Positions 1-64,000 of a stretch of 64,000 nucleotides of DNA are shown here, one piece after another; the first letter of the stretch is position 1; each line of letters opens with the position of its first letter. Made by a program: the position numbers and the translations under genes. The stretch is taken from assembly GCA_902609095.1 (NCBI GenBank), contig CACLQQ010000004.1, positions 1 to 64,000 of the forward strand, read 5' to 3'. The stretch is from an uncultured Bacteroidota bacterium. GTDB lineage: Bacteria; Bacteroidota; Bacteroidia; Chitinophagales; Saprospiraceae. A model generated the notes under the pieces. That model was not told the origin of the DNA. It worked only from the letters and a program-made list of their open reading frames with translations, and made no database searches.

Positions 1-28
1 CAGAGTATTACAGATTTCATTATACTAA

Positions 29-1345
29 TTAGAATAATGTCACTTCTCCAGTAAGGCGCTGACTAGTCCCATCGGGGTATTCAATTTCCAAAATATATAC
101 ATAAACCCCAGACAATACTTTTTTACCATCATAAGTGGTTCCGTCCCATCCGGATTCAATAGAATGATGATCATTGGAATAAAAGATACGTGCACCCCAC
201 TTATCTATAATATTCAGATAAGTAAAAGATCCGATAAATTGGGGGTGAGGTGTGATGATAAAAAGATGGTTCTCCCTGCTTGACCTGTCGAATGCATTAG
301 GGATGTATACTGGACATGGTTTTTGACCAACCACCAGAGTAGTGTCATAAACACAAGAGTTATACGGAGATGTAGCAGATGTATATTCCATTATAGATAG
401 GTCATGTTGGCCGGCAGCTATATTTTCAAACCGAGGATGGTTTTGAAAAGAAGAACCATCTAGAGAATAAGATGCTTGGCTTTTAATGCCAGATGGATCA
501 ACTATAAGTTGACCATTGGATTCACCGCAATCAGGAAGAACGGATAAAGACGGGTTTAGAGAGACGTCTTTGATGAGAACCATGGTACTATCGTATAATG
601 TGCCTTCTGTCTCTGCAAATAGAATGTCATCCAAGGCGAAGTCATTTCCGCTTCTATCTTCATTTTTGTTAATTATACAAATGTTGGCTATGCTTGTGTC
701 TTTTGATCTCCACAATTCATAAAACTGTCGCCATTCGCAGACCTCTTCTTGAGCAGTAAATATTTGACCGATTCTTGAGTCATTGATAGAAAACTGGAGT
801 TCTGCGGGATTCTCTCCAAGCACAGAGGTTAGCCATGCAGAAAATGCATAAGTGCTTTGAGGATTGACCTCCACAGTTTGACACCAAACCTTTTGTCCTT
901 CTATAGGAGAGCCATCAATCACCATCATCATGCCTTCTCCTGAAGTATGATCAGGACAATCCGTGAAATAAGTACCATTAAGCTGCGCTGCACTTGTACT
1001 TACTCCATACAACCCCTGAGTGAAGATTCTGTCGGTAAATGGATAATCGCTGCTGAAACCTAAATTGCCTTCTTCAAAGTCATGGTTGATGATAAGGTTT
1101 TCACTTATGAGATCACCAATCATTTCTACTACATAGAGCGTATTTAAAACGGGTGATGCTATTGGATTTTGAATGGTTGAATTGTCAAGACTCACAAATG
1201 GGTACCACTTGTACCCAGATCGCCCAGGAGATGCCAACAGTTGTACTTCGTCTGATGGATCACATAATAAAAGTGTATCAATCTGAGCGTTAACAGAGTT
1301 AACGCAGAGCAAAATTAGTCCGCTCAAAATAGATTTCATGTACAC
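29..1345 (-). CDS. Secreted protein with T9SS type B (gliding-motility-associated) C-terminal sorting domain
   Basis: The 438-residue product has an N-terminal signal peptide (hydrophobic segment ending near VNAQ). A Met two codons in (MKSILSG) may be the real start. The middle region (about 70-250, from NHDFEEG to ALDDILF) resembles a jelly-roll, carbohydrate-binding-like domain with an aromatic-rich core. The last 90 residues (YIPNAFDRSS to GEVTLF, including WDGTTYDGK and SGVYVYILE) match the type B C-terminal domain that sends proteins through the type IX secretion system to the cell surface. Adhesin or carbohydrate-binding roles are possible, but there is no catalytic motif. It stands alone at the window edge next to a decayed region. 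Sorting-domain assignment is strong; function is unknown. Confidence 0.85.
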   Translation of the reverse strand: MYMKSILSGLILLCVNSVNAQIDTLLLCDPSDEVQLLASPGRSGYKWYPFVSLDNSTIQNPIASPVLNTLYVVEMIGDLISENLIINHDFEEGNLGFSSDYPFTDRIFTQGLYGVSTSAAQLNGTYFTDCPDHTSGEGMMMVIDGSPIEGQKVWCQTVEVNPQSTYAFSAWLTSVLGENPAELQFSINDSRIGQIFTAQEEVCEWRQFYELWRSKDTSIANICIINKNEDRSGNDFALDDILFAETEGTLYDSTMVLIKDVSLNPSLSVLPDCGESNGQLIVDPSGIKSQASYSLDGSSFQNHPRFENIAAGQHDLSIMEYTSATSPYNSCVYDTTLVVGQKPCPVYIPNAFDRSSRENHLFIITPHPQFIGSFTYLNIIDKWGARIFYSNDHHSIESGWDGTTYDGKKVLSGVYVYILEIEYPDGTSQRLTGEVTLF

Positions 1346-1593
1346 AAAAGATAATGTAAAAACATTATAAACACAACTATTTGGAGGTTACATCGCTAAG
1401 CGAATAGTTGAAATCGGGAATTGTCGTAGCAGTGTGCGTCGTGCAGATAGGTATTACTAATAACCAATAATTATAACAGGTAAAAAATTTGGAAGTAAAG
1501 GATAATTTTTTGTGAGCCGTTGCATTATCAATAATTCCGATAGGATTTTAATATGTATACTCGTCCTAAAGCTAAATTTCAGCGCAACACAGG

Positions 1594-2201
1594 ATGAGTA
1601 AACGTAACCTTGCCAAAGATTTTAGGTTCCATTCATATGACAGATATCAATGTAGCGTTTTACGAGAGAGATGTGAGTAATCTAAAAATGGAACCAAACT
1701 CTTTAATCGAGCAAATTTTGAATTCAGGGATAAGGGAGATGAAGAGCAAATTTTAAGAGAATTGCTGACTTTTATATCAGGGTATAAAGTGCTAAAGTAT
1801 TTGTAATTCATAAGCAGTTGAATGTAAATGAGCCAATTAGTTGTGAAGTCCTAACATTGAACCTTAGCAATATAATTGCTTGGTGTGATCAAGTATATGG
1901 ATACAATGGTCGATTCTAAAATGATAAAATTAATGTTGATGACAGGATTTATAAGAAAAAAGGTAGCCTTGACTTGTACGTATAATTTTAAAAACTTCCT
2001 TAGTTTAACAGTTACTAGTTTTGAATGCTATACAGGTACTATAAAGTAAATTTTCCATCAGGCGTTCACTACCTATGCTATTCGAGAAACTGTGATTTGG
2101 AATTAATATGATCGTTGAACCTTATGATTTATATGGATTTGAAGTGTTAAACTACAGAGAGAGAAGATAATTTCTTACATTTTGTTGGCTATAGTTGTTA
2201 A
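1594..2201 (+). pseudogene. Decayed gene of unknown family
   Basis: From ATG at 1594 a frame (MSKRNLAKDFRFHSYDRYQC...) runs to a TGT GAG TAA lesion, continues (NGTKLFNRANFEFRDKGDEEQ), then must shift frame near 1804 to continue (VIHKQLNVNEPISCEVLTL...IIAWCDQVYGYNG), with more stops after that and a possible last coherent piece ending FVGYSC. The protein-like composition across frames, with Tyr/Asp/Asn-rich strands, suggests a real gene of about 200 codons that has decayed. I do not recognise the family. It converges tail-to-tail with the hydrolase pseudogene. The 250 bases before it (1346-1593) show nothing I can call. Confidence 0.4.
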
Positions 2202-3103
2202 TCTAATTTAAACCCTGCTCGGATGAGTTCGATAGATTTTTAATGTGCATCTGTTTCTGAATTGACCGACCCCCAATTTATCATATCATGTCCAGTTTCT
2301 TTGAACATATAGCTATTCACCCAAACATAATTCTCTTTTAATTACCGTAGGTATAATTCTTCTTCTGCTCTTGATATTTCGTATTCGCCATAAATATTAA
2401 AAGTGGTTGTTGGTAACCCTTTTAAATTGTCAGACCAAAGAGGAGATCTGTACCTACTTTTAACTTCTTCGTGGCTTGTGAAATATAGATCTTTGCATTC
2501 AGTCCATGATAAACCGCCAACATCAAGAGCAGCATAGACAAGAAGTTGGAACTTAAAGTCAGGATTATTTTCTTAATTTATTGCTCTTAAAAAAGTTGAT
2601 GCCGCAAAATATGCTCCTGCATTTTCACCAGATATTGCAAATTTGTTCTTATTGAGTCCGAGTTCTTTCGCATGTTTATATATCCAGTTAGAAGCCTCAT
2701 ATACATCATCATGAGATGATGGGTATTTGTTTTCAGGAGCTAATCTGTAATCAATTGCGATAATGACTACATCCGTTTTTAGGCTTAGATACTTATAAAT
2801 TTCATCACGACTATCTAAGCTTCCTGCTACCCAACATGCACCATGAACATAAATCAATCCTGGTTTCAGGGTATTCTCATCCGAATTATATATTCGAATT
2901 CCTATTTGTCTGCTATTTAGATTAATGGCCCTGTCATATGAAGTAACCTCATACCGTGATTACTCTGGCTTTATTAGTTCTACTTGTGCACGAAATTGAT
3001 TAATACTTTCCGGAGTGGATAACTATGCCTCTTGGGATAATATGGTTGATAAATTTAGGCTTAGGATGAACCCAGTTATCATTAATTGAAATTCATACGT
3101 CAT
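2198..3103 (-). pseudogene. Alpha/beta hydrolase (HSL/fold-3 type) with five in-frame stops
   Basis: A single frame of 302 codons from ATG at 3103 (MTYEFQLMITG, a signal-like start) to TAA at 2198 reads as an alpha/beta hydrolase of the hormone-sensitive-lipase class. It has LIYVHGACW (oxyanion HGG-like motif), the IDYRLAPENKYP signature, GENAGAYFAA at the nucleophile elbow, and a C-terminal ETGHDMINW containing the likely catalytic His. The ORF track shows only the central 94 codons (2573-2857). Five internal stops are present (one TAG, four TAA: QEA*LST, KPE*SRY, RAIN*ENN, YLR*LKEN, DAH*KSI) but no frameshift. The expected nucleophile Ser of GxSAG is Asn. Clearly inactive, though the frame is preserved. 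Confidence 0.85.
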
Positions 3104-3133
3104 TTGATTTTTTTGGAGGTGCTCTACTAAATT

Positions 3134-4044
3134 CTAGGCAAGACCAATGCACACAAAAGTAAGTGTATTAATTTTCCCTAATAGCTGAGCAAATGGAATC
3201 ACCGCGTCCAAGACCCAATTCTCCCAATAGTATTCTGCTGGAGTCAGACTAAATAGACCTTTTAACGGAGCAGCAATGATTCTTCTAATGGTTTTTAAGA
3301 AAGTGCACAAAGTATAATTATCTGGAAATACCTCTCGTCCATCTCTCGCTGTGGCATAGGCTGACCGAATATACCATGAGAGCTTCAGTTTTGCTGGTAG
3401 GACGAGGTGATTTATAGCTTGGGATCATAACCGATTAGATATCCTTTAGCCCTGAGCTGATCATGTACAATGTTTTCGGCGGCATAGCCGATCTTATTTC
3501 CCTCCATTCCAATGCAAGTGGGGAATCCTACGATATCGTTTAGAGCTGCCTTTTTGATGAAGATGTTGCTAACCCAGTTATATTCTTCTGGGGTTAGGGA
3601 GTCCCGTTTTTCTCTTAGGAATGGTTTAGAACCAAAATTAGAGGATAACCATCGGGGCTGAGGATATTTCCACCAGGACTTGATATGTCCGCCAAAACAG
3701 TCATACTTATCCTTTCTGATGATATCTAAGGCTGTTGTCAAGTAGGATAGTGAGATGAGCGCATCATCATCTACAAATCCTATCCAAGAGTCTTTGACAT
3801 GTGAGATACCAGTATTGCGAGCATGACTGAGCCCTGCTATATTGTCTTGCATAATATTGATGGGCCAGTTAAGTAAGTTGATGACCTCAGTTATCTGTGA
3901 CAAACTTGATTCATGATTATTCACAACGAGGACCTCTAATTGGCCCAACGCACCTTTTGAGATACTATCAATTACAGATTTGAGGCAATTGGCTAATAGC
4001 CCAACTCGATTGTATGTACAGATCAGGAGTGTTAGTGATGTCAT
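3134..4044 (-). pseudogene. Glycosyltransferase family 2, frameshifted near its C terminus
   Basis: Translation starts best at ATG 4044 (MTSLTLLICTYNR), whose ATGA overlaps the stop of the GyrI-like gene upstream; the ORF-track start at 4104 is an upstream extension. The GT-A fold features are clear: ICTYNR at the N terminus, GLSHARNTGI, and the FVDDDA nucleotide/metal motif. The frame ends at 3412 after GYDPKL, but the next frame continues with a plausible C terminus (LPAKLKLSWYIRSAYATARDG... to FVCIGLA, stop at 3134), so one indel near 3415 breaks an otherwise complete gene of about 303 codons. It probably belonged to a surface-polysaccharide operon. A frameshift by sequencing error is possible but less likely given the broken neighbours. 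Confidence 0.8.
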
Positions 4045-4542
4045 ATGATCGGCATAGCGATGACTTGTTTGCCTATAGTCCCTCTTTGATGAGTATGAGG
4101 CCATAACAGATCAAAATGAGGGCGATCATCTAATTGATAGGGACTCTCAGTTATCCAAGTGGTAAAAATATACTGGTATAGATTAGGAGGAACCATATTA
4201 CTATGTATAGTGAATTGAGCGGATAGACCAGCGCTTAGACTAATATAATTCTCGCCAGCCTCTTGGAATCTATCCTCACTGATTCTCACTGCAGTCCATT
4301 CGGTATATTCTTTAGCAGTGTTAAAAGGCGTATAGTAATCTTATAGGGTAGACCCGGATATCATAAACTATGGCCTCTTCATCAATTGACTGAAAGGTTT
4401 TTCTAACAGGCATGAATGACCTAAATAGTTCTGGAGTACGATCATGGATCAATGACATGGTTCGCGATTGACCCTTAAAGTAAGAGGTCTCAATTTCTTC
4501 TATTATCGGCTTATCGATGTCTCGGAATGGTCCTAATGGCAT
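4041..4542 (-). pseudogene. GyrI-like small-molecule-binding protein, one frameshift
   Basis: Two adjacent ORFs in different frames (4321-4542 and 4041-4289) join into one protein of about 166 residues if one T is removed from the TTTT run at about 4321-4325 (YAF*  becomes YAFNTAKEYTEW). The N half (PELFRSFMPVRK, VYDIRVYP) and C half (NLYQYIFTTWITESPYQLDDRPHFDLL, then IAMPI) follow the pattern of stand-alone GyrI/AraC-effector-binding (SRPBCC-like BON) domains, including the W...S-Y.LDDRP.F core. The stop overlaps the start of the downstream glycosyltransferase by ATGA, suggesting one former transcription unit. Family assignment is by pattern only. Confidence 0.6.
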
Positions 4543-4584
4543 GGCATAAAAATAGTATCTTATATGTTGAGCTTTTGTTATTTC

Positions 4585-4616
4585 ACGCTAAGACGCTAAG
4601 ACGCTAAGACGCTAAG
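4585..4616. repeat. Four tandem copies of an 8-bp unit (ACGCTAAG)
   Basis: Four perfect head-to-tail copies of ACGCTAAG lie between the divergent GyrI-like and glycosyltransferase pseudogenes. The unit length is not a multiple of three and the tract is noncoding, about 95 bp before the likely start of the plus-strand glycosyltransferase remnant. Too short and without spacers to be a CRISPR. Confidence 0.9.
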
Positions 4617-4711
4617 GTTTTGGAATAAAACTATGTGGTTCTCTTTTACTTAACGACCTCTGCAGCTCTGTGAGATATGTTCTTAATATAGAGATGACTA
4701 TTTACCTTAGT

Positions 4712-5490
4712 ATGGTGATTTCGGTAATCATACCTCTATATAATAGTGCTCAGTGGATCGAACAGTGTATTGAATCAGTGCTCCCGTTCTATCAGGTGGT
4801 TCAAATCATAGCAGAAGATGATGGATCAACGGATAACACAGGGTGGTTTATTGAGCAACTTAGCTTGAGAGATCATCGTATTGAAATTTATACCCATCCA
4901 AACCAAATAAACTTAGGTGTAGCGCTTCTCGAAATCTTGGTATCCAAAAGGTAAATCATGAGTGGATCGCCTTCCTTGAAGCAGACGACTACTAATTGCC
5001 AAATAGATTTGATACGATTGATTTTGATGCAGATGCGGATGGGTATTATAGTTTTATTCAGACCCTATATGAAGGGAATGGCCATCAGGATTCATTTCCT
5101 CAAGCTGTCACAGGTATATCCGACCCAGTTTCAGCAAGAGAATTATTTAAATTTTTGACTGATCAATCGGTGCAATACTTTTCGATTATTAGTCTGATAG
5201 TGAAGAAAACGGCGCTTGAACAAGTTAGAGGATTTGATGAAAGCCTACAAGTAGGAGAAGATACGGACTTAATCTGGCGCTTAGCTGCTAACTGTACATT
5301 AGAGTCAATTGAGCATCAATCGCCTATGGCGATCAGAAGGATCCATGGTCAGAATTCACATCAACGGTATGTCCTCAAATCCAAGTTTTATAAAAAGTGG
5401 ATCGATCAGACCGATATCCGATTATCCAGAACAGCCAGAAAAAGATTTATAGCTACTTATCTGAGCTATGCCCCAGAATATAGTAAACGG
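4712..5490 (+). pseudogene. Glycosyltransferase family 2, frameshifted, interrupted and 3'-truncated
   Basis: The likely start is ATG 4712 (MVISVIIPLYNSAQWI). GT-A features are IIPLYNS, EDDGSTDNT, and, after a one-base loss near 4920, ASRNLGIQK and FLEADDY. An in-frame TAA follows DDY (position about 5000), then the frame continues (LPNRFDTIDFDADADG... VRGFDESLQVGEDTDLIWRL, with the ED.DL.WRL acceptor-site motif). Recognisable sequence stops near YAPEYSKR at about 5490, where it runs into the 3' end of an opposite-strand glycosyltransferase that is also truncated. At least one frameshift, one nonsense codon and a deletion are therefore present. Confidence 0.8.
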
Positions 5491-6309
5491 TCTTGGTTAA
5501 CTAAGAGTTCTGCTATCACAGTTTGTGATTGTCGTCCGAGGAATCGGGCATGTACACCGAGAGACTTTGCTAAACCCTCTAATTTGGTTGATAGGGGTCC
5601 ATCTCCAAAGATGGTAAGCTGGATAGGGTAAAGATAGCTTAGAGCAGGCTTCAATTAGCAGGTGTAACTGCTTGCGAGTTATTAGGTCGCCGACATATAT
5701 GATGTTGAACGAATCTGGCTTATCATGGTGCCTGAGCTGGAATAGATTGGCATCAATGAAATTAGGCATCACCTGTACATTTGGGAATCTTTGCTCTATG
5801 GCGCACTTGAGTTGTTTACTGACTGCTATGATCCTATCCGTCTGAGTGTAAGCCGTAGTCAGGATCTCTTGATGCACTGAATTTAAATCATTACGTTGTA
5901 CAGCTGTGACATGCTCGGTGATGATATACGGGATGTTAAAATGGTGCTTAATCAGGGCAGCGATCTATCCTCCGAGATAAGTGTGTGCATGAATGATATC
6001 CGGTATGTAATATTCTGATAGATATCTTTTGACTTGAGTGTAAAAGATCTTGAGCCATAGGAGCATACTAAGCCAATTATTTCTGGGTAATGATCAGTGT
6101 GAGCTTGTGCGGTTAACAGTGATTTTCACTTGATCGGTTGAAGTATGTGGTCTCATAAGATTTCTCCAATTAGCCATACTGACATCAGCGTATACTAAGT
6201 CCATGTGCCATCCTATGTGACGCAGCATTTCCACCTGATATTTAACAAAGTCACTATTCCATGGAGATCTGTTGGAGGGATACCACCCAGGTATTGTGAG
6301 AACTTTCAT
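5490..6309 (-). pseudogene. Glycosyltransferase family 4 (GT-B), fragmented and 3'-truncated
   Basis: Pieces in different frames assemble into one GT-B enzyme. The N terminus is at 6309 (MKVLTIPGWYPSNRSPWNSDFVKYQ). A middle stretch has DIIHAHTYLGG, an in-frame TAG, then IAALIKHHFNIPYIITEH. After that come DRIIAVSKQLK and VMPNFIDANLF (the hinge and start of the C domain), and, after another frameshift near 5640, LTIFGDGPLSTKLEGLAKSLG and FLGRQSQTVIAELL. The sequence should continue into the E-x7-E nucleotide-sugar site but is cut at about 5490. It is inactive and was probably a surface-glycan gene. Confidence 0.85.
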
Positions 6310-6373
6310 GTCTTTAGGAGATTCGATCTTCAGCTAAATCTTTAGTTTAACACTCTACAAGGTGAGAATAAAA

Positions 6374-7251
6374 TGAACATCAAGTATTCCATTATTATCC
6401 CTTATTATCGTCAGTCAAAGGCATTGTCAAAGGTGCCTGATAGCATTGACTAAACAGGGTTATACAAATAATTTTGAGATTATAGTCGTCCATCATCAGG
6501 AGGATTCATTGGATGATATTCGTTCAAATTATCCATCTGTTCATTGGCTATAGAATAGTTTTCATCCCAACCCCTATCATTTTCGGAACTTAGGGACTAA
6601 ACAAGCCAAAGGAGCTTATTACAGCTTTGTTGATGCTAGGTATATTCCTCGATCTGATTGGCTTACGCGTTTGGACTCTTATATCAATAAGCACCATGAT
6701 GCAAAGGCTTTGTAGGTCAAATCAATGTGATTCCTCATAGTAACAAGCTCAAAGATGCTGTCCAAAGTCTATTATACCTCAATCACAAAAAGAACATCGA
6801 GAGATAATATGGAGTGCCTGCAGGCCATATGATTGTAAATGAATCTGTTTTTAAGAATTCTGGCGTATTTAGTATGGTGATCAACTCAGGGAATGATATC
6901 ATGTATACTAAGAGTTTGATCCAATCTGGTGTTACCATTTACTATGTAAATGACGCTGTAGTTGATTATCAAATCTTCGATTACCATCAGCTCAAAAACA
7001 AGATGAAGAAATATGCCAAGGGGGTAGTAGCTCACGGCAATAGTTCAGTCAGACAAATTCTATTTGGCTTTTTGCCGATGAGGTGGGGATTAATTCACGA
7101 TATCTTGGATGATCGAGAAATAGATGGCCTCTTCATTAAGAATAAAGTGAGGCTATGGTTCTTGGTTTGGAGCGTAAAGATTCACTTTGCTATAAACTTT
7201 ATGCGGGCACAGCAGCATCACTATTTTGGAGCATCTCGTGATAAGGGATGA
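6374..7251 (+). pseudogene. Glycosyltransferase family 2 with several stops and frameshifts
   Basis: It starts MNIKYSIIIPYYRQ at ATG 6374, shifts frame within the first 30 codons (to CLIALTKQGYTNNFEIIVVHHQ), and has an in-frame TAG after PSVHWL. It continues with the FRNLGTKQAKGAYYSFVDARYIP core (RN.G and the DXD-like position), shifts again near 6715, has a TAA after KKNIER, and ends in a long open stretch (6814-7251) that includes VPAGHMIVN and NDIMYTKSL. About 290 codons originally, close to normal family length. Its 3' end overlaps the 3' end of the opposite-strand GHMP kinase by 53 bases, so purifying selection on the kinase probably preserves that part. Confidence 0.8.
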
Positions 7252-8143
7252 ATACATCATATCCTTTATCAGTGAAGTAGGCTTTGGTTTCTTCTTCAGA
7301 AAGAGCCGTTGCAATCATTACGAAATCTCCACCCCAAGCTCCTAAGGATTTTATAGAACCCTCAAAGTCTTGGAATCTTGCATTCTTCACACACTGCATG
7401 CCTAATTCTTTGGCGAGCAGCATTTCGTGAGCATCAATGGTTTCCATGAAGCCCTGCAGGGTAGTATCTGATAGGGCTTTGTCTGTAAGGATAGAAACCT
7501 CTTTGGCAAGGGCTTTTCTTCTTTTGACGTTTTTAGAGTAGTGGTATATCGCAGATTCGCTGCTCTGTTTATTACCAAGATACATGAAGTAAACTTGAGA
7601 TAGAAAGTCTGGGTTAAAATCTATCTCTTGGAAGTTTAGCTCTTCATGACGGAGTTGGTATATGATTGGCCCCTCTGCTTTAGCACAAGCAATATCGTAA
7701 CCGCTACCAGATGAGATTCTAAAGTGTAAGTGGAATGGATTTATCTGAGCCCAATTAGCCACATTATTGATCAATGTGCTGCTGGACCCTAAACCCCATG
7801 TTATGGGAAAATCGATTCTGTTGATGGCCTTGAAACCATTCCATTTGTTTAGAAACTCAGTATTATATCTTACTGCTCCTTTAAGAAGTTTTTGAATGTA
7901 CCTAGAGGTTCCCTCGTCAGACGTCCTTACTGAAGAGAAATCATAAAGCGAAATCTGTGCCTCAAACCACAATTCGTCATTCTGATCATAGCACTCCCAG
8001 ATGAGATCTGATCCACGATGAGGTTTAATTTCTAATGATTGTCCCTTCTTACAAGGGATAGCGAGAGATTTGGCACCGTCGATGACCGCATACTCTCCAA
8101 AGAGCAACAGTTTTCCATGGCTTTTAAATAATTTATTCGGCAC
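7199..8143 (-). CDS. GYDIA family GHMP kinase
   Basis: This 314-residue, intact GHMP-superfamily small-molecule kinase has the N-terminal substrate segment KLLLFGEYAVIDGAKSLAIP, the ATP-binding GLGSSST loop (about residues 131-137) and GSGYDIACA (about 160), the motif that names the Bacteroidota GYDIA group. A C-terminal glycine-rich SLGAWGGDFVMI motif is present. It resembles mevalonate/phosphomevalonate kinases, so a role in isoprenoid precursor supply is plausible but not shown. The start is GTG at 8143, because the conserved KLLLFGEY follows only ten residues later. It is the only clean gene between 1.4 and 9.0 kb, which implies selection to keep it. Confidence 0.88.
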   Translation of the reverse strand: MPNKLFKSHGKLLLFGEYAVIDGAKSLAIPCKKGQSLEIKPHRGSDLIWECYDQNDELWFEAQISLYDFSSVRTSDEGTSRYIQKLLKGAVRYNTEFLNKWNGFKAINRIDFPITWGLGSSSTLINNVANWAQINPFHLHFRISSGSGYDIACAKAEGPIIYQLRHEELNFQEIDFNPDFLSQVYFMYLGNKQSSESAIYHYSKNVKRRKALAKEVSILTDKALSDTTLQGFMETIDAHEMLLAKELGMQCVKNARFQDFEGSIKSLGAWGGDFVMIATALSEEETKAYFTDKGYDVFIPYHEMLQNSDAAVPA

Positions 8144-8280
8144 CAGTTAAGCTTAATAGTCAGCGAAGATAAAAATATATTAATACATGCAATTATTTTC
8201 AATATGAAAAAGTATAATATTTAGTTTTTGTAGTCGATCTCTAGTACTGGCTCCAATCGCCTATATACTTTTTGTAGTCG

Positions 8281-8977
8281 CTACTCATAAATCTTAAACG
8301 CAACTCTTAGCTCGGCTTTGGCTTTGATCTTTATAAAATTTTCATATTCTACCGGATTTATGGACATATCTGAAACAGTGGATTTATAGCTACGAGCTTC
8401 TGCTTAAACCATAGGTTTGACGCCGATGTTGTGATCTACTTCTACAATTGATATAGGTTTACCTAATTTTTTGATCATAGACCTCTGCTAAAATTTCTGC
8501 TTTATGTTTGGCGATAGGTAAAGCCTCTTTTTGATCATAGATTTTGAATTTGGCAATGTCATGACTGACCAACTTGGTCATGTTTATACTTTTTATACCA
8601 CAATTATTCAGGCCGTATGTCAAATTATTTGCCTACCTAAAATCGGTGAGGATTATTTCGATGTTTTTATTGACTAAGAAGTCTTTTCCTCTATGTCGCC
8701 AATGCTTTCCTGTATGTTTTAAGGAAATCTGACTTTTTTTAATTTCGAGTTGCTCTAACTCATCTATTAGGTTGTTTTCTATAGTCGTGATATCGATTTT
8801 AGTTTTGTAGTCTTCCCATTTTTTGCTTTCGAACAGTTCTTTCCAATATTCTTCAAAATTGATGGTAAAATGGATTTCATCGGGGTCAATGCTTAAGCTA
8901 TGTTGCCCTGTTACTTCTATCGTTTGTAGATCTTTATAATTATTTTGCGACATAAGTATAGTTGTAATTGTAACCAT
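8281..8977 (-). pseudogene. SIMPL-domain (DUF541) periplasmic protein, broken
   Basis: The first part (from about 8977; QTIEVTGQHSLSIDPDEIHFTINFEE) matches the start of SIMPL/DUF541 proteins. After an in-frame TAG at 8633 the same frame continues with LTYGLNNCGIKSINMTKLVSHDIAKF and AKHKAEILAE. One extra A in an A-run near 8465 then shifts the frame to LGKPISIVEVDHNIG, where a further TAA occurs (MV*AEARSYKS), ending at TAG 8281. No in-frame ATG gives a complete signal peptide, so the 5' end may also be damaged. Two stops and one indel in about 230 codons. Confidence 0.75.
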
Positions 8978-9117
8978 TAGTGCTGTTATTATTGTTTCAA
9001 TAATAGTCTGATTCTTGAATTAAAAAATATCAATCACGTTATAAACGTAATTGTTAACACAGTTTGCCTAAAAAGACTGTCTTAAAGATTTATTTAAAAA
9101 ACTTTAAGTCCTATTAT

Positions 9118-10410
9118 ATGAAGAATGTACTGATTGTAGTCTTTATTATCTGTTTTGGCTTGGCATCATGGTTTGCATTTGGGTTATATGGAGATGTAAT
9201 GCTTCGCAAACATTATAAAGAAGATATCGCTGAAATCAATCGTGTAAACTACGAACTGTTTAACGCAGAGTTATGGAAGAGGGAGGCTCTGGACATATTT
9301 GAAACGAAGATTAAGGAATTCGAGATATCAAATGAGATGTATGGGTTTTTGGATGACCAGGTTCAAGCCTATCTGAATACTATGTATGAAAGGTATATCG
9401 AATCTGGAGAACTAGTGGAGATGATATTTCAGCAATTAGAGGACAGTGGCACGGCCAACAAGATGTTTCTGAACATCATTAAGAAAAATGTTTCTGCGCA
9501 GATAGGTCAGATGGATTTGAGAAAACAGATTCCTGGTTTATCAAAACAAGTTATTGATGAGATTAAATTGGATGAACCCCTGATTAAAAGCTATATGCAG
9601 GCAGAGCTATTAAGACTTGTTTTAGATGATTCTTCTCGAGAAATGGTTGATAGACGATACTTGATTTATAATAAGTACTTAATGAATGATTTGGCTGATA
9701 CGGAAGCCTACCTAAATACTCAGATAGCAAATTATGATAGCAAGATCTCAACAAACACGAAGTACTCACTATTTGGACTTGGTTTTTTATTGATCATATC
9801 AATACTCATATATCGACAATCTTATGAGCTGGCCACTGGAGGATTGACATTGATTTCAATATTGCTATTGATCTTAGGTGTGTCTTTACCTATGATTGAT
9901 ATTGATGCTAGATTGGATTCATTTGTATTTGATTTGTTAGGTGAGCCAATTTCATTTGATGAACAAGTCATCTATTTTCAAAGCAAGTCAATCGTTGAAG
10001 TAACTAAGACCCTGTGGCTAAGTGGGGGTGTTGACCTAAAGGCTGTAGGGACCCTTTTATTGTTGTTTAGTATCGTCTTTCCATTTTTCAAATTGTTATT
10101 ATCTGCAGGGTACCTGTTTATCCACTCTTTTAGACTCAATAGGGTGGTGCAAAACATCATTTTTCACCTTGGCAAATGGAGTATGGCAGATGTCTTTGTG
10201 GTTGCCATTTTCATGGCATATATAGGCATGTATGGAATCATAACATCACAATTAAGTTCTATAGATCAAAACGATGGAGGACTTATCGTGGAAACCCTAA
10301 ATTATAGTCAGCTCTCGCTAGGAGCATTCTTTTTTACGACTTATACGATACTCTCAATCATTATAGGAATAATAATTAATAGGCGAAGTATTACTGATGC
10401 TGATGTATGA
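9118..10410 (+). CDS. PqiA-like integral membrane protein
   Basis: The ATG at 9118 (MKNVLIVVFIICFG) is preferred over the TTG at 9064 because it puts the first membrane helix at the N terminus. This helix is followed by about 190 residues of soluble, helix-rich, probably periplasmic sequence, then four to five C-terminal helices. The C-terminal part (GTLLLLFSIVFPFFKLL, then LGKWSMADVFVVAIFMAYI) carries the paraquat-inducible protein A signature. PqiA proteins work with MCE/PqiB partners in envelope lipid handling or stress; none is adjacent here. The long N-terminal extension is unlike enterobacterial PqiA. About 100 bases separate it from the next gene. Confidence 0.8.
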   Translation: MKNVLIVVFIICFGLASWFAFGLYGDVMLRKHYKEDIAEINRVNYELFNAELWKREALDIFETKIKEFEISNEMYGFLDDQVQAYLNTMYERYIESGELVEMIFQQLEDSGTANKMFLNIIKKNVSAQIGQMDLRKQIPGLSKQVIDEIKLDEPLIKSYMQAELLRLVLDDSSREMVDRRYLIYNKYLMNDLADTEAYLNTQIANYDSKISTNTKYSLFGLGFLLIISILIYRQSYELATGGLTLISILLLILGVSLPMIDIDARLDSFVFDLLGEPISFDEQVIYFQSKSIVEVTKTLWLSGGVDLKAVGTLLLLFSIVFPFFKLLLSAGYLFIHSFRLNRVVQNIIFHLGKWSMADVFVVAIFMAYIGMYGIITSQLSSIDQNDGGLIVETLNYSQLSLGAFFFTTYTILSIIIGIIINRRSITDADV

Positions 10411-10532
10411 TAAAATTATTTATGCGAAAAATATGATCAATCTAAAGCAGTAGAGTTGATTCTGTTAGACAGAGCAAACTTATTTTTACTTCTTGAGTTT
10501 TTTTCTTAATGAGAATCGGAGGTATAGGATCG

Positions 10533-11552
10533 ATGATATTTTACAAGACAATTATTCAAGGTAGGCTTTCATTTAATAATGAGAAGAGTTTCGGCACGGT
10601 GCACAAGATGTTTGAGTATCGTACAGAGACTTATTATAAGAACGATGTACTTGTAGATCAAGAAGAGATATTCAACGAGGAAGTACTTACGCTCTCCATT
10701 CCACGATTTGTTGGAAATGCTTCAGAAAAAAGCTTTAGAAATACAGTAAGCTTGTTAGAGTACTGTTCTCAGTTTGCAGTTTCAGGAGAGATAAATGCCT
10801 GGATGATCGAAGAAGGGAAAGTCTTAAACCATATGAACATACAACCTGAAAGTGACAAAGCTATTGTCATGCAATTCCGTAAAGGTGACGAGTACTTCAG
10901 AGAAGGTCAAGATGAGGAGGCTCTTAAGGCGTTCAGCAGGACTATCGAGAAATATGATTCTCATGCCCAAGCATATGAGCGAAGAGGATGGACAAACATG
11001 CATCTAAAGAATTATAGTGATGCGCTATATGACTTCAATAAGGCCATCAAGATTGATGACTCCATTGCCTATGCTTACTATGGTAAAGCGATTATCGCTA
11101 GAAATGAAAATAATCTCGAGGAAGCAATCAACAACTTTGATTTGACTTTAAAAAAGTCAGTAGCCCTTGAAACGCTCTATTGGAAGGCTAGAGTAAAAAA
11201 AGCAGAATGTCATATTGATCTGTCTCAGTGGGATAAAGCTGAGTTTGATTTGAGGTTCTTCACAAAAAGAAAGTTCAAAGATGGCGATGTAAACCTCCGG
11301 AAGAAGGCTTATGGTTATATGATGTATAGTTATGTTCTCTTACAAAAGGATATGGCTAAAGAGGCACTAGCACAGATTGATCTTGCTTTTGAACATTATG
11401 AAGAGAACTCTAAAGGATTCACTCCTGCCAAGGGTCATTATTATCGAGGATTAGTCAAACAAGCCCTTAATAAGAGAGACTTTAAACAAGAACTGCGTAA
11501 AGCAGAGGAATTAGGCTCTAAAAAAGCGGCAGAGCACTTATCTCAGTTGTAA
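10533..11552 (+). CDS. Tetratricopeptide repeat protein
   Basis: About 339 residues from ATG 10533 (MIFYKTIIQGRLSF), chosen because GGAGG lies about 12 bases upstream; ATG 10509 in the same frame is the alternative. Residues 1-110 form an unassigned N-terminal domain (beta-rich, with FEYRTETYYK). From about 115 onward there are TPR units (GDEYFREGQDEEALKAFSRTIE, AYERRGWTNMHLKNYSDALYDFNKAI, AYYGKAIIARNENNLEEAINNFD). No signal peptide is visible, so it is probably a cytoplasmic scaffold. It lies 35 bases before the PorE-like gene; shared transcription is likely, but a functional link is only inferred. Confidence 0.75.
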   Translation: MIFYKTIIQGRLSFNNEKSFGTVHKMFEYRTETYYKNDVLVDQEEIFNEEVLTLSIPRFVGNASEKSFRNTVSLLEYCSQFAVSGEINAWMIEEGKVLNHMNIQPESDKAIVMQFRKGDEYFREGQDEEALKAFSRTIEKYDSHAQAYERRGWTNMHLKNYSDALYDFNKAIKIDDSIAYAYYGKAIIARNENNLEEAINNFDLTLKKSVALETLYWKARVKKAECHIDLSQWDKAEFDLRFFTKRKFKDGDVNLRKKAYGYMMYSYVLLQKDMAKEALAQIDLAFEHYEENSKGFTPAKGHYYRGLVKQALNKRDFKQELRKAEELGSKKAAEHLSQL

Positions 11553-11587
11553 AGAACTAAGTTTGTCGAAAATTAGGTTATTAAAGC

Positions 11588-13480
11588 ATGCCTAAATATG
11601 TCATTTCTGCTTTGTTTTTAACCTTTGGTTTAATTCTATCCTGTGGTAGTCCGGCGGCGTTCGATCATGATGAACTTCTGGCAGCTTCAAATCAGTCCTT
11701 TAAGAAAGGTCTATATAAAGATGCTTTAGAAGGATATGTGAAGTTGAAATGCTCCAAAACTTATTATAACAAAGCCATCAAGGGTATAATAAATGTTTAC
11801 CAAGAACAAAATCGAGGACCTGAATTGCTTAGTTTATTAGTGGCTGAAGAAACGACTAATTCAAGTTCATATCTACTTAGTGCATTGGGAGGCCTGTATC
11901 GACAGCATGGATCACCTAAGAATTCTCTAATCTATTATCAAAAGTACCTAGAACAATTGCCCTCAGGGAGTAAGAATGTTTCAAAAGTAAACCAGATCAT
12001 TAATGAGCTTGAATTTGCTATTGACCTGATGAATAACCCTTACGATATTGATGTTACAGAAGTTGCTGCTCCAGTCACCTCAAAATATTCAGAGTATTCG
12101 CCAAGTTTTACCTTAGATCAAAAGAAGCTCATTTTTACCAGAGAGGTACAAGGTCAAGAGGATTTATATGAAGCTTTTCTGAAAGATTCAAGTTATACGG
12201 TTCGTCCAATCGAAGCCATAAATACTAAGTATAATGAAGGAGCGCAAACCATCTCTGGAAATGGCCAAAGGCTGATCTTTACTCATTGCAACGAGAATGT
12301 TGGTTATGGTAGTTGTGACTTATATGAATCTGTAAATAATAACGGACAGTGGGGAGCTCCTGCTAATATTGGACCGAATGTAAATGGAACTGGCTGGGAG
12401 AGTCAACCTTCACTTAATACAGATGGCACGGCACTATATTTTTCTAGTAATCGCCCCGGGGGGCTTGGTGGTAGCGATATATGGAAAAGTGAATTAGATA
12501 GTTCAGGTGTGTGGGGTAAACCGAAAAATTTGGGATCTCAATTAAATTCAGCCAAAAATGAGAGATCTCCTTTTATTCATCCAGATGAGGAAACCATATA
12601 TTTTAGCTCAGATGGATTTCCTTCTATTGGTGGATATGATTTATACGTTAGTCACCTAAGAGATAAAAAATGGTCAGATCCAACGAATTGTGGTTCGCCC
12701 ATAAATAGTCCTTTTGACGATAACAGTTTAGTAGTTAGCACAGATGGACAACAAGCCTATTTTTCTAAACAGAAGGATGTTAGTCTCGATCGAAATATCT
12801 ATCAAATTACATTGCCAGAAGCACTTAAGCCTAAGCCAATAACTTTTGTGCGATTGGTAATACTGGATCAGAGCGATGAACAGGCAATACAAGCAACTGT
12901 TAGAATAACTGATCTATCTCTGGGTAGCCAGTTGGATGTTTTGAGATCAGATGAAAAAGGATCTATTTTGACCACATTACCAATAGGTAAAAACCTGTCA
13001 GTTCATATAAAAGCAGAGGGATATTTATTCCACTCAGAGAACATCAATTATCCAAAACCAAAATACGGTCAAGACCCATATATAGATACCGTCTTTCTGA
13101 ATTCTCTCGTTGGGGCGTCAATTTTTGATATGGAGAGTCCCATAATCACTTTAAACAATATATTCTTTGATAGTGGTAGTGTTGAGATAAAAACAGAATC
13201 TGAGACTGAAATCAGCTATATTTTTGATCTGTTAAATAATGATGGAAACATTTCTGTAAGCATAATAGGTCATACAGACAATATTGGAACACCTGAGGAT
13301 AACTTATCATTATCATTGAATCGTTCCATTGCTATAAAACAAGCATTAGTAGATATGGGAATTGATTCTGGCCGTATTCAAACTATTGGCAGAGGAGAAT
13401 TAGAACCGATTACCGATAATGACACAGCAGAGGGGAGAGCCCAAAATAGGCGAACAGAGTTAATGATCAAGAGACAGTAA
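11588..13480 (+). CDS. PorE-like lipoprotein: TPR, PD40 propeller, regulatory-like and OmpA domains
   Basis: This 630-residue lipoprotein has the lipobox LILSCGS (Cys19). In order it holds TPR-like helices (about 24-150), a WD40-like PD40 propeller (about 160-410; repeated YFSSNRPGGLGGSDIW and YFSSDGFPSIGGYDLY), a carboxypeptidase-regulatory-like beta domain (about 420-500), and an OmpA-type peptidoglycan-binding domain (IFFDSGSVEI, IIGHTDNIG, NRRTELMI). This order matches PorE, which anchors the type IX secretion machine to peptidoglycan, but similar proteins exist outside T9SS, so the subtype is inferred. PorZ and a type B cargo protein elsewhere in the window support an active T9SS. It is followed after 2 bases by rlmD. 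Confidence 0.8.
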   Translation: MPKYVISALFLTFGLILSCGSPAAFDHDELLAASNQSFKKGLYKDALEGYVKLKCSKTYYNKAIKGIINVYQEQNRGPELLSLLVAEETTNSSSYLLSALGGLYRQHGSPKNSLIYYQKYLEQLPSGSKNVSKVNQIINELEFAIDLMNNPYDIDVTEVAAPVTSKYSEYSPSFTLDQKKLIFTREVQGQEDLYEAFLKDSSYTVRPIEAINTKYNEGAQTISGNGQRLIFTHCNENVGYGSCDLYESVNNNGQWGAPANIGPNVNGTGWESQPSLNTDGTALYFSSNRPGGLGGSDIWKSELDSSGVWGKPKNLGSQLNSAKNERSPFIHPDEETIYFSSDGFPSIGGYDLYVSHLRDKKWSDPTNCGSPINSPFDDNSLVVSTDGQQAYFSKQKDVSLDRNIYQITLPEALKPKPITFVRLVILDQSDEQAIQATVRITDLSLGSQLDVLRSDEKGSILTTLPIGKNLSVHIKAEGYLFHSENINYPKPKYGQDPYIDTVFLNSLVGASIFDMESPIITLNNIFFDSGSVEIKTESETEISYIFDLLNNDGNISVSIIGHTDNIGTPEDNLSLSLNRSIAIKQALVDMGIDSGRIQTIGRGELEPITDNDTAEGRAQNRRTELMIKRQ

Positions 13481-13482
13481 GT

Positions 13483-14895
13483 ATGCCAAAGCTTAAGAAG
13501 AAGATAATACAAGGAGTTCAGGTTATAGATATAGGAGATAAGGGTCAAACGATTGGCAAAACACCTGAAGGAGAGGTTGTTATCATAAATGGAGGATGTG
13601 TTCCAGGTGATACTGTGGACTTTTTAGCCCTTAGAAAGAGGAAGGGCCTCAAGTTTGGTATTATTAAAGCGGTAACTGAACTATCAGAAGATCGAGTTGA
13701 ACCAAGATGTGAACATTTTGATCATTGTGGCGGGTGTAAGTGGCAGAACTTAAATTATTATGCTCAGCTGAAGTATAAATACCAAAATGTTGCTCAAGCG
13801 ATAAAGAGAATTGCAAAAGATGATGATGAGAAAGTATCTAACATCGTGGGTTGTGATCAACAGTATACATACCGAAATAAATTAGAGTATTCATTCAGCT
13901 CTAAACGATGGTTAACAGAGGAAGAGATTGCTTCGGGACATGATTATAGTCAAGAAGGAGGATTAGGCTTTCATATATCAGGCGCTTTTGATAAAGTGCT
14001 TGAAATTAATAAGTGTCATTTACAGGATGACTATTCTAATAAGATTAGAAATAAAATCCGAGAATTAGCATCGAGTCATAATTGGAGTTATTATGACATT
14101 CGGAATCACGCAGGCTTCCTTAGAAATATCGTGGTTAGAAACACATCTGAAGGTTTGTGGATGTTAACAATGATATTTGGAGAGGACAATGAAGATCAGA
14201 TATCAGAGTTTTTCAAAATCATGCTTTCGTTATTTCCGGAGATTTTTTCATGGCACTACATGATTAATACAAAGTTTAATTCCAGTACTGCGGATTTAGA
14301 GTCTTTTCATGTTTCTGGTTCAGTTAATATCATAGAAAGTATAGGAAATCTGAAGTACTATATCAGCCCGAAATCTTTCTTTCAAACTAATAGCTATCAG
14401 ACGAAGAACTTATATGACTGTGCTAAAAACTTGGCAGATATTGGTCCTGATGATATCGTGTATGATCTCTATACAGGTACGGGAAGTATAGCCCTCTATC
14501 TCGCTGATCAGTGCAAAAGTGTTGTAGGTATAGAACAGATCCCAGAAGCTATTATTGATGCAAAAGAAAATGCATCTCTAAATGAAATAGAGAATGCAGT
14601 ATTCTTAGTTGGTGACGTAAAGGATGTGTTGGACGTCTCGTTCAAAAAGAAGTATGGAACTCCGGATGTCATAGTCACTGATCCACCAAGAGCAGGAATG
14701 CATGCTGATGTCATAGAAACGCTACTACATTTATTAACTCCTAAGATTGTTTATATCAGTTGTAATCCATCAACTCAAGCAAGAGATATACTCTTACTTA
14801 AAGAAAAATATGAATTAGTAGAGGTTGTCCCAGTGGATATGTTTCCTCATACAAGCCATATTGAATCTGTTGCACTATTAAGGTTACCTTCGTAA
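13483..14895 (+). CDS. rlmD: 23S rRNA (uracil-C5)-methyltransferase, RlmD/RlmCD family
   Basis: A 470-residue enzyme that methylates uracil C5 in 23S rRNA (U1939 for RlmD) using S-adenosylmethionine. It shows an N-terminal TRAM-like segment (about 1-65), the iron-sulfur cluster motif CEHFDHCGGCKWQ (about 75-87), the SAM-binding YDLYTGTGSIALYLA, VTDPPRAG, and the catalytic ISCNPSTQARD near the C terminus. Length is normal. It sits 2 bases after the PorE-like gene and 2 bases before the next small gene, suggesting cotranscription. Which uridine(s) the single Bacteroidota homologue modifies is not resolved by sequence alone. Confidence 0.93.
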   Translation: MPKLKKKIIQGVQVIDIGDKGQTIGKTPEGEVVIINGGCVPGDTVDFLALRKRKGLKFGIIKAVTELSEDRVEPRCEHFDHCGGCKWQNLNYYAQLKYKYQNVAQAIKRIAKDDDEKVSNIVGCDQQYTYRNKLEYSFSSKRWLTEEEIASGHDYSQEGGLGFHISGAFDKVLEINKCHLQDDYSNKIRNKIRELASSHNWSYYDIRNHAGFLRNIVVRNTSEGLWMLTMIFGEDNEDQISEFFKIMLSLFPEIFSWHYMINTKFNSSTADLESFHVSGSVNIIESIGNLKYYISPKSFFQTNSYQTKNLYDCAKNLADIGPDDIVYDLYTGTGSIALYLADQCKSVVGIEQIPEAIIDAKENASLNEIENAVFLVGDVKDVLDVSFKKKYGTPDVIVTDPPRAGMHADVIETLLHLLTPKIVYISCNPSTQARDILLLKEKYELVEVVPVDMFPHTSHIESVALLRLPS

Positions 14896-14896
14896 T

Positions 14897-15247
14897 ATGT
14901 CTACGACTAAGTTCATACAGCTTGAAGAAGATCTACAGGATTATAGTTTCACTATAGAGAAGGCCCAACAGGCTATAATAGATCAAGAGGTTTCTAAGTA
15001 TCCTATATTCGTTGTTCATCAGCATGAAATAGAATTGGGAGTATTGTTGGTTGATGGCACGAACCTTGGACTACAGTGGTCCATAAATGCTTCAACATTA
15101 GAGGAGTTTTTGTCTAAACAAATTATTCAACCCGAGAGAGTAGAATCTTTCAAACAAGTGTACAAGGATACTGATCAATATTTTTGCTGTTTTGTCCTTA
15201 GTGAGCTCGGAGCAAACTTCATCTTTTTACCTAAAGAAGCTAAATAG
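14897..15247 (+). CDS. Conserved-looking small protein, function unknown
   Basis: A 116-residue ORF ([22 protein letters not shown]...) starts almost directly after the rlmD stop and ends 5 bases before rmlA, so it is very likely expressed with them. It has no signal peptide, membrane segment or recognised motif. The sequence is acidic with alternating helix and strand character, and has a Cys pair in YFCCFVLSE. The clean frame within a tight gene chain is the main evidence that it is real. I do not recognise the family. Confidence 0.7.
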
Positions 15248-15252
15248 TAAAT

Positions 15253-16119
15253 ATGAAAGGAATTATTTTGGCCGGAGGCCTGGGAACGAGACTATATCCC
15301 TTGACATTAGCTATGAGTAAGCAAATGATGCCTGTTTATGACAAACCAATGATCTATTATCCACTTTCAACATTAATGTTGTCAGGAATTAAAGACGTTT
15401 TGATTATATCATCTCCAGATCATCTCCCATTATTTCAAGCTTTACTTGGAGATGGCTCTGCTATTGGGTGTAATTTCGGTTATAAGGTTCAGCATGAGCC
15501 AAATGGTCTAGCTCAAGCATTTGTCCTTGGTGAGGAGTTTATAGGAGGAGATGCTGCGGCATTATGTTTGGGTGATAATATCTTTTATGGAAATGGTTTA
15601 GCTATAAGCCTTCAAACATGTTTTAACCCTAATGGAGGAGTAGTTTTTGCTTATCAAGTTAAAGATCCAGTACGATACGGGGTAGTTGAGTTTGACGAAA
15701 ATTACAAGGTGATTTCGATTGAGGAAAAGCCAGATAATCCTAAATCAAATTATGCAGTACCAGGATTATACTTCTATGATAATGATGTTGTCGAAATTGC
15801 TAAAAACCTTAAGCCCAGTCCAAGAGGTGAATATGAGATTACTGATGTTAATAAAGAATATTTAGAGCAAGGAAGATTGAAGGTTGAAGTCCTGAGTCGT
15901 GGAATTGCTTGGCTAGACACAGGCACCCATGAATCCTTATTACAAGCCGGTCAGTTTATAGAAGTTATAGAGCAAAGACAAGGTCTTAAAATAGGATGTA
16001 TAGAGGAGGTCGCTTATAATATGGATTATATAGGGGATAATGAGCTTGAATTATTGGCTCACAAGTATATCAAGAGTGGTTATGGAAACTATCTCTTTGA
16101 TTTGTTAGAACAAGATTAA
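15253..16119 (+). CDS. rmlA: Glucose-1-phosphate thymidylyltransferase
   Basis: RmlA (RfbA) makes dTDP-glucose from dTTP and glucose-1-phosphate, the first step toward dTDP-rhamnose and other dTDP-sugars for surface glycans. The 288-residue product has the nucleotidyltransferase signature [18 protein letters not shown], the sugar-phosphate segment [26 protein letters not shown], and [20 protein letters not shown]. Length is typical of the family. The rest of the dTDP-sugar pathway (rmlBCD) is not in this window. The gene is clean while polymer-assembly genes nearby are broken. Confidence 0.95.
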
Positions 16120-16201
16120 TAGTCTTTGTAAAGACAAAACCAATTTATTCGTTCAACCCTATGGTCATAATAGCCTTTACAAATAGTAATACTATATATT
16201 T

Positions 16202-16726
16202 ATGCAAAAGATTCTTACTGGTGTTATAATCGTAGTTTTTGCGCTATTTCTTTACAACTTTTTCTTGATGCCGCCGAGTTTTACCAATGGAACAGAAGCA
16301 CCTAATATTCAATCAGAATTAATTAGTGGTGAGGAGTTTAGTTTAGAAGAACTACGTGGTAATTATGTACTGATAGATTTTTGGGGTTCTTGGTGTGGGC
16401 CATGTAAACGAGAGATTCCTCAGTTGAAGCAATTATACACTGAGTTCAATGATCAATCGTTTAAGGATGCTGAAGGTTTTGAGGTATTAAGCATTGCGCT
16501 TGAAAAGTCTGAAAAGTTTACGAGAAAAATAATAAAGGATAGAGGCTTGGATTGGCCCTATCATATAATCGATATATCGAGAGTGGTTATGCTTTCAAGT
16601 ATTGCACAAGATTATGATGTGAAGGAATTACCGACAAAGTTTTTGATAAATCCTAAAGGTCAAATTATTGGAACAGACCTGCCGTACGAAGAAATGTCAA
16701 AGCTATTAAGAGCTCGATTGAACTAA
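16202..16726 (+). CDS. TlpA/ResA-like membrane-anchored thioredoxin-fold oxidoreductase
   Basis: A 174-residue protein with an N-terminal membrane anchor or signal (ILTGVIIVVFALFLYNFFL), followed by a periplasmic thioredoxin-fold domain with the active site WGSWCGPCK (about residues 61-69) and a cis-Pro-like loop KELPTKFLI. This AhpC/TSA-like group reduces disulfides in envelope proteins or during cytochrome c maturation. Its 3' end overlaps the convergent glycosyltransferase pseudogene by about 21 bases. The 82 bases before it (16120-16201) contain no clear RNA or promoter. Confidence 0.88.
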   Translation: MQKILTGVIIVVFALFLYNFFLMPPSFTNGTEAPNIQSELISGEEFSLEELRGNYVLIDFWGSWCGPCKREIPQLKQLYTEFNDQSFKDAEGFEVLSIALEKSEKFTRKIIKDRGLDWPYHIIDISRVVMLSSIAQDYDVKELPTKFLINPKGQIIGTDLPYEEMSKLLRARLN

Positions 16727-17859
16727 GCTTATTGATTTAGAATTTCTACTATTAAAATAGTAAGTCTTAATCAAATCTATATCGAACTTTTCTTTAACAA
16801 ATTCACGGGCATTCATACCCATGTATAATTTGCGTTCGTAAGTAAGTGTAAGGAATTTCTCAAGTTGCTTAATTAGGTCATTTATATCTTTGGGTTTACA
16901 TAAGAACCCTGTTTTATTCTCTTTGATAACATCTCTACACCCAACCTGATCGGTTGTATTTATTGGTGTAGCCATACTTGCCGCCTCCAATAAAATTCTG
17001 GATAAACCTTCTTGATAAAATGAAGGAAAAACTAAACAATCAGCCCATTGTATATAAGGTCTTACATCCTCAGTAATTCCAAGATATCTGATGATTCTGG
17101 CATTTTGCCATCTCAGAATTTCTTTATACTCAATCGATTCTGGGTTAGAGTTATCTATAAAATCCAATATTTCAAATCTCGAATTTGGATGGGAATGTCT
17201 AATAACAGATGCTGCTTTGATAAATTGATATATTCCTTTTGGTCTAATCAATCGTCCTGCGAATAAGAATCGAATCAGCTGATTTCTCTTTTTTGCGACG
17301 GCTCTTAACTTTTGAGTGTTGATTCCTTCTGAGGGAAGGATACTAGGCTTGCCAATGGAGCAGAGACTTTTTTGAATAAAAGTAATTTGATCATGTTTAT
17401 TCAAAAGCCAAATATCATCTGCAGCAGTACAAGCTAAACGATAGAGGAATTCACTCAGAATATTTGATAATTTAGTTTTAAAAAGAAACATCCGCCCCAA
17501 CCCTATTACGACAATGTGGACTGTTTTATTTTGGTCAAGTAGGCGACTATGGTACCATATATATTTGGTTAAATCGTATAATGATAAATTCGATTATATT
17601 GATATCTCTTATACTTCTTGAAAAGCATCCAGGAGTATTTTAAGTCCTGAAGAGGATTAATCCCATAATTATTTAGTCTTATAGGAAGAAAATGCGCTCT
17701 ATCCGCTATCAACTTGTTGCTGTAGTTGTCTTTAGGTGCTATAACATAAATTTCATGACCCTGAGCCAGAAGATATCTGATGAAATCTATTCTAAAATTG
17801 TAAATACTCCAAGAGGTATAGAAGACAAATGCTATTTTCTCAGTTTTAGTATTAAGCAT
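16706..17859 (-). pseudogene. Glycosyltransferase family 4, one stop and one frameshift
   Basis: The start codon at 17859 directly follows the manC stop. The N half (KIAFVFYTSWSIYNFRIDFI... ) ends at TAA after YHYTI, where this family usually has a conserved TIKPNIYG; the same frame continues PNIYGTIVAYLTK. A frameshift near 17528 leads into the rest: VVIGLGRMF, FLFAGRLIRPKGIYQFI, DCLVFPSFYQEGLSRILLEAASMATP (nucleotide-sugar site) and FLCKPKDINDLI. The Lys codon to TAA and the indel inactivate it. Otherwise it is full length, about 385 codons, close to WbpY/Cap-like GT4 enzymes. It is the last gene of the polysaccharide operon. Confidence 0.88.
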
Positions 17860-18930
17860 TTAAACATATGAGCTGTCTTTAAAAGATGAGCGAAGTTGCT
17901 TTATCGCTTGTTCTTCTTCTCGTGGAAAAATCAATAATACATCTTCATCATCAATAATGATGTAATCATCAATTCCTTTTGCAACGATCAGTTTATCAGA
18001 CTTGTAGGATTTTATTAAGTTTCGTGATGCATCTTCTAAATGAAGGTGCTCAGATAGGGCAACATTATCTGAGGCATCTTTTGAGCTCAAGTCATAGAGG
18101 GAATTCCATGTACCCAAATCGGACCAGCCAATATTGGTTGGTATGGTATACACATTATCCGCATGTTCCAGTATAGCAAAGTCTACTGATATTGACCTGG
18201 TTAGAGGATAAACTTCATTAATATAAGCTTGCTCTTCTGGACAGTTGAATTTGGAAGAGTCTCTCGATAGTGCTTTAGTAATATCATTAGCTGATTTTTG
18301 GAATGCACGAATGATTGTATCAACGGACCAAATGAATATACCGGCGTTCCAAACAAAACCACCTTGCTTTAGATAAGCTTGAGCCGTCTCTTTATCTGGT
18401 TTCTCTTTGAATTCTTTAACTACTTTGATTGAAGATTCTCCTTCTGAATAATTGATATATCCATATCCTGTATCAGGCCTTGTCGGTTCTATGCCCAGAG
18501 TCACAATTGCTGTATTATCTTGGGCGTAATCAAAAGCACGATTAAGGTCAGTGACAAACTGATTCTCTTTCATGATTACGTGATCAGAAGGCAACATGGC
18601 AAAAACAGCATCGGGGTTTTTAGCTTGCAAATGTAAAGCCGTATAAGCAACACATGGAGCTGTATTATTTCTAGAAGGCTCCAGTAATATTTGTTTTTCT
18701 GTTATTTCTGGAAGTTGCTTTAGAATTAAATCTTTATAGAGATGATTAGAGACAATAAGGATATTCTCTTTCGGAACAATTTTAGTTGATCTTTCAAAGG
18801 TCGACTGGATCAATGATTGACCAATTCCTAAAATATCTAAAAATTGTTTAGGTTTTAATTCTCTACTTGCTGGCCAAAATCTTGAGCCTACGCCTCCTGC
18901 CATTATGGCGATATAGTGATTGTTATTCAT
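17860..18930 (-). CDS. manC: Mannose-1-phosphate guanylyltransferase
   Basis: A 356-residue GDP-mannose pyrophosphorylase: GTP plus mannose-1-phosphate to GDP-mannose, precursor of mannose, fucose and rhamnose residues in surface polysaccharides. The motifs are IAIMAGGVGSRFWPASRELKPKQFL (nucleotidyltransferase), LEPSRNNTAPCVAYTA, MLPSDHVI, EFKEKPDKETA and WNAGIFIWS. It lacks the C-terminal phosphomannose-isomerase domain of the bifunctional enzyme, as is usual in Bacteroidota. It is undamaged within an operon whose glycosyltransferases are all broken; GDP-mannose has other uses, which may explain retention. Confidence 0.93.
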   Translation of the reverse strand: MNNNHYIAIMAGGVGSRFWPASRELKPKQFLDILGIGQSLIQSTFERSTKIVPKENILIVSNHLYKDLILKQLPEITEKQILLEPSRNNTAPCVAYTALHLQAKNPDAVFAMLPSDHVIMKENQFVTDLNRAFDYAQDNTAIVTLGIEPTRPDTGYGYINYSEGESSIKVVKEFKEKPDKETAQAYLKQGGFVWNAGIFIWSVDTIIRAFQKSANDITKALSRDSSKFNCPEEQAYINEVYPLTRSISVDFAILEHADNVYTIPTNIGWSDLGTWNSLYDLSSKDASDNVALSEHLHLEDASRNLIKSYKSDKLIVAKGIDDYIIIDDEDVLLIFPREEEQAIKQLRSSFKDSSYV

Positions 18931-18951
18931 GGTGCGTTATGTATTTACAAG

Positions 18952-20074
18952 TTATCTCATTCGTGATTCAATCTCTAAGTAACTCTTGGATAAATCATTT
19001 GACAGCTTTTCATAAACTTCGGACGCTTTCAATTTCTTTTGATATGTGGCTTCTTTTGTAATTGATTTTAGGAAATTCAGAATCTCAATATTTTGAGCAT
19101 ATTGATCACTGATATGCCAACCAATATCTTTTATGTAAGTCCAGGTGTCACTACTTATAGTACCATGAAATAGTACTGTACCCTTAGCAGAAGTTTGCCA
19201 TTAATGCTTTAGAGGGTATACAGATGTGAGTCCATTGAGATAATATAGTGACTACATGTATATCAATTAGTTGAAACCATTCTTAATTTATCTCAACGAT
19301 GTATACTACGGCACCAGAGTTTTTAATATGTTTGGAGAGGTCACTACTTTTTAAACCAGTTGCAGATATAATAAATCGGTGTCTTGATCTATCTAGCTTG
19401 TCGGCTAATTCGATTAAAAAAGATAGATCATGTGCAGAGCCTAAATTGCTTTTATATGAGGTATATTATATGACCCCTTTTATACCATTTTGGTAAATTG
19501 ATTAATTGCGAAGAGTTCATTTTTTGAAGCTCAACGGGTATTGATACAAAACCTTGATAGCTAAATTCTTGACAGAGGAATTTACTTTGCTCTATACCTA
19601 ATGATAACACCAATTTTAGTTTAAAAATTCTAAGGCGTTTTTTAAAAAATAAGAATAGGATATTCCTTTTATCTATAAGGTCATGGGCCACAAATGCATT
19701 TGGATAGATATCCATGGACCAAAAAATGGTCTTTGATGAACTTAGGAAATAGCTCGAAAAAAGCTGTAAAAATGGAGGATCCGATAGAATGATATAATAG
19801 TCTGCATTAGTATGCCTTGCTTTATAGATCAATTTTAAGGAGTCTATAAAATCACCAATTAGTCGCAGAAGTATCCGCTTTCCATAATAGTGAGAGGCGA
19901 TAGATTTGCGATTCAGGCTATCTGTAGCGTCTAGACCAAACGTATTTTTTGCTTAGTATGTAATAGAGTGATAGAATGACCTTGTTCTTTTAAATATTGG
20001 GTAAATTAATGGGCCTGATATCCTGTTGGAGATCTCGGAGGACTAAATCGTCTATTTACGAGGACGATCTTCAT
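18952..20074 (-). pseudogene. Glycosyltransferase family 4 (WbuB-like), heavily damaged
   Basis: From ATG 20074 (MKIVLVNRRFSPPRSPTGYQA, typical of WbuB-type N termini) the frame meets several stops, continues as ADYYIILSDPPFLQLFSSYF and MDIYPNAFVAHDL (19452-19832), and shifts to YKSNLGSAHDLSFLIELADKL and FIISATGLKSSDLSKHI. After a TAA it reads VTILSQWTHICIPSKAL, and after another shift SAKGTVLFHGTISSD to the stop at 18952. About 370 codons originally, at least five lesions. The start overlaps the end of the next glycosyltransferase pseudogene, and the 3' end is 22 bases from manC, so it was inside the operon. Confidence 0.85.
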
Positions 20075-21254
20075 AATGACTTTCTACGACCGCCTTATAG
20101 AAGTTCTGATGGTTTTCAATAAAGCACTTTTTATCAAATAACTTAAAAGTAGCCTTATATGAATTATTGCCCTGTTCTTTGAGCAAGTTAGGATCTGATT
20201 TATAATACTCTATACTTTGAAAAAATAATTTGGGATCTCTTGTCGTAATCACTTTGCCAAAGTGATATTTAGCAAGTACCTCGTGAAGATCTCCAACATC
20301 ATAGCTTAAAATGGGCAAGCCAGTAGCCATTGCCTCCTAAATGCTGATAGGGCTTGATTCATATGTTGAAGTACAGAGATACACTTGTGCTGAATTGAGA
20401 AACTCATTAATATTACTAGCATATCCATGAAAGTCAATGTTATCTAATTGTAACTCATCAGTTCGTTGTGTGAGAGAAGCGGCATAGGCCTTTCGGCTCT
20501 CCAATATTGGGCCCATTATATGAGACAGAATATCAGTGCAGCCACTTATTTAGTATTGACAAGCTATATCAATTAGTAATTCAAGTCCTTTCCACTTATT
20601 AATGTAACAGGTTGTAATGACATTAAATCCGTCCACTGTTAATAGAGATGAATTTTCAGGAAAATACTGATTATGATCTATACATGAGGAGATGACAATT
20701 TGATTTTTATAATAGATATGTTTGAATGACTTATTGTAGTATTCTTTAGATCTATTGCTTACAAACAAATAATTGTTATCGAGCCTTGAGAGAGGTGTAA
20801 AAATCACATTGCTCAATCCAGATAGATAGCTATCATGCATGACCTAGATGTAAGGTTTATTTAGAATATAGGCGACTATAACACCCTTAATTTGGATAGC
20901 ACTATGACATACGATTAAATCGAAGTTTTCAGCTCTGATAACTTTGATTAGCTGAATCACCCCAGGGATGAGATAGACTATATAGGCCAGGAAATTTTTG
21001 AAGTTTAGCACTCGTAAATTAAGTGCGATGTAATTTATTCTGGGGTGTAGTTGATTTGCCTTATCATCATTTTTCGCTAATGGACTAATAATAACTTGCT
21101 TAAGAACTGAGTCAGAGACGATATCTCTTATATACTGAAATTGACCTCCTCCTCGACCATCTTCACTTATATGTGCAACCTTAATGTTATTAACTGAGTT
21201 CTTTAAACCAGTTATGGTTCGATATATAATCAAACGTAGATAATGCTTGACCAC
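20052..21254 (-). pseudogene. Glycosyltransferase family 4 with three in-frame stops, no frameshift
   Basis: ORF-track pieces 20844-21254, 20550-20840 and 20052-20330 are in one frame. They are separated by TAG (after LNKPYI, before VMHDSY), TAA (after IACQY, before ISGC) and TAG (in ISI*EAMATGLPIL, often Trp or Leu in this motif). The rest reads as a complete GT-B enzyme with HISEDGRGGGQF, the Rossmann part, CYINKWKGLELLI, ESSPISI, EAMATG (nucleotide-sugar site) and a C-terminal helix. The true start is unclear: GTG 21254 lies inside the upstream sulfotransferase remnant, and the homologous part begins near NNIKVAHISED (about 21190). Confidence 0.88.
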
Positions 21255-21965
21255 CTAACTGATGAAATAGTTGCCCTGATTTGTAATTGAAGCAGTTCTT
21301 CCAGTTTCCTTGAATGCCTTTTCTTAGGAATCAGGACCCATGGTTTTGCTTTTTAAGTGTGGCAAAAGAATATTTATCAGTAGTAGTATTTATAAAACTC
21401 TTCTAAACTATTAGGTTTAAGTATTCCAAAGCTCTGATTAGCTCTTGTTTCAGATTAAGAAGCAAGTCTTCATATTTAATGATGAAATTTCCTGTTCGAT
21501 CACTTTGAATTGTATGATATTGCCAAGTCATTTTTTTACTTTTTACAGAGTAATGTTGATGGAAGCAATTTATGAATTGATATAAGTTTTTCTCGACATC
21601 CTCGATATCCTTGGTGTTTAATAGGTTAATCCAATATTATTTTTCATGAATCGGGCAATGGTAATTTGGGAAAATGAAATGATGGTAGGCAGATATCATT
21701 ACATCAAGATCATCTCTGATAATTATAATCGACTTATCAATCCTGCTATGAGGAAGTAGATGGCTTTGCATAATATATGAGCTGGTGCGAACGAATTGAT
21801 TACGAGGAAAAGTGATATCCACTAGCTCAGATAGCATCTGGCAGAACCAAGTACCCCCCAAGATTTAGGAAACTCTGATACCTAATAGGAGTCAGAATTA
21901 GGCACAAAATTCCAAAGGGCGTATCGTTGTAAATCGATGGGTCCATTATAAATCTTGGTAATCAA
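21190..21965 (-). pseudogene. Sulfotransferase domain protein, broken
   Basis: The reconstructed protein has VSEFPKS-GGTWFCQML (the PAPS 5'-phosphosulfate loop, normally PKSGTTWL), SIIIIRDDLDVMISAYHHF (the 3'-phosphate-binding IRDPRD-like element), NFIIKYEDLLLN and FLRKGIQGNWKNCF (the C-terminal RKG..GDWK motif). Lesions are a TAG before VSEF, one extra base between PKS and GGTW, TAA after IHEK, TAG after LNLIV and TGA before FLRKG. It likely began at TTG 21965, overlapping the TGA of the upstream glycosyltransferase. A membrane-associated PAPS-dependent sulfotransferase of polysaccharide clusters; clearly inactive. Confidence 0.85.
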
Positions 21966-22732
21966 TAGTTTTTTACTCTTCTCAAGGACAAGGTAATAAG
22001 GTCTCTCATGATATAAGGTAGATGAGAAAGTACTAAGTCTTTTTTTTGTAGATTATCTCATTTAACTCTAATATTATTACATAATATTCGGCTGTTGATA
22101 GAGGATTTCACTGTGTAGTCCAATAGTATTTCTTGTAAATTATGGAATGCTGCTTGATCATAAATTCGATACCATAGGTCTGCATCCTCTGCCCATCATA
22201 GGCTAGGATCATAATAGCCGAAATTTTCGTAGACCTGCTTTCTAAGAATTATAGTTCGATGAAAAACAATCGTCTTTTTGAAAATCCGATAAACTATTTG
22301 TTCGTGTGTTGGTGGTAAGGTTAAGCTTTTGATTACTTCTCCATCTTCATTAATATACCTTACTGCACTGCCTAATATATCAACCTTTTTATGAGTAAGG
22401 AGAAACTCATATTGCTTAAGTATTCTATCCGGATATGTATAGTCATCAGCATCCATCCGTGCTATGATTTGGCTCTGAGCGATGTCTATTGCTTTATTAA
22501 GGGAATAAGAGAGGCCCGGATTTTTTTCATTTGTGACATGTTGAATTCTTGTATCCTTTAAGGCATACTGATCCAAGATTTCTGATGTTTGATCAGAATT
22601 GGCATCGTCAATAATGATAAATTCAAAATCTGTGATAGTCTGATCTAATATACTATTAACCGCTCGTTGCAGAGTCGACTCTGCATTATAGCATGACATG
22701 ACAATACTAACCTTAGGCTGTTCTTTTAGCAT
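21962..22732 (-). pseudogene. Glycosyltransferase family 2 with two in-frame TGA stops
   Basis: A 257-codon frame from ATG 22732 with the GT-A features VSIVMSCYNAE, FEFIIIDDANSDQT, LSYSLNKAIDIAQ and IARMDADDYTYPDRI (DXD). After a TGA at about 22196 (SL*WAEDADLWYRI, where Trp is usual before WAED.DLW) the same frame continues through DADLWYRIYDQAAF and NLQEILLDYTV. A second TGA (NIRVK*DNLQ) occurs before the stop at 21962. No frameshift, so Trp-to-stop changes alone inactivate it. It sits 16 bases after the wzy pseudogene in the polysaccharide operon. Confidence 0.88.
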
Positions 22733-22748
22733 AGTGTTTTCGGGACTA

Positions 22749-23960
22749 TTAAGTAGTAATTACTCCAGTAGCGAAGCCAAAGAAAATCCAATAATATACG
22801 GTGAACATGGAATCTTCGCCAAGACCAAAAAACATCATAAAGCAGAACATGAATAGCAGTCGCTTGTCGAAAGGTCGAGCTACGTTCTTAAGCTTGACTG
22901 TTAGCCATACGAAACGAGATTGAACTAAAAAGTGCAATAATCCAGACCCCTATCCTAAGCTGCTTTCTTGATGAACATAATCGGATTCTGGGGTGATAGG
23001 TACATAATTCAATATAGTATTGACATTGTAAAAGTCAACAAAGATCTGCCCATTGAATATATCTGTATAAAAAGGATATCCCATTAAACCAACCCGAAAT
23101 GGAAAGATTTGTACAATTTTGAAGGCGTTTGCGTAGCTATAAAAACGAGTATCATAAATGAGATTAATAAAGTATTGGTCCTTTAGGAGTAAAATTGCTA
23201 AAGTTATGAGGCATATAGTCAAAATCTGCCTTCTAATACTGTCAATATTGAATAAAAGGACTGCTCCAATTATTCCAATCATATAACTTCTGATTCCGAA
23301 CCCAGCAAATAGTATAAGGCCAATCATCAATACTTTGATGTTTTTAGTTGGCACCATGTAAAAGGTGTATGCACTTAAAAGCCCAACAAGTAACCATAGC
23401 GTTGCTTCATAATACCAAAGTCACATCCAGACTATGAACGAAAGCAGCATTGAATTCAGTAAAGTAATACTTCATTAGATTCTGCAATACAATCTGAATA
23501 CTGTAAAAAACAACCAATGCTATAAGAATCCAATTGACCCATATGGTCCTTCTATAAAACAAGCGATCATCACAATCCCTTATTTTAAAGTAAAAGATAT
23601 GAACCACAGCGGCTATTACTAGGAATATCAATTGATATAGAAACCAAGATGAGTCTATATATGGGTTAAGCGCAAAATTCAACGTATAGACTATGCCAAG
23701 GAGAATATATTGATTTAGTGTTGGCCAATAAGTTGATAGTTTGATTCCTGAGGTAAGTAATATAATGATTAGGCCTCCAAAGGAAATGTAATTGACAAAA
23801 TTGAAAGCATTCCCCCCTAATGCACAAATGTCAATCGGTAGTCCAAAAAGCTGTGATACATAGAATTAAAAAAGGTAAGCTGGAGCAAGGTCATAATTAA
23901 GAAAAAGCTGACTATGCTTATCCTGATACTGAAGAAATCAGTTAATGAAGTTGCTCTCAT
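22749..23960 (-). pseudogene. O-antigen/polysaccharide polymerase-like (Wzy-type) membrane protein, broken
   Basis: Its start (MRATSLTDFFSIRISIVSFFLIM) overlaps the wzx stop by ATGA. A one-base loss in a T run near 23865 shifts the frame to FGLPIDICALGGNAFNFVNYISFGGLIIIL. More membrane helices follow (FLYQLIFLVIAAVVHIFYF, WILIALVVFYSIQIVL). A second shift near 23407 leads to LWLLVGLLSAYTFYMV, GLILFAGFGIRSYMIGIIGAVLLF and the rest; a TAG at 22950 precedes the last helix pair. About ten helices and position beside wzx fit a Wzy polymerase. Wzy proteins share little sequence, so the name rests on topology and context. Confidence 0.75.
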
Positions 23961-25396
23961 GATTTGTTATTAATTCTATCCTGCACAAACTTAAATTGTA
24001 ACCTTATCTCCGGCTTGAATATAATCCCTGTAACCAAGAGAGCTCCAAACCAAGAAAACAAAAGATTGAAAGCTATCATGAAGTAAAACTCTGTACTAAG
24101 CCAGTGTTGTAAAAGCTGACTTAAAATGATGAAAAGAATAAAAAGGGAGCTTACATAAGCTATAACTCTAAAAGCGATTCTGGAATTTTCAATATGATTG
24201 AATAGTGTGTAGGACCAAGTCATAAACCAATACATTAAGGAAATAATACTATATATGATAACAAATTGCACCATAGTTATGTCATAAATGAAAAAGCCAA
24301 GGATCAGCGGCACAAATATGACCACGGTTGCCAGCCAGTATAGCCGTGAAAGTGTTTTAGACTGTAAGGCATTGATATACATGATATTCGTAAGCCCCTT
24401 AAAAATTAAGGATAGACCAAGAAAAGACAACCACACAACATAAGTTCCTGCTTCCATCCATTGAGACCCAAGTATTAGCAATGTTAGTTCTTCACCAAAA
24501 AGAAAAAAGAATAGACATGGAATTCCAATAACATTAAGAATTAACAAGGATAATAATTGATAAGCTTGATTTAAGCCACCCTGTGTCATTGAAGCTATAT
24601 ACGTCATGGCAGGAGTTGTAATGGCATTTCTAAATGTGTTAGGCTTATCCACAACAAATAATCCTCGTTCATAATGTCCAAGAGTAATTTCTCCGAAAAT
24701 TTTACCAACAAAGAGCCTCTCAATATTTCCGGTAACTCCAGTTATCAAGCGACTTATGGTAAGATGATAAGCCTGTTTTATATATGGCTTAATCTTTAGT
24801 AGGTGAGATTTAGAGACTAACTGATATTTGGCCCGTGACAAAAAGAGAGCACCAGATAGTCTAATTGCACAATAAGATAGGTGCTTAATGGCTAATGAAA
24901 TAGCACCCAATCCAGAGATAGCCAAGAGAATCGCAGTTATTAAGGCAACTGCATTTGCGCCCACTGATATAAGTTCTGTCTGATAAAATTTCTTATTCCT
25001 GAGTAATTGACTGAAGGGTTGGTTAGAGCTACTCATACAAATAGCAGATATGGCCTGAATTCCGAACAAAGTATAGAGTAATTCTATCTCATAATAGTAA
25101 ACGATCACGGGGCCTGTAATCAATAAAGAAATTGCCACTAGAATACCGAAAAAGAGATTTATTGATAAGAATGAGGAGTTAATGGCCTTGTTAACCTGAG
25201 GATATTTGATATAGATAGGTGTCAACCCAAAATCTAAGAAAGACTGAAAAAACAAATAGATAGCGAAGCATAGAGCATAGATACCAAAGTCCTCGGGACT
25301 AAGTATTCTGGCTAATAGGATTATTCCTCCTAAACTAATGAGTTGTTGTAATCCAACACCTATTAATGATATAGCTGCTCCTTTGATAGGATTCAT
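23957..25396 (-). CDS. Wzx-type oligosaccharide flippase
   Basis: A 479-residue MOP-superfamily polysaccharide exporter with about 12-14 helices. It opens with GAAISLIGVGLQQLISLGGIILLARILSPEDFGIYALC, the usual start of Wzx/WzxE-like flippases, and has the amphipathic NKPNTFRNAIT region. It flips lipid-linked repeat units across the inner membrane. Both ends are coupled by ATGA overlaps to broken genes: the sulfotransferase pseudogene upstream and the wzy pseudogene downstream. The frame has no lesion, in contrast to both neighbours, so it is either recently orphaned or still used. Confidence 0.9.
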   Translation of the reverse strand: MNPIKGAAISLIGVGLQQLISLGGIILLARILSPEDFGIYALCFAIYLFFQSFLDFGLTPIYIKYPQVNKAINSSFLSINLFFGILVAISLLITGPVIVYYYEIELLYTLFGIQAISAICMSSSNQPFSQLLRNKKFYQTELISVGANAVALITAILLAISGLGAISLAIKHLSYCAIRLSGALFLSRAKYQLVSKSHLLKIKPYIKQAYHLTISRLITGVTGNIERLFVGKIFGEITLGHYERGLFVVDKPNTFRNAITTPAMTYIASMTQGGLNQAYQLLSLLILNVIGIPCLFFFLFGEELTLLILGSQWMEAGTYVVWLSFLGLSLIFKGLTNIMYINALQSKTLSRLYWLATVVIFVPLILGFFIYDITMVQFVIIYSIISLMYWFMTWSYTLFNHIENSRIAFRVIAYVSSLFILFIILSQLLQHWLSTEFYFMIAFNLLFSWFGALLVTGIIFKPEIRLQFKFVQDRINNKS

Positions 25397-26303
25397 GAAG
25401 CGCTAAGATAGTTTTGCTCAATACACATACCGTTTAATCTATTATCATATTCACAAAGTTTGGATATGATAGAAAATATGCTTTTTATTTCTACATGATC
25501 TAATGTTTCTCTCCAAAAGAATTCTAATGATTTAGGACGGTTCCTCAATTGAGAATATTGTTTATGATGCACCGTTTTCATTGTCACCATAGACGGAGTA
25601 AATAAGTGAGCCGGATGAATTGGGTGGCTATATAGATTTAGATTTCTAAGGAGAACCTCTGCCCTTTCAAAAGGAGATAAATAAAGGTCTTTGTAAAAAA
25701 CAGGTATTATTTGAAGAGTCTCTAGTTGTTTCAGAGCTTTAGTAGTTAAATATCTCCAATAGAATGCAATTTTCTGAATATCAGAATGACATATGGTCGC
25801 TATGTTTTTAAAATGCTATTTAGTGATTTGGTCAGTTAAAAGCTTCCAATGTTTCTTCCATCCTATATCTACCCAAAAGTTAGGTCGATTTACAATGGAT
25901 GATATTACTGCAAGTGGATGCCTGATGATATAAATTAAGCGAGCATCATAGAATTGTACTATATCTATAAAGGAAGAATTTAGTCGAATTGATTTAAATC
26001 CATGTACTTTGCATTTATCCCAAAGTGATTTTACACAAAAGGGGTCTACAACATTAACATCTGAATTAAGTGATTACGCAGAAGCCATGGACTGCGAATA
26101 TCCTTATTGAGAACTCCAGCGATATGATCTATTGCATCAACTGTAGCTATATTATCCTTGTACAGAATATGATGACTAGCTGGATATGTGCCAGGATGCA
26201 TGAGCTCAAATAGCACCATTCCTCCACTATATTTAGAGATGATATCAGATAACCATGTGGTTCCCGATCTGCCCAGACCTAATATTATTGTAGGTCGATT
26301 CAT
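25393..26303 (-). pseudogene. Sulfotransferase family protein, frameshifted and interrupted
   Basis: The first 85 codons (MNRPTIILGLGRSGTTWLSDIISKYSGG) contain the PAPS 5'-phosphosulfate loop GRSGTTWL. The frame shifts near 26046-26052 and resumes with VDPFCVKSLWDKCKVHGFKSIRLN and LIYIIRHPLAVISSI (the 3'-phosphate element). A TAG follows DQITK, and the frame then runs to YLSAS at 25393 with the RETLDHVE segment. About 303 codons, one indel and one stop. It lies directly after cysN, so a PAPS-using enzyme followed the PAPS-making genes in one operon; only the user is broken. Confidence 0.87.
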
Positions 26304-26320
26304 ATCGGAAAAATAGAGCT

Positions 26321-27577
26321 TTAAATTATCATACCGGCTGCTACTGTATTGTTAGAGGCCTCATCTATCAATATGATGCTACCTGTATTACGATTCTTTC
26401 TATAACAATCTATAAAAAGAGGTTTCGTGGTTCTCAGAACTACCCGAGCGATATCATTCATATTAATATTCTTATCGTCTAAATCTCTATGAAGCGAATT
26501 AATATCCAGCTTATATCTTATTTCTTTAACTATACAACGAGCGTCTTGAGTTGTATGACGAATACTATATTTTCCTCTTTGTTGAAGTGGACGGCTACTA
26601 TCAAACCAACAAAGCATAACTTCAATATCTTGTGTAATTTCTGGTTGATTGTTTTCTCTTACAATCATATCCCCACGGCTCAAATCAAGATCATCTTCAA
26701 GTAGTACAGTTACAGATTGAGGTGGAAAAGCCTCATCTTGTTCTCCATCAGGACCAATGATTTGTTTGATTTTGGTAGAAAAGCCTGTTGGTAAAAGTGT
26801 AACTGTATCACCTTTTTTCATTATACCTCCTGCTAAACGTCCAGCATATCCTCTATAATCATGGAATTCATCGGTATTGGGGCGTATAACGAATTGAACT
26901 GGGAATCTGGCATCAATGAAATTGTGATCACTAGCTATGTGAACATTCTCTAAATAGTACATGAGAGTTGGTCCATTATACCAAGGGGTTTTTTCAGATC
27001 TCGAAACTACATTATCACCAAGTAATGCCGAGATTGGAATAAAGTGAACGTCTACAACATCGAGCTTGGCAGCAAAGGCTTCAAAAGACTCTTGTATTTT
27101 ACTATACTCTTCTTGACTATAGTCAACCAAATCCATTTTGTTAACACATACCACGATATGAGGTATCTGTAAAAGAGAAGCAATGATGGCATGTCTTCTT
27201 GTTTGTTCAACTACACCATTTCTGGCATCAATCAGTATAAGTGCAACATTAGCAGTAGAAGCACCTGTTACCATATTTCGGGTATACTGGATATGTCCAG
27301 GAGTATCAGCTATAATAAACTTCCTTTTTGGTGTACTGAAGTATCTATAAGCGACATCAATAGTTATTCCCTGTTCTCGTTCAGACTTTAGGCCGTCTGT
27401 TAACAAGGCTAAGTTGACCCCTTCTTCACCTCTACGTTCTGTAGCATCTTTAATTTGATCATATTGATCTTGAAAAATGCTTTTACTATCATATAGCAAT
27501 CGTCCAATAAGAGTTGATTTACCATCATCAACACTTCCAGCTGTCGTAAATCTTAATAGTTCAGTATTGTCAGTCAT
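26321..27577 (-). CDS. cysN: Sulfate adenylyltransferase subunit 1 (GTPase)
   Basis: CysN couples GTP hydrolysis to APS synthesis by CysD (ATP + sulfate to APS). The 418-residue product has the translation-factor GTPase motifs AGSVDDGKSTLIGRLL, DTPGH and NKMD, then beta-barrel domains (ARFPVQFVIRP, GYAGRLAGGIMKKGD). It ends without a fused APS kinase domain; that activity comes from cysC in the same operon. The gene lies between cysD and the sulfotransferase pseudogene. No cysH or sulfite reductase gene is in the window, which fits APS/PAPS made for sulfation rather than cysteine synthesis; genome-wide absence is not shown. Confidence 0.95.
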   Translation of the reverse strand: MTDNTELLRFTTAGSVDDGKSTLIGRLLYDSKSIFQDQYDQIKDATERRGEEGVNLALLTDGLKSEREQGITIDVAYRYFSTPKRKFIIADTPGHIQYTRNMVTGASTANVALILIDARNGVVEQTRRHAIIASLLQIPHIVVCVNKMDLVDYSQEEYSKIQESFEAFAAKLDVVDVHFIPISALLGDNVVSRSEKTPWYNGPTLMYYLENVHIASDHNFIDARFPVQFVIRPNTDEFHDYRGYAGRLAGGIMKKGDTVTLLPTGFSTKIKQIIGPDGEQDEAFPPQSVTVLLEDDLDLSRGDMIVRENNQPEITQDIEVMLCWFDSSRPLQQRGKYSIRHTTQDARCIVKEIRYKLDINSLHRDLDDKNINMNDIARVVLRTTKPLFIDCYRKNRNTGSIILIDEASNNTVAAGMII

Positions 27578-27596
27578 GGTTTAACTTTAGTGATTT

Positions 27597-28499
27597 CTAG
27601 AAATAGCCTTCTTTTTTACGATCCTCCATTGCGGTTTCACTTCGTTTATCGTCAGTTCGCCCTCCCCTTTCTGTCATTCTTGTTGTGGCTACCTCTTCTA
27701 TAATATCTTCCACTGTAGACGCATTTGATTTCCAAACTCCTGTACAAGTCATGTCACCAATGGTTCGACACCTCACAGTTTCTGTAAAGACTTTCTCATC
27801 AGGTCTTTTCAAGATATAATCACAATCAGCTAATAGAGTACCGTCTCTTTCGAAAACCTCTCGTTGGTGAGAAAAGTATAAAGAAGGCAATTCAACATTT
27901 TCCATTGCGAGGTATTGCCAAACATCTAATTCTGTCCAATTACTTATAGGAAATATCCTGAAATGTTCTCCCATTTGCTTTCTTCCATTGAATAGATTCC
28001 ATAGTTCAGGGCGTTGATTTTTTGGGTCCCATTGGCCAAACTCATCTCTATGAGAGAAAAATCGCTCTTTGGCTCTAGCTTTTTCTTCATCTCTGCGAGC
28101 ACCTCCCATAGCCGCATCAAACTTTCCTTTTTCCAATGCACTTAGAAGCACTCCAATCTGAAGCATATTTCTACTGGCATTTACTCCTTTTTCTTCAACT
28201 GCTTGACCTGATTGTATAGCTTCTTCAACAGAGCCGATTATCAACTTAGCACCTAGTCGTTCTGATAAATTATCCCTATACTCCAGTGTCTCTGGAAAAT
28301 TATGTCCTGTATCTACATGTAAAAGAGGAAAAGGAATCTTGGCTGGATAAAATGCTTTGTGAGCTAAATGAACAATTAATATAGAGTCTTTACCACCTGA
28401 GAACATGATTACTGGTCGCTCGAACTGTGCTGCAACATCTCGTAATATGAATATTGATTCTGCTTCTAATTCTTTAAGATGACTGATATTATAATCCAT
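27597..28499 (-). CDS. cysD: Sulfate adenylyltransferase subunit 2
   Basis: CysD is the catalytic ATP-sulfurylase subunit. The 300-residue product has the PP-loop FSGGKDSILIVHLAHKAF, the HVDTGHNFPE segment and the family C terminus (RRTDDKRSE-like, ending MEDRKKEGYF). Length is typical. It begins 4 bases after cysC and ends 20 bases before cysN, so the three form one unit that makes PAPS. Undamaged despite decay on both flanks. Confidence 0.96.
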   Translation of the reverse strand: MDYNISHLKELEAESIFILRDVAAQFERPVIMFSGGKDSILIVHLAHKAFYPAKIPFPLLHVDTGHNFPETLEYRDNLSERLGAKLIIGSVEEAIQSGQAVEEKGVNASRNMLQIGVLLSALEKGKFDAAMGGARRDEEKARAKERFFSHRDEFGQWDPKNQRPELWNLFNGRKQMGEHFRIFPISNWTELDVWQYLAMENVELPSLYFSHQREVFERDGTLLADCDYILKRPDEKVFTETVRCRTIGDMTCTGVWKSNASTVEDIIEEVATTRMTERGGRTDDKRSETAMEDRKKEGYF

Positions 28500-28502
28500 G
28501 TA

Positions 28503-29099
28503 TTATATCAATTTCGATTTTTCAATTATGTAATTGTAAAGCTGTTCCACACTGTCTTCAACTTTTTGTGAATCCGTCTTAATTGTTAAGACTGCTCGTT
28601 TTGGTTCTTCATAAGGGGAATCTATTCCTGTAAATCCTTTTATTTCTCCAGATCGAACTTTCTTATATAGACCTTTCACATCTCTCTCTTCACAAAGATC
28701 AATAGGCGTATTAATGTATACTTCATGAAAATCCAGATCACCTATAATTTTTCTTGCGATTTGTCGTATACTGACTGTTGGACTAATAAAAGAACAAAGT
28801 GTAATAATCCCACTATTAGTGTACAGTTTTGCTACTTCAGATATTCGGCGAATATTCTCTTGTCTATCTTCAATGCTGAAAGAGAGATTATTAGAAATTC
28901 CTGTTCTTATATTATCTCCATCTAGCACTTGGACCATGAATCCTTTTTCAAATAGCTTTCTTTCAACGCCTTTGGCTATTGTACTTTTTCCAGAGCCAGA
29001 TAAGCCAGTAAGCCAAAAAACTGAAGCCTTTTGATTTAGAAATCGTTCTCGCTCTCCCCTTTGAACAAGTTGATTGAATATGGAATATATATTCTCCAC
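28503..29099 (-). CDS. cysC: Adenylylsulfate kinase
   Basis: APS kinase phosphorylates APS to PAPS, the donor for sulfotransferases. The 198-residue product shows the Walker A motif FWLTGLSGSGKSTIAKGVE, VLDGDNIRTG, DRQENIRRISEVAKL, and the lid/substrate part SGEIKGFTGIDSPYEEP. The usual ISPyRxxR segment reads ISPTVSIR, a small departure. It starts 2 bases after the DUF2061 gene. CysC next to cysDN, with sulfotransferase genes in the same operon, points to glycan sulfation. Confidence 0.95.
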   Translation of the reverse strand: MENIYSIFNQLVQRGERERFLNQKASVFWLTGLSGSGKSTIAKGVERKLFEKGFMVQVLDGDNIRTGISNNLSFSIEDRQENIRRISEVAKLYTNSGIITLCSFISPTVSIRQIARKIIGDLDFHEVYINTPIDLCEERDVKGLYKKVRSGEIKGFTGIDSPYEEPKRAVLTIKTDSQKVEDSVEQLYNYIIEKSKLI

Positions 29100-29100
29100 C

Positions 29101-29346
29101 TTACTTAAGTCTATTGAAAGGATTTAGTTTTCTAACACTTCCTCGTGGGATGGCTTGCCACGCTCGCTCATGTAAATAGTAAATAACCAGTTTAATAATG
29201 AACTCTATCGAAGCAATCTGTATTGCAGTATCGATTTCACCTGTCGTGAAATATGTAATTGCAAAAATTGTTGAGGTTGCAATTATTCTCCAAGTAAGCC
29301 CCTTAATAATACTTCTTAAATGAGATTCTTTTTCTACCTGTGACAT
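29101..29346 (-). CDS. DUF2061 membrane protein
   Basis: An 81-residue protein with two membrane segments and the DUF2061 pattern (LTWRIIATSTIFAITYFTTGE, then IELIIKLVIYYLHERAWQ). DUF2061 proteins are often found next to sulfate-activation genes, sometimes fused to CysC. The gene overlaps or nearly touches cysC, so it is likely the first gene of the PAPS unit. A sulfate-related membrane role is suggested only by this association. Confidence 0.9.
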   Translation of the reverse strand: MSQVEKESHLRSIIKGLTWRIIATSTIFAITYFTTGEIDTAIQIASIEFIIKLVIYYLHERAWQAIPRGSVRKLNPFNRLK

Positions 29347-29408
29347 GGCTGATTTTAAAAAATAAGAATATAAACCTACAATTATTATAAATAGCAGGGT
29401 ATGGGAAA

Positions 29409-30433
29409 CTATAACCTAATTAAATAAAGAGTATTAATGACGACAAGGGTCAAAATCAAACCCAAAATGACCCCGTATAACAATTATCTTAACGTGTTAA
29501 ACTCGTTAGGTTTAATTGGTGGATCAAGTAATAGAATAAGCGGTGTGTTATTTTGAAGAGTTAATTCAGCAATGGCTAAATTTTCTTCAGCTTTCGCATA
29601 AGCAGTCATGAGACCAAGAGATTCTGTTGATAGTTTGCTTAATTGTTCTGAAGATGTATTTCTAAATGAATTTTGGTTTAGGTCTCTCAATCGTGTAATT
29701 TCACTTTCTTTAGCATCGTAACTTGAATAAATAGAGTCTTTTTTAGCCCTTATTATGTCATAAGAAGATCTTTGCTTCTCAACTGCTTTATCAAAATAAA
29801 AATTTTTGAGATTATCAAAGTGAGCATTTAAATATTGGATAGACAAATCTTCTGATAGTGATTCGAGACTCAATGTCATTATATAATGGTCTCGACCATA
29901 TTCCATTTGCAAGAGACCTCATTGGGTTTCTTGTCCATTTATAAGAGACTGTAATTGTTTTACACCGTAATTGTATTGATTCAGATCAAGGTCTTGTGAA
30001 AAATGACCCTCATAAGCTGTCCCTAAATTTTCTAACCAAGATTTATCAATATCATGAAGTCTGATAAGTTCTTCTGCAATATTATACTCCTTGCCGTCAA
30101 TCCAGTAGGTATGTTGTAGGACTTGTTCTAAAATATGCATAGAGCGGGCTATTTCTAATAGCTTATATATATTATATTTCCCAGAAGAGACTGGCAGTCC
30201 GAATCGTCCTATAATACTTGATATACCTGTTATAGACTGCCCTCCGTCATCACTGAGCATCAATGTTAATTCGGCTTGATAGGTGGGAGGCCTATTGCTA
30301 TTCCAAAACCATAATGCGATCAATGAGACAGCAAAAGAAATAGCGAGATTTTCCATGATTTAGCTAAGAGTTTGACATAGCTTTTTATGGCTTTAAGGAA
30401 ATCTTCTAGTTAGATTTCATCTTCAGGCCTCAT
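29409..30433 (-). pseudogene. Wzz-type polysaccharide chain-length regulator, broken
   Basis: The likely start is ATG 30433 (MRPEDEI) with TAA as codon 8. The frame resumes (EDFLKAIKSYVKLLAKSWK), shifts near 30350, then reads LIALWFWNSNRPPTYQAELTLML (first helix and the Wzz N-terminal motif) and a long helical periplasmic stretch. This is cut by TGA at 29919 (INGQETQ*GLLQ), continuing with the coiled-coil AVEKQRSSYDIIRAKKDS. The conserved LLDPPIKPNEFNTLR precedes TAA 29484 and then the second helix (LLYGVILGLILTLVVIN). About 340 codons, three stops and one frameshift. Confidence 0.82.
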
Positions 30434-30457
30434 GGTTTTCTTCTCCAACATTATTTA

Positions 30458-33400
30458 TCAATCTTTGTAGTTGAGGGAAGGGAACAAAAACTTTTCTGCA
30501 TTTAATATAGATACCCCTTTTCTGCCTGCATAATCTGTTACTTGATCTAATTCAATCTGCCCAAGAGCAAAATATTTTGAATCTGGATGACTCAAATAGT
30601 ATCCACTGACGGAAGCAGCAGGATACATAGCTAAGCTTTCAGTAAGAGAGATTCCAATTCGCTCACTTACATTTAACAAACTAAATATGGTTTCTTTTTG
30701 CGCATGGTCTGGACATGCAGGGTATCCTGGTGCAGGTCGAATCCCTCTATATTTCTCTTTGATGAGGTCTTCATTTTGATATTTGTTTTGTTCATAACCC
30801 CAAAATTCAGTGCGAACCATTTCATGAAGTTTTTCGGCAAATGCTTCGGCAAGTCTATCAGCTAGAGATTTAAGTAAAATGCTATTGTAGTCATCATGAG
30901 TTGTTTCAAATGCCTTTAATTTGTTCTCTATATTGAGCCCAGTTGTTACGGCAAAGGCTCCAATATAATCTTGGTTTTTGTTCTGTGGTGCAACAAAATC
31001 TGCTAGAGCGAGTTGGGGAATTTTCTTACTCTTTTTGCGTTGCTGTCGCAGGCCGAATAATCGGTATTCTTTAGATTTTTCTCTAATTATGATATCCTCT
31101 TCTTTACTATAGGCAGGAAATAAACCGTAAACTCCATTAGCTGTTATCCATGACTCATCCACAATTTTTTCTAACATTTCCTGCGCATCCTCAAAAAGCT
31201 TTTTAGCTTCAATACCGATGACTTTGTTTTTAAATATTTGAGGATATTTTCCTTTGAGTTGCCAACTACTAAAGAATGGGGACCAATCTATATATTCTAC
31301 GATCTTCTTTATATCATAGGATAATAGTTCATGCACTCCCAATTGATTTGGTTTAGGTGGAATATAATTATCCCAATCCAATTGTAATTTCTTTAGTCTT
31401 GCTTGTTCAATGGGAATATACTCTTTTTGGGTAGTAGATTTTAAGCGCTGGGTTCTTACTCTATCGTACTCTGCTCTTGTGTCTAAGATGTAGTCCGACT
31501 TAGCGTTTTCATTATTAGAGGTCAAAATACTTGCTACACCCACGCTCCGAGACGCATCCAAAACATGTACTGTTGCTCCTTTGTATACTGGGTCGATTTT
31601 TAGTGCAGTATGTGTCTTACTAGTAGTCGCACCTCCAATCAATAATGGAATATTCATTCCTCGTTCTTGCATCAAGCTGGCTATATTAACCATTTCATCT
31701 AGTGATGGTGTTATTAACCCACTTAAGCCTATGATATCTACTTGGTGCTTAACGGCTTCTTCTAATATTTTAGTAGCTGGAACCATAACACCGAGATCAA
31801 TGATCTCAAAGTTGTTACAAGCTAGTACGACTCCTACTATGTTTTTTCCAATGTCATGTACATCTCCTTTAACAGTTGCCAATAGAATTTTTCCTTTTGT
31901 TTGAATAACTCCATCTTTTTCTTCTTCAATGAATGGAGTTAGATAAGCTACTGCTTTCTTCATTACTCTGGCGCTCTTAACTACTTGAGGTAAGAACATT
32001 TTACCAGCTCCGAATAAATCTCCAACAACATTCATACCGTCCATTAATGGACCTTCAATAACCTTTAATGGTGAAGACAACTCTTCCATTGCTTCTTGAG
32101 CATCAGCATCGATGAATTTAGTAATACCTTTAACTAAAGCGTGTTCAATCCTTTTAGATACGCTATTCTCTCTCCATGATAAATCAACAACTTTTGCCTT
32201 TCCTGAGCCCTTGACATTTTCAGCATAATTGAGTAATCGATCTGTAGCATCAGGCCTTTTATTAAATATGACGTCTTCGATGAGATCTTTTAGTTCGATA
32301 GGAATCTCATCATATATTTCCATCATACCTGCATTTACAATTCCCATATCCATGCCTTTTTTAATGGCATGATATAAGAATACACTGTGCATGGCTTCTC
32401 GTACTTTGCTATTTCCTCGAAACGAGAAAGAAATATTACTTACACCACCACTTATTTTGACCCCGGGACATTTCTGTTTAATCTGCTCCATTGCCTCAAT
32501 AAAGTTAATGGCATAGTCATTATGCTCTTCAATACCAGTTGCAATAGCAAAGATATTTGGATCAAATATGATGTCCTTAGGATTAAATCCTACTTGATTG
32601 ACTAATATGTCATAAGCACGCACACAGATTTCCACCTTGCGTTCGGTCGTATCAGCCTGGCCTACTTCATCAAATGCCATAACTACTGCAGCAGCACCAT
32701 ATCTTTTGACGGTTTTGGCTTGTTGGATGAACGCCTCTTCTCCTTCTTTCATAGAGATGGAGTTGACAATACACTTACCTTGGACACATTTTAAGCCTTC
32801 TTCAATTACCTCAAATTTAGAAGAGTCTATCATTATTGGAAGCTTGGCAATCTCTGGCTCTGCCATCATTAGATTCAAGAATTCCTTCATCTCCTTTTTG
32901 GAGTCTAACAGGCCTTCATCCATATTAACATCAATAATCTGTGCTCCCCCTTCTACTTGATCTTGTGCTACAGTTAAGGCTTCTTCATAATTACCTTCTT
33001 TGATTAGTCGTGCGAATTTTCTTGATCCTGTTACATTAGTTCTTTCTCCTACATTAATAAAGTTGATATTATCTCTTGCGATAAGTGGTTCTAAACCACT
33101 GTAAGTGCTATACCTTCCTTCTAAATTATATATTCTAGGAGATATTCCGATTACATTATCAGCCATGACTTTGATATGGTCTGGAGTAGTCCCGCAACAA
33201 CCCCCTATGATATTAACAAGGCCTGATGAAGCATACTCTTTGATATATTCTCCCATTTCTGTGGCTCCCTGATCATATTCACCGAGTTCATTAGGAAGAC
33301 CTGCATTGGGGTAGGCGCTTACTGGACATTGTGCAATATTTGATAGGTCCTTAAGGAAGGGCGTTAGTTCTTGAGCCCCTAAGGCACAATTTAGACCAAC

Positions 33401-34120
33401 TGACATTAAAGGCATATGAGATACTGATATCCAAAAAGCTTCTACTGTTTGACCGCTTAGTGTACGTCCACTTGCATCAGTAATAGTACCTGATACCATG
33501 ATAGGCCATTCTTGACCCTTCTCTTCGTATAATAGATCAAGAGCAAAAAGAGCAGCTTTACAGTTCAATGTATCAAATACCGTTTCTATTAATAGGATAT
33601 CTGCTCCCCCATCTACTAAACCTCTAGCTTGTTCGAGATATGCTGAGACTAAATCATCAAAGCTTACTGCGCGATATCCTGGATCGTTAACATCTGGAGA
33701 GAGTGATGCTGTCCGATTAGTAGGGCCTAATGCTCCTGCAATATATCTTGGCTTTTCTGAAGAGTTATATTTTTCCGTAGCTCGTTTAGCTACTTCGGCA
33801 CTTAGTTTATTTAATTCATAACTCAAGTCCTCCATATCATAGTCAGCCTGCGAGATTTTATTTGCACTAAAAGTATTTGTCTCAATTATATCCGCCCCGG
33901 CTTCCAGGTAGGCTTCATGAATCTCCTGAATGATATGTGGCTGGGTAAGAGAAAGCACTTCATTATTACCCTTTATATCCATATGATATTCACTAAAACG
34001 ATCCCCTCTATAGTCTTTCTCTGACAGCTTATATCGCTGGATCATAGTACCCATGGCACCATCCATTACAAGAATCCGACCCTTTAATATCTCTTTTATT
34101 TCTATTTCACTATTGCTCAA
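30458..34120 (-). CDS. metH: Cobalamin-dependent methionine synthase
   Basis: A 1220-residue, complete MetH that transfers methyl from methyltetrahydrofolate to homocysteine via cobalamin. The domains in order are: homocysteine-binding ([14 protein letters not shown]; zinc ligands in GLNCALG and [11 protein letters not shown]), pterin-binding ([14 protein letters not shown]), B12-binding cap and Rossmann domain (DVHDIGKN, His axial ligand), and the activation domain ([14 protein letters not shown]). The start appears to be TTG at 34120, overlapping the TGA of the upstream Wzi-like pseudogene (TTGA), because no ATG precedes the conserved start. Length is normal. No B12-riboswitch can be placed upstream, where the pseudogene lies. 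Confidence 0.96.
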
Positions 34121-35690
34121 TAGTCAATTCTTTTATTAAACATGTTAACCGACACTTCAAAACTGATATAACTGGTTTTATCATTTAGAGTTGTGTTTTC
34201 ACTTGTTTGATTTCGGTACAAATATCGTAATTCAGCGTAGTACCCTGGGAATAGTTCGTAAGACACGCTCAATGCCAATATTTTCTGTGGTGCTATCTCC
34301 ATAATTGGATGTTAATATCCTGGTGGATAATTTGACATCAGAACTGGGATGGTATGTTATTTCAAAAATTATTTCATTGAAATTAGCCCCCAATGGGTGT
34401 GCTAAGGCTTGATTGAAATAAGAATAGCTAGTTAAGACATTTCCTGTCTCATCCGCTACCCTTTGAGAATAGGTATAGGGTATAGCTGTATTAAACTCTA
34501 ATTGTAAGTCTAAACGATAAATATTAAAGAGATCATAATGTTTTACACCAAGCTGGTAGGCAATCTTATTTCTCCACCAACCATTACCAGCAAATATCTG
34601 ATCTGATCTAAACTCATCTAACATTAGTTGTCCATAAGATTTGGTACCATCTACGGGTATATAAGAAAGATTGAGACCAATGAGGACATTATCAGGACTA
34701 TCTAAGAATTGTTCTATCGTTCTATAAAGAGTTACTGGATTAAGATATTGTATTTCGAATTGATTGTTTCTACTAAATACTACTGCCTCATAAACGCCTA
34801 TACTAATCCTTGAAGAAGGTTTAAAATGTAAGTAGTTTGCCACCATGTATTTTTTAGGAAGAAGGTTGTCAACTTCGTTTTGAGTACTGCTTATGGAGCT
34901 AACTCAGTAAAAAGGTTTTGATAGTGGAACTTCCACACATTTGTATTGAGCTTTAAGGTATAAGTAATTGTGGCTGTAGTCGCTGAGCAACAATGATCTA
35001 TAACCGTCGTCGATGAAATTGTTCTCGAAGCTTAGTTGGAGATTGATAGATTTAGAAATTTTAAGATCAGTACATCCTTTAGCGTTAAGATGATCCCACC
35101 CATTAAAGGAGGTAATAATATTGCTTTGATAGCCTTTATAAAACCCTTGTCCTGAAATCTCTCCCCATCTATTAATTCTCTGATTTACAGTAGGTAAGAA
35201 CTCTCATTGATTTTCATAGATCACGCTGTAAAAGTATATTTTGTGATCTATGGATCCTTTTATTTTGAGCCCTCTGATATTTTGATTTATGGCATTTCCA
35301 GAGCTGCTACCTCCTTGGATGTTTAATATCGGATTGACTTTTAATTCGAAGTCATCTGTGCTGACTCGGAATAGATGATATGGCACTCTATAAGAAGCTC
35401 CCCAAAACCCACTCCTATTTTTAGTATCCTCACGTTTAGTATTTTTATATACGGATTGATTTCATCGTATTCTCCATTGAATTTTTTCAACTGTTCTTGA
35501 TCGGAATTAGAGAATATTGATAATGAATCCAAAACATCTATGTAAACAAGAGAGTCTGTATATCTAATAGCTGTATAAGGCGAAAAATCATTAGGATGAA
35601 TTGCTGAATTCGGTCAATTGTGTGAAACTGGTTGGGGTTGTAATCCAAAAAGCTAATCTAAGTAAAACAGAATGTGATAGTGTGAAATAG
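34117..35690 (-). pseudogene. RemB/Wzi-like outer-membrane capsule-assembly protein, broken
   Basis: Fragments in several frames line up as one beta-barrel protein: NSAIHPNDFSPYTAIRYTDS, TKREDTKNRSGFWGASYRV, VSTDDFELKVNPILNIQGG, YSVIYENQ (stop), LNAKGCTDLKI, YLYLKAQYK (stop), YMVANYLHFKPSS, YLNPVTLYRTIEQFLDSPDNVLIGLNLSY, QLMLDEF, and a C-terminal strand ending FNKRIDY. The NPVTLYR...QLMLDEF core is typical of Wzi-family capsule-attachment proteins and the gliding protein RemB. At least five lesions; the 5' end (about 35600-35690) is uncertain. It fits the lost polysaccharide pathway. The 3' end overlaps the metH start codon. Confidence 0.72.
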
Positions 35691-35716
35691 AAGTAAATTA
35701 GATGCCCCTGTTTTTA

Positions 35717-36781
35717 TCACACGGTAAAGTTAAGTAGGTATTGGTGTACAGCTTGGTCAAAGTTATCAGAAGTATCATTTAGAAACTCAACTTTAATCGG
35801 TAAAACATAGATATCAATATTGTTATCAATTAGAAATGCGTGATGTAGAGCAAGTCTTGTAGCATCTTTTTCGGTTGTAAGAATTACCTTATTTTGATCT
35901 TGAATTTTGATATATGTATTAGCTAATACTGAGATCTCATGAGCACTAAAAAAATGATGGTCTTCAAATGAAAATGCTGTAACTTCATTAATCTGAGTAT
36001 ATAGATATTCTAATAGGTAATCTGTAGAAGCAATAGCTGTCACTAATATGGCTTGATTGAACTCCTCTAATGTAATACGGCTTCCATTGAACATATGATA
36101 TGGTCTCTCATAGCAATATTTGCTGAAGTATATTTCTTGATATACTTCTGGCTCTATTTCACTTGTGATAGAGCTGATCTCTGCATTATCTAAGTGAGAT
36201 GGGCATTTACTGACTATGATAATATCTGCTCTAGAAGAAGCTTGAGGCCATTCTCTCAACCTGCCAGTAGGCATAAGGAAATCTTTATAATAAGGTTTAC
36301 TATAGTCGGTGATCAGGATATTTAGTCCTGGAGTGACACTTCTATGTTGATAGCTATCATCTAAGATAAGTGCTTGAATATTCGGCTTTTCGGACAATAG
36401 ATATGGAATACCTAAAGATCGACTTTCAGATACTGCAATATGTATATCTGGATATTTTAGTGAGAACTGTTTAGGTTCGTCTCCCACAATTAGAGCACTC
36501 GCATTTTGAGTTACCATTCTATACCCTTTACTCTTACGATTATATCCACGACTCATGACTCCAATCTCGAGATAAGGTTTAAGTAACTCAATTAGATACT
36601 CGACATGAGGTGTTTTACCAGATCCTCCTATAGCTAGGTTACCTATGCCTATAACTGGAATGTTAAATTCTATAGATCTCAGAAGATTGCTACGGTAGAG
36701 AAGATCTCTCATTAATACCCCAAGACCAAAGAGTATGGTTAAAGGGAATAACAAGGCCCTAAATATATATGCCCTAACCAC
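35717..36781 (-). CDS. lpxK: Tetraacyldisaccharide 4'-kinase
   Basis: LpxK phosphorylates the lipid A disaccharide at the 4' position on the inner membrane. The 354-residue product has an N-terminal helix and the P-loop IGNLAIGGSGKTPHVEYL (about residues 44-60), GVMSRGYNRKSKGY, and ILDDSYQHRSV. Length is normal. It follows the DUF2851 pseudogene after 1 base. Lipid A synthesis therefore looks kept while polymer assembly is lost. Confidence 0.93.
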   Translation of the reverse strand: MVRAYIFRALLFPLTILFGLGVLMRDLLYRSNLLRSIEFNIPVIGIGNLAIGGSGKTPHVEYLIELLKPYLEIGVMSRGYNRKSKGYRMVTQNASALIVGDEPKQFSLKYPDIHIAVSESRSLGIPYLLSEKPNIQALILDDSYQHRSVTPGLNILITDYSKPYYKDFLMPTGRLREWPQASSRADIIIVSKCPSHLDNAEISSITSEIEPEVYQEIYFSKYCYERPYHMFNGSRITLEEFNQAILVTAIASTDYLLEYLYTQINEVTAFSFEDHHFFSAHEISVLANTYIKIQDQNKVILTTEKDATRLALHHAFLIDNNIDIYVLPIKVEFLNDTSDNFDQAVHQYLLNFTV

Positions 36782-36782
36782 G

Positions 36783-38041
36783 CTAAATTTGTTTAAAAAC
36801 GTGATGTCCTATTGGACAAGCTAAACACTTTTTATTGCTGCAGTGATTCTTCTTTTGATGTAATAGTGATTGTCTACTAGCAGCATTTTGAGAATTTAGA
36901 CCTAGTTGCTCCCATTTTTTGAGAATGGCATTAGATTCTAATAACTCAATCGCACCATTCTTAAAATTTTCATTCTTATGATCGACTCCGTAGGCATATT
37001 TTAGATGAGCAATTGTGTTAATAAGGATAGAGTGAATTTTATGAAATCCGATTGATTTTTTAATAGGTTTGGATTCAGCATCAAATTTATAGTGTCTATA
37101 CCAAAAGCCTGAATCAATGCTTATTTCGAATCTATCGATAAGTGATTTGTGGTCATCACTGAAAATGAACTGATCAAGTCTTGAGTTTGAAATCAAGAAC
37201 TTTGCGAGTTGTGCTATTCGTATAGTTGGAAATCCTGATGGCCTCATTCTAATAAACTTCCATTCAATAGGCCTCATGTTCCTAAGACCATATTTCTTCT
37301 GATAGAAGTGAAAATGATTTTTAAGATGCTTAAAACAATCTCCATCTCCTTCGTGATCAAGAAAGCCAGTAGTGCCGTAAAGTAGGCTTTCTGTAATTTC
37401 AATTGAGTCTTTGTGTTTTTGGATGATTTTATGAGGAATGAGTATGCTAAGTTTTAGAAATGAATCAGCATTAACACTAAGTCCAAAAGACAAAAGTAGT
37501 CTCTGATAGATGATTTCCTGCCAATCATTATTATTTATAGATAATGCCGAGAGTATCCTATTGGATTTAATTGTTAACCTTTCAGCCAATATCTTGTCTA
37601 TAGTACTTGATATGGTGATATCATTAACTGAAGATAACCAGGACTCACATTGTAACCATTTAGGATTATTACGTAAGATTTGATAAGCGTTATATATCGA
37701 AGACTTGATGTGTGATTTTAGTTCTAAAGTCGGGACTGGCTGTTTTTCAATTAATACTGTTTTATTGTGATTGAACACAACATGCAAGATCACATTTTTA
37801 TATGCAGGATCATTCTCATGTTTATGTATATACCATTCTGAGGACTTTATATGCATTTCAATATGACTGTGCCAAACTGTATAAATTTACTACTTGCATT
37901 TAGAAAGTCGGGTCCTGCATTTGGATTAGATGTACCGAAACTTAGTAATTCTAAAGTCTCTCCAGCTGTTGTCTCAAGATTTAGAAAATTGAAATTCTTA
38001 ACTTTCCAGATATAATGGATAAAGTCTTCTGAAATAGCAAT
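36783..38041 (-). pseudogene. DUF2851 family protein, frameshifted near the N terminus
   Basis: The 357-codon ORF (36783-37856) begins inside the family at IEMHIKSSEWYIHKHENDP. The missing N terminus is present just upstream in another frame (EDFIHYIWKVKNFNF, GTSNPNAGPDFLNAS), and a single indel near 37880 separates them. No in-frame ATG precedes EDFIHYIW, so the start codon may also be altered. The C-terminal cysteine cluster (CSNKKCLACPIGHHVF) is intact. DUF2851 proteins are widespread in Bacteroidota; function unknown. Translation from the internal ATG 37856 might still give a product, so it could be partly functional. Position between folA and lpxK suggests an operon. Confidence 0.72.
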
Positions 38042-38047
38042 ATTAAC

Positions 38048-38542
38048 TTACAACCCTCTTTCATATATCTTAAAGGTATATGAATATTGGTTTTTATGAT
38101 TCGCTTTGTGAGCTTCTGTAAATGTTAAGTTATAGGAGTTATAGTCTAATTTTGGGAAATACGTGTCTCCTTTTGGACTCGCATCTACCTCTGTGAGATA
38201 TAATCTATTCCACAATCCTTTGGTCTGTTCATATATTTTACCTCCTCCAAGTATGAAAACTTCAGATTCACCTTGTTGATAAGCATATGCCAGAGCCTTA
38301 TCTATGCTATATCGAATGATCACATCACTGTGATAATATCCTTTATCCCTGGTTACCACGATATGAATTCTTTCTTTGAGTAAACCAGGGAGGGATTCAA
38401 AGGATTTGCGACCCATGATAATGTGTCGATTGAGCGTGTTAGATTTAAACCACTTCAGATCACCTGGCAATCGCCATGGCAGGTCATTGTCTTTTCCTAT
38501 GACATTATTTTTTCCTTTGGCAACTATTGCTGATATGATCAT
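38048..38542 (-). CDS. folA: Dihydrofolate reductase
   Basis: The 164-residue enzyme reduces dihydrofolate to tetrahydrofolate with NADPH. Motifs: IVAKGKNNVIGKDNDLPWRLPGDLKWFK (the active-site Asp/Glu and Pro-Trp), IMGRKSFESLPG, and VFILGGGKIYEQ (NADPH loop). Length is typical. It lies 11 bases after mrdA, at the end of the mre cluster, in the place where many Bacteroidota carry rodA. Confidence 0.95.
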   Translation of the reverse strand: MIISAIVAKGKNNVIGKDNDLPWRLPGDLKWFKSNTLNRHIIMGRKSFESLPGLLKERIHIVVTRDKGYYHSDVIIRYSIDKALAYAYQQGESEVFILGGGKIYEQTKGLWNRLYLTEVDASPKGDTYFPKLDYNSYNLTFTEAHKANHKNQYSYTFKIYERGL

Positions 38543-38553
38543 ATATCTATGAG

Positions 38554-40395
38554 TTATAGATTAAGTAAATCAGCCTCAACTATACTTTGTTCAAGTTTAG
38601 ATCTCCGTCTATCAATTTCAGTATTAATATATTTCTCTATTAATAAACCTGAAATTGGAGCTGCATAGGTGCCACCACCACCAGCATTTTCAATAAATAC
38701 CGCAAGGGCTATTTTGGGGTTATCAACAGGGGCAAAGGCGAAAAAGACTGAATGATCTATGCCCTGAGGATTCTGCGATGTTCCTGTTTTACCTGCTATT
38801 CTAATTCCTGGAACATAGGCTCGATCTCCAGATCCGCTATCAACCACCCTTTCCATACCTTCTATTACCGGTTTAAAAAGGAATGAGTCAATACCCACAA
38901 AATTGTCTTCAGTAAATCGTTCGTCAATACCTTTTTGATCAATGTCTTTAATTATATGTGGGATGTGATAAGAACCCCTATTGGCCAATATTGCTGCCAG
39001 ATTAGCCATTTGAATAGTGGTAAGCTGCAATTCGCCTTGTCCTATGCCAAGTGAGAGTATATAGGTTGATCGCCAACATTGATTGCATTTGTATTGATCA
39101 TTGTAAAAGGATGTCGTAGGAATGAAACCATCAATCTCTTCGTTAAGATCTATTCCTAACTTACTGCCTAAACCAAATTTTTCTAAGTATGAATTCAAAA
39201 GATCAAGACCCTTACCAGGAGTTCTGTAACCATAATGGTTGATGAAGTCTCTCATCATTTGGTAGAAATAAGTATTGCAAGAGTATTGTAAGGCGGTCTG
39301 TATATTTTTTGGTCTAGGATGATTCCTACACCCTTGAATAAATCCTTTCTTTTCATTGATGACATATTCTCCAGAACAAGTCATTGATTTAGTCGGATAA
39401 GTTATGCCTTCTTGCATAGCTATTAATCCTAAGATAGGTTTAAATATTGAACCAGGAGGATATTTCGCTTGGATTGACCTATCCATTAAAGGTCGATGTA
39501 GTGTATCTGATAATAAACTCAAGTATGTTTCAGAGCGAGTTTTACCAAAAGAAAGACTATTTGGATCATAACCTGGACTACTAGCCATTGTTAGTATTTC
39601 TCCAGTATTTGGTTCGATAGCAACTATACTCCCTCTCTTATTTTGTAATAGGTATTCAGCATAAAGCTGCAAACCTATATCTATACTCGACTTTAATTTA
39701 AATCCACTTTGGGCAACCGAGTCGTTTCGGCCGAATTGGTATTCTTCTATTCCTTGACCAAAATTATCTTTTAGAAGGTATTCGACTCCTTTAGAACCTC
39801 TTAAGAAACTGTCATAATATCTTTCTATTCCACTTGCACCTTTGGTATCACCAATTTCAAAAGCGTCATTAGATTCTATCTCTTGAGGATTTACTTCACT
39901 TACATGACCTAGCATATGACTTCCCGCGGCATGAGGGTACGATCGTCTACTTTTAATCATAGGATAAAATCCAGGAAATTTATGGAGATGTTCTTGAAAT
40001 TGAGAATAAGTTATAGGGCTGATATTCTCTAATAATGTGAAGGGTAAATGCTTTCTAAAATATCTACGGGACATGGCCACTTCGAGAGCTTGATCAAATT
40101 CTGTCGATTCTAAACTTAGGAGTTTACAAAACTCTTCTTTATCAAAATCATCTGGGATTTCATTATATATTATCTCAAGTTGATAGGTAGGCTCATTGAC
40201 AACAATGAGCTGGTCGTTTCTATCCACGATTACACCTCTTGATGGCTTTATAGTCTTTTTTATAAGTGTTCTATTTTCTGCTTTTAGACTATAGTCACTA
40301 TCTATGATTTGATGATTGAAAAGATTTGCTACAAGTACCCCTGAACCAAGGAAAAATAAGATGAGTATAATTTTATATCGTTCCTTGTGCTCCAT
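38554..40395 (-). CDS. mrdA: Penicillin-binding protein 2 (elongation transpeptidase)
   Basis: The 613-residue PBP2 crosslinks lateral-wall peptidoglycan in the Rod complex. It has an N-terminal membrane anchor, a dimerisation/pedestal domain (RGVIVDRNDQLI) and the transpeptidase domain: the SxxK motif in PPGSIFKPI, the SxN motif in YSCNTYFY, and KTG in AGKTGTSQNP. It follows mreD after 20 bases and precedes folA. The gene is clean. Confidence 0.95.
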   Translation of the reverse strand: MEHKERYKIILILFFLGSGVLVANLFNHQIIDSDYSLKAENRTLIKKTIKPSRGVIVDRNDQLIVVNEPTYQLEIIYNEIPDDFDKEEFCKLLSLESTEFDQALEVAMSRRYFRKHLPFTLLENISPITYSQFQEHLHKFPGFYPMIKSRRSYPHAAGSHMLGHVSEVNPQEIESNDAFEIGDTKGASGIERYYDSFLRGSKGVEYLLKDNFGQGIEEYQFGRNDSVAQSGFKLKSSIDIGLQLYAEYLLQNKRGSIVAIEPNTGEILTMASSPGYDPNSLSFGKTRSETYLSLLSDTLHRPLMDRSIQAKYPPGSIFKPILGLIAMQEGITYPTKSMTCSGEYVINEKKGFIQGCRNHPRPKNIQTALQYSCNTYFYQMMRDFINHYGYRTPGKGLDLLNSYLEKFGLGSKLGIDLNEEIDGFIPTTSFYNDQYKCNQCWRSTYILSLGIGQGELQLTTIQMANLAAILANRGSYHIPHIIKDIDQKGIDERFTEDNFVGIDSFLFKPVIEGMERVVDSGSGDRAYVPGIRIAGKTGTSQNPQGIDHSVFFAFAPVDNPKIALAVFIENAGGGGTYAAPISGLLIEKYINTEIDRRRSKLEQSIVEADLLNL

Positions 40396-40416
40396 AGAAA
40401 CTAAAGATATTTCAAT

Positions 40417-40935
40417 TTAAAATCTGATAATGAACTGGTATATGTTTATGATCAGATAAGATGCTATAAAGCTGATAATAGTGTTGATAAAGATCTTATC
40501 TAAATAAACAAACGAAAATGCATCTACGGAAAAGTATGTTAGAAGATGAATAAACAAGATTATCGAGCCATACATCAAAAACCATGACAAACCATAGTTA
40601 TTTGAACTGGGAGAATTGTCTGTGCGATACCCTCCCCTTGGTTCTAATAAAGAGAGTATATAAGGCCTCATGAAGGCGATTAAGACTAATGATGAAGCAT
40701 GAACGCCGATTGATTGATAAAAATAATCTATGATCAACCCGATTATAAAAGCAATAACAAGCAGGCTACTCTTAGAGTAGGATAAGGGTAGAAGAATAAT
40801 GATTAGTGGGTAAATGTAAATCGTGAGTGAGTATCTGCTTCCAACAGGAATGGAAAAAGTCAAGAGTAGGAATATCTGTATACTCAATATGATAATAGAA
40901 TGGATCGATGTGGATATTATATCAATGCGATTCAT
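40417..40935 (-). CDS. mreD: Rod shape-determining protein MreD
   Basis: The 172-residue product is almost wholly membrane-embedded with about five to six helices (IFLLLTFSIPVG, LIIILLPLSYSKSSLLVIAFIIGLIIDYF, SIILFIHLLTYFSVDAFSF, IINTIISFIASYLIINIYQF). The GLIIDYFYQSIGVHASSLVLIAFMRPYIL segment is typical of Bacteroidota MreD. Its start overlaps the mreC stop (ATGA-type), so identification is secured by the mreBCD-mrdA order. Confidence 0.9.
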   Translation of the reverse strand: MNRIDIISTSIHSIIILSIQIFLLLTFSIPVGSRYSLTIYIYPLIIILLPLSYSKSSLLVIAFIIGLIIDYFYQSIGVHASSLVLIAFMRPYILSLLEPRGGYRTDNSPSSNNYGLSWFLMYGSIILFIHLLTYFSVDAFSFVYLDKIFINTIISFIASYLIINIYQFIIRF

Positions 40936-41732
40936 AAAGAGTTGATTTCTTGCTTTGAGAGATTATTCACTATGAAAACATTATCAACATTGGTCAAAGA
41001 AGCACTTGGATTAACAGAAATCCTGTAAAATTCTCCTGATTTTTCCAAAGTCCAGTTCATGACTGTTCCAACCATAATTCCTGCAGGATATATAGTTGAG
41101 TAACCGTTTGTAACTACAGAATCACCAATCTCGATGTTAGCATGATTTGGTATTCCTTCTAATATCAATTCATTTATTGATCTACCTGGCCAAGATATAG
41201 TCCCAAAATAGTTTTCAGGCTTTAGTGTTGCACTTACTTTAATGTCAACATTTAGGAGATTCATAGCTGTGCTATAGTTTGTACTAGTTCCAGTAATCTT
41301 ACCGATTAAACCATCATAACTGATGACACCTAAATCTGCTGTGATACTATCAACAGATCCTTTATTCAGTATCAGCTTATTTCGCTGAGAGTGAATGCTC
41401 TGACTGAGAATCTTGGCAGGCATAACGTCAAAATGAAAGTCGGCTGCTTGTCTTGTTTTTTGGGTATTCAGTTGATCACTTAGTTCTATGATTTCTCTAA
41501 TCAGAGATGCATTTTCCGCCGAGAGTTCAGCATTTTCTTGCTCTAATGCAAATAGGTCGTTGAGTCTAGAAGTTTGACTTCTTATAGAGCCAGTAAGCTG
41601 ACTTACAGAGTTTGATATAATTTGACCTTGAGTTTTGTTGTAATTGACAACAAGTGAGAGACAAATTATTTCGAGCACCACGAAAAGTATAATATGTACA
41701 TATCGCTGTGCAATGCCGAAAACTGAAGTCAT
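40932..41732 (-). CDS. mreC: Rod shape-determining protein MreC
   Basis: The 266-residue product has an N-terminal helix (YVHIILFVVLEIICLSLVV), a coiled coil (about 45-90; LNDLFALEQENAELSAENASL) and periplasmic beta domains (KLILNKGSVDSITADLGVISYDGLIGKI). MreC links MreB filaments to PBP2 and other Rod components. It starts 2 bases after mreB and overlaps mreD. Confidence 0.93.
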   Translation of the reverse strand: MTSVFGIAQRYVHIILFVVLEIICLSLVVNYNKTQGQIISNSVSQLTGSIRSQTSRLNDLFALEQENAELSAENASLIREIIELSDQLNTQKTRQAADFHFDVMPAKILSQSIHSQRNKLILNKGSVDSITADLGVISYDGLIGKITGTSTNYSTAMNLLNVDIKVSATLKPENYFGTISWPGRSINELILEGIPNHANIEIGDSVVTNGYSTIYPAGIMVGTVMNWTLEKSGEFYRISVNPSASLTNVDNVFIVNNLSKQEINSL

Positions 41733-41734
41733 TA

Positions 41735-42766
41735 TTACATGCTCCTTCTATCCATCAAAAAAGTATATTTACTGGTATTCTGTAGTGCAATTCCAGTACC
41801 TCTTACTACAGCTTTCAAAGGATCATCTGCGACGAATACATTGAGCTTAGTCTTTTCATTTATTCTTCTATCTAAACCTCTCAAAAGTGCTCCTCCACCA
41901 GTAAGGTAAATTCCTGTTCTATAGATATCCGAGGCTAATTCTGGTGGGGTTTCTTCGAGTGCCCTTATGACAGCATCTTCAATTTTAGCAATTGATTTAT
42001 CAAGCGCCTCTGCAACCTCTGCATGGGTAACAAGTATCTGTTTCGGGATTCCGGTTAACAAATCCCGACCATTAACAGCCAATGGTGCTGGTGGATTCTC
42101 AATATGTGGAATAGCCGCACCAACTTCTTTTTTGATGTACTCAGCAGTTCTTTCTCCGATGAGGAGGTTATGCATGCGTTTTACATACTCTATAATATCC
42201 TCATTCAGTTCATCCCCAGCAGTTCGGATAGATTGGTCAGTCACGATACCAGATAATGCGATGACGGCAATTTCTGTAGTTCCTCCTCCTATATCGATAA
42301 TCATATTTCCCATAGGTTCTAAAACATCAACACCGATACCTAATGCAGCTGCCATAGGTTCGTGAATCAAATATGTTTCCTTGGCATCTACATGATCTGC
42401 AGAATCAAATACTGCACGTTTTTCAACTTCGGTAATACCAGAAGGAATGCATATAACCATTTTCAGATGAGAGAAAAACTTGCGTCTTCCTTCAACCATA
42501 TTGATCATTCCTTGAATCATATTCTCTGCAGCCTGAAAGTCTGCTATAACTCCATCTTTAAGAGGTCTAACCGTAAGAATATTACTGTGAGTTTTTTCAT
42601 GCATATGCATTGCTTTTGTACCAACAGCAATTAATTCTCGGGTATTTCTATCCATTGCGACAATAGAAGGCTCATCTACCACTACCTCGTCGTCATAGAC
42701 TACTAAGGTGTTTGCTGTACCCAAGTCTATTGCCAACTCTTGTCTAAAAAAACTGAATAATCCCAT
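41735..42766 (-). CDS. mreB: Rod shape-determining protein MreB (actin homologue)
   Basis: MreB is the bacterial actin that guides lateral wall growth. The 343-residue product has the phosphate 1 loop IDLGTANTLVVYDDEVVVDEPS, the MIDIGGGTTEIAVIAL phosphate 2 motif, and YLTGGGALLRGLDR (adenosine). AGGAG about 8 bases before the ATG is an unusually good Shine-Dalgarno for this phylum. First gene of the mreBCD-mrdA-folA run; indicates a rod-shaped cell. Confidence 0.96.
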   Translation of the reverse strand: MGLFSFFRQELAIDLGTANTLVVYDDEVVVDEPSIVAMDRNTRELIAVGTKAMHMHEKTHSNILTVRPLKDGVIADFQAAENMIQGMINMVEGRRKFFSHLKMVICIPSGITEVEKRAVFDSADHVDAKETYLIHEPMAAALGIGVDVLEPMGNMIIDIGGGTTEIAVIALSGIVTDQSIRTAGDELNEDIIEYVKRMHNLLIGERTAEYIKKEVGAAIPHIENPPAPLAVNGRDLLTGIPKQILVTHAEVAEALDKSIAKIEDAVIRALEETPPELASDIYRTGIYLTGGGALLRGLDRRINEKTKLNVFVADDPLKAVVRGTGIALQNTSKYTFLMDRRSM

Positions 42767-42811
42767 TAATTTCTCCTATGCTTATGATTGACTTTATTCT
42801 TTAATTATATC

Positions 42812-44104
42812 TTAACCCACAGTTACAATCCAAAAATCGTTCCTGTTAAGGTATTTCTGTGATGTTTCTAGCACATCTACTGGGCTTATAGATTGAGATA
42901 TATCTAAAAGGGTTCTTAATTCGTTTAAGGGAATGTTGTTCAAAGCTAATGTTTTTATAGCCTTTATACTATTCAATGGTCCATCAAAAAAGTTGATATA
43001 CATTCCACTGATATAGTTTTTCACCAAGTTTAACTCCTCTTCTGGTACTTTGTCTTGACATAGTTTATTCATCTCCTTTTCTATTTCCATTAGGGTTTCG
43101 TCAACTGACTTATGGTCTACTTCTGTAGAGATCATAATAGATCCATCGATCAAATGAGTATCCATTATAGAATAGATGCTATAGGTGAGACCTTTTTCTT
43201 CTCTTATATTGGTAGTTAACCTACTTCCAAAGTACCCTCCTAATATAGTATTAACCATAAGTAATTTATGATAATCTGTGTTTATTCGATTAAAAGTTGG
43301 CCTCCCTAGTCTAATGGACGTTTGCATTGGATTACCTTTAAGAATCAGGTTTCTATCTAATGACGATTTAGGCACATGAGTAATAACCTTATTTGTCCTA
43401 TGACTTTTAGGAACTTGATTTAAAACACCCTTCAACTCAGAGATGATAGAATCATTGATATCTCCTGCTATAAAACACCTACAATTATTCGCTGTAAAAT
43501 GCTTCTGATAATGCATTTTCAAATCGTTAGTCTGAATCGTCTTGTATTTTTCTATTTCACTATTGTATCCATAAGGATGTTGATTACCAAAAATTGCTTC
43601 TGTAAGCTTACGATATGATACGATATCGTTTTTCTTTAAATCTGTTTTGAGTCTTTCTTTTCGTCTTGATTTGATTAGCGTTAACTCATTTTCTTCAAAC
43701 GAAGGATTAAGCAAAATTTCCTCCAACAAAGGCTTGAGTTGTTTAAAATGCTTAGTCATACATAGCATCTTAATGGAACAAGTATCAAAGTCTGCTCGAA
43801 TTCTTAAGGTAGCTCCATGAAAGTCGATTATTTCAGCAATCTCTTGGCTGGACTTACCCGTGGTCCCCTCGCTGAGAAGTGATGCAGTACAAGAAGAGAC
43901 CATTTGCTTTTGCTCTTGTAATCTACCCGCTTCAAAAACAATATCGATTAATATGATTTCACAATTTGGCTTAGTAATTTGATATAGAGGGATATCATTA
44001 GGGGAAGAGTCCACAACAACTTCAGGCCACACAATGGTATCGAGAGGATTAATTTTTGGGGGGTTTTTAAAGTTGGCCAAGTTGAATTGCTTAAAGTGAG
44101 GCAA
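42812..44104 (-). CDS. M16 (pitrilysin/insulinase) family protein, inactive-subunit type
   Basis: A 430-residue M16 protein without the catalytic HxxEH; the equivalent region reads LLSEGTTGKSSQEIAEIIDFHGA, as in the non-catalytic (beta-type) subunit. The C-terminal R/Y pair that contacts substrate (EEKGLTYSIYS) is present. Such proteins normally pair with an active M16 subunit encoded next door, but neighbours here are mreB and dnaN. It is likely cytoplasmic or periplasmic; no clear signal peptide. It may have a partner elsewhere. Confidence 0.85.
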   Translation of the reverse strand: MPHFKQFNLANFKNPPKINPLDTIVWPEVVVDSSPNDIPLYQITKPNCEIILIDIVFEAGRLQEQKQMVSSCTASLLSEGTTGKSSQEIAEIIDFHGATLRIRADFDTCSIKMLCMTKHFKQLKPLLEEILLNPSFEENELTLIKSRRKERLKTDLKKNDIVSYRKLTEAIFGNQHPYGYNSEIEKYKTIQTNDLKMHYQKHFTANNCRCFIAGDINDSIISELKGVLNQVPKSHRTNKVITHVPKSSLDRNLILKGNPMQTSIRLGRPTFNRINTDYHKLLMVNTILGGYFGSRLTTNIREEKGLTYSIYSIMDTHLIDGSIMISTEVDHKSVDETLMEIEKEMNKLCQDKVPEEELNLVKNYISGMYINFFDGPLNSIKAIKTLALNNIPLNELRTLLDISQSISPVDVLETSQKYLNRNDFWIVTVG

Positions 44105-44125
44105 AAGTAATCAAACAAGCGTTGA

Positions 44126-44154
44126 TTTGAATATATACAGGTCTATTGGCTTTG
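44126..44154 (+). promoter_or_regulatory. Possible Bacteroidota sigma-A promoter before dnaN
   Basis: A TTTG at 44126-44129 and a TGGCTTTG at 44147-44154 are separated by 17 bases, close to the Bacteroidota -33 TTTG / -7 TAnnTTTG pattern (A replaced by G). It sits about 50 bases before the dnaN ATG in the divergent intergenic region. Pattern match only. Confidence 0.3.
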
Positions 44155-44205
44155 TATAAAATTTGCTTAGCTTTAATTTTTGAATCAAGACATAATTATT
44201 GCTCA

Positions 44206-45321
44206 ATGAAGTTTAGCGTTTCGTCGTCAGAATTATTAAAAAAATTAAGCCTTGCCAATGGTGTAATTGGCACAAATACAGTACTACCCATTTTAGAAGA
44301 TTTTCTTTTTGACTTAATCGAAAATGTCTTGACCATTACCTCTTCTAATTTGGAGACAACTATTGTTACCAGTGTTGAAGTAGCTATGGAAGAGGGAGGA
44401 CAAATAGCAATTCCTGCTAAAATTTTAATGGATACTTTGAAGGCATTACCTGAGCAACCTATAACATTTGAAGTTGATCAAGGAACAAAGGCCATTAAAA
44501 TTACCTCTGCATATGGTAGATATAAGTTGTCTGGGGATGCTCCAGAGGATTATCCAGAACTACCATTATCTAAAGATGTGCAATCTCTATCAATTACAGC
44601 AGAAATTTTGTCAAAGGTCTTAGCTAAGACTTTATTTGCCACGAGTAACGATGAGTTGAGGATGGCTATGCAAGGCCTATATTTCCAGATAGAGGAAGAA
44701 GAATTGATATTTGTAGCTACTGATGCACATAAGCTTGTTAAGTATAGTTTTAAAGTAGATGGACAGAATACTCCAAACTCCTTTATAGTCCCTAAAAAGG
44801 GTCTAATGTTATTGAAGAATGCTTTGGCCAGTGACCAGACGATTGAGCTTAGTTACAATTCTAATAATGTATTCTTTCAGCTTGACGAAACAAAAGTGAT
44901 CATCCGGTTGATAGATGCCAAGTATCCTGATTATAATGCAGTGATCCCTTACGACAATGCTAATATACTTGGACTTGAAAAAGGAGATTTCCAAAATTCA
45001 CTTAGACGTATAGCCATCTATGCTAATAAATCCACTAATCAGGTAGTATTAAATATAACTGATGGGAGCTTGACAATCTCTGCACAGGATTTAGATTTTT
45101 CTAATGAGGCAACTGAACAGTTGAGTTGCATCTATGATGGAGATACGATGAATATTGGATTTAATGCGAAGTTTTTAATTGAGATGCTTCAAGTAATTGG
45201 TTCAGATCAAGTGAGTTTTAAATTGTCAACTCCCAATAGAGCTGGTATCCTGGTTCCATCAGATCAAGCAGAAGGCGAAGAGTTAATTATGCTCGTTATG
45301 CCCGTTATGATGGGTAATTAA
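44206..45321 (+). CDS. dnaN: DNA polymerase III beta subunit (sliding clamp)
   Basis: The ATG at 44206 (MKFSVSSSELLKKLSLANGVIG) gives a 371-residue clamp, the normal length; the ORF-track start at 44146 adds an unrelated leader. Family features are LPILEDFLFDL, the KLSGDAPEDYPELP segment and the C-terminal VMPVMM clamp-end motif. It encircles DNA and tethers polymerase III. Divergent from the M16 gene. No dnaA gene or DnaA-box cluster is visible nearby. Confidence 0.96.
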   Translation: MKFSVSSSELLKKLSLANGVIGTNTVLPILEDFLFDLIENVLTITSSNLETTIVTSVEVAMEEGGQIAIPAKILMDTLKALPEQPITFEVDQGTKAIKITSAYGRYKLSGDAPEDYPELPLSKDVQSLSITAEILSKVLAKTLFATSNDELRMAMQGLYFQIEEEELIFVATDAHKLVKYSFKVDGQNTPNSFIVPKKGLMLLKNALASDQTIELSYNSNNVFFQLDETKVIIRLIDAKYPDYNAVIPYDNANILGLEKGDFQNSLRRIAIYANKSTNQVVLNITDGSLTISAQDLDFSNEATEQLSCIYDGDTMNIGFNAKFLIEMLQVIGSDQVSFKLSTPNRAGILVPSDQAEGEELIMLVMPVMMGN

Positions 45322-45342
45322 TTACTTTAAAATTCGGCCCCT

Positions 45343-45924
45343 ATGAGTCATGTGGGATTATTTTTTGGTTCTTTCAATCCAGTTCATGTGGGTCATATGA
45401 TCATTGCTAATTATATGGTCGAACATACGGATCTTGATGAAGTATGGATGGTTTTAAGCCCACAGAATCCGTTCAAATCTCAAAGATCTTTAGCTAATGA
45501 TTATGATAGGTTGCACCTTCTGAACTTAGCCATTGGAGATCATTTCAAGATCAAATCTTCAAATGCTGAATTTAATCTTCCCAAGCCTTCATACACGATT
45601 GATACTCTCAGCTATTTAAAAGAAAAGTACCCCGACAAAAAGTTCTCACTAATAATGGGTGGAGACAATATCACCAATTTCCATAAGTGGAAAAACTATG
45701 ATCTCATTTTGAGAGATCATGATATATACATTTATAAAAGAGGGAATAAAACAGAACATAAACTTGGTGATAATCCAAATATTAAGTTTGCAGAAGCACC
45801 ATTGCTGAATATCTCTGCAAGCTACATCCGTAAGTCTATCAAAGAGGGTAATTCCATACAATATCTAGTCACAGAAGAAGTGTTTAGTTATCTGAACACT
45901 CATAATATCTATCAAAACCTGTGA
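45343..45924 (+). CDS. nadD: Nicotinate-nucleotide adenylyltransferase
   Basis: The 193-residue enzyme makes deamido-NAD from nicotinate mononucleotide and ATP. It has the HxGH-type motif GSFNPVHVGHMIIANYM, PQNPFK, IMGGDNITNFHKW, and ISASYIRKSI (the ISSTxIR motif variant). Length is typical. The stop overlaps the porZ GTG start (GTGA). Confidence 0.94.
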   Translation: MSHVGLFFGSFNPVHVGHMIIANYMVEHTDLDEVWMVLSPQNPFKSQRSLANDYDRLHLLNLAIGDHFKIKSSNAEFNLPKPSYTIDTLSYLKEKYPDKKFSLIMGGDNITNFHKWKNYDLILRDHDIYIYKRGNKTEHKLGDNPNIKFAEAPLLNISASYIRKSIKEGNSIQYLVTEEVFSYLNTHNIYQNL

Positions 45925-48242
45925 AGCGAATTTCTTTATTAATCCTCTGTGCCATGGTTATTTTAGATTGTATGGGTCAATCCAACTTGGCCTTAGGAGA
46001 GTGGAAATCTCATTTGCCACAGCAGTCAGGAAACTACGTAACACAAACCGAAGACAAGATCATCTACAGTAATTTCTGGAATTTGATTTTTATAGACAAA
46101 GAGGATATGACACCAACTTTTTTATCAAAAGTGGAAGGTCTTTCTGAAGTGGGAATCAATATCGTGGAATACGATCCAACTAACAATCAATTAGTTGTAG
46201 TCTATGAAGATTCTAACATTGATCTGATCCGAGAAGATGGAGCGATTATCAATATCCCCAACATCAAATTAAATAACTCAATCAGCGGTGATAAACGAAT
46301 CAATAGTATTGCTTTTGATGCCTTAGGTAATGTCTATTTAGCGACTGGATTTGGAGTAGTTAGTTTTGATGGTGCGACAGGTATCTTTTCGTCAACCACT
46401 ATAACTAATCTGAGAGTAAACGACATCTCTTACTTGGATGATCGAATATATGCAGCTACAATCGAAGGTTTATATAGCTTAGATCTTTCAGATGGTGGTT
46501 TAAATCTGAATGATTTCAGTTTATGGGAGATTATTGATGAAGCCTTTGGTTTGTCTTCTTTAAATGAGGTGTTTCAAGTAGAGGCAGCAGAAAACTATAT
46601 TTATGTTGGTTTTCAGCAAGAAGTTTTTCGAGGTGACTATAAAAAAGGGTTTGCAGAATTTTTTGCTCCGGAGAGTAATGATCTGCGACTGAGTTTTATC
46701 AATAGTTCTAACTCCTATCTTATTACGGGATATCAGGGTTCTGATTTTGTAAGCCCAGTATATTTTTTTTTGAATGATGCTATTATTCAAGGTGTGGAGG
46801 GATGTGTCAATGTTGTTTTAGGCGCAGAGGTCGATGAATCAGGTAGGGTGTGGTATGCAGATGATTTTCCTATTATCAGATTGTCTCGAAATATACAAGA
46901 AGGTTGTGAGCAAATCACCTATAATTCTCCTTTTCATCATACTATTAGCGACATAGATATTAAGGATGGAGTAGTCTATGCTTGTGATGGAGGAGTATCA
47001 GATAATTTTCAATATTTATTTAGTCGTAATGGCTTTTACATCAAGGATGGCCTCTCATGGACTAATTTCAATGAGTTTAATAGTAGTGATATCAGAAATA
47101 ATGAGCTATTAAGTTTTTTTAGAATTAAGGCAGATCAATTTTCTGATAGACTCTATGTAGGAAGCTATTGGGGTGGATTATTAGAGCTGGACCAGAGCGA
47201 TAACACTATAACTGTTTATACACAGGAGAACTCGACTCTTGAAGGAGCAATCGGAGATTTAGCAAGAGAACGAATAACAGGTATTGCTCTTGACGAATCT
47301 GCTAATCTCTGGGTTAGTACTTATGGTGCCGGACGTCCTCTCAATGTGAGAACACCTGAAGGAGTATGGAGTAGTTTCTCAGTTAATGCTCCGTCCACGA
47401 TCAGTAATATTACCTTTGATGACTTAGGGGTTCTGTGGTGTACGATTAGTGGAAGTTCTGGAGGAGTACTACTATACGATGGTGGTGACGATGTCTTGAC
47501 TGCATCAGACGATAGACAGCGCTACATTAATCAGTTTAATTCTGAGATCGATGCCCCCGTTAATGAAGTAACTAAAGACTTATCGGGAGAAATGTGGGTG
47601 GCAACGGATGAAGGCCCAGTGATTTTTGATTGTAGCCGAGATGCTATTGAAGAAGATTGTCAAGGACTGAGACAAATTGTGGAGATAGATAGTATTGCAG
47701 CTTTTTTGTTAGCTGACCAGACCATAACAGCTATTGAGGTTGATGGAGCAAATAGGAAATGGTTTGGAACGACCAACGGGATATTTGTTCAATCCGACGA
47801 CGGAGAAGAACAACTTTTCAGGTTTACAGAGGACAATAGCCCGTTATTTGATAATAGTATACAAGACATAGCCTATGAGCCTATATCTGGCGAGATGTAT
47901 ATTGCTACAAATCGAGGGATGATTTCATATAAAACAGAGACTACAGGAGGAAACCAAAGAAATCTTTTATCTGATATATATGCTTATCCAAACCCTGTAG
48001 AGCCTGATTATTTTGGTCCAGTAGCTATCAAAGGCTTAGCTACTGATGCGGAAGTTAAGATTACAGATTTGAATGGAAACTTAGTAGGCCAGAAACAAGC
48101 TTTAGGAGGCACAGCGATATGGGATTTGATTGGATTAGATGGTACTCCAGTCGAAACAGGGGTATACTTAGTATTTAGTAACCAGAGTAGGTCAATAGGC
48201 AGCCCTGATGGTGTTGCAACTAAGATTCTTGTAATTCGGTAG
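45921..48242 (+). CDS. porZ: Type IX secretion system protein PorZ
   Basis: PorZ sits on the cell surface as part of the T9SS attachment complex that sorts cargo and helps add A-LPS. The 773-residue product starts at GTG 45921 (signal MKRISLLILCAMVILDCMGQ), has two seven-bladed propeller-like halves (two-component-regulator-propeller repeats, LGNVYLATGFGVVSFDG and LWVSTYGAGRPLNV), and ends in the characteristic C-terminal domain (YAYPNPVEPDYFGPVAIKGL, ITDLNGNLVGQ, ETGVYLVFS). Its 3' end overlaps the convergent bshA by 23 bases. Strong evidence for a functional T9SS. Confidence 0.92.
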   Translation: MKRISLLILCAMVILDCMGQSNLALGEWKSHLPQQSGNYVTQTEDKIIYSNFWNLIFIDKEDMTPTFLSKVEGLSEVGINIVEYDPTNNQLVVVYEDSNIDLIREDGAIINIPNIKLNNSISGDKRINSIAFDALGNVYLATGFGVVSFDGATGIFSSTTITNLRVNDISYLDDRIYAATIEGLYSLDLSDGGLNLNDFSLWEIIDEAFGLSSLNEVFQVEAAENYIYVGFQQEVFRGDYKKGFAEFFAPESNDLRLSFINSSNSYLITGYQGSDFVSPVYFFLNDAIIQGVEGCVNVVLGAEVDESGRVWYADDFPIIRLSRNIQEGCEQITYNSPFHHTISDIDIKDGVVYACDGGVSDNFQYLFSRNGFYIKDGLSWTNFNEFNSSDIRNNELLSFFRIKADQFSDRLYVGSYWGGLLELDQSDNTITVYTQENSTLEGAIGDLARERITGIALDESANLWVSTYGAGRPLNVRTPEGVWSSFSVNAPSTISNITFDDLGVLWCTISGSSGGVLLYDGGDDVLTASDDRQRYINQFNSEIDAPVNEVTKDLSGEMWVATDEGPVIFDCSRDAIEEDCQGLRQIVEIDSIAAFLLADQTITAIEVDGANRKWFGTTNGIFVQSDDGEEQLFRFTEDNSPLFDNSIQDIAYEPISGEMYIATNRGMISYKTETTGGNQRNLLSDIYAYPNPVEPDYFGPVAIKGLATDAEVKITDLNGNLVGQKQALGGTAIWDLIGLDGTPVETGVYLVFSNQSRSIGSPDGVATKILVIR

Positions 48243-49368
48243 CAACTTTTGATAAGGCTTTTCTGTAAAGCTGTTCATAATGAGGAACAACTCTATCAAC
48301 ATTAAACTCCTGTGCTTTAGCTAATGCGTTTTCTCTGAATTTCTGATGAACTTCTGGAGAGGATAGGATTTTAATTGCATTGTTAGCCATATCTTCTACA
48401 TCGCCCACATTACTTAGGTAACCTGTCTCTCCATCAATATTGACCTCGGGTATACCTCCTACATTAGTTGATACAACAGGTACTTCTAATGCCATAGCTT
48501 CCAACGCAGCTAGTCCGAAACTCTCATTAGATGATGGCAATAAGAAGAGATCAGAAATAGATAATAGCTCTTCTATTACTCCTTGCTTGCCTAAGAATCT
48601 AATTTCATCACAGAGCCCAATATCTCTGCAAACTTTTTCAAGCTTTGAGCGCTGAGGGCCATCTCCTATCATAAGTAATTTGGACGGCATCTTCTCATAT
48701 ATTTTTTGAAATATATAAACGGCATCTTCAGCACGTTTTACTGATCTAAAGTTCGAAATATGAGTGAGGATCTTTTCTCCATCTGGTGCAATAGCTTTCT
48801 TGAAATGATTTTTATCAGTACGCCTGAACTTATCAAAATCTATGAAATTATAGACCACATCAATTTCTGTAGTAATATTAAAATTATTGAGCGTGGCCTC
48901 TTTAAGGAAATTAGATACTGCAGATACGCCATCACTATTATTAATGCTGAACTCTACGACTGTAGAAAGTGCAGGATCTTTTCCTACTAGCGTGATATCT
49001 GTCCCATGTAGAGTTGTTATAACAGGAATATTTACATTCTTTGTTTTCAGGATACTCTTCGCCATGAATGCTACGGCCGCATGAGGGATTGCATAATGAA
49101 CATGCAGTAAATCCAGTTTCTCATTCAAAACAACATCTACCAATTTACCGGCTAGCGTTGTTTCATAAGGAGTATATTTAAAAAGTGAGTACTTGAAAGG
49201 AAGAACCTCATGAAAGAAGACATTTCCCATAAATACATTCAAACGAGCAGGTCGTTCATAGGTAATGAAATGAACGTCGTTACCTTTCTTAGCAAGATTT
49301 ATCCCAAGCTCTGTTGCTACAACGCCACTACCGCCAAATGTTGGATAACAGACTATTCCTATTTTCAT
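48220..49368 (-). CDS. bshA: N-acetyl-alpha-D-glucosaminyl L-malate synthase (bacillithiol)
   Basis: BshA joins GlcNAc from UDP-GlcNAc to L-malate, the first step of bacillithiol synthesis. The 382-residue GT4 enzyme opens MKIGIVCYPTFGGSGVVATELG and has HYAIPHAAVA, TTLHGTDITLVGKD, NFRSVKR, LPSSNESFGLAALEAMALEVPVVSTN (nucleotide-sugar site). It is the only clean glycosyltransferase in the window, and it is a small-molecule one rather than a polysaccharide one. No bshB or bshC adjacent. Confidence 0.94.
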   Translation of the reverse strand: MKIGIVCYPTFGGSGVVATELGINLAKKGNDVHFITYERPARLNVFMGNVFFHEVLPFKYSLFKYTPYETTLAGKLVDVVLNEKLDLLHVHYAIPHAAVAFMAKSILKTKNVNIPVITTLHGTDITLVGKDPALSTVVEFSINNSDGVSAVSNFLKEATLNNFNITTEIDVVYNFIDFDKFRRTDKNHFKKAIAPDGEKILTHISNFRSVKRAEDAVYIFQKIYEKMPSKLLMIGDGPQRSKLEKVCRDIGLCDEIRFLGKQGVIEELLSISDLFLLPSSNESFGLAALEAMALEVPVVSTNVGGIPEVNIDGETGYLSNVGDVEDMANNAIKILSSPEVHQKFRENALAKAQEFNVDRVVPHYEQLYRKALSKVATELQES

Positions 49369-49536
49369 CCGTTAGATTTAATTGAGATCTGTATTTTTGG
49401 AGGGCACAAAGATTATAGTTAGTAAGCCTACAATAAATGAGAATACGAAACTATTGTTTCACTCAAAGCATTATAATCAGTGGTTTAATAGCCTGAATTC
49501 CTTTGGAGGACATTGTGAAGTATATTCACTTATTTT

Positions 49537-50409
49537 ATGGTTGTATATTCTATCAAGGATGTTGAGAAGTTAACTGGTGTAAAAGCACACACCATTAGGA
49601 TTTGGGAGAAACGCTACAATATCATTGAACCTAAGCGGACCGAAAAGAATATCAGGTACTACCTTGACGATGACCTTAAGCAGATACTTAACATTGCACT
49701 TCTCAATCGACATGGCATAAAAATCTCGAAGATCTCTGATATGAATAATGCAGAGATTCTCAGACGAGTGGCTGAGATTGCTGATATAGATGAATCTTTT
49801 GAAGGTCAGCTTGATACTCTTACTATATCTCTTATAGATTTAGATGAGGAGAAGTTCTTAAAGATCTTCAACAAGAATTTACAGGAGCGAGGATTCGTCG
49901 AAACGATGCTCGAGGTGATCTATCCGCTGCTTGACAAGTTAGCGATGATGTGGATCACAGGTAGCATCAAGTCCATCCATGAGAAGTTTGTATCCAATCT
50001 GATAAAGAGAAAGTCTATCGTCTATATAGATGGCCTTAAACCTACTCGCCAGGAGACATTCTTAATTTATTTGCCAGAAGGAGAAATGAACGAACTCAGT
50101 TTACTCTTTCTCAACTACTTAATCAGCTCTCATGGATTCAAGGTGATCAATGCTGGGGTTGACGTAAGCATTGAAGATTTAATAGAGACTAAAGGAGTAA
50201 GGGTGCCAGAATATATTATGACAATTGTTAATGATAGTCTATCCGGCCAACAATTGGAGGTCTACATCGATCATATTTGCAACGAATTCCCTGACACTGA
50301 AGTGGTCCTATCAGGAATACAAGTAGAAACAATGTCACCAGATTTCAACGGTCGTGTGAATATTGTAAAGTCTTCTGAAGAGACTATGGTATACTTGAAT
50401 AGATTATAA
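49537..50409 (+). CDS. MerR-type regulator with CarH-like cobalamin-binding-type domain
   Basis: Residues 1-75 are a MerR DNA-binding domain (YSIKDVEKLTGVKAHTIRIWEKRY). Residues about 85-170 match the four-helix cap of CarH/LitR proteins, and residues about 180-290 a Rossmann-like domain. In CarH, adenosylcobalamin is held by a Trp and an E-H pair; here the equivalent segment reads GSIKSIHEKFVSNLIKRK, with Lys at the His position, so light/B12 sensing is doubtful. The ATG at 49537 follows 170 bases of noncoding DNA. Likely a repressor whose ligand is not known; B12-dependent metH is in the window but no operator was found. Confidence 0.82.
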   Translation: MVVYSIKDVEKLTGVKAHTIRIWEKRYNIIEPKRTEKNIRYYLDDDLKQILNIALLNRHGIKISKISDMNNAEILRRVAEIADIDESFEGQLDTLTISLIDLDEEKFLKIFNKNLQERGFVETMLEVIYPLLDKLAMMWITGSIKSIHEKFVSNLIKRKSIVYIDGLKPTRQETFLIYLPEGEMNELSLLFLNYLISSHGFKVINAGVDVSIEDLIETKGVRVPEYIMTIVNDSLSGQQLEVYIDHICNEFPDTEVVLSGIQVETMSPDFNGRVNIVKSSEETMVYLNRL

Positions 50410-50431
50410 GGCTAAGAATAAATTAAATTAC

Positions 50432-51199
50432 TTAGGAAACTGCGTTATACTTCTCAGTTAGTTTTTCAGCAATGTTGTTGTCCACTAAGACCCTTCCGCA
50501 ATGTTCACATGCAATAATCTTCTTGTAATGGCTAATTTCAATCTGTAACTGAGGAGGAATTCTGTTGAAACAACCAGAACAGGCATCTCTCTCAACTGTG
50601 ACAACTGCAAGGCCATTACGATATCTAGATCTAACTCTTGTATAAGCTTTAATCAATCTATCTTCAATGTTCTCTTTAGCTTCTTCAGAAAGCTTCTGTA
50701 ACTCTGCTTCCTTGGCATTAGTCTTTTCTATGATTTTTTCAAGCTCAACCTTTTTAACATCAAGGTTTTTTTGCTTGGCATCCATTTTTTCTTGTGTTTC
50801 AGAGAGAGTGACGTTTTTGACTTCTTTGTTTCGCTCAGCGTCACTAATCTTCTTTTCAGAAAGTTGTATCTCTAATTTTTGAAGCTCGATTTCTTTAGTC
50901 AATGCTTCGAACTCTCTGTTGTTTTTAACGTCGTCCAACTGCTTTTCGTATCGTTCGATAAGCATTGTAGACTCCTGCATGTTAGCCTTATGAGCACTAA
51001 CCTCTTGGTCCATATCAGCAATGGCATCCTCTAATTTCTTAATTCTCTTACTTAGACCTTGAATCTCATCTTCTAGATCGCTTACTTCTATTGGTAGTTC
51101 ACCTTTAAGAACTTGAATCTCATCAATGTTAGAATCTATTAACTGCAGATTATAAAGTTCCTTTAATTTATCTGCTATTCCAGATGCTGCCTTAGCCAT
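50432..51199 (-). CDS. Zinc-ribbon coiled-coil protein (C4-type, CT398-like)
   Basis: A 255-residue protein with a long antiparallel coiled coil (about 20-185) and a C-terminal zinc ribbon (CSGCFNRIPPQLQIEI...IIACEHCGRVLV). This widespread family is thought to bind nucleic acids or act in flagellar/secretion assembly in some phyla; role here unknown. It begins 70 bases after nif3, the usual partner in Bacteroidota, and converges with the MerR gene. Confidence 0.88.
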   Translation of the reverse strand: MAKAASGIADKLKELYNLQLIDSNIDEIQVLKGELPIEVSDLEDEIQGLSKRIKKLEDAIADMDQEVSAHKANMQESTMLIERYEKQLDDVKNNREFEALTKEIELQKLEIQLSEKKISDAERNKEVKNVTLSETQEKMDAKQKNLDVKKVELEKIIEKTNAKEAELQKLSEEAKENIEDRLIKAYTRVRSRYRNGLAVVTVERDACSGCFNRIPPQLQIEISHYKKIIACEHCGRVLVDNNIAEKLTEKYNAVS

Positions 51200-51269
51200 A
51201 ATGTTTATTGATTGATTGCTTATGAGATATGCCTATTAGAAAAAATCTTAGGCAGTTTTCATCAATAAT

Positions 51270-52058
51270 TCAATAATAATTTATTGGGTTCGTCACCACT
51301 TTCGTACAACGGGCTGCAAATTTAGGAAATTTCTCTTTAAGAAGTTTAAATAAAAGTTCGATAGTAAAGTACTCACTTTCATAATGTCCAATGTCCGCTA
51401 TAATTATCTTACCGTTTGCATCAAAGAATTCATGATACTTATAATCAGAGGTGATAAAAATGTCTGCTCTTGCTGAGATAGCGTCTGCTAACAAAAAGCT
51501 ACCTGATCCACCACATACAGCGACCATACTGATTTTTTTATTGATAAGGGCTGTATGTTTAATCGTAGCGAGTAACATAGCTTGTTTAATGTGTGCTAAG
51601 AATTTCTTGGGAGCCATAGGTTCACTTAGTGATCCGAGGATACCTGAGCCAATAGTCTTATTTTCTGGAGTCTTAGGTTTGAGAATTTCACAATCTATCA
51701 GGCCGATCTTTTCTGCTATTTTTTGATTAACACCATGATCTAACACATTATCAAGGTTAGTGTGGATGGCATAGATTGCTATGTCATTTTTGATTGCTTT
51801 AACGACAACTCTATGAACATAATTAGAGGGATCAAACTGCTTAATTCCTGAGAATACGATAGGATGATGTGATATGATCAGATTATATCCTAATTCTATT
51901 GCTTCGTCTACAACGGCCTCTGTGCAATCGAGAGATATAAGAGCCCCTCCAATACTTTGATCGAGATTACCAAAGATCAATCCTGAATTATCGTAGAATT
52001 CTTGAAGATGTGGTGGAGCAATACTTTCGAGGTGATTGATAATATCCCGTAAAATCAT
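51270..52058 (-). CDS. Nif3-like dinuclear metal centre protein (YbgI/GTP cyclohydrolase I type 2 family)
   Basis: The 262-residue protein has the metal-binding His residues of the family (NLIISHHPIVFSG, AIHTNLDNVLDHGVN, DIGHYESEYF). It lacks the inserted PII-like domain that lengthens many Bacteroidota homologues to about 365 residues. The start overlaps the rfaE2 stop by ATGA. Biochemical role unsettled. Confidence 0.92.
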   Translation of the reverse strand: MILRDIINHLESIAPPHLQEFYDNSGLIFGNLDQSIGGALISLDCTEAVVDEAIELGYNLIISHHPIVFSGIKQFDPSNYVHRVVVKAIKNDIAIYAIHTNLDNVLDHGVNQKIAEKIGLIDCEILKPKTPENKTIGSGILGSLSEPMAPKKFLAHIKQAMLLATIKHTALINKKISMVAVCGGSGSFLLADAISARADIFITSDYKYHEFFDANGKIIIADIGHYESEYFTIELLFKLLKEKFPKFAARCTKVVTNPINYY

Positions 52059-52525
52059 AATGATTTAATTCTATTTATAATATCCGTAGTTGAGATGGAA
52101 TCAATAAGAGATATGGATACGACTTTCCCCCCATATTTTGATACCAACTGCGCTTCAGGTAGCTGACTTAAGTCATATTCTGCTCCTTTAGCAAAAATAT
52201 CTGGCTTGATTATTTTCAACTCTTCTATTGGGTTTATACTGTTGAACATAAGAATGGCATCTACAAATCTTAAAGAGGATAGCAAGTTAGCTCGATCCTG
52301 TTCTGAATAGATAGGTCTACCTACTCCCTTGAGCTGTTTTACGGATTCATCGCTATTCAGACCTACAATAAGAATATCGCCATATTGGGAAGCTTCTTTG
52401 AGACTATGGACATGTCCAACATGCAGTAAATCAAAGCAGCCATTGGTCCAAACAACATTCTTTTCTCCACATATATCTTGTTTTAATTCTTGTGGGTCTA
52501 AGTAGATTTGTTTCTTGAAACGCAC
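52055..52525 (-). CDS. rfaE2: D-glycero-beta-D-manno-heptose 1-phosphate adenylyltransferase
   Basis: The 156-residue nucleotidyltransferase makes ADP-heptose for LPS core. It has the cytidylyltransferase motifs WTNGCFDLLHVGHVHSLKEA (HxGH), DSVKQLKGVGRPI and SISTTDIINRIK (the ISTT motif). It is the separate C-terminal half of the bifunctional HldE; no kinase half lies nearby. The start is GTG 52525 within a TAGTG overlap with the YbhN-like stop. ADP-heptose supply suggests core LPS is retained. Confidence 0.9.
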   Translation of the reverse strand: MRFKKQIYLDPQELKQDICGEKNVVWTNGCFDLLHVGHVHSLKEASQYGDILIVGLNSDESVKQLKGVGRPIYSEQDRANLLSSLRFVDAILMFNSINPIEELKIIKPDIFAKGAEYDLSQLPEAQLVSKYGGKVVSISLIDSISTTDIINRIKSL

Positions 52526-53556
52526 TATCTATTGGCAAAAGGTAAAAGAATGAGGCTGATTAATCCGAATAAGATATTGCAAAATATATTGATAGCAAAA
52601 AAGGTGATCATAGCAATGCTAAAAGCACTAATCTCATTTATCTCCAATAATTTGAGGGACTCAACAAGCATAGCATGGTAACTTCCCATCCCCCCAGGAG
52701 ATGGAAAAACCATACCCAATGCAGCGAAATCAAAGCACAATAGCGAATCTGTCAAAGAAATATGTTCTGTCGGTGCAAACGACAAGAAACCCATCCAATG
52801 CATAGCCACATAGTTGAACCATATACCTACAGAGTAAAAAACAAATAATGGTAAATTGTTAACAGATGTGAGTGAGGCTATGCCCTCAATAAATCCATTG
52901 ATTATAATTATAAATTTTAAGAACCAGTTTGAAGGATCTTGTGATTTATTGAGATGTCTGTAAAGGAATATCACACCGACTAATCCAAGGATTCCAACTA
53001 TACCCAACATGATTATCATCTTAGTATTAATATTTAGGTTTTGCTCAAAGTAGTTTAACATGAGCTCGCTGTGTATCAATAGTCCTAACAGGATTAAAGT
53101 AATTAAACAGAGGAAATCTATTATTCTTCCTAAAACTATAGTCCCAAGGACTGTTTCATAAGGGATTTTCTCGTATTTAGAAAATAAACCGGCCCTTATA
53201 AGTTCACCCATTCTAGGAAGACCAAGATTAGCGAAATAGCCTACCATGACAGTATAGAAGGCATTGGCTAGTCCAGTTTGATAACCCATTGGCTTGAATA
53301 ACATGACCCATCTTAGTGCCCTAAACAAACAGCTTATCATGTATGCCACACACATCGATAAGATCCACCAATAATTTGTACTCTTAAAATCTGATATAAG
53401 TTTATCCCAAAGACTGCAGTTTTCAGGAGAGATACGTTTAATTGCGCAATCTTCTGCATACGACGAGGCTAAGCTCTGCCAAAGAAAGTACAATATAACT
53501 GCTCCTAAAGAGCCAAAAATGATAGTCTGTACGATGCTTTTTCTTACTTGGCTCAA
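52525..53556 (-). CDS. YbhN/AglD-like membrane protein (lysylphosphatidylglycerol synthetase TM family)
   Basis: A 343-residue protein with about eight helices and the UPF0104 core (YFANLGLPRMGELIRAGLFSKYEKIPYETVLGTIVLGRIIDFL, FPSPGGMGSYHAMLVESL). It is the flippase-like membrane domain without the lysyl-transferase part. Members are suspected to move lipids or lipid-linked glycans. It overlaps rfaE2 and follows panD after 10 bases. Confidence 0.85.
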   Translation of the reverse strand: MSQVRKSIVQTIIFGSLGAVILYFLWQSLASSYAEDCAIKRISPENCSLWDKLISDFKSTNYWWILSMCVAYMISCLFRALRWVMLFKPMGYQTGLANAFYTVMVGYFANLGLPRMGELIRAGLFSKYEKIPYETVLGTIVLGRIIDFLCLITLILLGLLIHSELMLNYFEQNLNINTKMIIMLGIVGILGLVGVIFLYRHLNKSQDPSNWFLKFIIIINGFIEGIASLTSVNNLPLFVFYSVGIWFNYVAMHWMGFLSFAPTEHISLTDSLLCFDFAALGMVFPSPGGMGSYHAMLVESLKLLEINEISAFSIAMITFFAINIFCNILFGLISLILLPFANR

Positions 53557-53565
53557 GAGTAAAGG

Positions 53566-53910
53566 TTATATGCCGTTATGATCATCGGGAAATACATTAA
53601 TCGAGGTAAACTCAGGATGCTCCTCAGGAGTAATCCAAGCGTAAGATATAATGATTATTTTATCTCCTTCTCCCATTTTGAGAGCTGCGGCTCCATTAAT
53701 ACTGATGATGCCAGAACCTTTTTCACCTTTGATTACATAGGTTTCTAGTCGTTCTCCATTATTAATGTTGAGAACTTGTACTCGTTCTCTTTCATATATA
53801 TTGGCGGTCTCCATCAGTATTTCGTCAATGGCGATACTGCCCATATAATTTAGATTGGCCTCCGTTATCGTAGCTCTGTGAATCTTGGATTTTTTGACCT
53901 GTATGAACAT
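53566..53910 (-). CDS. panD: Aspartate 1-decarboxylase precursor
   Basis: The 114-residue proenzyme makes beta-alanine for pantothenate. The self-cleavage site is the Gly-Ser in NYMGSIAIDE (about Gly24-Ser25), producing the pyruvoyl group; the NGER and NGAAAL segments are typical. panC lies 90 bases upstream in the same direction, so the pathway genes are together. Confidence 0.95.
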   Translation of the reverse strand: MFIQVKKSKIHRATITEANLNYMGSIAIDEILMETANIYERERVQVLNINNGERLETYVIKGEKGSGIISINGAAALKMGEGDKIIIISYAWITPEEHPEFTSINVFPDDHNGI

Positions 53911-54000
53911 GTGTAAATCTTATGTGCTCACTTGAGCATCGCAAAAGTAAGTTTAATAGTCAGTTTATATTTTATAATCTACTGGCTTTTAGTAAGAAGG

Positions 54001-54867
54001 TTAATGAATATTGTCTGAGGCAATGAGTCTCATATTATCTATGAGCCTTACATCACCAGCCCAGACGGCGGTACACGCCACTACCTCACTAACACCATTT
54101 ATATGATCAATAGTTTCAAGCGTATGTCCATTAACAATTTCGAAATATGCTGGCTTGAATCCTGGGATATTCAGATACTCTAAAGCTTTAGTTTCTATCT
54201 CTGAGATACTTTTATGATTTATCCACTCTTTAGCCTGAGAAAGAACTCTAAATAGAATGGATGCATCATCTCGATGTTCTTTTGTTAAGCGTCTATTACG
54301 AGAGCTCATCGCTAAACCATCATTTTCTCTGATGATTGTACAAACCACTAATTTGGTCTTTATTGCCAGCTCTCGAATCATGTGTCTTATAATTGTGAAC
54401 TGCTGATAATCTTTTTGACCCATATATAGATGAGTAGCGGGAACGATATCAAGTAGTCTTTTAACAACTTGAACAACACCTGCAAAGTGACCCGGCCTAT
54501 GAGGTCCTTCCATCTTAGCGTCTAACCCTTGGAGATCTAAGGATACTTCAAATTGTGCCGCCCCACCAGGATAGATTTCATCTATTGTTGGTAAAAATAC
54601 AATATCACATCCAGCCTCTTCTAAGCCCTTACAATCTGCCTCAATTGTCCGAGGATACTTATCCAAGTCTTCAGTATTATTGAACTGTGTAGGATTCACA
54701 AAAATGCTACTGACCGTGACATCATTTGCGTTTTTAGATTGTTCTATCAGAGAATAATGTCCTTGATGAAGTCCGCCCATTGTAGGGATAAAACCAATCG
54801 TTTTACTTGCTGATTTAAGATCAGAGATATAAGCTAAAGCTTTTTGCGCATTGTAAATACGCCTCAT
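54001..54867 (-). CDS. panC: Pantothenate synthetase
   Basis: PanC joins pantoate and beta-alanine using ATP. Motifs: FIPTMGGLHQGHYSLIEQS (HxGH), SIFVNPTQFNNTEDLDKYPRT, GQKDYQQFTIIR and SSRNRRL (KMSKS-like). I place the start at ATG 54867 (MRRIYN), one base after the upstream stop; the track's GTG 54876 would overlap it. Length about 288 residues, normal. Confidence 0.95.
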   Translation of the reverse strand: MRRIYNAQKALAYISDLKSASKTIGFIPTMGGLHQGHYSLIEQSKNANDVTVSSIFVNPTQFNNTEDLDKYPRTIEADCKGLEEAGCDIVFLPTIDEIYPGGAAQFEVSLDLQGLDAKMEGPHRPGHFAGVVQVVKRLLDIVPATHLYMGQKDYQQFTIIRHMIRELAIKTKLVVCTIIRENDGLAMSSRNRRLTKEHRDDASILFRVLSQAKEWINHKSISEIETKALEYLNIPGFKPAYFEIVNGHTLETIDHINGVSEVVACTAVWAGDVRLIDNMRLIASDNIH

Positions 54868-54868
54868 A

Positions 54869-57031
54869 TTAATCACTTAGTTTTCCATACCACTCGGATA
54901 AAACCTCTTGTCCTAATTTCCCTTGTGGGGTATAATCTCGTTCGGGGTATCCTTCGTGGCCCAGTCCATTAGGAAACCATTTCCATAAGAATCCTCCTTG
55001 CCACCATTCTTTATCCCAAAAGGCACCGTATAGTGCTGCAAGTGCATTGGCTTGTGCTTTTTCATTGATGCTAAGTTCATGTACTTTTTTCTCCAACTCC
55101 CAGGTTTTTCCAGCTGCACCGTCTACACTGAGATAGCCATATTCTGTGAATAGAATTGGTCTATCATGTTTCCTAGAATATTTGGAGAGTTTAGAAACTA
55201 TTTTGCGCCACTTCAGAGATAGGTAGAGCTGGTTAGGTGTATCAAAATCAGTAAGGGGAAAATAAGCACTAAGACCTATGTAATCGAGTTGATCCCAAAA
55301 TGGGATCAACTCATAACTATCCCAATTCGCAGAATAGGTGAGCTTACCAGAGTATTTTGATTTTATTTCTTTTATTAGCTCTCTCCAAAATTGCTCTCTT
55401 TTTTGAATAGCTAATCTGAACTCTGTACCTACACATAGCATTTCAACTTTCTGTTCTATGGCGATATTTACGAAGTTCATAATATAAGCCTTATAGCTAT
55501 CTTCCCAAATTTTCCATTCACCTTCAGAGTCGTAGTCCATTTCACCAACCCATGTGCCTCGCATCCAAACCTGTGGTTTAAGCATTATCCTTAGTCCCTG
55601 GGCCTGAGCTAATTCTATGGATTTTATGATTCCATCCTTTCGTTCTCCCCACCATTGTTGCTTAGAACCGAAGGAAACCTCAGGATCGTCTTGTCGGTTG
55701 AAGGCATATGGTACTAAGGCTATCCAATTGGCATTCACTCGTTTAATGGCCGGCATAGGATCTGTTTCGAATGCTCTCGGTGGAGCCACAACAGTTAGAC
55801 CACCAATTTTTTCTTGTCCTAAGCACATCACGGTTATACAGAGCATAGCTGTAGTTATTGCTCCATGTCGGATGACTTTATCCAACACCTTATACAAACC
55901 TGATAATCGTAAGCCCTTAAGTAGGCTGATAGTTGTGATCATAAGCATTGGAAGAGTGAATTCTTGTGGTAACATACTCTGACCAAATAACACGATCGAA
56001 CAAGAAAATATGGTTAAGAAAATCAAAATTTTCTTCAGCTTTCCATTTGTGTTTAATCTGTAGTAAAGGAGCATCCATGGTGTGGTCCACAATAAATTCC
56101 AATTTCGTTTACAGACTTGATGATCAGTAAGGAACCACATAAACAGAAATATTAGAGCGCAAATAAATAATCCGACAAACCAGATTCGATCTAATTTCCA
56201 CCACCCATCTGACTCTCCAGATATGTATAAGAGTAAAAAAAAAATCAGTTCAAAAACTAATAATGCTCTAAATAAAAAGTATGGAGTTAAAAAAGATCCA
56301 TTGTCGTGTTCAGCGGGAAAGGCTAATATGGTGACCTTATTACTAACTATATTACCTGTGTTCGAGCGAGTATTGTCAAGATATGATTCGAAATATTCAG
56401 GTAAGAACATTTGATCGGAGACAGTTGTAATCTTATCAGTTCTCGCTCCTAAGATGAGGTCCATGCCAAATTGGGACCAAGGCCTATGAGGTGTGTAATG
56501 ATGCAGTAAGCCTCTAAATGTGACAGTTTCTTTAGGCTCTTCTGGGTAATTCAAGGGATCGATATATGCTGATAATAGATCCCTTAATCGTGTTACACAA
56601 TTATCAAAGAAAAAATCATAGAGATAATCTCGATTGTCGGGTTTAACTATCTCGGTTAGAGCTTCTATTATTTCTTCTTTTTCACTGGTGCTTAGGTTTA
56701 AAACTTGCTCCCTAACATCTCTTTGTTCGAACTCATAATCTACTAAAAACCTGTCATACATAGTACCCCTAACTTGGTAGAGTAATTTTCCTCTCAGAAA
56801 CTTCAGTATAAAATTTGGGGTATCAAAATCAAAAGTCCCATAGTTAAAGACCCAATCAATATTCTTAGTAGGATCCTGAACCCGAATCGCAGAATGGCCA
56901 AAAAGAGTATAAATCTGATCTCCAGGACCACAAGTCAGAATGCTCACGGTCGTATTATTAACAGTAATAGATTGAGCATTTAAGCTTATCAAACTAAACC
57001 ATGAGACGATATATAAGAAGATTATTCTCAT
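54869..57031 (-). CDS. Fusion of a DUF4105 membrane protein with a GH113-like glycosidase
   Basis: One 720-codon frame. Residues 1-about 375 form a DUF4105/Lnb-type protein: signal peptide (WFSLISLNAQ), periplasmic part (TLFGHSAIRVQDP, FFFDNCVTRLRDLL with the likely Cys/His-type site) and several helices (255-370). Residues about 405-720 form a GH113-like TIM-barrel glycosidase (MLKPQVWMRGTW, CVGTEFRLA with acid Glu, LFTEYGYLS with the second Glu). The two are usually separate genes. Between them, about residues 386-405 (IRHGAITTAMLCITVMCLGQ) look like a buried second signal peptide, so this may be a gene fusion or loss of a stop; internal initiation near MLCITV is possible. Starts by ATGA overlap with the PaiB-like stop. 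Confidence 0.82.
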   Translation of the reverse strand: MRIIFLYIVSWFSLISLNAQSITVNNTTVSILTCGPGDQIYTLFGHSAIRVQDPTKNIDWVFNYGTFDFDTPNFILKFLRGKLLYQVRGTMYDRFLVDYEFEQRDVREQVLNLSTSEKEEIIEALTEIVKPDNRDYLYDFFFDNCVTRLRDLLSAYIDPLNYPEEPKETVTFRGLLHHYTPHRPWSQFGMDLILGARTDKITTVSDQMFLPEYFESYLDNTRSNTGNIVSNKVTILAFPAEHDNGSFLTPYFLFRALLVFELIFFLLLYISGESDGWWKLDRIWFVGLFICALIFLFMWFLTDHQVCKRNWNLLWTTPWMLLYYRLNTNGKLKKILIFLTIFSCSIVLFGQSMLPQEFTLPMLMITTISLLKGLRLSGLYKVLDKVIRHGAITTAMLCITVMCLGQEKIGGLTVVAPPRAFETDPMPAIKRVNANWIALVPYAFNRQDDPEVSFGSKQQWWGERKDGIIKSIELAQAQGLRIMLKPQVWMRGTWVGEMDYDSEGEWKIWEDSYKAYIMNFVNIAIEQKVEMLCVGTEFRLAIQKREQFWRELIKEIKSKYSGKLTYSANWDSYELIPFWDQLDYIGLSAYFPLTDFDTPNQLYLSLKWRKIVSKLSKYSRKHDRPILFTEYGYLSVDGAAGKTWELEKKVHELSINEKAQANALAALYGAFWDKEWWQGGFLWKWFPNGLGHEGYPERDYTPQGKLGQEVLSEWYGKLSD
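55286..55312. repeat. Perfect 12-bp inverted repeat with 3-base loop inside the fusion gene
   Basis: GAGTTGATCCCA and TGGGATCAACTC flank AAA, within the codons for YELIPFWDQLDY of the glycosidase half. It could form a strong hairpin in the mRNA. No T-tract follows, so it is not a standard terminator; probably protein-coding coincidence. Confidence 0.85.
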
Positions 57032-57633
57032 CTGAGCATTTCCATTTCGTTGGCGATTCCTTGCTCTAATTCTGTTCCGAATTGTTTCAGCGGAGAGATG
57101 ATCTCCCTATAGTCTCTGTCTTTTCTGTTTTGGCTTAGCTTATAGGTGGCTTTCACTCGGTTAATTATCATTCTGAATCCTATCAAGCCATTGTGATGAG
57201 CTTTTAGTTCTTTGTTACTAAAGTCAATAAATTTGAATCGGTTTGGTCGATTGGATTCATACTTTTTAACCATGTGTTCTATGGATTGATAGAGCTCTTG
57301 ATCACCTATCTTTTGAGCAGTGCTATGATGTACAGCTATATAGTTCCATGTAGGAACATTAACATGATCGTAACACGAAGATGAAATGTATGCATGGCTA
57401 TTTATAAAAATGGCTAATATCTCATGTTCACCATCAAAGTTATGCGATAATTGATTTGCTTTGAATATGTGCCAAGAAATATAAGACTGTTCCGTATCAT
57501 AGTGCCATGACAATGGAATGTGTGAGGCGGCTATACCATCTTTTAGTGAAACCAGTGTAGCGAAAGAATACTTCTTAACATAAGAACTAACTACAATAGT
57601 GTTCTCTGGCTTTAAGATTCTTGGTACATACAT
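57028..57633 (-). CDS. PaiB-like FMN-binding protein
   Basis: A 201-residue flavin-reductase-fold protein of the PaiB family: MYVPRILKPEN start, SLKDGIAASHIPL, HIFKANQLSHNFDGEHEILAIF, VPTWNYIAVH. PaiB proteins were described as regulators of sporulation/protease genes in Bacillus; here a flavin- or heme-binding redox role is as likely. Clean, full length, 20 bases after metG. Confidence 0.88.
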   Translation of the reverse strand: MYVPRILKPENTIVVSSYVKKYSFATLVSLKDGIAASHIPLSWHYDTEQSYISWHIFKANQLSHNFDGEHEILAIFINSHAYISSSCYDHVNVPTWNYIAVHHSTAQKIGDQELYQSIEHMVKKYESNRPNRFKFIDFSNKELKAHHNGLIGFRMIINRVKATYKLSQNRKDRDYREIISPLKQFGTELEQGIANEMEMLR

Positions 57634-57652
57634 CTGACTTAAAGATAGGGCA

Positions 57653-59800
57653 TTATATTATGATACTTCCGGCTTCGGCCCCATCTCCCGGATCAACAAA
57701 GCTGAGTTTACCCTCGTGATCTTCTGCCATAAGAATCATGCCTGATGACATTACTCCTCTGAGCTTACGAGGAGCTAAATTGGCCAAGTAGCTGACTTTT
57801 CGCCCAATTATTTCTTCAGGACTATAGTGTTGAGCTATGCCTGATACAACTGTTCTCTTTTCAGCACCTAAGCTTAATTCTAACTGCATCAATTTGTCTG
57901 TCTTTGGAACCCTGCTCGCACTCAATACTTCGGCTACTCTGATGTCCATTTTCATGAAATCATCATATTGAATAGTATCTTTTACAGGAGTGAAACTTGA
58001 CTCTTCAGTAGAATCCCGAGACGCACTATTTTTCAACTTTTCAATTTGTTTCTCTATCGTTTCATCATCTATTCTGCTGAATAAGTGAGTAGGCTTACCA
58101 ATCTTATGACCGGCCTTTACAAGATCTTCTCCTTCGGATAATTCAACTAATATATTTATCATCTCTGAATCACCTTTAATTTTCGGAAGATTTATCATCT
58201 CTCTCAGTTGATCCGAAGAAAAAGGCAAAAATGGGTACATAGCTACACTGAGAGCAGCTACATATTGGTTAGCGAGATTCATGATAACTTTAACCAAGCC
58301 ATCGTAAGTTTCAAGCTTTATTTTTTTCCAAGGTTCGTTGAACTGTAGGAGCTGATTGCCCTGGCTGCTGATCTCCATGAGTTTTTTCAATCCACCCCTG
58401 AAGTCATAGGTTCTGATGCATTGATTCAAATCCTGCAAATCATCATGAAGTTGAAGCATCTCACCATCATGATAACCATCAAAATCTTGGGTTGATGGGC
58501 TGATGAAATCCAAGTTGATATTGTACTCAGGTATTATACCATCATAGTATTTATTAGTTAATACTATTACTCGATTTATGAAGTTTGCCAGATTATTAAC
58601 TAACTCATTGTTGACGCTATCCTGAAATCCTTTCCATGTAAACTCGCTATCTTTTTGCTCGGGCATGTTCTTAATCATGTGATATCGAAGCTCATCCTGC
58701 TTATTAGGAAGTTCTTTCACATACTCATTAACCCATACTGCCCAATTTCTAGATGTCGAAAGTTTATCGCCTTCAAGGTTTAAAAATTGATTCGCTGGCA
58801 CATTCTGAGGAAGTATGTAACCACCATGTGCATTAAGTATAGCTGGAAAGATCAGACAATGAAAAACAATATTATCTTTACCTATAAAATGCACTAAAGA
58901 GGTCTTTTTATCTTGCCAATAAGGCTTCCAATCTTTTCCACTATCCTCTGCCCATTGCTTAGTGGCAGAGATATACCCGATTGGTGCATCCATCCAGACA
59001 TATAGTTTTTTGCCTTCGGATCCTTCAATCTCCTGTGGTACGTCAACACCCCAATCTAAATCTCGTGTCATGGCTCGAGGATGCAACCCGCTCTCTAACC
59101 ATGATTGGCACTGCCCTAATACATGATTTTTCCAGGTAGCAGGATCATGCAACTGCTCACCATCCTTATATCCTGTTGAAATCCATTCTGTCAACCACTC
59201 TTCATATTTATCTAACTGCAAAAACCAGTGTTTTGTGGTCTTAAGTACTGGTTCGGACCCCGAGATAGTTGACTTTGGATTGATTAGTTCAGTTGGGCTA
59301 AGAGAACTACCACAATTTTCACATTGATCACCATAGGCTGCATCGTGGTTACACTTAGGACAAGTTCCTATGATATACCTATCTGCCAAAAATTGATTTG
59401 CCTCGGTATCATAATACTGTTCAGACACTTTCTCAACGAATTCACCTTTTTCATACAAGGTCCTGAAGAATTCTTGAGAAGTTTCGTGATGAATATCAGC
59501 TGATGTTCGATGATAAATGTCAAAAGAAATATTCATCTGAGTAAAAGCCTCTTGAAAGAGCTCATGATAGGTGTCTATGATTTCTTTAGGAGTACTCTTT
59601 TCTTTAAGTGCTTTCATCGTGATAGCTGCACCATGCTCGTCAGAGCCACAGACATAAACTACGTCCTTACCCATTACTCGCAGAAAGCGGGCATATATAT
59701 CCCCTGAAAGATATGCACCTGCTAAATGGCCTATGTGTAGCGGTCCATTAGCATAGGGCAATGCAGAGGTGATCAAATATCTTTTTGGATTCAGATTCAT
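57653..59800 (-). CDS. metG: Methionyl-tRNA synthetase
   Basis: The 715-residue enzyme has the HIGH motif in LPYANGPLHIGHLAGAYL, a zinc knuckle CPKCNHDAAYGDQCENCG (about 145-162), the KMSKS variant DKLSTSRNW, and a C-terminal EMAP/Arc1-like tRNA-binding domain (MDIRVAEVLSASRVPKTDKLMQLEL). Domain order and length are normal for Bacteroidota. Neighbours are thrS (12 bases) and the PaiB-like gene. Confidence 0.96.
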   Translation of the reverse strand: MNLNPKRYLITSALPYANGPLHIGHLAGAYLSGDIYARFLRVMGKDVVYVCGSDEHGAAITMKALKEKSTPKEIIDTYHELFQEAFTQMNISFDIYHRTSADIHHETSQEFFRTLYEKGEFVEKVSEQYYDTEANQFLADRYIIGTCPKCNHDAAYGDQCENCGSSLSPTELINPKSTISGSEPVLKTTKHWFLQLDKYEEWLTEWISTGYKDGEQLHDPATWKNHVLGQCQSWLESGLHPRAMTRDLDWGVDVPQEIEGSEGKKLYVWMDAPIGYISATKQWAEDSGKDWKPYWQDKKTSLVHFIGKDNIVFHCLIFPAILNAHGGYILPQNVPANQFLNLEGDKLSTSRNWAVWVNEYVKELPNKQDELRYHMIKNMPEQKDSEFTWKGFQDSVNNELVNNLANFINRVIVLTNKYYDGIIPEYNINLDFISPSTQDFDGYHDGEMLQLHDDLQDLNQCIRTYDFRGGLKKLMEISSQGNQLLQFNEPWKKIKLETYDGLVKVIMNLANQYVAALSVAMYPFLPFSSDQLREMINLPKIKGDSEMINILVELSEGEDLVKAGHKIGKPTHLFSRIDDETIEKQIEKLKNSASRDSTEESSFTPVKDTIQYDDFMKMDIRVAEVLSASRVPKTDKLMQLELSLGAEKRTVVSGIAQHYSPEEIIGRKVSYLANLAPRKLRGVMSSGMILMAEDHEGKLSFVDPGDGAEAGSIII

Positions 59801-59812
59801 AACGATTCTTGC

Positions 59813-61732
59813 TTACAGCAGTGACTGAAAAAACGTTACGAACTCTTCTATCGATTTAATTCCTAAATCGCCTTCTCCTTGCTTACGCACAGATACTTTT
59901 CCCGATTCAGCTTCTTTATCGCCTATAATTAGCATGAATGGAATCTTCTTTAACTCTGTGTCTCTAATCTTTCGGCCTATAGATTCTGATCGATCATCAA
60001 CTATCCCTCTTATGTCATGTTCAGCCAAGGTTGATTGAATTTCTTTACAGAGATCATTAAATCGATCAGAAATAGGTAATAGCGCATATTGATCTGGAGT
60101 CAACCACAACGGAAATCTGCCTCCACAGTGTTCTGTTAAGACTCCGATGAAACGCTCCATTGATCCAAATGGCGCCCTATGAATCATAACAGGGCTATGA
60201 GGAGCATTGTCGCTACCAGTATATTTTAATTGAAACCTTTCCGGTAATTGATAATCTACCTGTATAGTTCCCAATTGCCAAGATCTACCAATGGCATCTT
60301 TTACCATGAAGTCCAATTTGGGACCATAGAAGGCGGCTTCACCAAGCTCTGTGATGGTTTCCAAATTAACTTCTTCAGTAGCTTCGATTATAGCTCGTTC
60401 TGCCTTTTCCCATCCTTCGTCTGTGCCAAGGTACTTTTCAGTATTTTCTGGATCCCTCAGAGAGATTTGTGCAGTATATTTTTCGAAACCTAACTTTTCA
60501 AGTACACTCTGAGTAAGCTCTAAGACATTCAAGAATTCTTGCTTCAGCTGGTCCTCAGTACAAAAAATATGTCCATCGTCCTGGGTAAATCCACGCACTC
60601 TGGTCAGTCCATGAAGTTGTCCGCTTTGTTCGTATCGATAAACAGTACCAAACTCTGCGAGTCTAATGGGTAGATCTTTATATGATCTTGGCTTATGTGC
60701 ATATATCTCGCAGTGATGAGGACAATTCATTGGCTTAAGCAAGAATTCTTCTCCTTCCTTAGGAGTATTTATAGGTTGGAAGCTATCTTCTCCATATTTA
60801 GCATAATGACCTGACGTTTCATACAGATCCTTTTTACCAAGATGTGGTGTAATCACGAGGTCATAACCACGTTTAGTTTGTTCTTTTTTAAGATAATCTT
60901 CTAGCCTGGACCTAAGTGCTGCCCCTTTAGGTAGCCAAATGGGTAGTCCTCCTCCAACTTTTTCAGAGAACATGAATAATTCCAGTTCAGCTCCCAGTTT
61001 TCTATGATCTCTTTTTTTAGCCTCTTCTAAAAGTTCTAAGTATTCGGTTAACTCCTTCTTTTTCGAGAAGGTGATACCGTATACTCGTGTCATTTGCTTC
61101 CGATTTTCGTCACCTCGCCAGTAAGCACCTGCTAAACTCATTAATTTGATGGCCTTAATACTACCAGTATTAGGAATATGAGGTCCACGACATAAGTCAG
61201 TGAAGTTTCCTTGTTGGTAAAACGTAATTGAACCATCTTCGAGACCATCAATTAGTTCCAGCTTATACTCATCGTTTTTATCAGCGAAATATTTTATAGC
61301 ATCTTTCTTGGAGACGTCAGTTCGTATAAATTCGTTTTTCTGTCCCGCCAACTCCTTCATTTTGGTTTCTATCTTATCAAAATCATCGCTGGACAAAACT
61401 TCATCCCCGGTATCTATGTCATAATAGAATCCTTTATCAATCGCTGGGCCAATTCCAAATTTAGTTCCTGGATATAAAGCTTCGATTGCTTCAGCCATAA
61501 GATGTGCAGAGGAGTGCCAGAAGGTTTTCTTCCCATCTTCATCTTTCCAGGTATAAAACTTTATCGCTGCATCACTATGTATACATCTTGAAACATCCCA
61601 TACTTCTCCATTAATTGATGCAGAGAGTACATTACGCGCCAACCCTTCGCTAATTGATTTAGCAATTTCTAATGACGAGGTACCTTCTTCATATTCCCTA
61701 ACAGCGCCATCAGGGAAACTTATCTTAATCAT
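59813..61732 (-). CDS. thrS: Threonyl-tRNA synthetase
   Basis: The 639-residue enzyme has an N-terminal TGS domain ([16 protein letters not shown]), an editing domain with [33 protein letters not shown] (the HxxxH site), the class II catalytic core with [34 protein letters not shown] (zinc Cys), and the anticodon-binding domain. Normal length. About 280 bases of noncoding and remnant DNA lie between its start and the plus-strand genes; a T-box was not seen (and is not expected in this phylum). Confidence 0.96.
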
Positions 61733-61900
61733 ATTACTATACTGATGAAGTTCTTAAAACAGACTGGTTTAAAGAGTAGGCTCTTTTTTGAAAAGTGTAA
61801 AGATAATAGCTCGATGCTTCTAACTCTAATAAAAATGAAATAGGATTGGGATTATTCTAGTTTTACTACCCAAAAAAGCTTGTAAGTTTGATACTATTAA

Positions 61901-62461
61901 TGGAAAGGATCAAAAGAAATAGAGAAACCATTTAGTTTAGATAAGAAGACGCTCAATCATATTATAACGACGAGTCGCAATAATATTGAGGGTATTAAAA
62001 TTGCTGACTAAATGGCTAGCTTGCTAATGTCTCTAAACGCTATAATGATTACTATTTTGATCCCTGCGATCATAGCTTATCTGGACAGAGTGATAGTGGA
62101 TTTTTACTATATTCCTCTAACTATTATAGCCATTACTTGTACAGCTACACTATTTCTATGGTCTAAAGCACTGAAGCCGATAAGCTTGGATTACGAAAAA
62201 ACGATATACAGCAATAACTCAGAACCGAGTCCATTCTTCTTTGGTAATTTTTATAAGATGAAGCTAATAGGTTTCCGTAATTATTACCAGCGATCTTTAG
62301 CAACTAATGAAGGATTAGCAGAGTTTGTACTACAGGACATTTTCCATATCGGTCGAATAGTCTCACGTAAGTATCAGATAATTCGTAGGGCCAATATAAT
62401 ATTTTTAAATGGATTGTTCGTAGTCATACTCGTTTGTGTTATACTGATATTTTGTAAGTAA
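61901..62461 (+). pseudogene. Pycsar-effector-like (DUF5706) membrane protein, start disrupted
   Basis: ORF 62012-62461 (149 aa) is the two-helix-pair membrane domain of DUF5706/Pycsar effector proteins (SLLMSLNAIMITILIP, FFFGNFYKMKLIGF, LQDIFHIGRIVSRKYQIIRRANIIF). The same frame upstream reads KTLNHIITTSRNNIEGIKIAD and then TAA ATG, exactly where homologues have IADNKA, so the 62012 ATG is not a real start but lies just after a nonsense lesion. No N-terminal HD domain and no cyclase partner is visible. Pycsar effectors act in cyclic-pyrimidine anti-phage defence by damaging membranes. It could still be a small membrane protein if reinitiation occurs. Confidence 0.7.
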
Positions 62462-62517
62462 GCGAAGTACTGAACAAATCCGATTCTTGGAGAATAATAT
62501 AATAAGATTCATAAATT

Positions 62518-64000
62518 ATGTCATTCAAGCTAAAATCTAATTATACTCCAACTGGAGATCAACCACAGGCAATAGAGCAACTTACCAATGGGATTTTAGG
62601 TGGAGAAGAGTCACAAGTTTTATTGGGAGTTACTGGATCGGGTAAGACCTTTACCATGGCCAATGTAATAGCCAAACTCAATAGGCCAACATTAGTAGTA
62701 ACGCATAATAAAACATTAACAGCTCAACTGTACAGTGAATTATGTGAGTTTTTCCCTGACAATGCGGTAGAATACTTCGTCTCCTATTATGACTATTATC
62801 AACCAGAGGCATATATATCGACCAGTGATACCTACATAGAGAAAGATCTTAGTATCAATGAAGAGGTTGATAAGTTAAGATTACGAGCTACCTCCAATCT
62901 CATGTCAGGACGACGAGATGTTATAATAGTTGCATCAGTATCATGTATTTATGGTATGGGTAACCCAGAAGATCTGGCAGGAGGTATAATCCGAATTCAA
63001 AAAGGACAGTCTATAGCCCGCAATAGGCTCCTTTATCAATTAGTAGAGAGCTTATACAGTAGGTCAGCTGCAGATTTTAAGAGAGGAACTTTTAGGGTAA
63101 AAGGAGATACTGTAGATATTAACTTACCATATGTGGATTTTGGTTACCGCATCGTATTCTTTGGAGATGAGATTGAAGAGATTGAGCAAATAGAGATAGA
63201 AAGTGGTAGGTGCATCATGGCTATGAATGATGCTGCAATATTTCCTGCGAACCTATATATCGCCCCTAAGGATAAGTTGAAAATGATTCTTAGGCAAATT
63301 GAGCTGGAGCTTGATGATCATGAGAAGTTTTTTGAGCAAGAGGGTAGATACATAGAAGCTAAACGTATCAAGGAGCGAGTAACATTTGATGTAGAGATGA
63401 TGCGTGAATTAGGCTATTGTAATGGTGTAGAGAACTATTCTCGATTCTTTGACGGCAGAAAAGCTGGAACACGTCCATTCTGTTTATTGGACTATTTCCC
63501 AGATGATTACCTCATAATAATAGATGAAAGCCATGTAACTATTCCTCAGGTAAGGGGTATGTGGGGAGGAGATAGAGCTAGAAAAATCAATTTGGTGAAT
63601 TTTGGATTCAGACTTCCATCGGCTTTAGATAATAGACCTTTAAACTTTGAAGAATTTGAGGGTCTGACTAATCAGGTTGTTTATGTTAGTGCTACTCCAG
63701 GAGAATATGAATTAGAGAAAACAGAAGGCCTTGTAGTTGAGCAGATCGTTAGACCAACAGGTCTTTTAGACCCTCCTATCGAGGTTCGTCCAAGTATTAA
63801 TCAGATCGATGATCTTTTAGAAGAGATACAGTTGAGAATAGAGGCGGATGAGAGAGTCTTGGTCACTACACTGACTAAGCGGATGTCAGAGGAGTTAACT
63901 AAATATCTCCAAAAATTGAACATAAAAGTTCGATATATCCACTCAGAGGTAGATACTCTTAATCGAGTAGAGATCATAAGAGATTTGAGACTAGGTGGGT
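62518..64000 (+). CDS. uvrB: Excinuclease ABC subunit B, 5' part (runs off window)
   Basis: The frame from ATG 62518 (MSFKLKSNYTPTGDQPQ) runs open to the window end, 494 codons. It has Walker A (LLGVTGSGKTFTMANVIA), VVTHNKTLTAQLYSEL, the damage-binding hairpin (FVSYYDYYQPEAYI), the DESH helicase motif (LIIIDESHVTIPQV), and VVYVSATPGEYE. UvrB verifies DNA damage in nucleotide excision repair. It is not in the ORF track because its stop is outside the window. Confidence 0.96.
   Translation, partial: MSFKLKSNYTPTGDQPQAIEQLTNGILGGEESQVLLGVTGSGKTFTMANVIAKLNRPTLVVTHNKTLTAQLYSELCEFFPDNAVEYFVSYYDYYQPEAYISTSDTYIEKDLSINEEVDKLRLRATSNLMSGRRDVIIVASVSCIYGMGNPEDLAGGIIRIQKGQSIARNRLLYQLVESLYSRSAADFKRGTFRVKGDTVDINLPYVDFGYRIVFFGDEIEEIEQIEIESGRCIMAMNDAAIFPANLYIAPKDKLKMILRQIELELDDHEKFFEQEGRYIEAKRIKERVTFDVEMMRELGYCNGVENYSRFFDGRKAGTRPFCLLDYFPDDYLIIIDESHVTIPQVRGMWGGDRARKINLVNFGFRLPSALDNRPLNFEEFEGLTNQVVYVSATPGEYELEKTEGLVVEQIVRPTGLLDPPIEVRPSINQIDDLLEEIQLRIEADERVLVTTLTKRMSEELTKYLQKLNIKVRYIHSEVDTLNRVEIIRDLRLGG

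Follow-up and report, generated by a model that had tools for sequence, protein, structure and literature searches.

Intact sulfate-activation genes within a decaying capsule locus of an uncultured Saprospiraceae bacterium

Why should a cell keep the genes for PAPS synthesis intact when the two sulfotransferase genes beside them are broken? The question is raised by a stretch of 64,000 nucleotides (hereafter the window; G000:C4:1-64000) from the draft genome of an uncultured Saprospiraceae bacterium, which comprises 2.76 Mb in 144 contigs with an estimated completeness of 58.7%. We have compared it with two congeneric genomes, G001 (5.0 Mb, 99% complete) and G002 (3.9 Mb, 97% complete). Both share the gene order of the window over 8.3-50.4 kb with their genes intact, and lesions were called by frameshift-aware alignment to these intact orthologues. 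At the protein level, CysD shows 88-89% identity to the two congeners; its closest named relatives are from Saprospiraceae, i.e., an uncultured Saprospiraceae MAG (82%) and Phaeodactylibacter (80-81%). The features of the locus are as follows.

16687-17915, minus strand: GT4-type glycosyltransferase, pseudogene with 2 frameshifts and 1-2 stops
17860-18930, minus strand: ManC-like mannose-1-phosphate guanylyltransferase, intact
18970-20074, minus strand: glycosyltransferase-like gene, pseudogene with 3 frameshifts and 2 stops (family assigned from position, as the congener protein has no Pfam match; counted as GT4-type)
20079-21185, minus strand: GT4 glycosyltransferase, pseudogene with 3 stops and 0-2 frameshifts
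21202-21989, minus strand: sulfotransferase 1 (ST1; Sulfotransfer_1, PF00685), pseudogene with 1 frameshift and 4 in-frame stops
21965-22744, minus strand: GT2 glycosyltransferase, pseudogene with 2 stops
22752-23963, minus strand: Wzy-like polymerase (assigned from position, no Pfam match), pseudogene with 3 frameshifts and 1 stop
23957-25396, minus strand: Wzx-type flippase (PF13440), intact
25405-26303, minus strand: sulfotransferase 2 (ST2; Sulfotransfer_3/1), pseudogene with 1 frameshift and 1 stop
26321-27577, minus strand: cysN, sulfate adenylyltransferase large subunit, intact
27597-28499, minus strand: cysD, sulfate adenylyltransferase small subunit, intact, sole copy recovered in the genome
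28503-29099, minus strand: cysC, APS kinase, intact
29101-29346, minus strand: DUF2061 small membrane protein, intact
29412-30455, minus strand: Wzz-type chain-length protein, pseudogene with 1-2 frameshifts and 3 stops
34120-35697, minus strand: Wzi-like capsule assembly protein, pseudogene with 5-6 frameshifts and 1-3 stops

By origin this is a Wzx/Wzy-dependent capsule or exopolysaccharide locus, most genes of which are now broken. The assignment is based on Wzx (PF13440) and the glycosyltransferases (PF00534/PF00535), with the polymerase placed by position only and the matches of Wzz (PF02706, congener protein) and Wzi (PF14052) lying below their cut-offs. Nine capsule genes are dead, i.e., the three GT4-type genes, ST1, the GT2 gene, the Wzy-like polymerase gene, ST2, Wzz and Wzi, with a total of 37 lesions over 9.45 kb (3.9 per kb). 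The survivors within the locus are ManC, the Wzx flippase, cysNDC and DUF2061. At the lesion density of this locus, Wzx and ManC would have survived by chance with probabilities of ~0.004 and ~0.015, respectively, and these two genes may serve another glycan.

The orthologues of ST1 and ST2 are intact in both congeners, and their proteins match Sulfotransfer_1 and Sulfotransfer_3. In the window, ST1 matches PF00685 with 43 bits, and ST2, which is placed directly downstream of cysN, gives a weak match. That is, the domain of PAPS-dependent sulfotransferases is still there, but both genes are broken. The three sulfate-activation genes are adjacent open frames with zero lesions, and all of them match their families above the cut-offs: CysD to TIGR02039 (417 bits, cut-off 397), CysN to TIGR02034 (550 bits, cut-off 336), and the cysC product (apsK) to TIGR00455 (242 bits, cut-off 139).

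An earlier note on this DNA had described a sulfated-polysaccharide operon with clean cysD, cysN, cysC and DUF2061 and with two sulfotransferase pseudogenes carrying stops and frameshifts. Much of this description holds. The four genes are uninterrupted frames with family matches, alignment to the congener orthologues bears out both pseudogenes (their coordinates, 21190-21965 and 25393-26303, were correct to within 25 bases), and the congeners carry two intact sulfotransferases together with cysNDC, Wzx/Wzy/Wzz and Wzi, while local sulfation is dead here. What had to be given up is the view that the breakage is specific to the sulfotransferases. As glycosyltransferases, polymerase, Wzz and Wzi are also broken, i.e., nearly the entire capsule pathway, a sulfotransferase-specific loss is ruled out. 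Overall, the window carries what is left of a capsule or exopolysaccharide locus of the Wzx/Wzy type, and its glycan would have been sulfated by ST1 and ST2 with PAPS supplied by cysNDC.

Outside the window, this 58.7%-complete genome carries, on contigs 19, 11 and 15, at least four sulfotransferase-family genes that are intact. The most prominent one encodes a 411-aa Sulfotransfer_3 protein on contig 19, which matches PF13469 with 141 bits (cut-off 27) over profile positions 1-215 of 216, that is, a full-length domain in an intact gene. It has syntenic orthologues in both congeners at 65-70% identity and is lesion-free. The same contig encodes a 249-aa Sulfotransfer_5 protein (PF19798), whose gene adjoins an ilvE-like gene. 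Contig 11 carries two adjacent sulfotransferase-family genes (322 and 233 aa), for which there is no syntenic partner in the G001 stretches compared, and contig 15 carries one of 328 aa, which is syntenic with an intact G002 gene at 36% identity. CysQ, which removes PAP, the by-product of PAPS use, is also intact (contig 39, above the curated cut-off), as the earlier note had proposed to check. The same note had suggested that PAPS is left with no visible local acceptor enzyme and may accumulate, and had named intact sulfotransferases elsewhere as the finding that would speak against it. The genome search has found exactly such genes, and since intact sulfotransferases and CysQ exist, the accumulation of PAPS without a user is rejected. 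The sulfotransferases on contigs 19, 11 and 15 would most likely be the users of the PAPS.

Still, intact genes could be mere latecomers to the decay, i.e., cysNDC may have no remaining use and be next in line, with no disabling mutation yet. This is made conceivable by the recent date of the decay, as protein change in the capsule pseudogenes is not greatly raised on the own branch, and by Wzx and ManC, which are likewise intact with no obvious remaining use. However, the lesion counts argue against it. In the 2757 bases of cysNDC, 10.8 lesions are expected at the capsule density, and none is observed (P ~2e-5); even at the lower density of the assimilation operon described below, the probability of zero lesions is ~0.02. 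For protein change, the branch-length ratios of pseudogenes and intact genes overlap (0.7-1.4 vs 0.6-2.2), so we have turned to single-step codon differences that occur in one lineage only and compared the nonsynonymous to synonymous counts (N/S) of the own branch with those of the congeners. With three genomes, saturated synonymous sites and small counts, N/S for cysNDC is 10/128 on the own branch and 20/239 in the congeners (p = 1), while it is 27/147 vs 28/309 for the assimilation operon (p = 0.016), 71/186 vs 103/384 for the capsule pseudogenes (p = 0.056), and 160/899 vs 261/1984 for core genes (p = 0.006). Thus cysNDC is the sulfur module without sign of relaxation, where even the core genes are slightly relaxed. 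As the candidate PAPS users are intact on other contigs as well, we regard the next-in-line explanation as unlikely. On the evidence of these sequence comparisons, cysNDC appears to remain under purifying selection.

PAPS may also be used for assimilation, as the earlier note had suggested, together with a genome check for cysH/cysI. The check does turn up cysH together with a sulfite reductase gene, but both are disrupted. The sole sir-cobA-met8-cysH operon recovered (G000:C8, L123:10071-14194) carries 1 frameshift and 2 stops in cysH, 1 frameshift in sir (a single one, which by itself could be an assembly error) and 1-2 frameshifts in cobA, with met8 open. G001 and G002 both have the four genes unbroken, and each of the two has a single sulfite reductase match, which lies in the syntenic counterpart of the broken operon. 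That is, the recovered assembly has no intact pair of cysH and sulfite reductase genes, and the use of PAPS for assimilation is disfavoured. The ferredoxin reductase-like gene and the ferredoxin gene next to the operon are undamaged. We have also observed that a gene at L123:14595-16066 of the same contig, which by eye resembles a ComM/YifB-type AAA protein and is 79-80% identical to the congeners, has two frameshifts and a stop, and that its neighbour at L123:16133-17274 is broken too.

One may then suppose that the broken operon is redundant and that PAPS serves mainly a second set of cysH and sulfite reductase genes, which was not recovered. There is room for such a set, since the own assembly is estimated to lack 41% of the genome, and G001 does have two cysH-like genes, the second at C26:131200. 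On the other hand, even the congeners, at 97-99% completeness, show no second complete reductive pathway, and the own recovered assembly, which at 58.7% completeness may lack a copy, has yielded neither another cysH nor another sulfite reductase gene. We consider this supposition quite improbable, more so than a mere delay in the decay of cysNDC. With a possible second cysH, as in G001, and an incomplete assembly, the loss of sulfate reduction is therefore not proven.

The weakest explanation, that the lesions arose as errors of assembly or sequencing in a fragmented MAG of 144 contigs and that all genes are intact in the cell, is very hard to believe and has been rejected, since the lesions include many nonsense substitutions besides frameshifts, are limited to functional modules and clustered in one of them, spare cysNDC and the housekeeping genes of the same contig, such as the 3.6 kb of metH (30458-34120), and go with a genome-wide unevenness of coding density.

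In the sampled 20-kb stretches from which pseudogenes were estimated genome-wide, the coding density (ORFs of at least 150 aa) is 0.54-0.98 for the own genome vs 0.91-0.98 for the congeners. This uneven density indicates that the decay is genome-wide and is therefore not aimed at sulfation. Host restriction would probably be its driver; our literature search for pseudogene-rich Saprospiraceae symbionts found no paper. Within 9.1-50.4 kb of the window, the alignable housekeeping genes are lesion-free with two exceptions. One is a DUF2851 gene beside an lpxK-like gene (36792-38035), which shows one frameshift against both congeners, and the other (42815-44118) has an ambiguous frameshift visible against one congener only. 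A further stretch of low coding density lies at 2000-9000, with fragmentary ORFs and a broken gene at 8290-9001, and several congener genes of this region have no match in the window.

Based on the above analyses, the explanation that we favour, and think probable though well short of certain, is that selection has kept cysNDC to make PAPS for intact sulfotransferases elsewhere, after both the capsule pathway and assimilation were broken. As judged from the congeners, PAPS from cysNDC in the ancestor would have served both capsule sulfation and the formation of cysteine via CysH and Sir. Both uses may have been lost when reduced sulfur became available from a host or community and the capsule was not needed. 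PAPS synthesis would then have been retained for stand-alone sulfotransferases, most likely above all the 411-aa protein of contig 19, with CysQ disposing of PAP; the selection tests are in support of this retention. A stronger version, which we put forward tentatively and hold at somewhat less than an even chance, is that the lineage is in the middle of a conversion, in which a single sulfate-activation operon with a shared role in cysteine and capsule synthesis is turned into a sulfation-only one that serves a few conserved stand-alone sulfotransferases.

Is such an end state known from other members of the family? In the family sample, five genomes that are all at least 91% complete (G005, G007, G009, G011 and G013) have cysD without a cysH match, the cross-match of CysD aside, and therefore activation without reduction is recurrent in the family. 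Four of the five carry Sulfotransfer_1 or Sulfotransfer_3 matches. In G011, the profile matches detect cysD, yet neither cysH nor a sulfotransferase, so the retention of cysD need not always mean sulfation. In G004, cysD, cysH and sulfotransferases are all absent, and G015 has sulfotransferase matches but no cysD. The co-occurrence is hence only suggestive of a sulfation role. Some Sulfotransfer_1 matches (G003:C70, G009:C107 and G015:C2) are restricted to the C-terminal half of the profile and lie in open frames of ~690-730 aa, which are possibly a separate fusion family. As to gene neighbourhood in other genera, where part of the gene identities was read by eye from the sequence, cysNDC adjoins metH and Wzz (L005) or sits among polysaccharide-type genes (L009, L015), and in Phaeodactylibacter it is beside neither.

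Coupling of a sulfate-activation operon to a carbohydrate sulfotransferase is also seen in the rhizobial NodPQ/NodH system for sulfation of the Nod factor. There, a dedicated cysDN duplicate is carried on the symbiotic replicon, unlike the present cysNDC, which is the only recovered copy and, to judge from the congeners, would serve both pathways in them. Within Bacteroidota, Bacteroides thetaiotaomicron has a cluster (BT_0411-BT_0416) in which putative genes for PAPS biosynthesis lie next to the sulfotransferase BT_0416, and which likewise ties the supply to sulfation (PMC9417993). This neighbouring enzyme is intact and has cholesterol as its substrate (PMC9417993), whereas the two sulfotransferases beside the present genes are part of a capsule locus that has died, and the candidates for PAPS use are encoded on other contigs. 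The marine Pontiella sulfatireligans has clusters for sulfated exopolysaccharide, in which glycosyltransferases are likewise grouped with a PF13469-type sulfotransferase, and cysDNC in its genome (PMC7356697). It differs in being from another phylum, in being intact, and in having the full assimilatory cysDNCHIJKM (PMC7356697), while the present locus has cysNDC within the cluster and consists largely of pseudogenes. Since activation without reduction is recurrent in the family and the linkage of PAPS genes and a sulfotransferase is known in Bacteroides, the end state is of a kind already known.

Overall, this is ordinary pathway decay, and its instructive feature is that sulfate activation outlives the breakage of two of its uses. 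It also gives a caution, that one broken operon does not mean a broken pathway until the rest of the genome has been searched. PAPS supply is the part of sulfur metabolism that is spared when sulfate reduction and capsule sulfation go. If the conversion were true, a non-capsular sulfated product, e.g., a lipid or a host-directed molecule, would be more essential to this bacterium than cysteine synthesis of its own from sulfate. And if sulfation-only PAPS synthesis were confirmed, the conserved contig 19 sulfotransferase would be a concrete target in the search for a new and apparently important sulfated product of Saprospiraceae.

What the first reader, a model, noticed from the sequence alone, without database searches (positions are those of the whole stretch)
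54869..57031. DUF4105 membrane protein fused in frame to a GH113-like glycosidase with a buried signal-like segment
The two halves are normally separate. The junction (about residues 375-410, near base 55870) has a hydrophobic stretch ending MCLGQEK that looks like the second protein's own signal peptide, suggesting loss of a stop or a programmed polyprotein. If real, it links an inner-membrane DUF4105 protein to a periplasmic glycosidase.
Basis: partly seen in the sequence, partly recalled or inferred. Interest (0 to 1): 0.55.

Follow-up and report, generated by a model that had tools for sequence, protein, structure and literature searches.

The report
Fused lipoprotein acyltransferase–glycosidase gene
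In two related genera of Saprospiraceae bacteria the only copy of the Lnb-type lipoprotein N-acyltransferase gene is permanently joined to a secreted sugar-cutting enzyme, and the second enzyme's old export signal survives inside the join, where it can still carry the chain across the membrane and probably still be cut.

Summary
ORF 54869-57031 (-) is a 720-residue fusion of an Lnb-type lipoprotein N-acyltransferase (the former DUF4105) and a GH113 glycosidase, joined by a short hydrophobic segment ending LG^QEK. It is not an assembly error. The same uninterrupted fusion is in all nine searched genomes of two genera (3/3 and 6/6), at 48-58% identity, and both halves are monophyletic, so it arose once.

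Gene order shows how. Relatives keep two separate clusters, metG-(paiB)-lnb and GH113-panC-panD-ybhN-rfaE2-nif3. The fused genomes carry one merged cluster with the breakpoint inside this gene. The buried segment matches the signal peptide of stand-alone GH113s. All nine keep small-residue^Gln (the Bacteroidetes 'Q-rule' signal-peptidase-I site) directly before the GH core, against 5.9% of ordinary internal membrane segments. The five Lnb helices should end in the cytoplasm, so this segment is needed to bring GH113 back to the periplasm.

Most likely it is a two-enzyme precursor cut by signal peptidase I into membrane Lnb and soluble periplasmic GH113. The fusion and its topology logic are well supported; cleavage is inferred. 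An uncut, membrane-tethered enzyme is the main rival. It is a new variant of known parts, not a new kind of system.

The parts
54869..57031 (-). Lnb-GH113 fusion ORF, 720 aa
   Evidence: conserved in 9 genomes
56975..57031 (-). N-terminal signal peptide of the Lnb half, residues 1-19, MRIIFLYIVSWFSLISLNA^Q (also Q-rule)
   Evidence: read from the sequence
56540..56971 (-). Lnb_N periplasmic (permuted NlpC/P60-like) domain, residues 21-164
   Evidence: PF13387, E 2.6e-27; H46, D139, D143, N144 and C145 invariant in 104/104 Lnb rows
56894..56896 (-). Presumed catalytic His46 (FGHSA)
   Evidence: 104/104
56597..56599 (-). Presumed catalytic Cys145 (FDNC)
   Evidence: 104/104
55913..56302 (-). Lnb five-helix membrane domain, residues 244-373
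   Evidence: PF25221, E 4.3e-13; helices in the model
55862..55912 (-). Basic linker after the fifth helix, residues 374-390, predicted cytoplasmic
   Evidence: linker net charge +3 to +7 in all nine fusions
55817..55861 (-). Buried signal-peptide-like segment, residues 391-405 (AITTAMLCITVMCLG), predicted sixth membrane segment
   Evidence: short model helix 391-401 in a low-confidence stretch
55814..55819 (-). Predicted signal peptidase I site G405^Q406
   Evidence: [AGS]^Q in 9/9 fusions
54926..55756 (-). GH113 (beta/alpha)8-barrel domain, residues 426-702
   Evidence: PF22612, E 7.7e-46; PDB 4cd7, 3civ, 5ylh
55421..55423 (-). Glu537, aligned with the Glu of CVGCE in GH113 mannanase 3civ/4cd6
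   Evidence: 57/57 GH113 rows; alignment
55142..55144 (-). Glu630, aligned with the Glu of FFMEVG in 3civ/4cd6
   Evidence: 57/57 GH113 rows; alignment
54001..54876 (-). panC, overlaps the fusion's 3' end; first gene of the GH113-side cluster
57028..57633 (-). paiB-like FMN_bind_2 gene; last gene before lnb on the Lnb-side cluster
   Evidence: PF04299
57653..59800 (-). metG, Lnb-side cluster

Best explanation
A single rearrangement in the ancestor of two Saprospiraceae genera joined the end of a metG-paiB-lnb cluster to the start of a GH113-panC-panD-ybhN-rfaE2-nif3 cluster, inside coding sequence and in frame (shown by gene order and trees). The gene makes one chain: N-terminal signal peptide, periplasmic Lnb catalytic domain, five membrane helices ending in the cytoplasm, a basic cytoplasmic linker, then the old GH113 signal peptide as a sixth membrane segment that returns the chain to the periplasm, then the GH113 barrel (topology inferred from helix count, charge and homology). 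Signal peptidase I then probably cuts at [AGS]^Gln, leaving Lnb in the inner membrane and releasing a soluble periplasmic GH113 whose new N-terminal Gln would be cyclised as for other Q-rule substrates (inferred). The two enzymes most likely keep their separate jobs: Lnb completes lipoprotein acylation, and the GH113 acts on an unidentified periplasmic or envelope glycan.
For: Nine full-length fusions without stops, in 3/3 and 6/6 genomes of two genera. Both halves monophyletic: GH half 98/93, Lnb half SH-aLRT 100 in the quick tree. Merged gene order in the fusions; separate clusters in relatives: panC follows stand-alone GH113 in at least nine Saprospiraceae genomes, metG is near 12 and paiB near 4 of 82 stand-alone Lnb genes, and none of those 82 loci holds panC or GH113. 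The nearest stand-alone GH113s start with Q-rule signal peptides at the same distance from the core (L112 ..ITA^QDKIKGIT, L113 ..VSA^QEKIDGLT, L123 ..SQS^QSKITGIT). [AGS]^Q at the junction in 9/9 fusions, against 28/477 (5.9%) internal membrane segments and 58/130 (45%) N-terminal signal-like segments in the same loci. Lipoprotein-type stand-alone GH113s lack that Gln (L004, L114), so the barrel does not need it. Basic linker +3 to +7 in all nine. Model: two confident domains joined by a flexible stretch at 381-410. Q-rule background: PMC5837995.
Against: No cleavage data. SignalP was not available; the [AGS]Q test is my own, was framed after seeing the alignment, and the nine sequences share one ancestor, so 9/9 is not nine independent events. 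In the window protein -3 is Cys and in several others Leu, Ile or Met, not the best signal peptidase I residues. Some ordinary helices carry [AGS]Q too (TM4 in L001, L031, L032).
Confidence: 0.62

Rival explanations
1. The fusion is not cut. The buried signal peptide has become a permanent sixth helix and GH113 works tethered to the outer face of the inner membrane beside Lnb.
For: The same topology data fit; some stand-alone GH113s of the family look like lipoproteins, so a membrane-anchored GH113 is tolerated; the two domains are joined by a flexible linker.
Against: The hydrophobic segment is short (about 11-15 residues) and weakly hydrophobic, more like a signal peptide than the Lnb helices, and [AGS]^Q is kept in 9/9 although the segment itself has diverged.
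Confidence: 0.27
2. A functional partnership: selection fused the enzymes because GH113 acts on glycans linked to lipoprotein maturation or on the same membrane site.
For: The fusion has been kept since the common ancestor of the two genera with all presumed catalytic residues intact.
Against: The merged gene order explains the fusion as a breakpoint accident; none of 82 stand-alone Lnb loci has GH113 nearby; a conserved cleavage site would separate the two products.
Confidence: 0.12
3. Two overlapping products: GH113 is also made from an internal start codon before the buried signal peptide.
For: In the window GTG at residue 382 (24 codons before the Gln) would give a plausible signal peptide; L033, L117 and L119 have ATG 23 codons before the Gln and L111 has ATG 19 before.
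Against: L031, L118 and L121 have no ATG, GTG or TTG between 14 and 30 codons before the Gln, so this is not a conserved mechanism.
Confidence: 0.05
4. Assembly or frameshift artefact: two genes falsely joined.
For: The window's genome is an incomplete draft (59% complete).
Against: Same in-frame fusion in eight other assemblies at 48-58% identity.
Confidence: 0.01

Closest known systems
Lnb lipoprotein N-acyltransferase of Bacteroides (PF13387 + PF25221; NCBIfam NF051878; Armbruster 2024, PNAS, known here through citations in PMC12994826 and PMC13103446)
   Same: Whole domain order, invariant His and Cys, five-helix membrane domain
   Different: Ends after the fifth helix in all stand-alone relatives; here a GH113 follows. 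Scores below the curated cut-off of the equivalog model, as do the stand-alone Saprospiraceae Lnb proteins tested.
GH113, Bacteroidetes clade 5 (PMC9032380)
   Same: Barrel fold and both aligned catalytic Glu; secreted; clade of unknown substrate. Clade membership is inferred from taxonomy, not placed in that paper's tree.
   Different: Those have their own N-terminal signal peptide; this one is reached through a membrane protein.
Bacteroidetes Q-rule signal peptidase I substrates (PMC5837995, PMC10653852)
   Same: Hydrophobic core then small residue^Gln
   Different: The site lies about 400 residues into a multi-spanning protein, not at the N terminus.
Bradyrhizobium FbcH, cytochrome b/c1 polyprotein cut at an internal signal sequence (recalled from memory; no paper held)
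   Same: Membrane protein followed by a second exported protein with its own internal signal peptide
   Different: There the two products belong to one complex and processing was shown by experiment; here the enzymes are unrelated and cleavage is only predicted.

Membership tests
Lnb lipoprotein N-acyltransferase | Lnb_N plus five-helix Lnb domain above Pfam cut-offs | tested here: met
   95.9 vs 22.2 bits and 50.0 vs 25.2 bits; all eight other fusions too
Lnb lipoprotein N-acyltransferase | Conserved His and Cys of the NlpC/P60-like site | tested here: met
   H46 and C145 in 104/104 rows
Lnb lipoprotein N-acyltransferase | NCBIfam equivalog cut-off (550 bits) | tested here: not met
   270.7 bits; three stand-alone Saprospiraceae Lnb proteins also only 221-274, so the cut-off does not cover this family
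Lnb lipoprotein N-acyltransferase | N-acylates diacyl lipoproteins | not testable with these tools
   Supported indirectly: sole Lnb_N gene in 5/5 fusion genomes tested, and no Lnt over cut-off in G001, G002, G251, G487
GH113 | Family profile over curated cut-off and fold | tested here: met
   157.2 vs 27 bits; Foldseek to 4cd7 E 5.4e-24, TMt 0.85
GH113 | Acid/base and nucleophile Glu | tested here: met
   E537 and E630 in 57/57 rows, aligned with 3civ/4cd6
GH113 | Beta-mannanase activity | not testable with these tools
   Bacteroidetes clade 5 members tested showed none (PMC9032380)
Q-rule signal peptidase I substrate | Hydrophobic core with basic flank before it, then small residue^Gln | tested here: met
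   9/9 fusions
Q-rule signal peptidase I substrate | Cleavage and pyroglutamate formation in vivo | not testable with these tools
   needs proteomics
Signal-peptidase-processed bacterial polyprotein (FbcH-like) | One precursor yields two mature proteins | not testable with these tools
   predicted only

The most novel reading that the evidence does not exclude
A bacterial two-enzyme precursor in which the cell's only Lnb-type lipoprotein N-acyltransferase is released from an unrelated glycosidase by signal peptidase I at an internal Q-rule site, with the GH113 joined to Lnb because it trims glycans on lipoproteins or at the acylation site. This would give the orphan Bacteroidetes GH113 clade its first functional lead.
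Probability: 0.1. Interest if true: 0.75.

Novelty: new variant of a known kind. Interest (0 to 1): 0.5.

Why it matters
Bacterial polyproteins cut at internal signal peptides are, to my knowledge, rarely described. Here the ancestral gene orders survive in relatives, so one can see two clusters collide and the joined product stay workable because a signal peptide happened to be at the join. It shows that a signal peptide can be both a topology adapter and a cleavage site, gives a clean test of whether signal peptidase I obeys the Q-rule inside multi-spanning proteins, and warns that Lnb and GH113 annotations will be mixed up in these genomes.

Tried and rejected
Assembly error: rejected by conservation. 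Adjacent ancestral genes with simple stop loss: not seen; relatives keep the genes in different clusters. Internal translation start as the general route: rejected, three fusions have no start codon in range. Lipobox at the buried cysteine (VMC): rejected on sight, Met at -1 and the Cys is not conserved. A backup Lnb or Lnt: no second Lnb_N in five fusion genomes; Lnt over cut-off only in G598, an assembly with 5% contamination. Fusions elsewhere in the phylum: none among 396 sampled genomes at E 1e-85, a threshold that could miss distant ones. Paper searches for the FbcH precedent found nothing; the Lnb paper itself is not held.

Full report
What is there. The open frame 54869-57031 (minus strand) encodes 720 residues without interruption. 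Pfam gives three consecutive families, all above their curated cut-offs: Lnb_N 21-164, 5TMH_Lnb 244-373 and GH113 426-702. Lnb_N is the renamed DUF4105. That family has been shown by others to be the lipoprotein N-acyltransferase of Bacteroides (Armbruster et al. 2024, not held here; cited in PMC12994826 and PMC13103446). The GH113 half aligns end to end with GH113 beta-mannanases of known structure (E about 1e-32; Foldseek TMt 0.85 to 4cd7). The residues expected to be catalytic are intact: H46 and C145 in 104 of 104 Lnb rows, E537 and E630 in 57 of 57 GH113 rows.

It is real and conserved. Searches of the window's family, order and phylum and of public genomes found the same uninterrupted fusion in nine genomes: all three of the window's genus and all six of a second genus of the same family. 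Pairwise identity to the window protein is 48-58%, depending on the alignment. L032 lies in a 1.26 Mb contig with 64x coverage. Both halves of the nine fusions are monophyletic against separate relatives (GH half 98/93; Lnb half SH-aLRT 100 in the quick tree, as the careful search did not finish), so one fusion event is enough. No other full-span match was seen, within the sampling and thresholds used.

How it arose. Elsewhere in the family the two genes are apart. Stand-alone GH113 is followed by panC in at least nine genomes (G019, G021, G067, G080, G093, G191, G280, G312, G436), and in longer loci by panD, ybhN, rfaE2 and nif3. Among 82 loci with stand-alone Lnb, 12 have metG and 4 have a paiB-like gene nearby, and none has panC or GH113. 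The nearest Lnb sister pair, L074 and L085, has paiB directly before lnb. In the window the order is thrS-metG-paiB-[Lnb::GH113]-panC-panD-ybhN-rfaE2-nif3, which is the two clusters end to end. The Lnb part keeps the K-x-x-R motif at the end of its fifth helix, where separate Lnb proteins stop some 5-15 residues later. A linker of about 15 residues then leads into the GH113 signal peptide. Whether the rearrangement made the fusion directly, or first placed the genes side by side, is not known.

The join. The closest separate GH113s begin with ordinary signal peptides that end directly before the barrel: L112 ..GLISGITA^QDKIKGIT, L113 ..CIKVSA^QEKIDGLT, L123 ..FFASQS^QSKITGIT. The fusions show the same thing inside the chain..VMCLG^QEKIGGLT in the window..GNISA^QNKIGGIT in L118..AMSA^QKINGIT in L121. 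Small residue then Gln is the Bacteroidetes Q-rule for signal peptidase I (PMC5837995). In a count over the fetched loci, [AGS]Q followed 9/9 fusion junctions, 58/130 single N-terminal hydrophobic segments and 28/477 internal segments of multi-spanning proteins. This is a home-made measure, framed after seeing the alignment, and the nine share ancestry. The stronger point is that the hydrophobic stretch has diverged while the small residue and the Gln stay, and that separate GH113s of the lipoprotein type do without that Gln (L004, L114).

Topology. Lnb has its catalytic domain in the periplasm and five helices after it, which puts its C terminus in the cytoplasm. The linker behind the fifth helix is basic in all nine (+3 to +7), as expected for the cytoplasmic side. 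A glycosidase attached there would be stranded in the cytoplasm without another crossing segment, and the old signal peptide supplies it. The AlphaFold model (pLDDT 90.9, pTM 0.67) has two confident domains and a weak stretch at 381-410, with a helix of only 11 residues at the join, short for a permanent membrane helix. These are inferences from sequence and model, not measurements.

Function. Four of the fusion genomes that are at least 93% complete (G001, G002, G251, G487) have no Lnt above its cut-off. The fused gene is the only Lnb_N gene in the five genomes tested. It is therefore probably the cell's lipoprotein N-acyltransferase, which would explain why it is not lost. The GH113 belongs, by taxonomy, to the Bacteroidetes clade 5, whose tested members cleaved none of the mannans tried and are seldom in polysaccharide-utilisation loci (PMC9032380). 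Its substrate is unknown. The accidental-looking origin argues against reading the fusion as proof that the enzymes cooperate.

Verdict. A real, conserved, single-origin fusion created where two gene clusters met, most likely processed into two enzymes by signal peptidase I (0.62), with a permanently tethered GH113 as the main alternative (0.27). The parts are known families; the architecture is a new variant. Shown here: the fusion, its conservation, its single origin, the merged gene order and the conserved junction motif. Inferred: topology, cleavage, pyroglutamate, and the activities of both enzymes.

Noticed in passing
window 51270-54876 and loci L147, L150, L152, L155: A conserved Saprospiraceae cluster GH113-panC-panD-ybhN-rfaE2-nif3 (followed by a ~260 aa zinc-ribbon/coiled-coil-like protein, by eye) ties the orphan Bacteroidetes GH113 to pantothenate and envelope genes rather than to polysaccharide uptake.
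   Followed up: partly
L111/L135, L117/L159, L119/L160: panD is missing between panC and ybhN in several fusion genomes of the second genus; whether it has moved or been lost was not checked.
   Followed up: no
L159:2346-3233 and L160:10514-11398: The rfaE2-like ORF is about 295 aa here (stop to stop) against 156 aa in the window, which may be an extra domain or only an open frame upstream.
   Followed up: no
G598 contig C790:2394-3632: One fusion genome (5% contamination) also holds an Lnt above the family cut-off; either contamination or a genome with both Lnt and Lnb.
   Followed up: no
fusion residues 379-390, window 55862-55897: The linker carries a motif like [KR]W(I/L/M)[DN][KR] shared by most of the nine fusions and absent from separate Lnb proteins; the model shows a short helix at 379-386.
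   Followed up: partly
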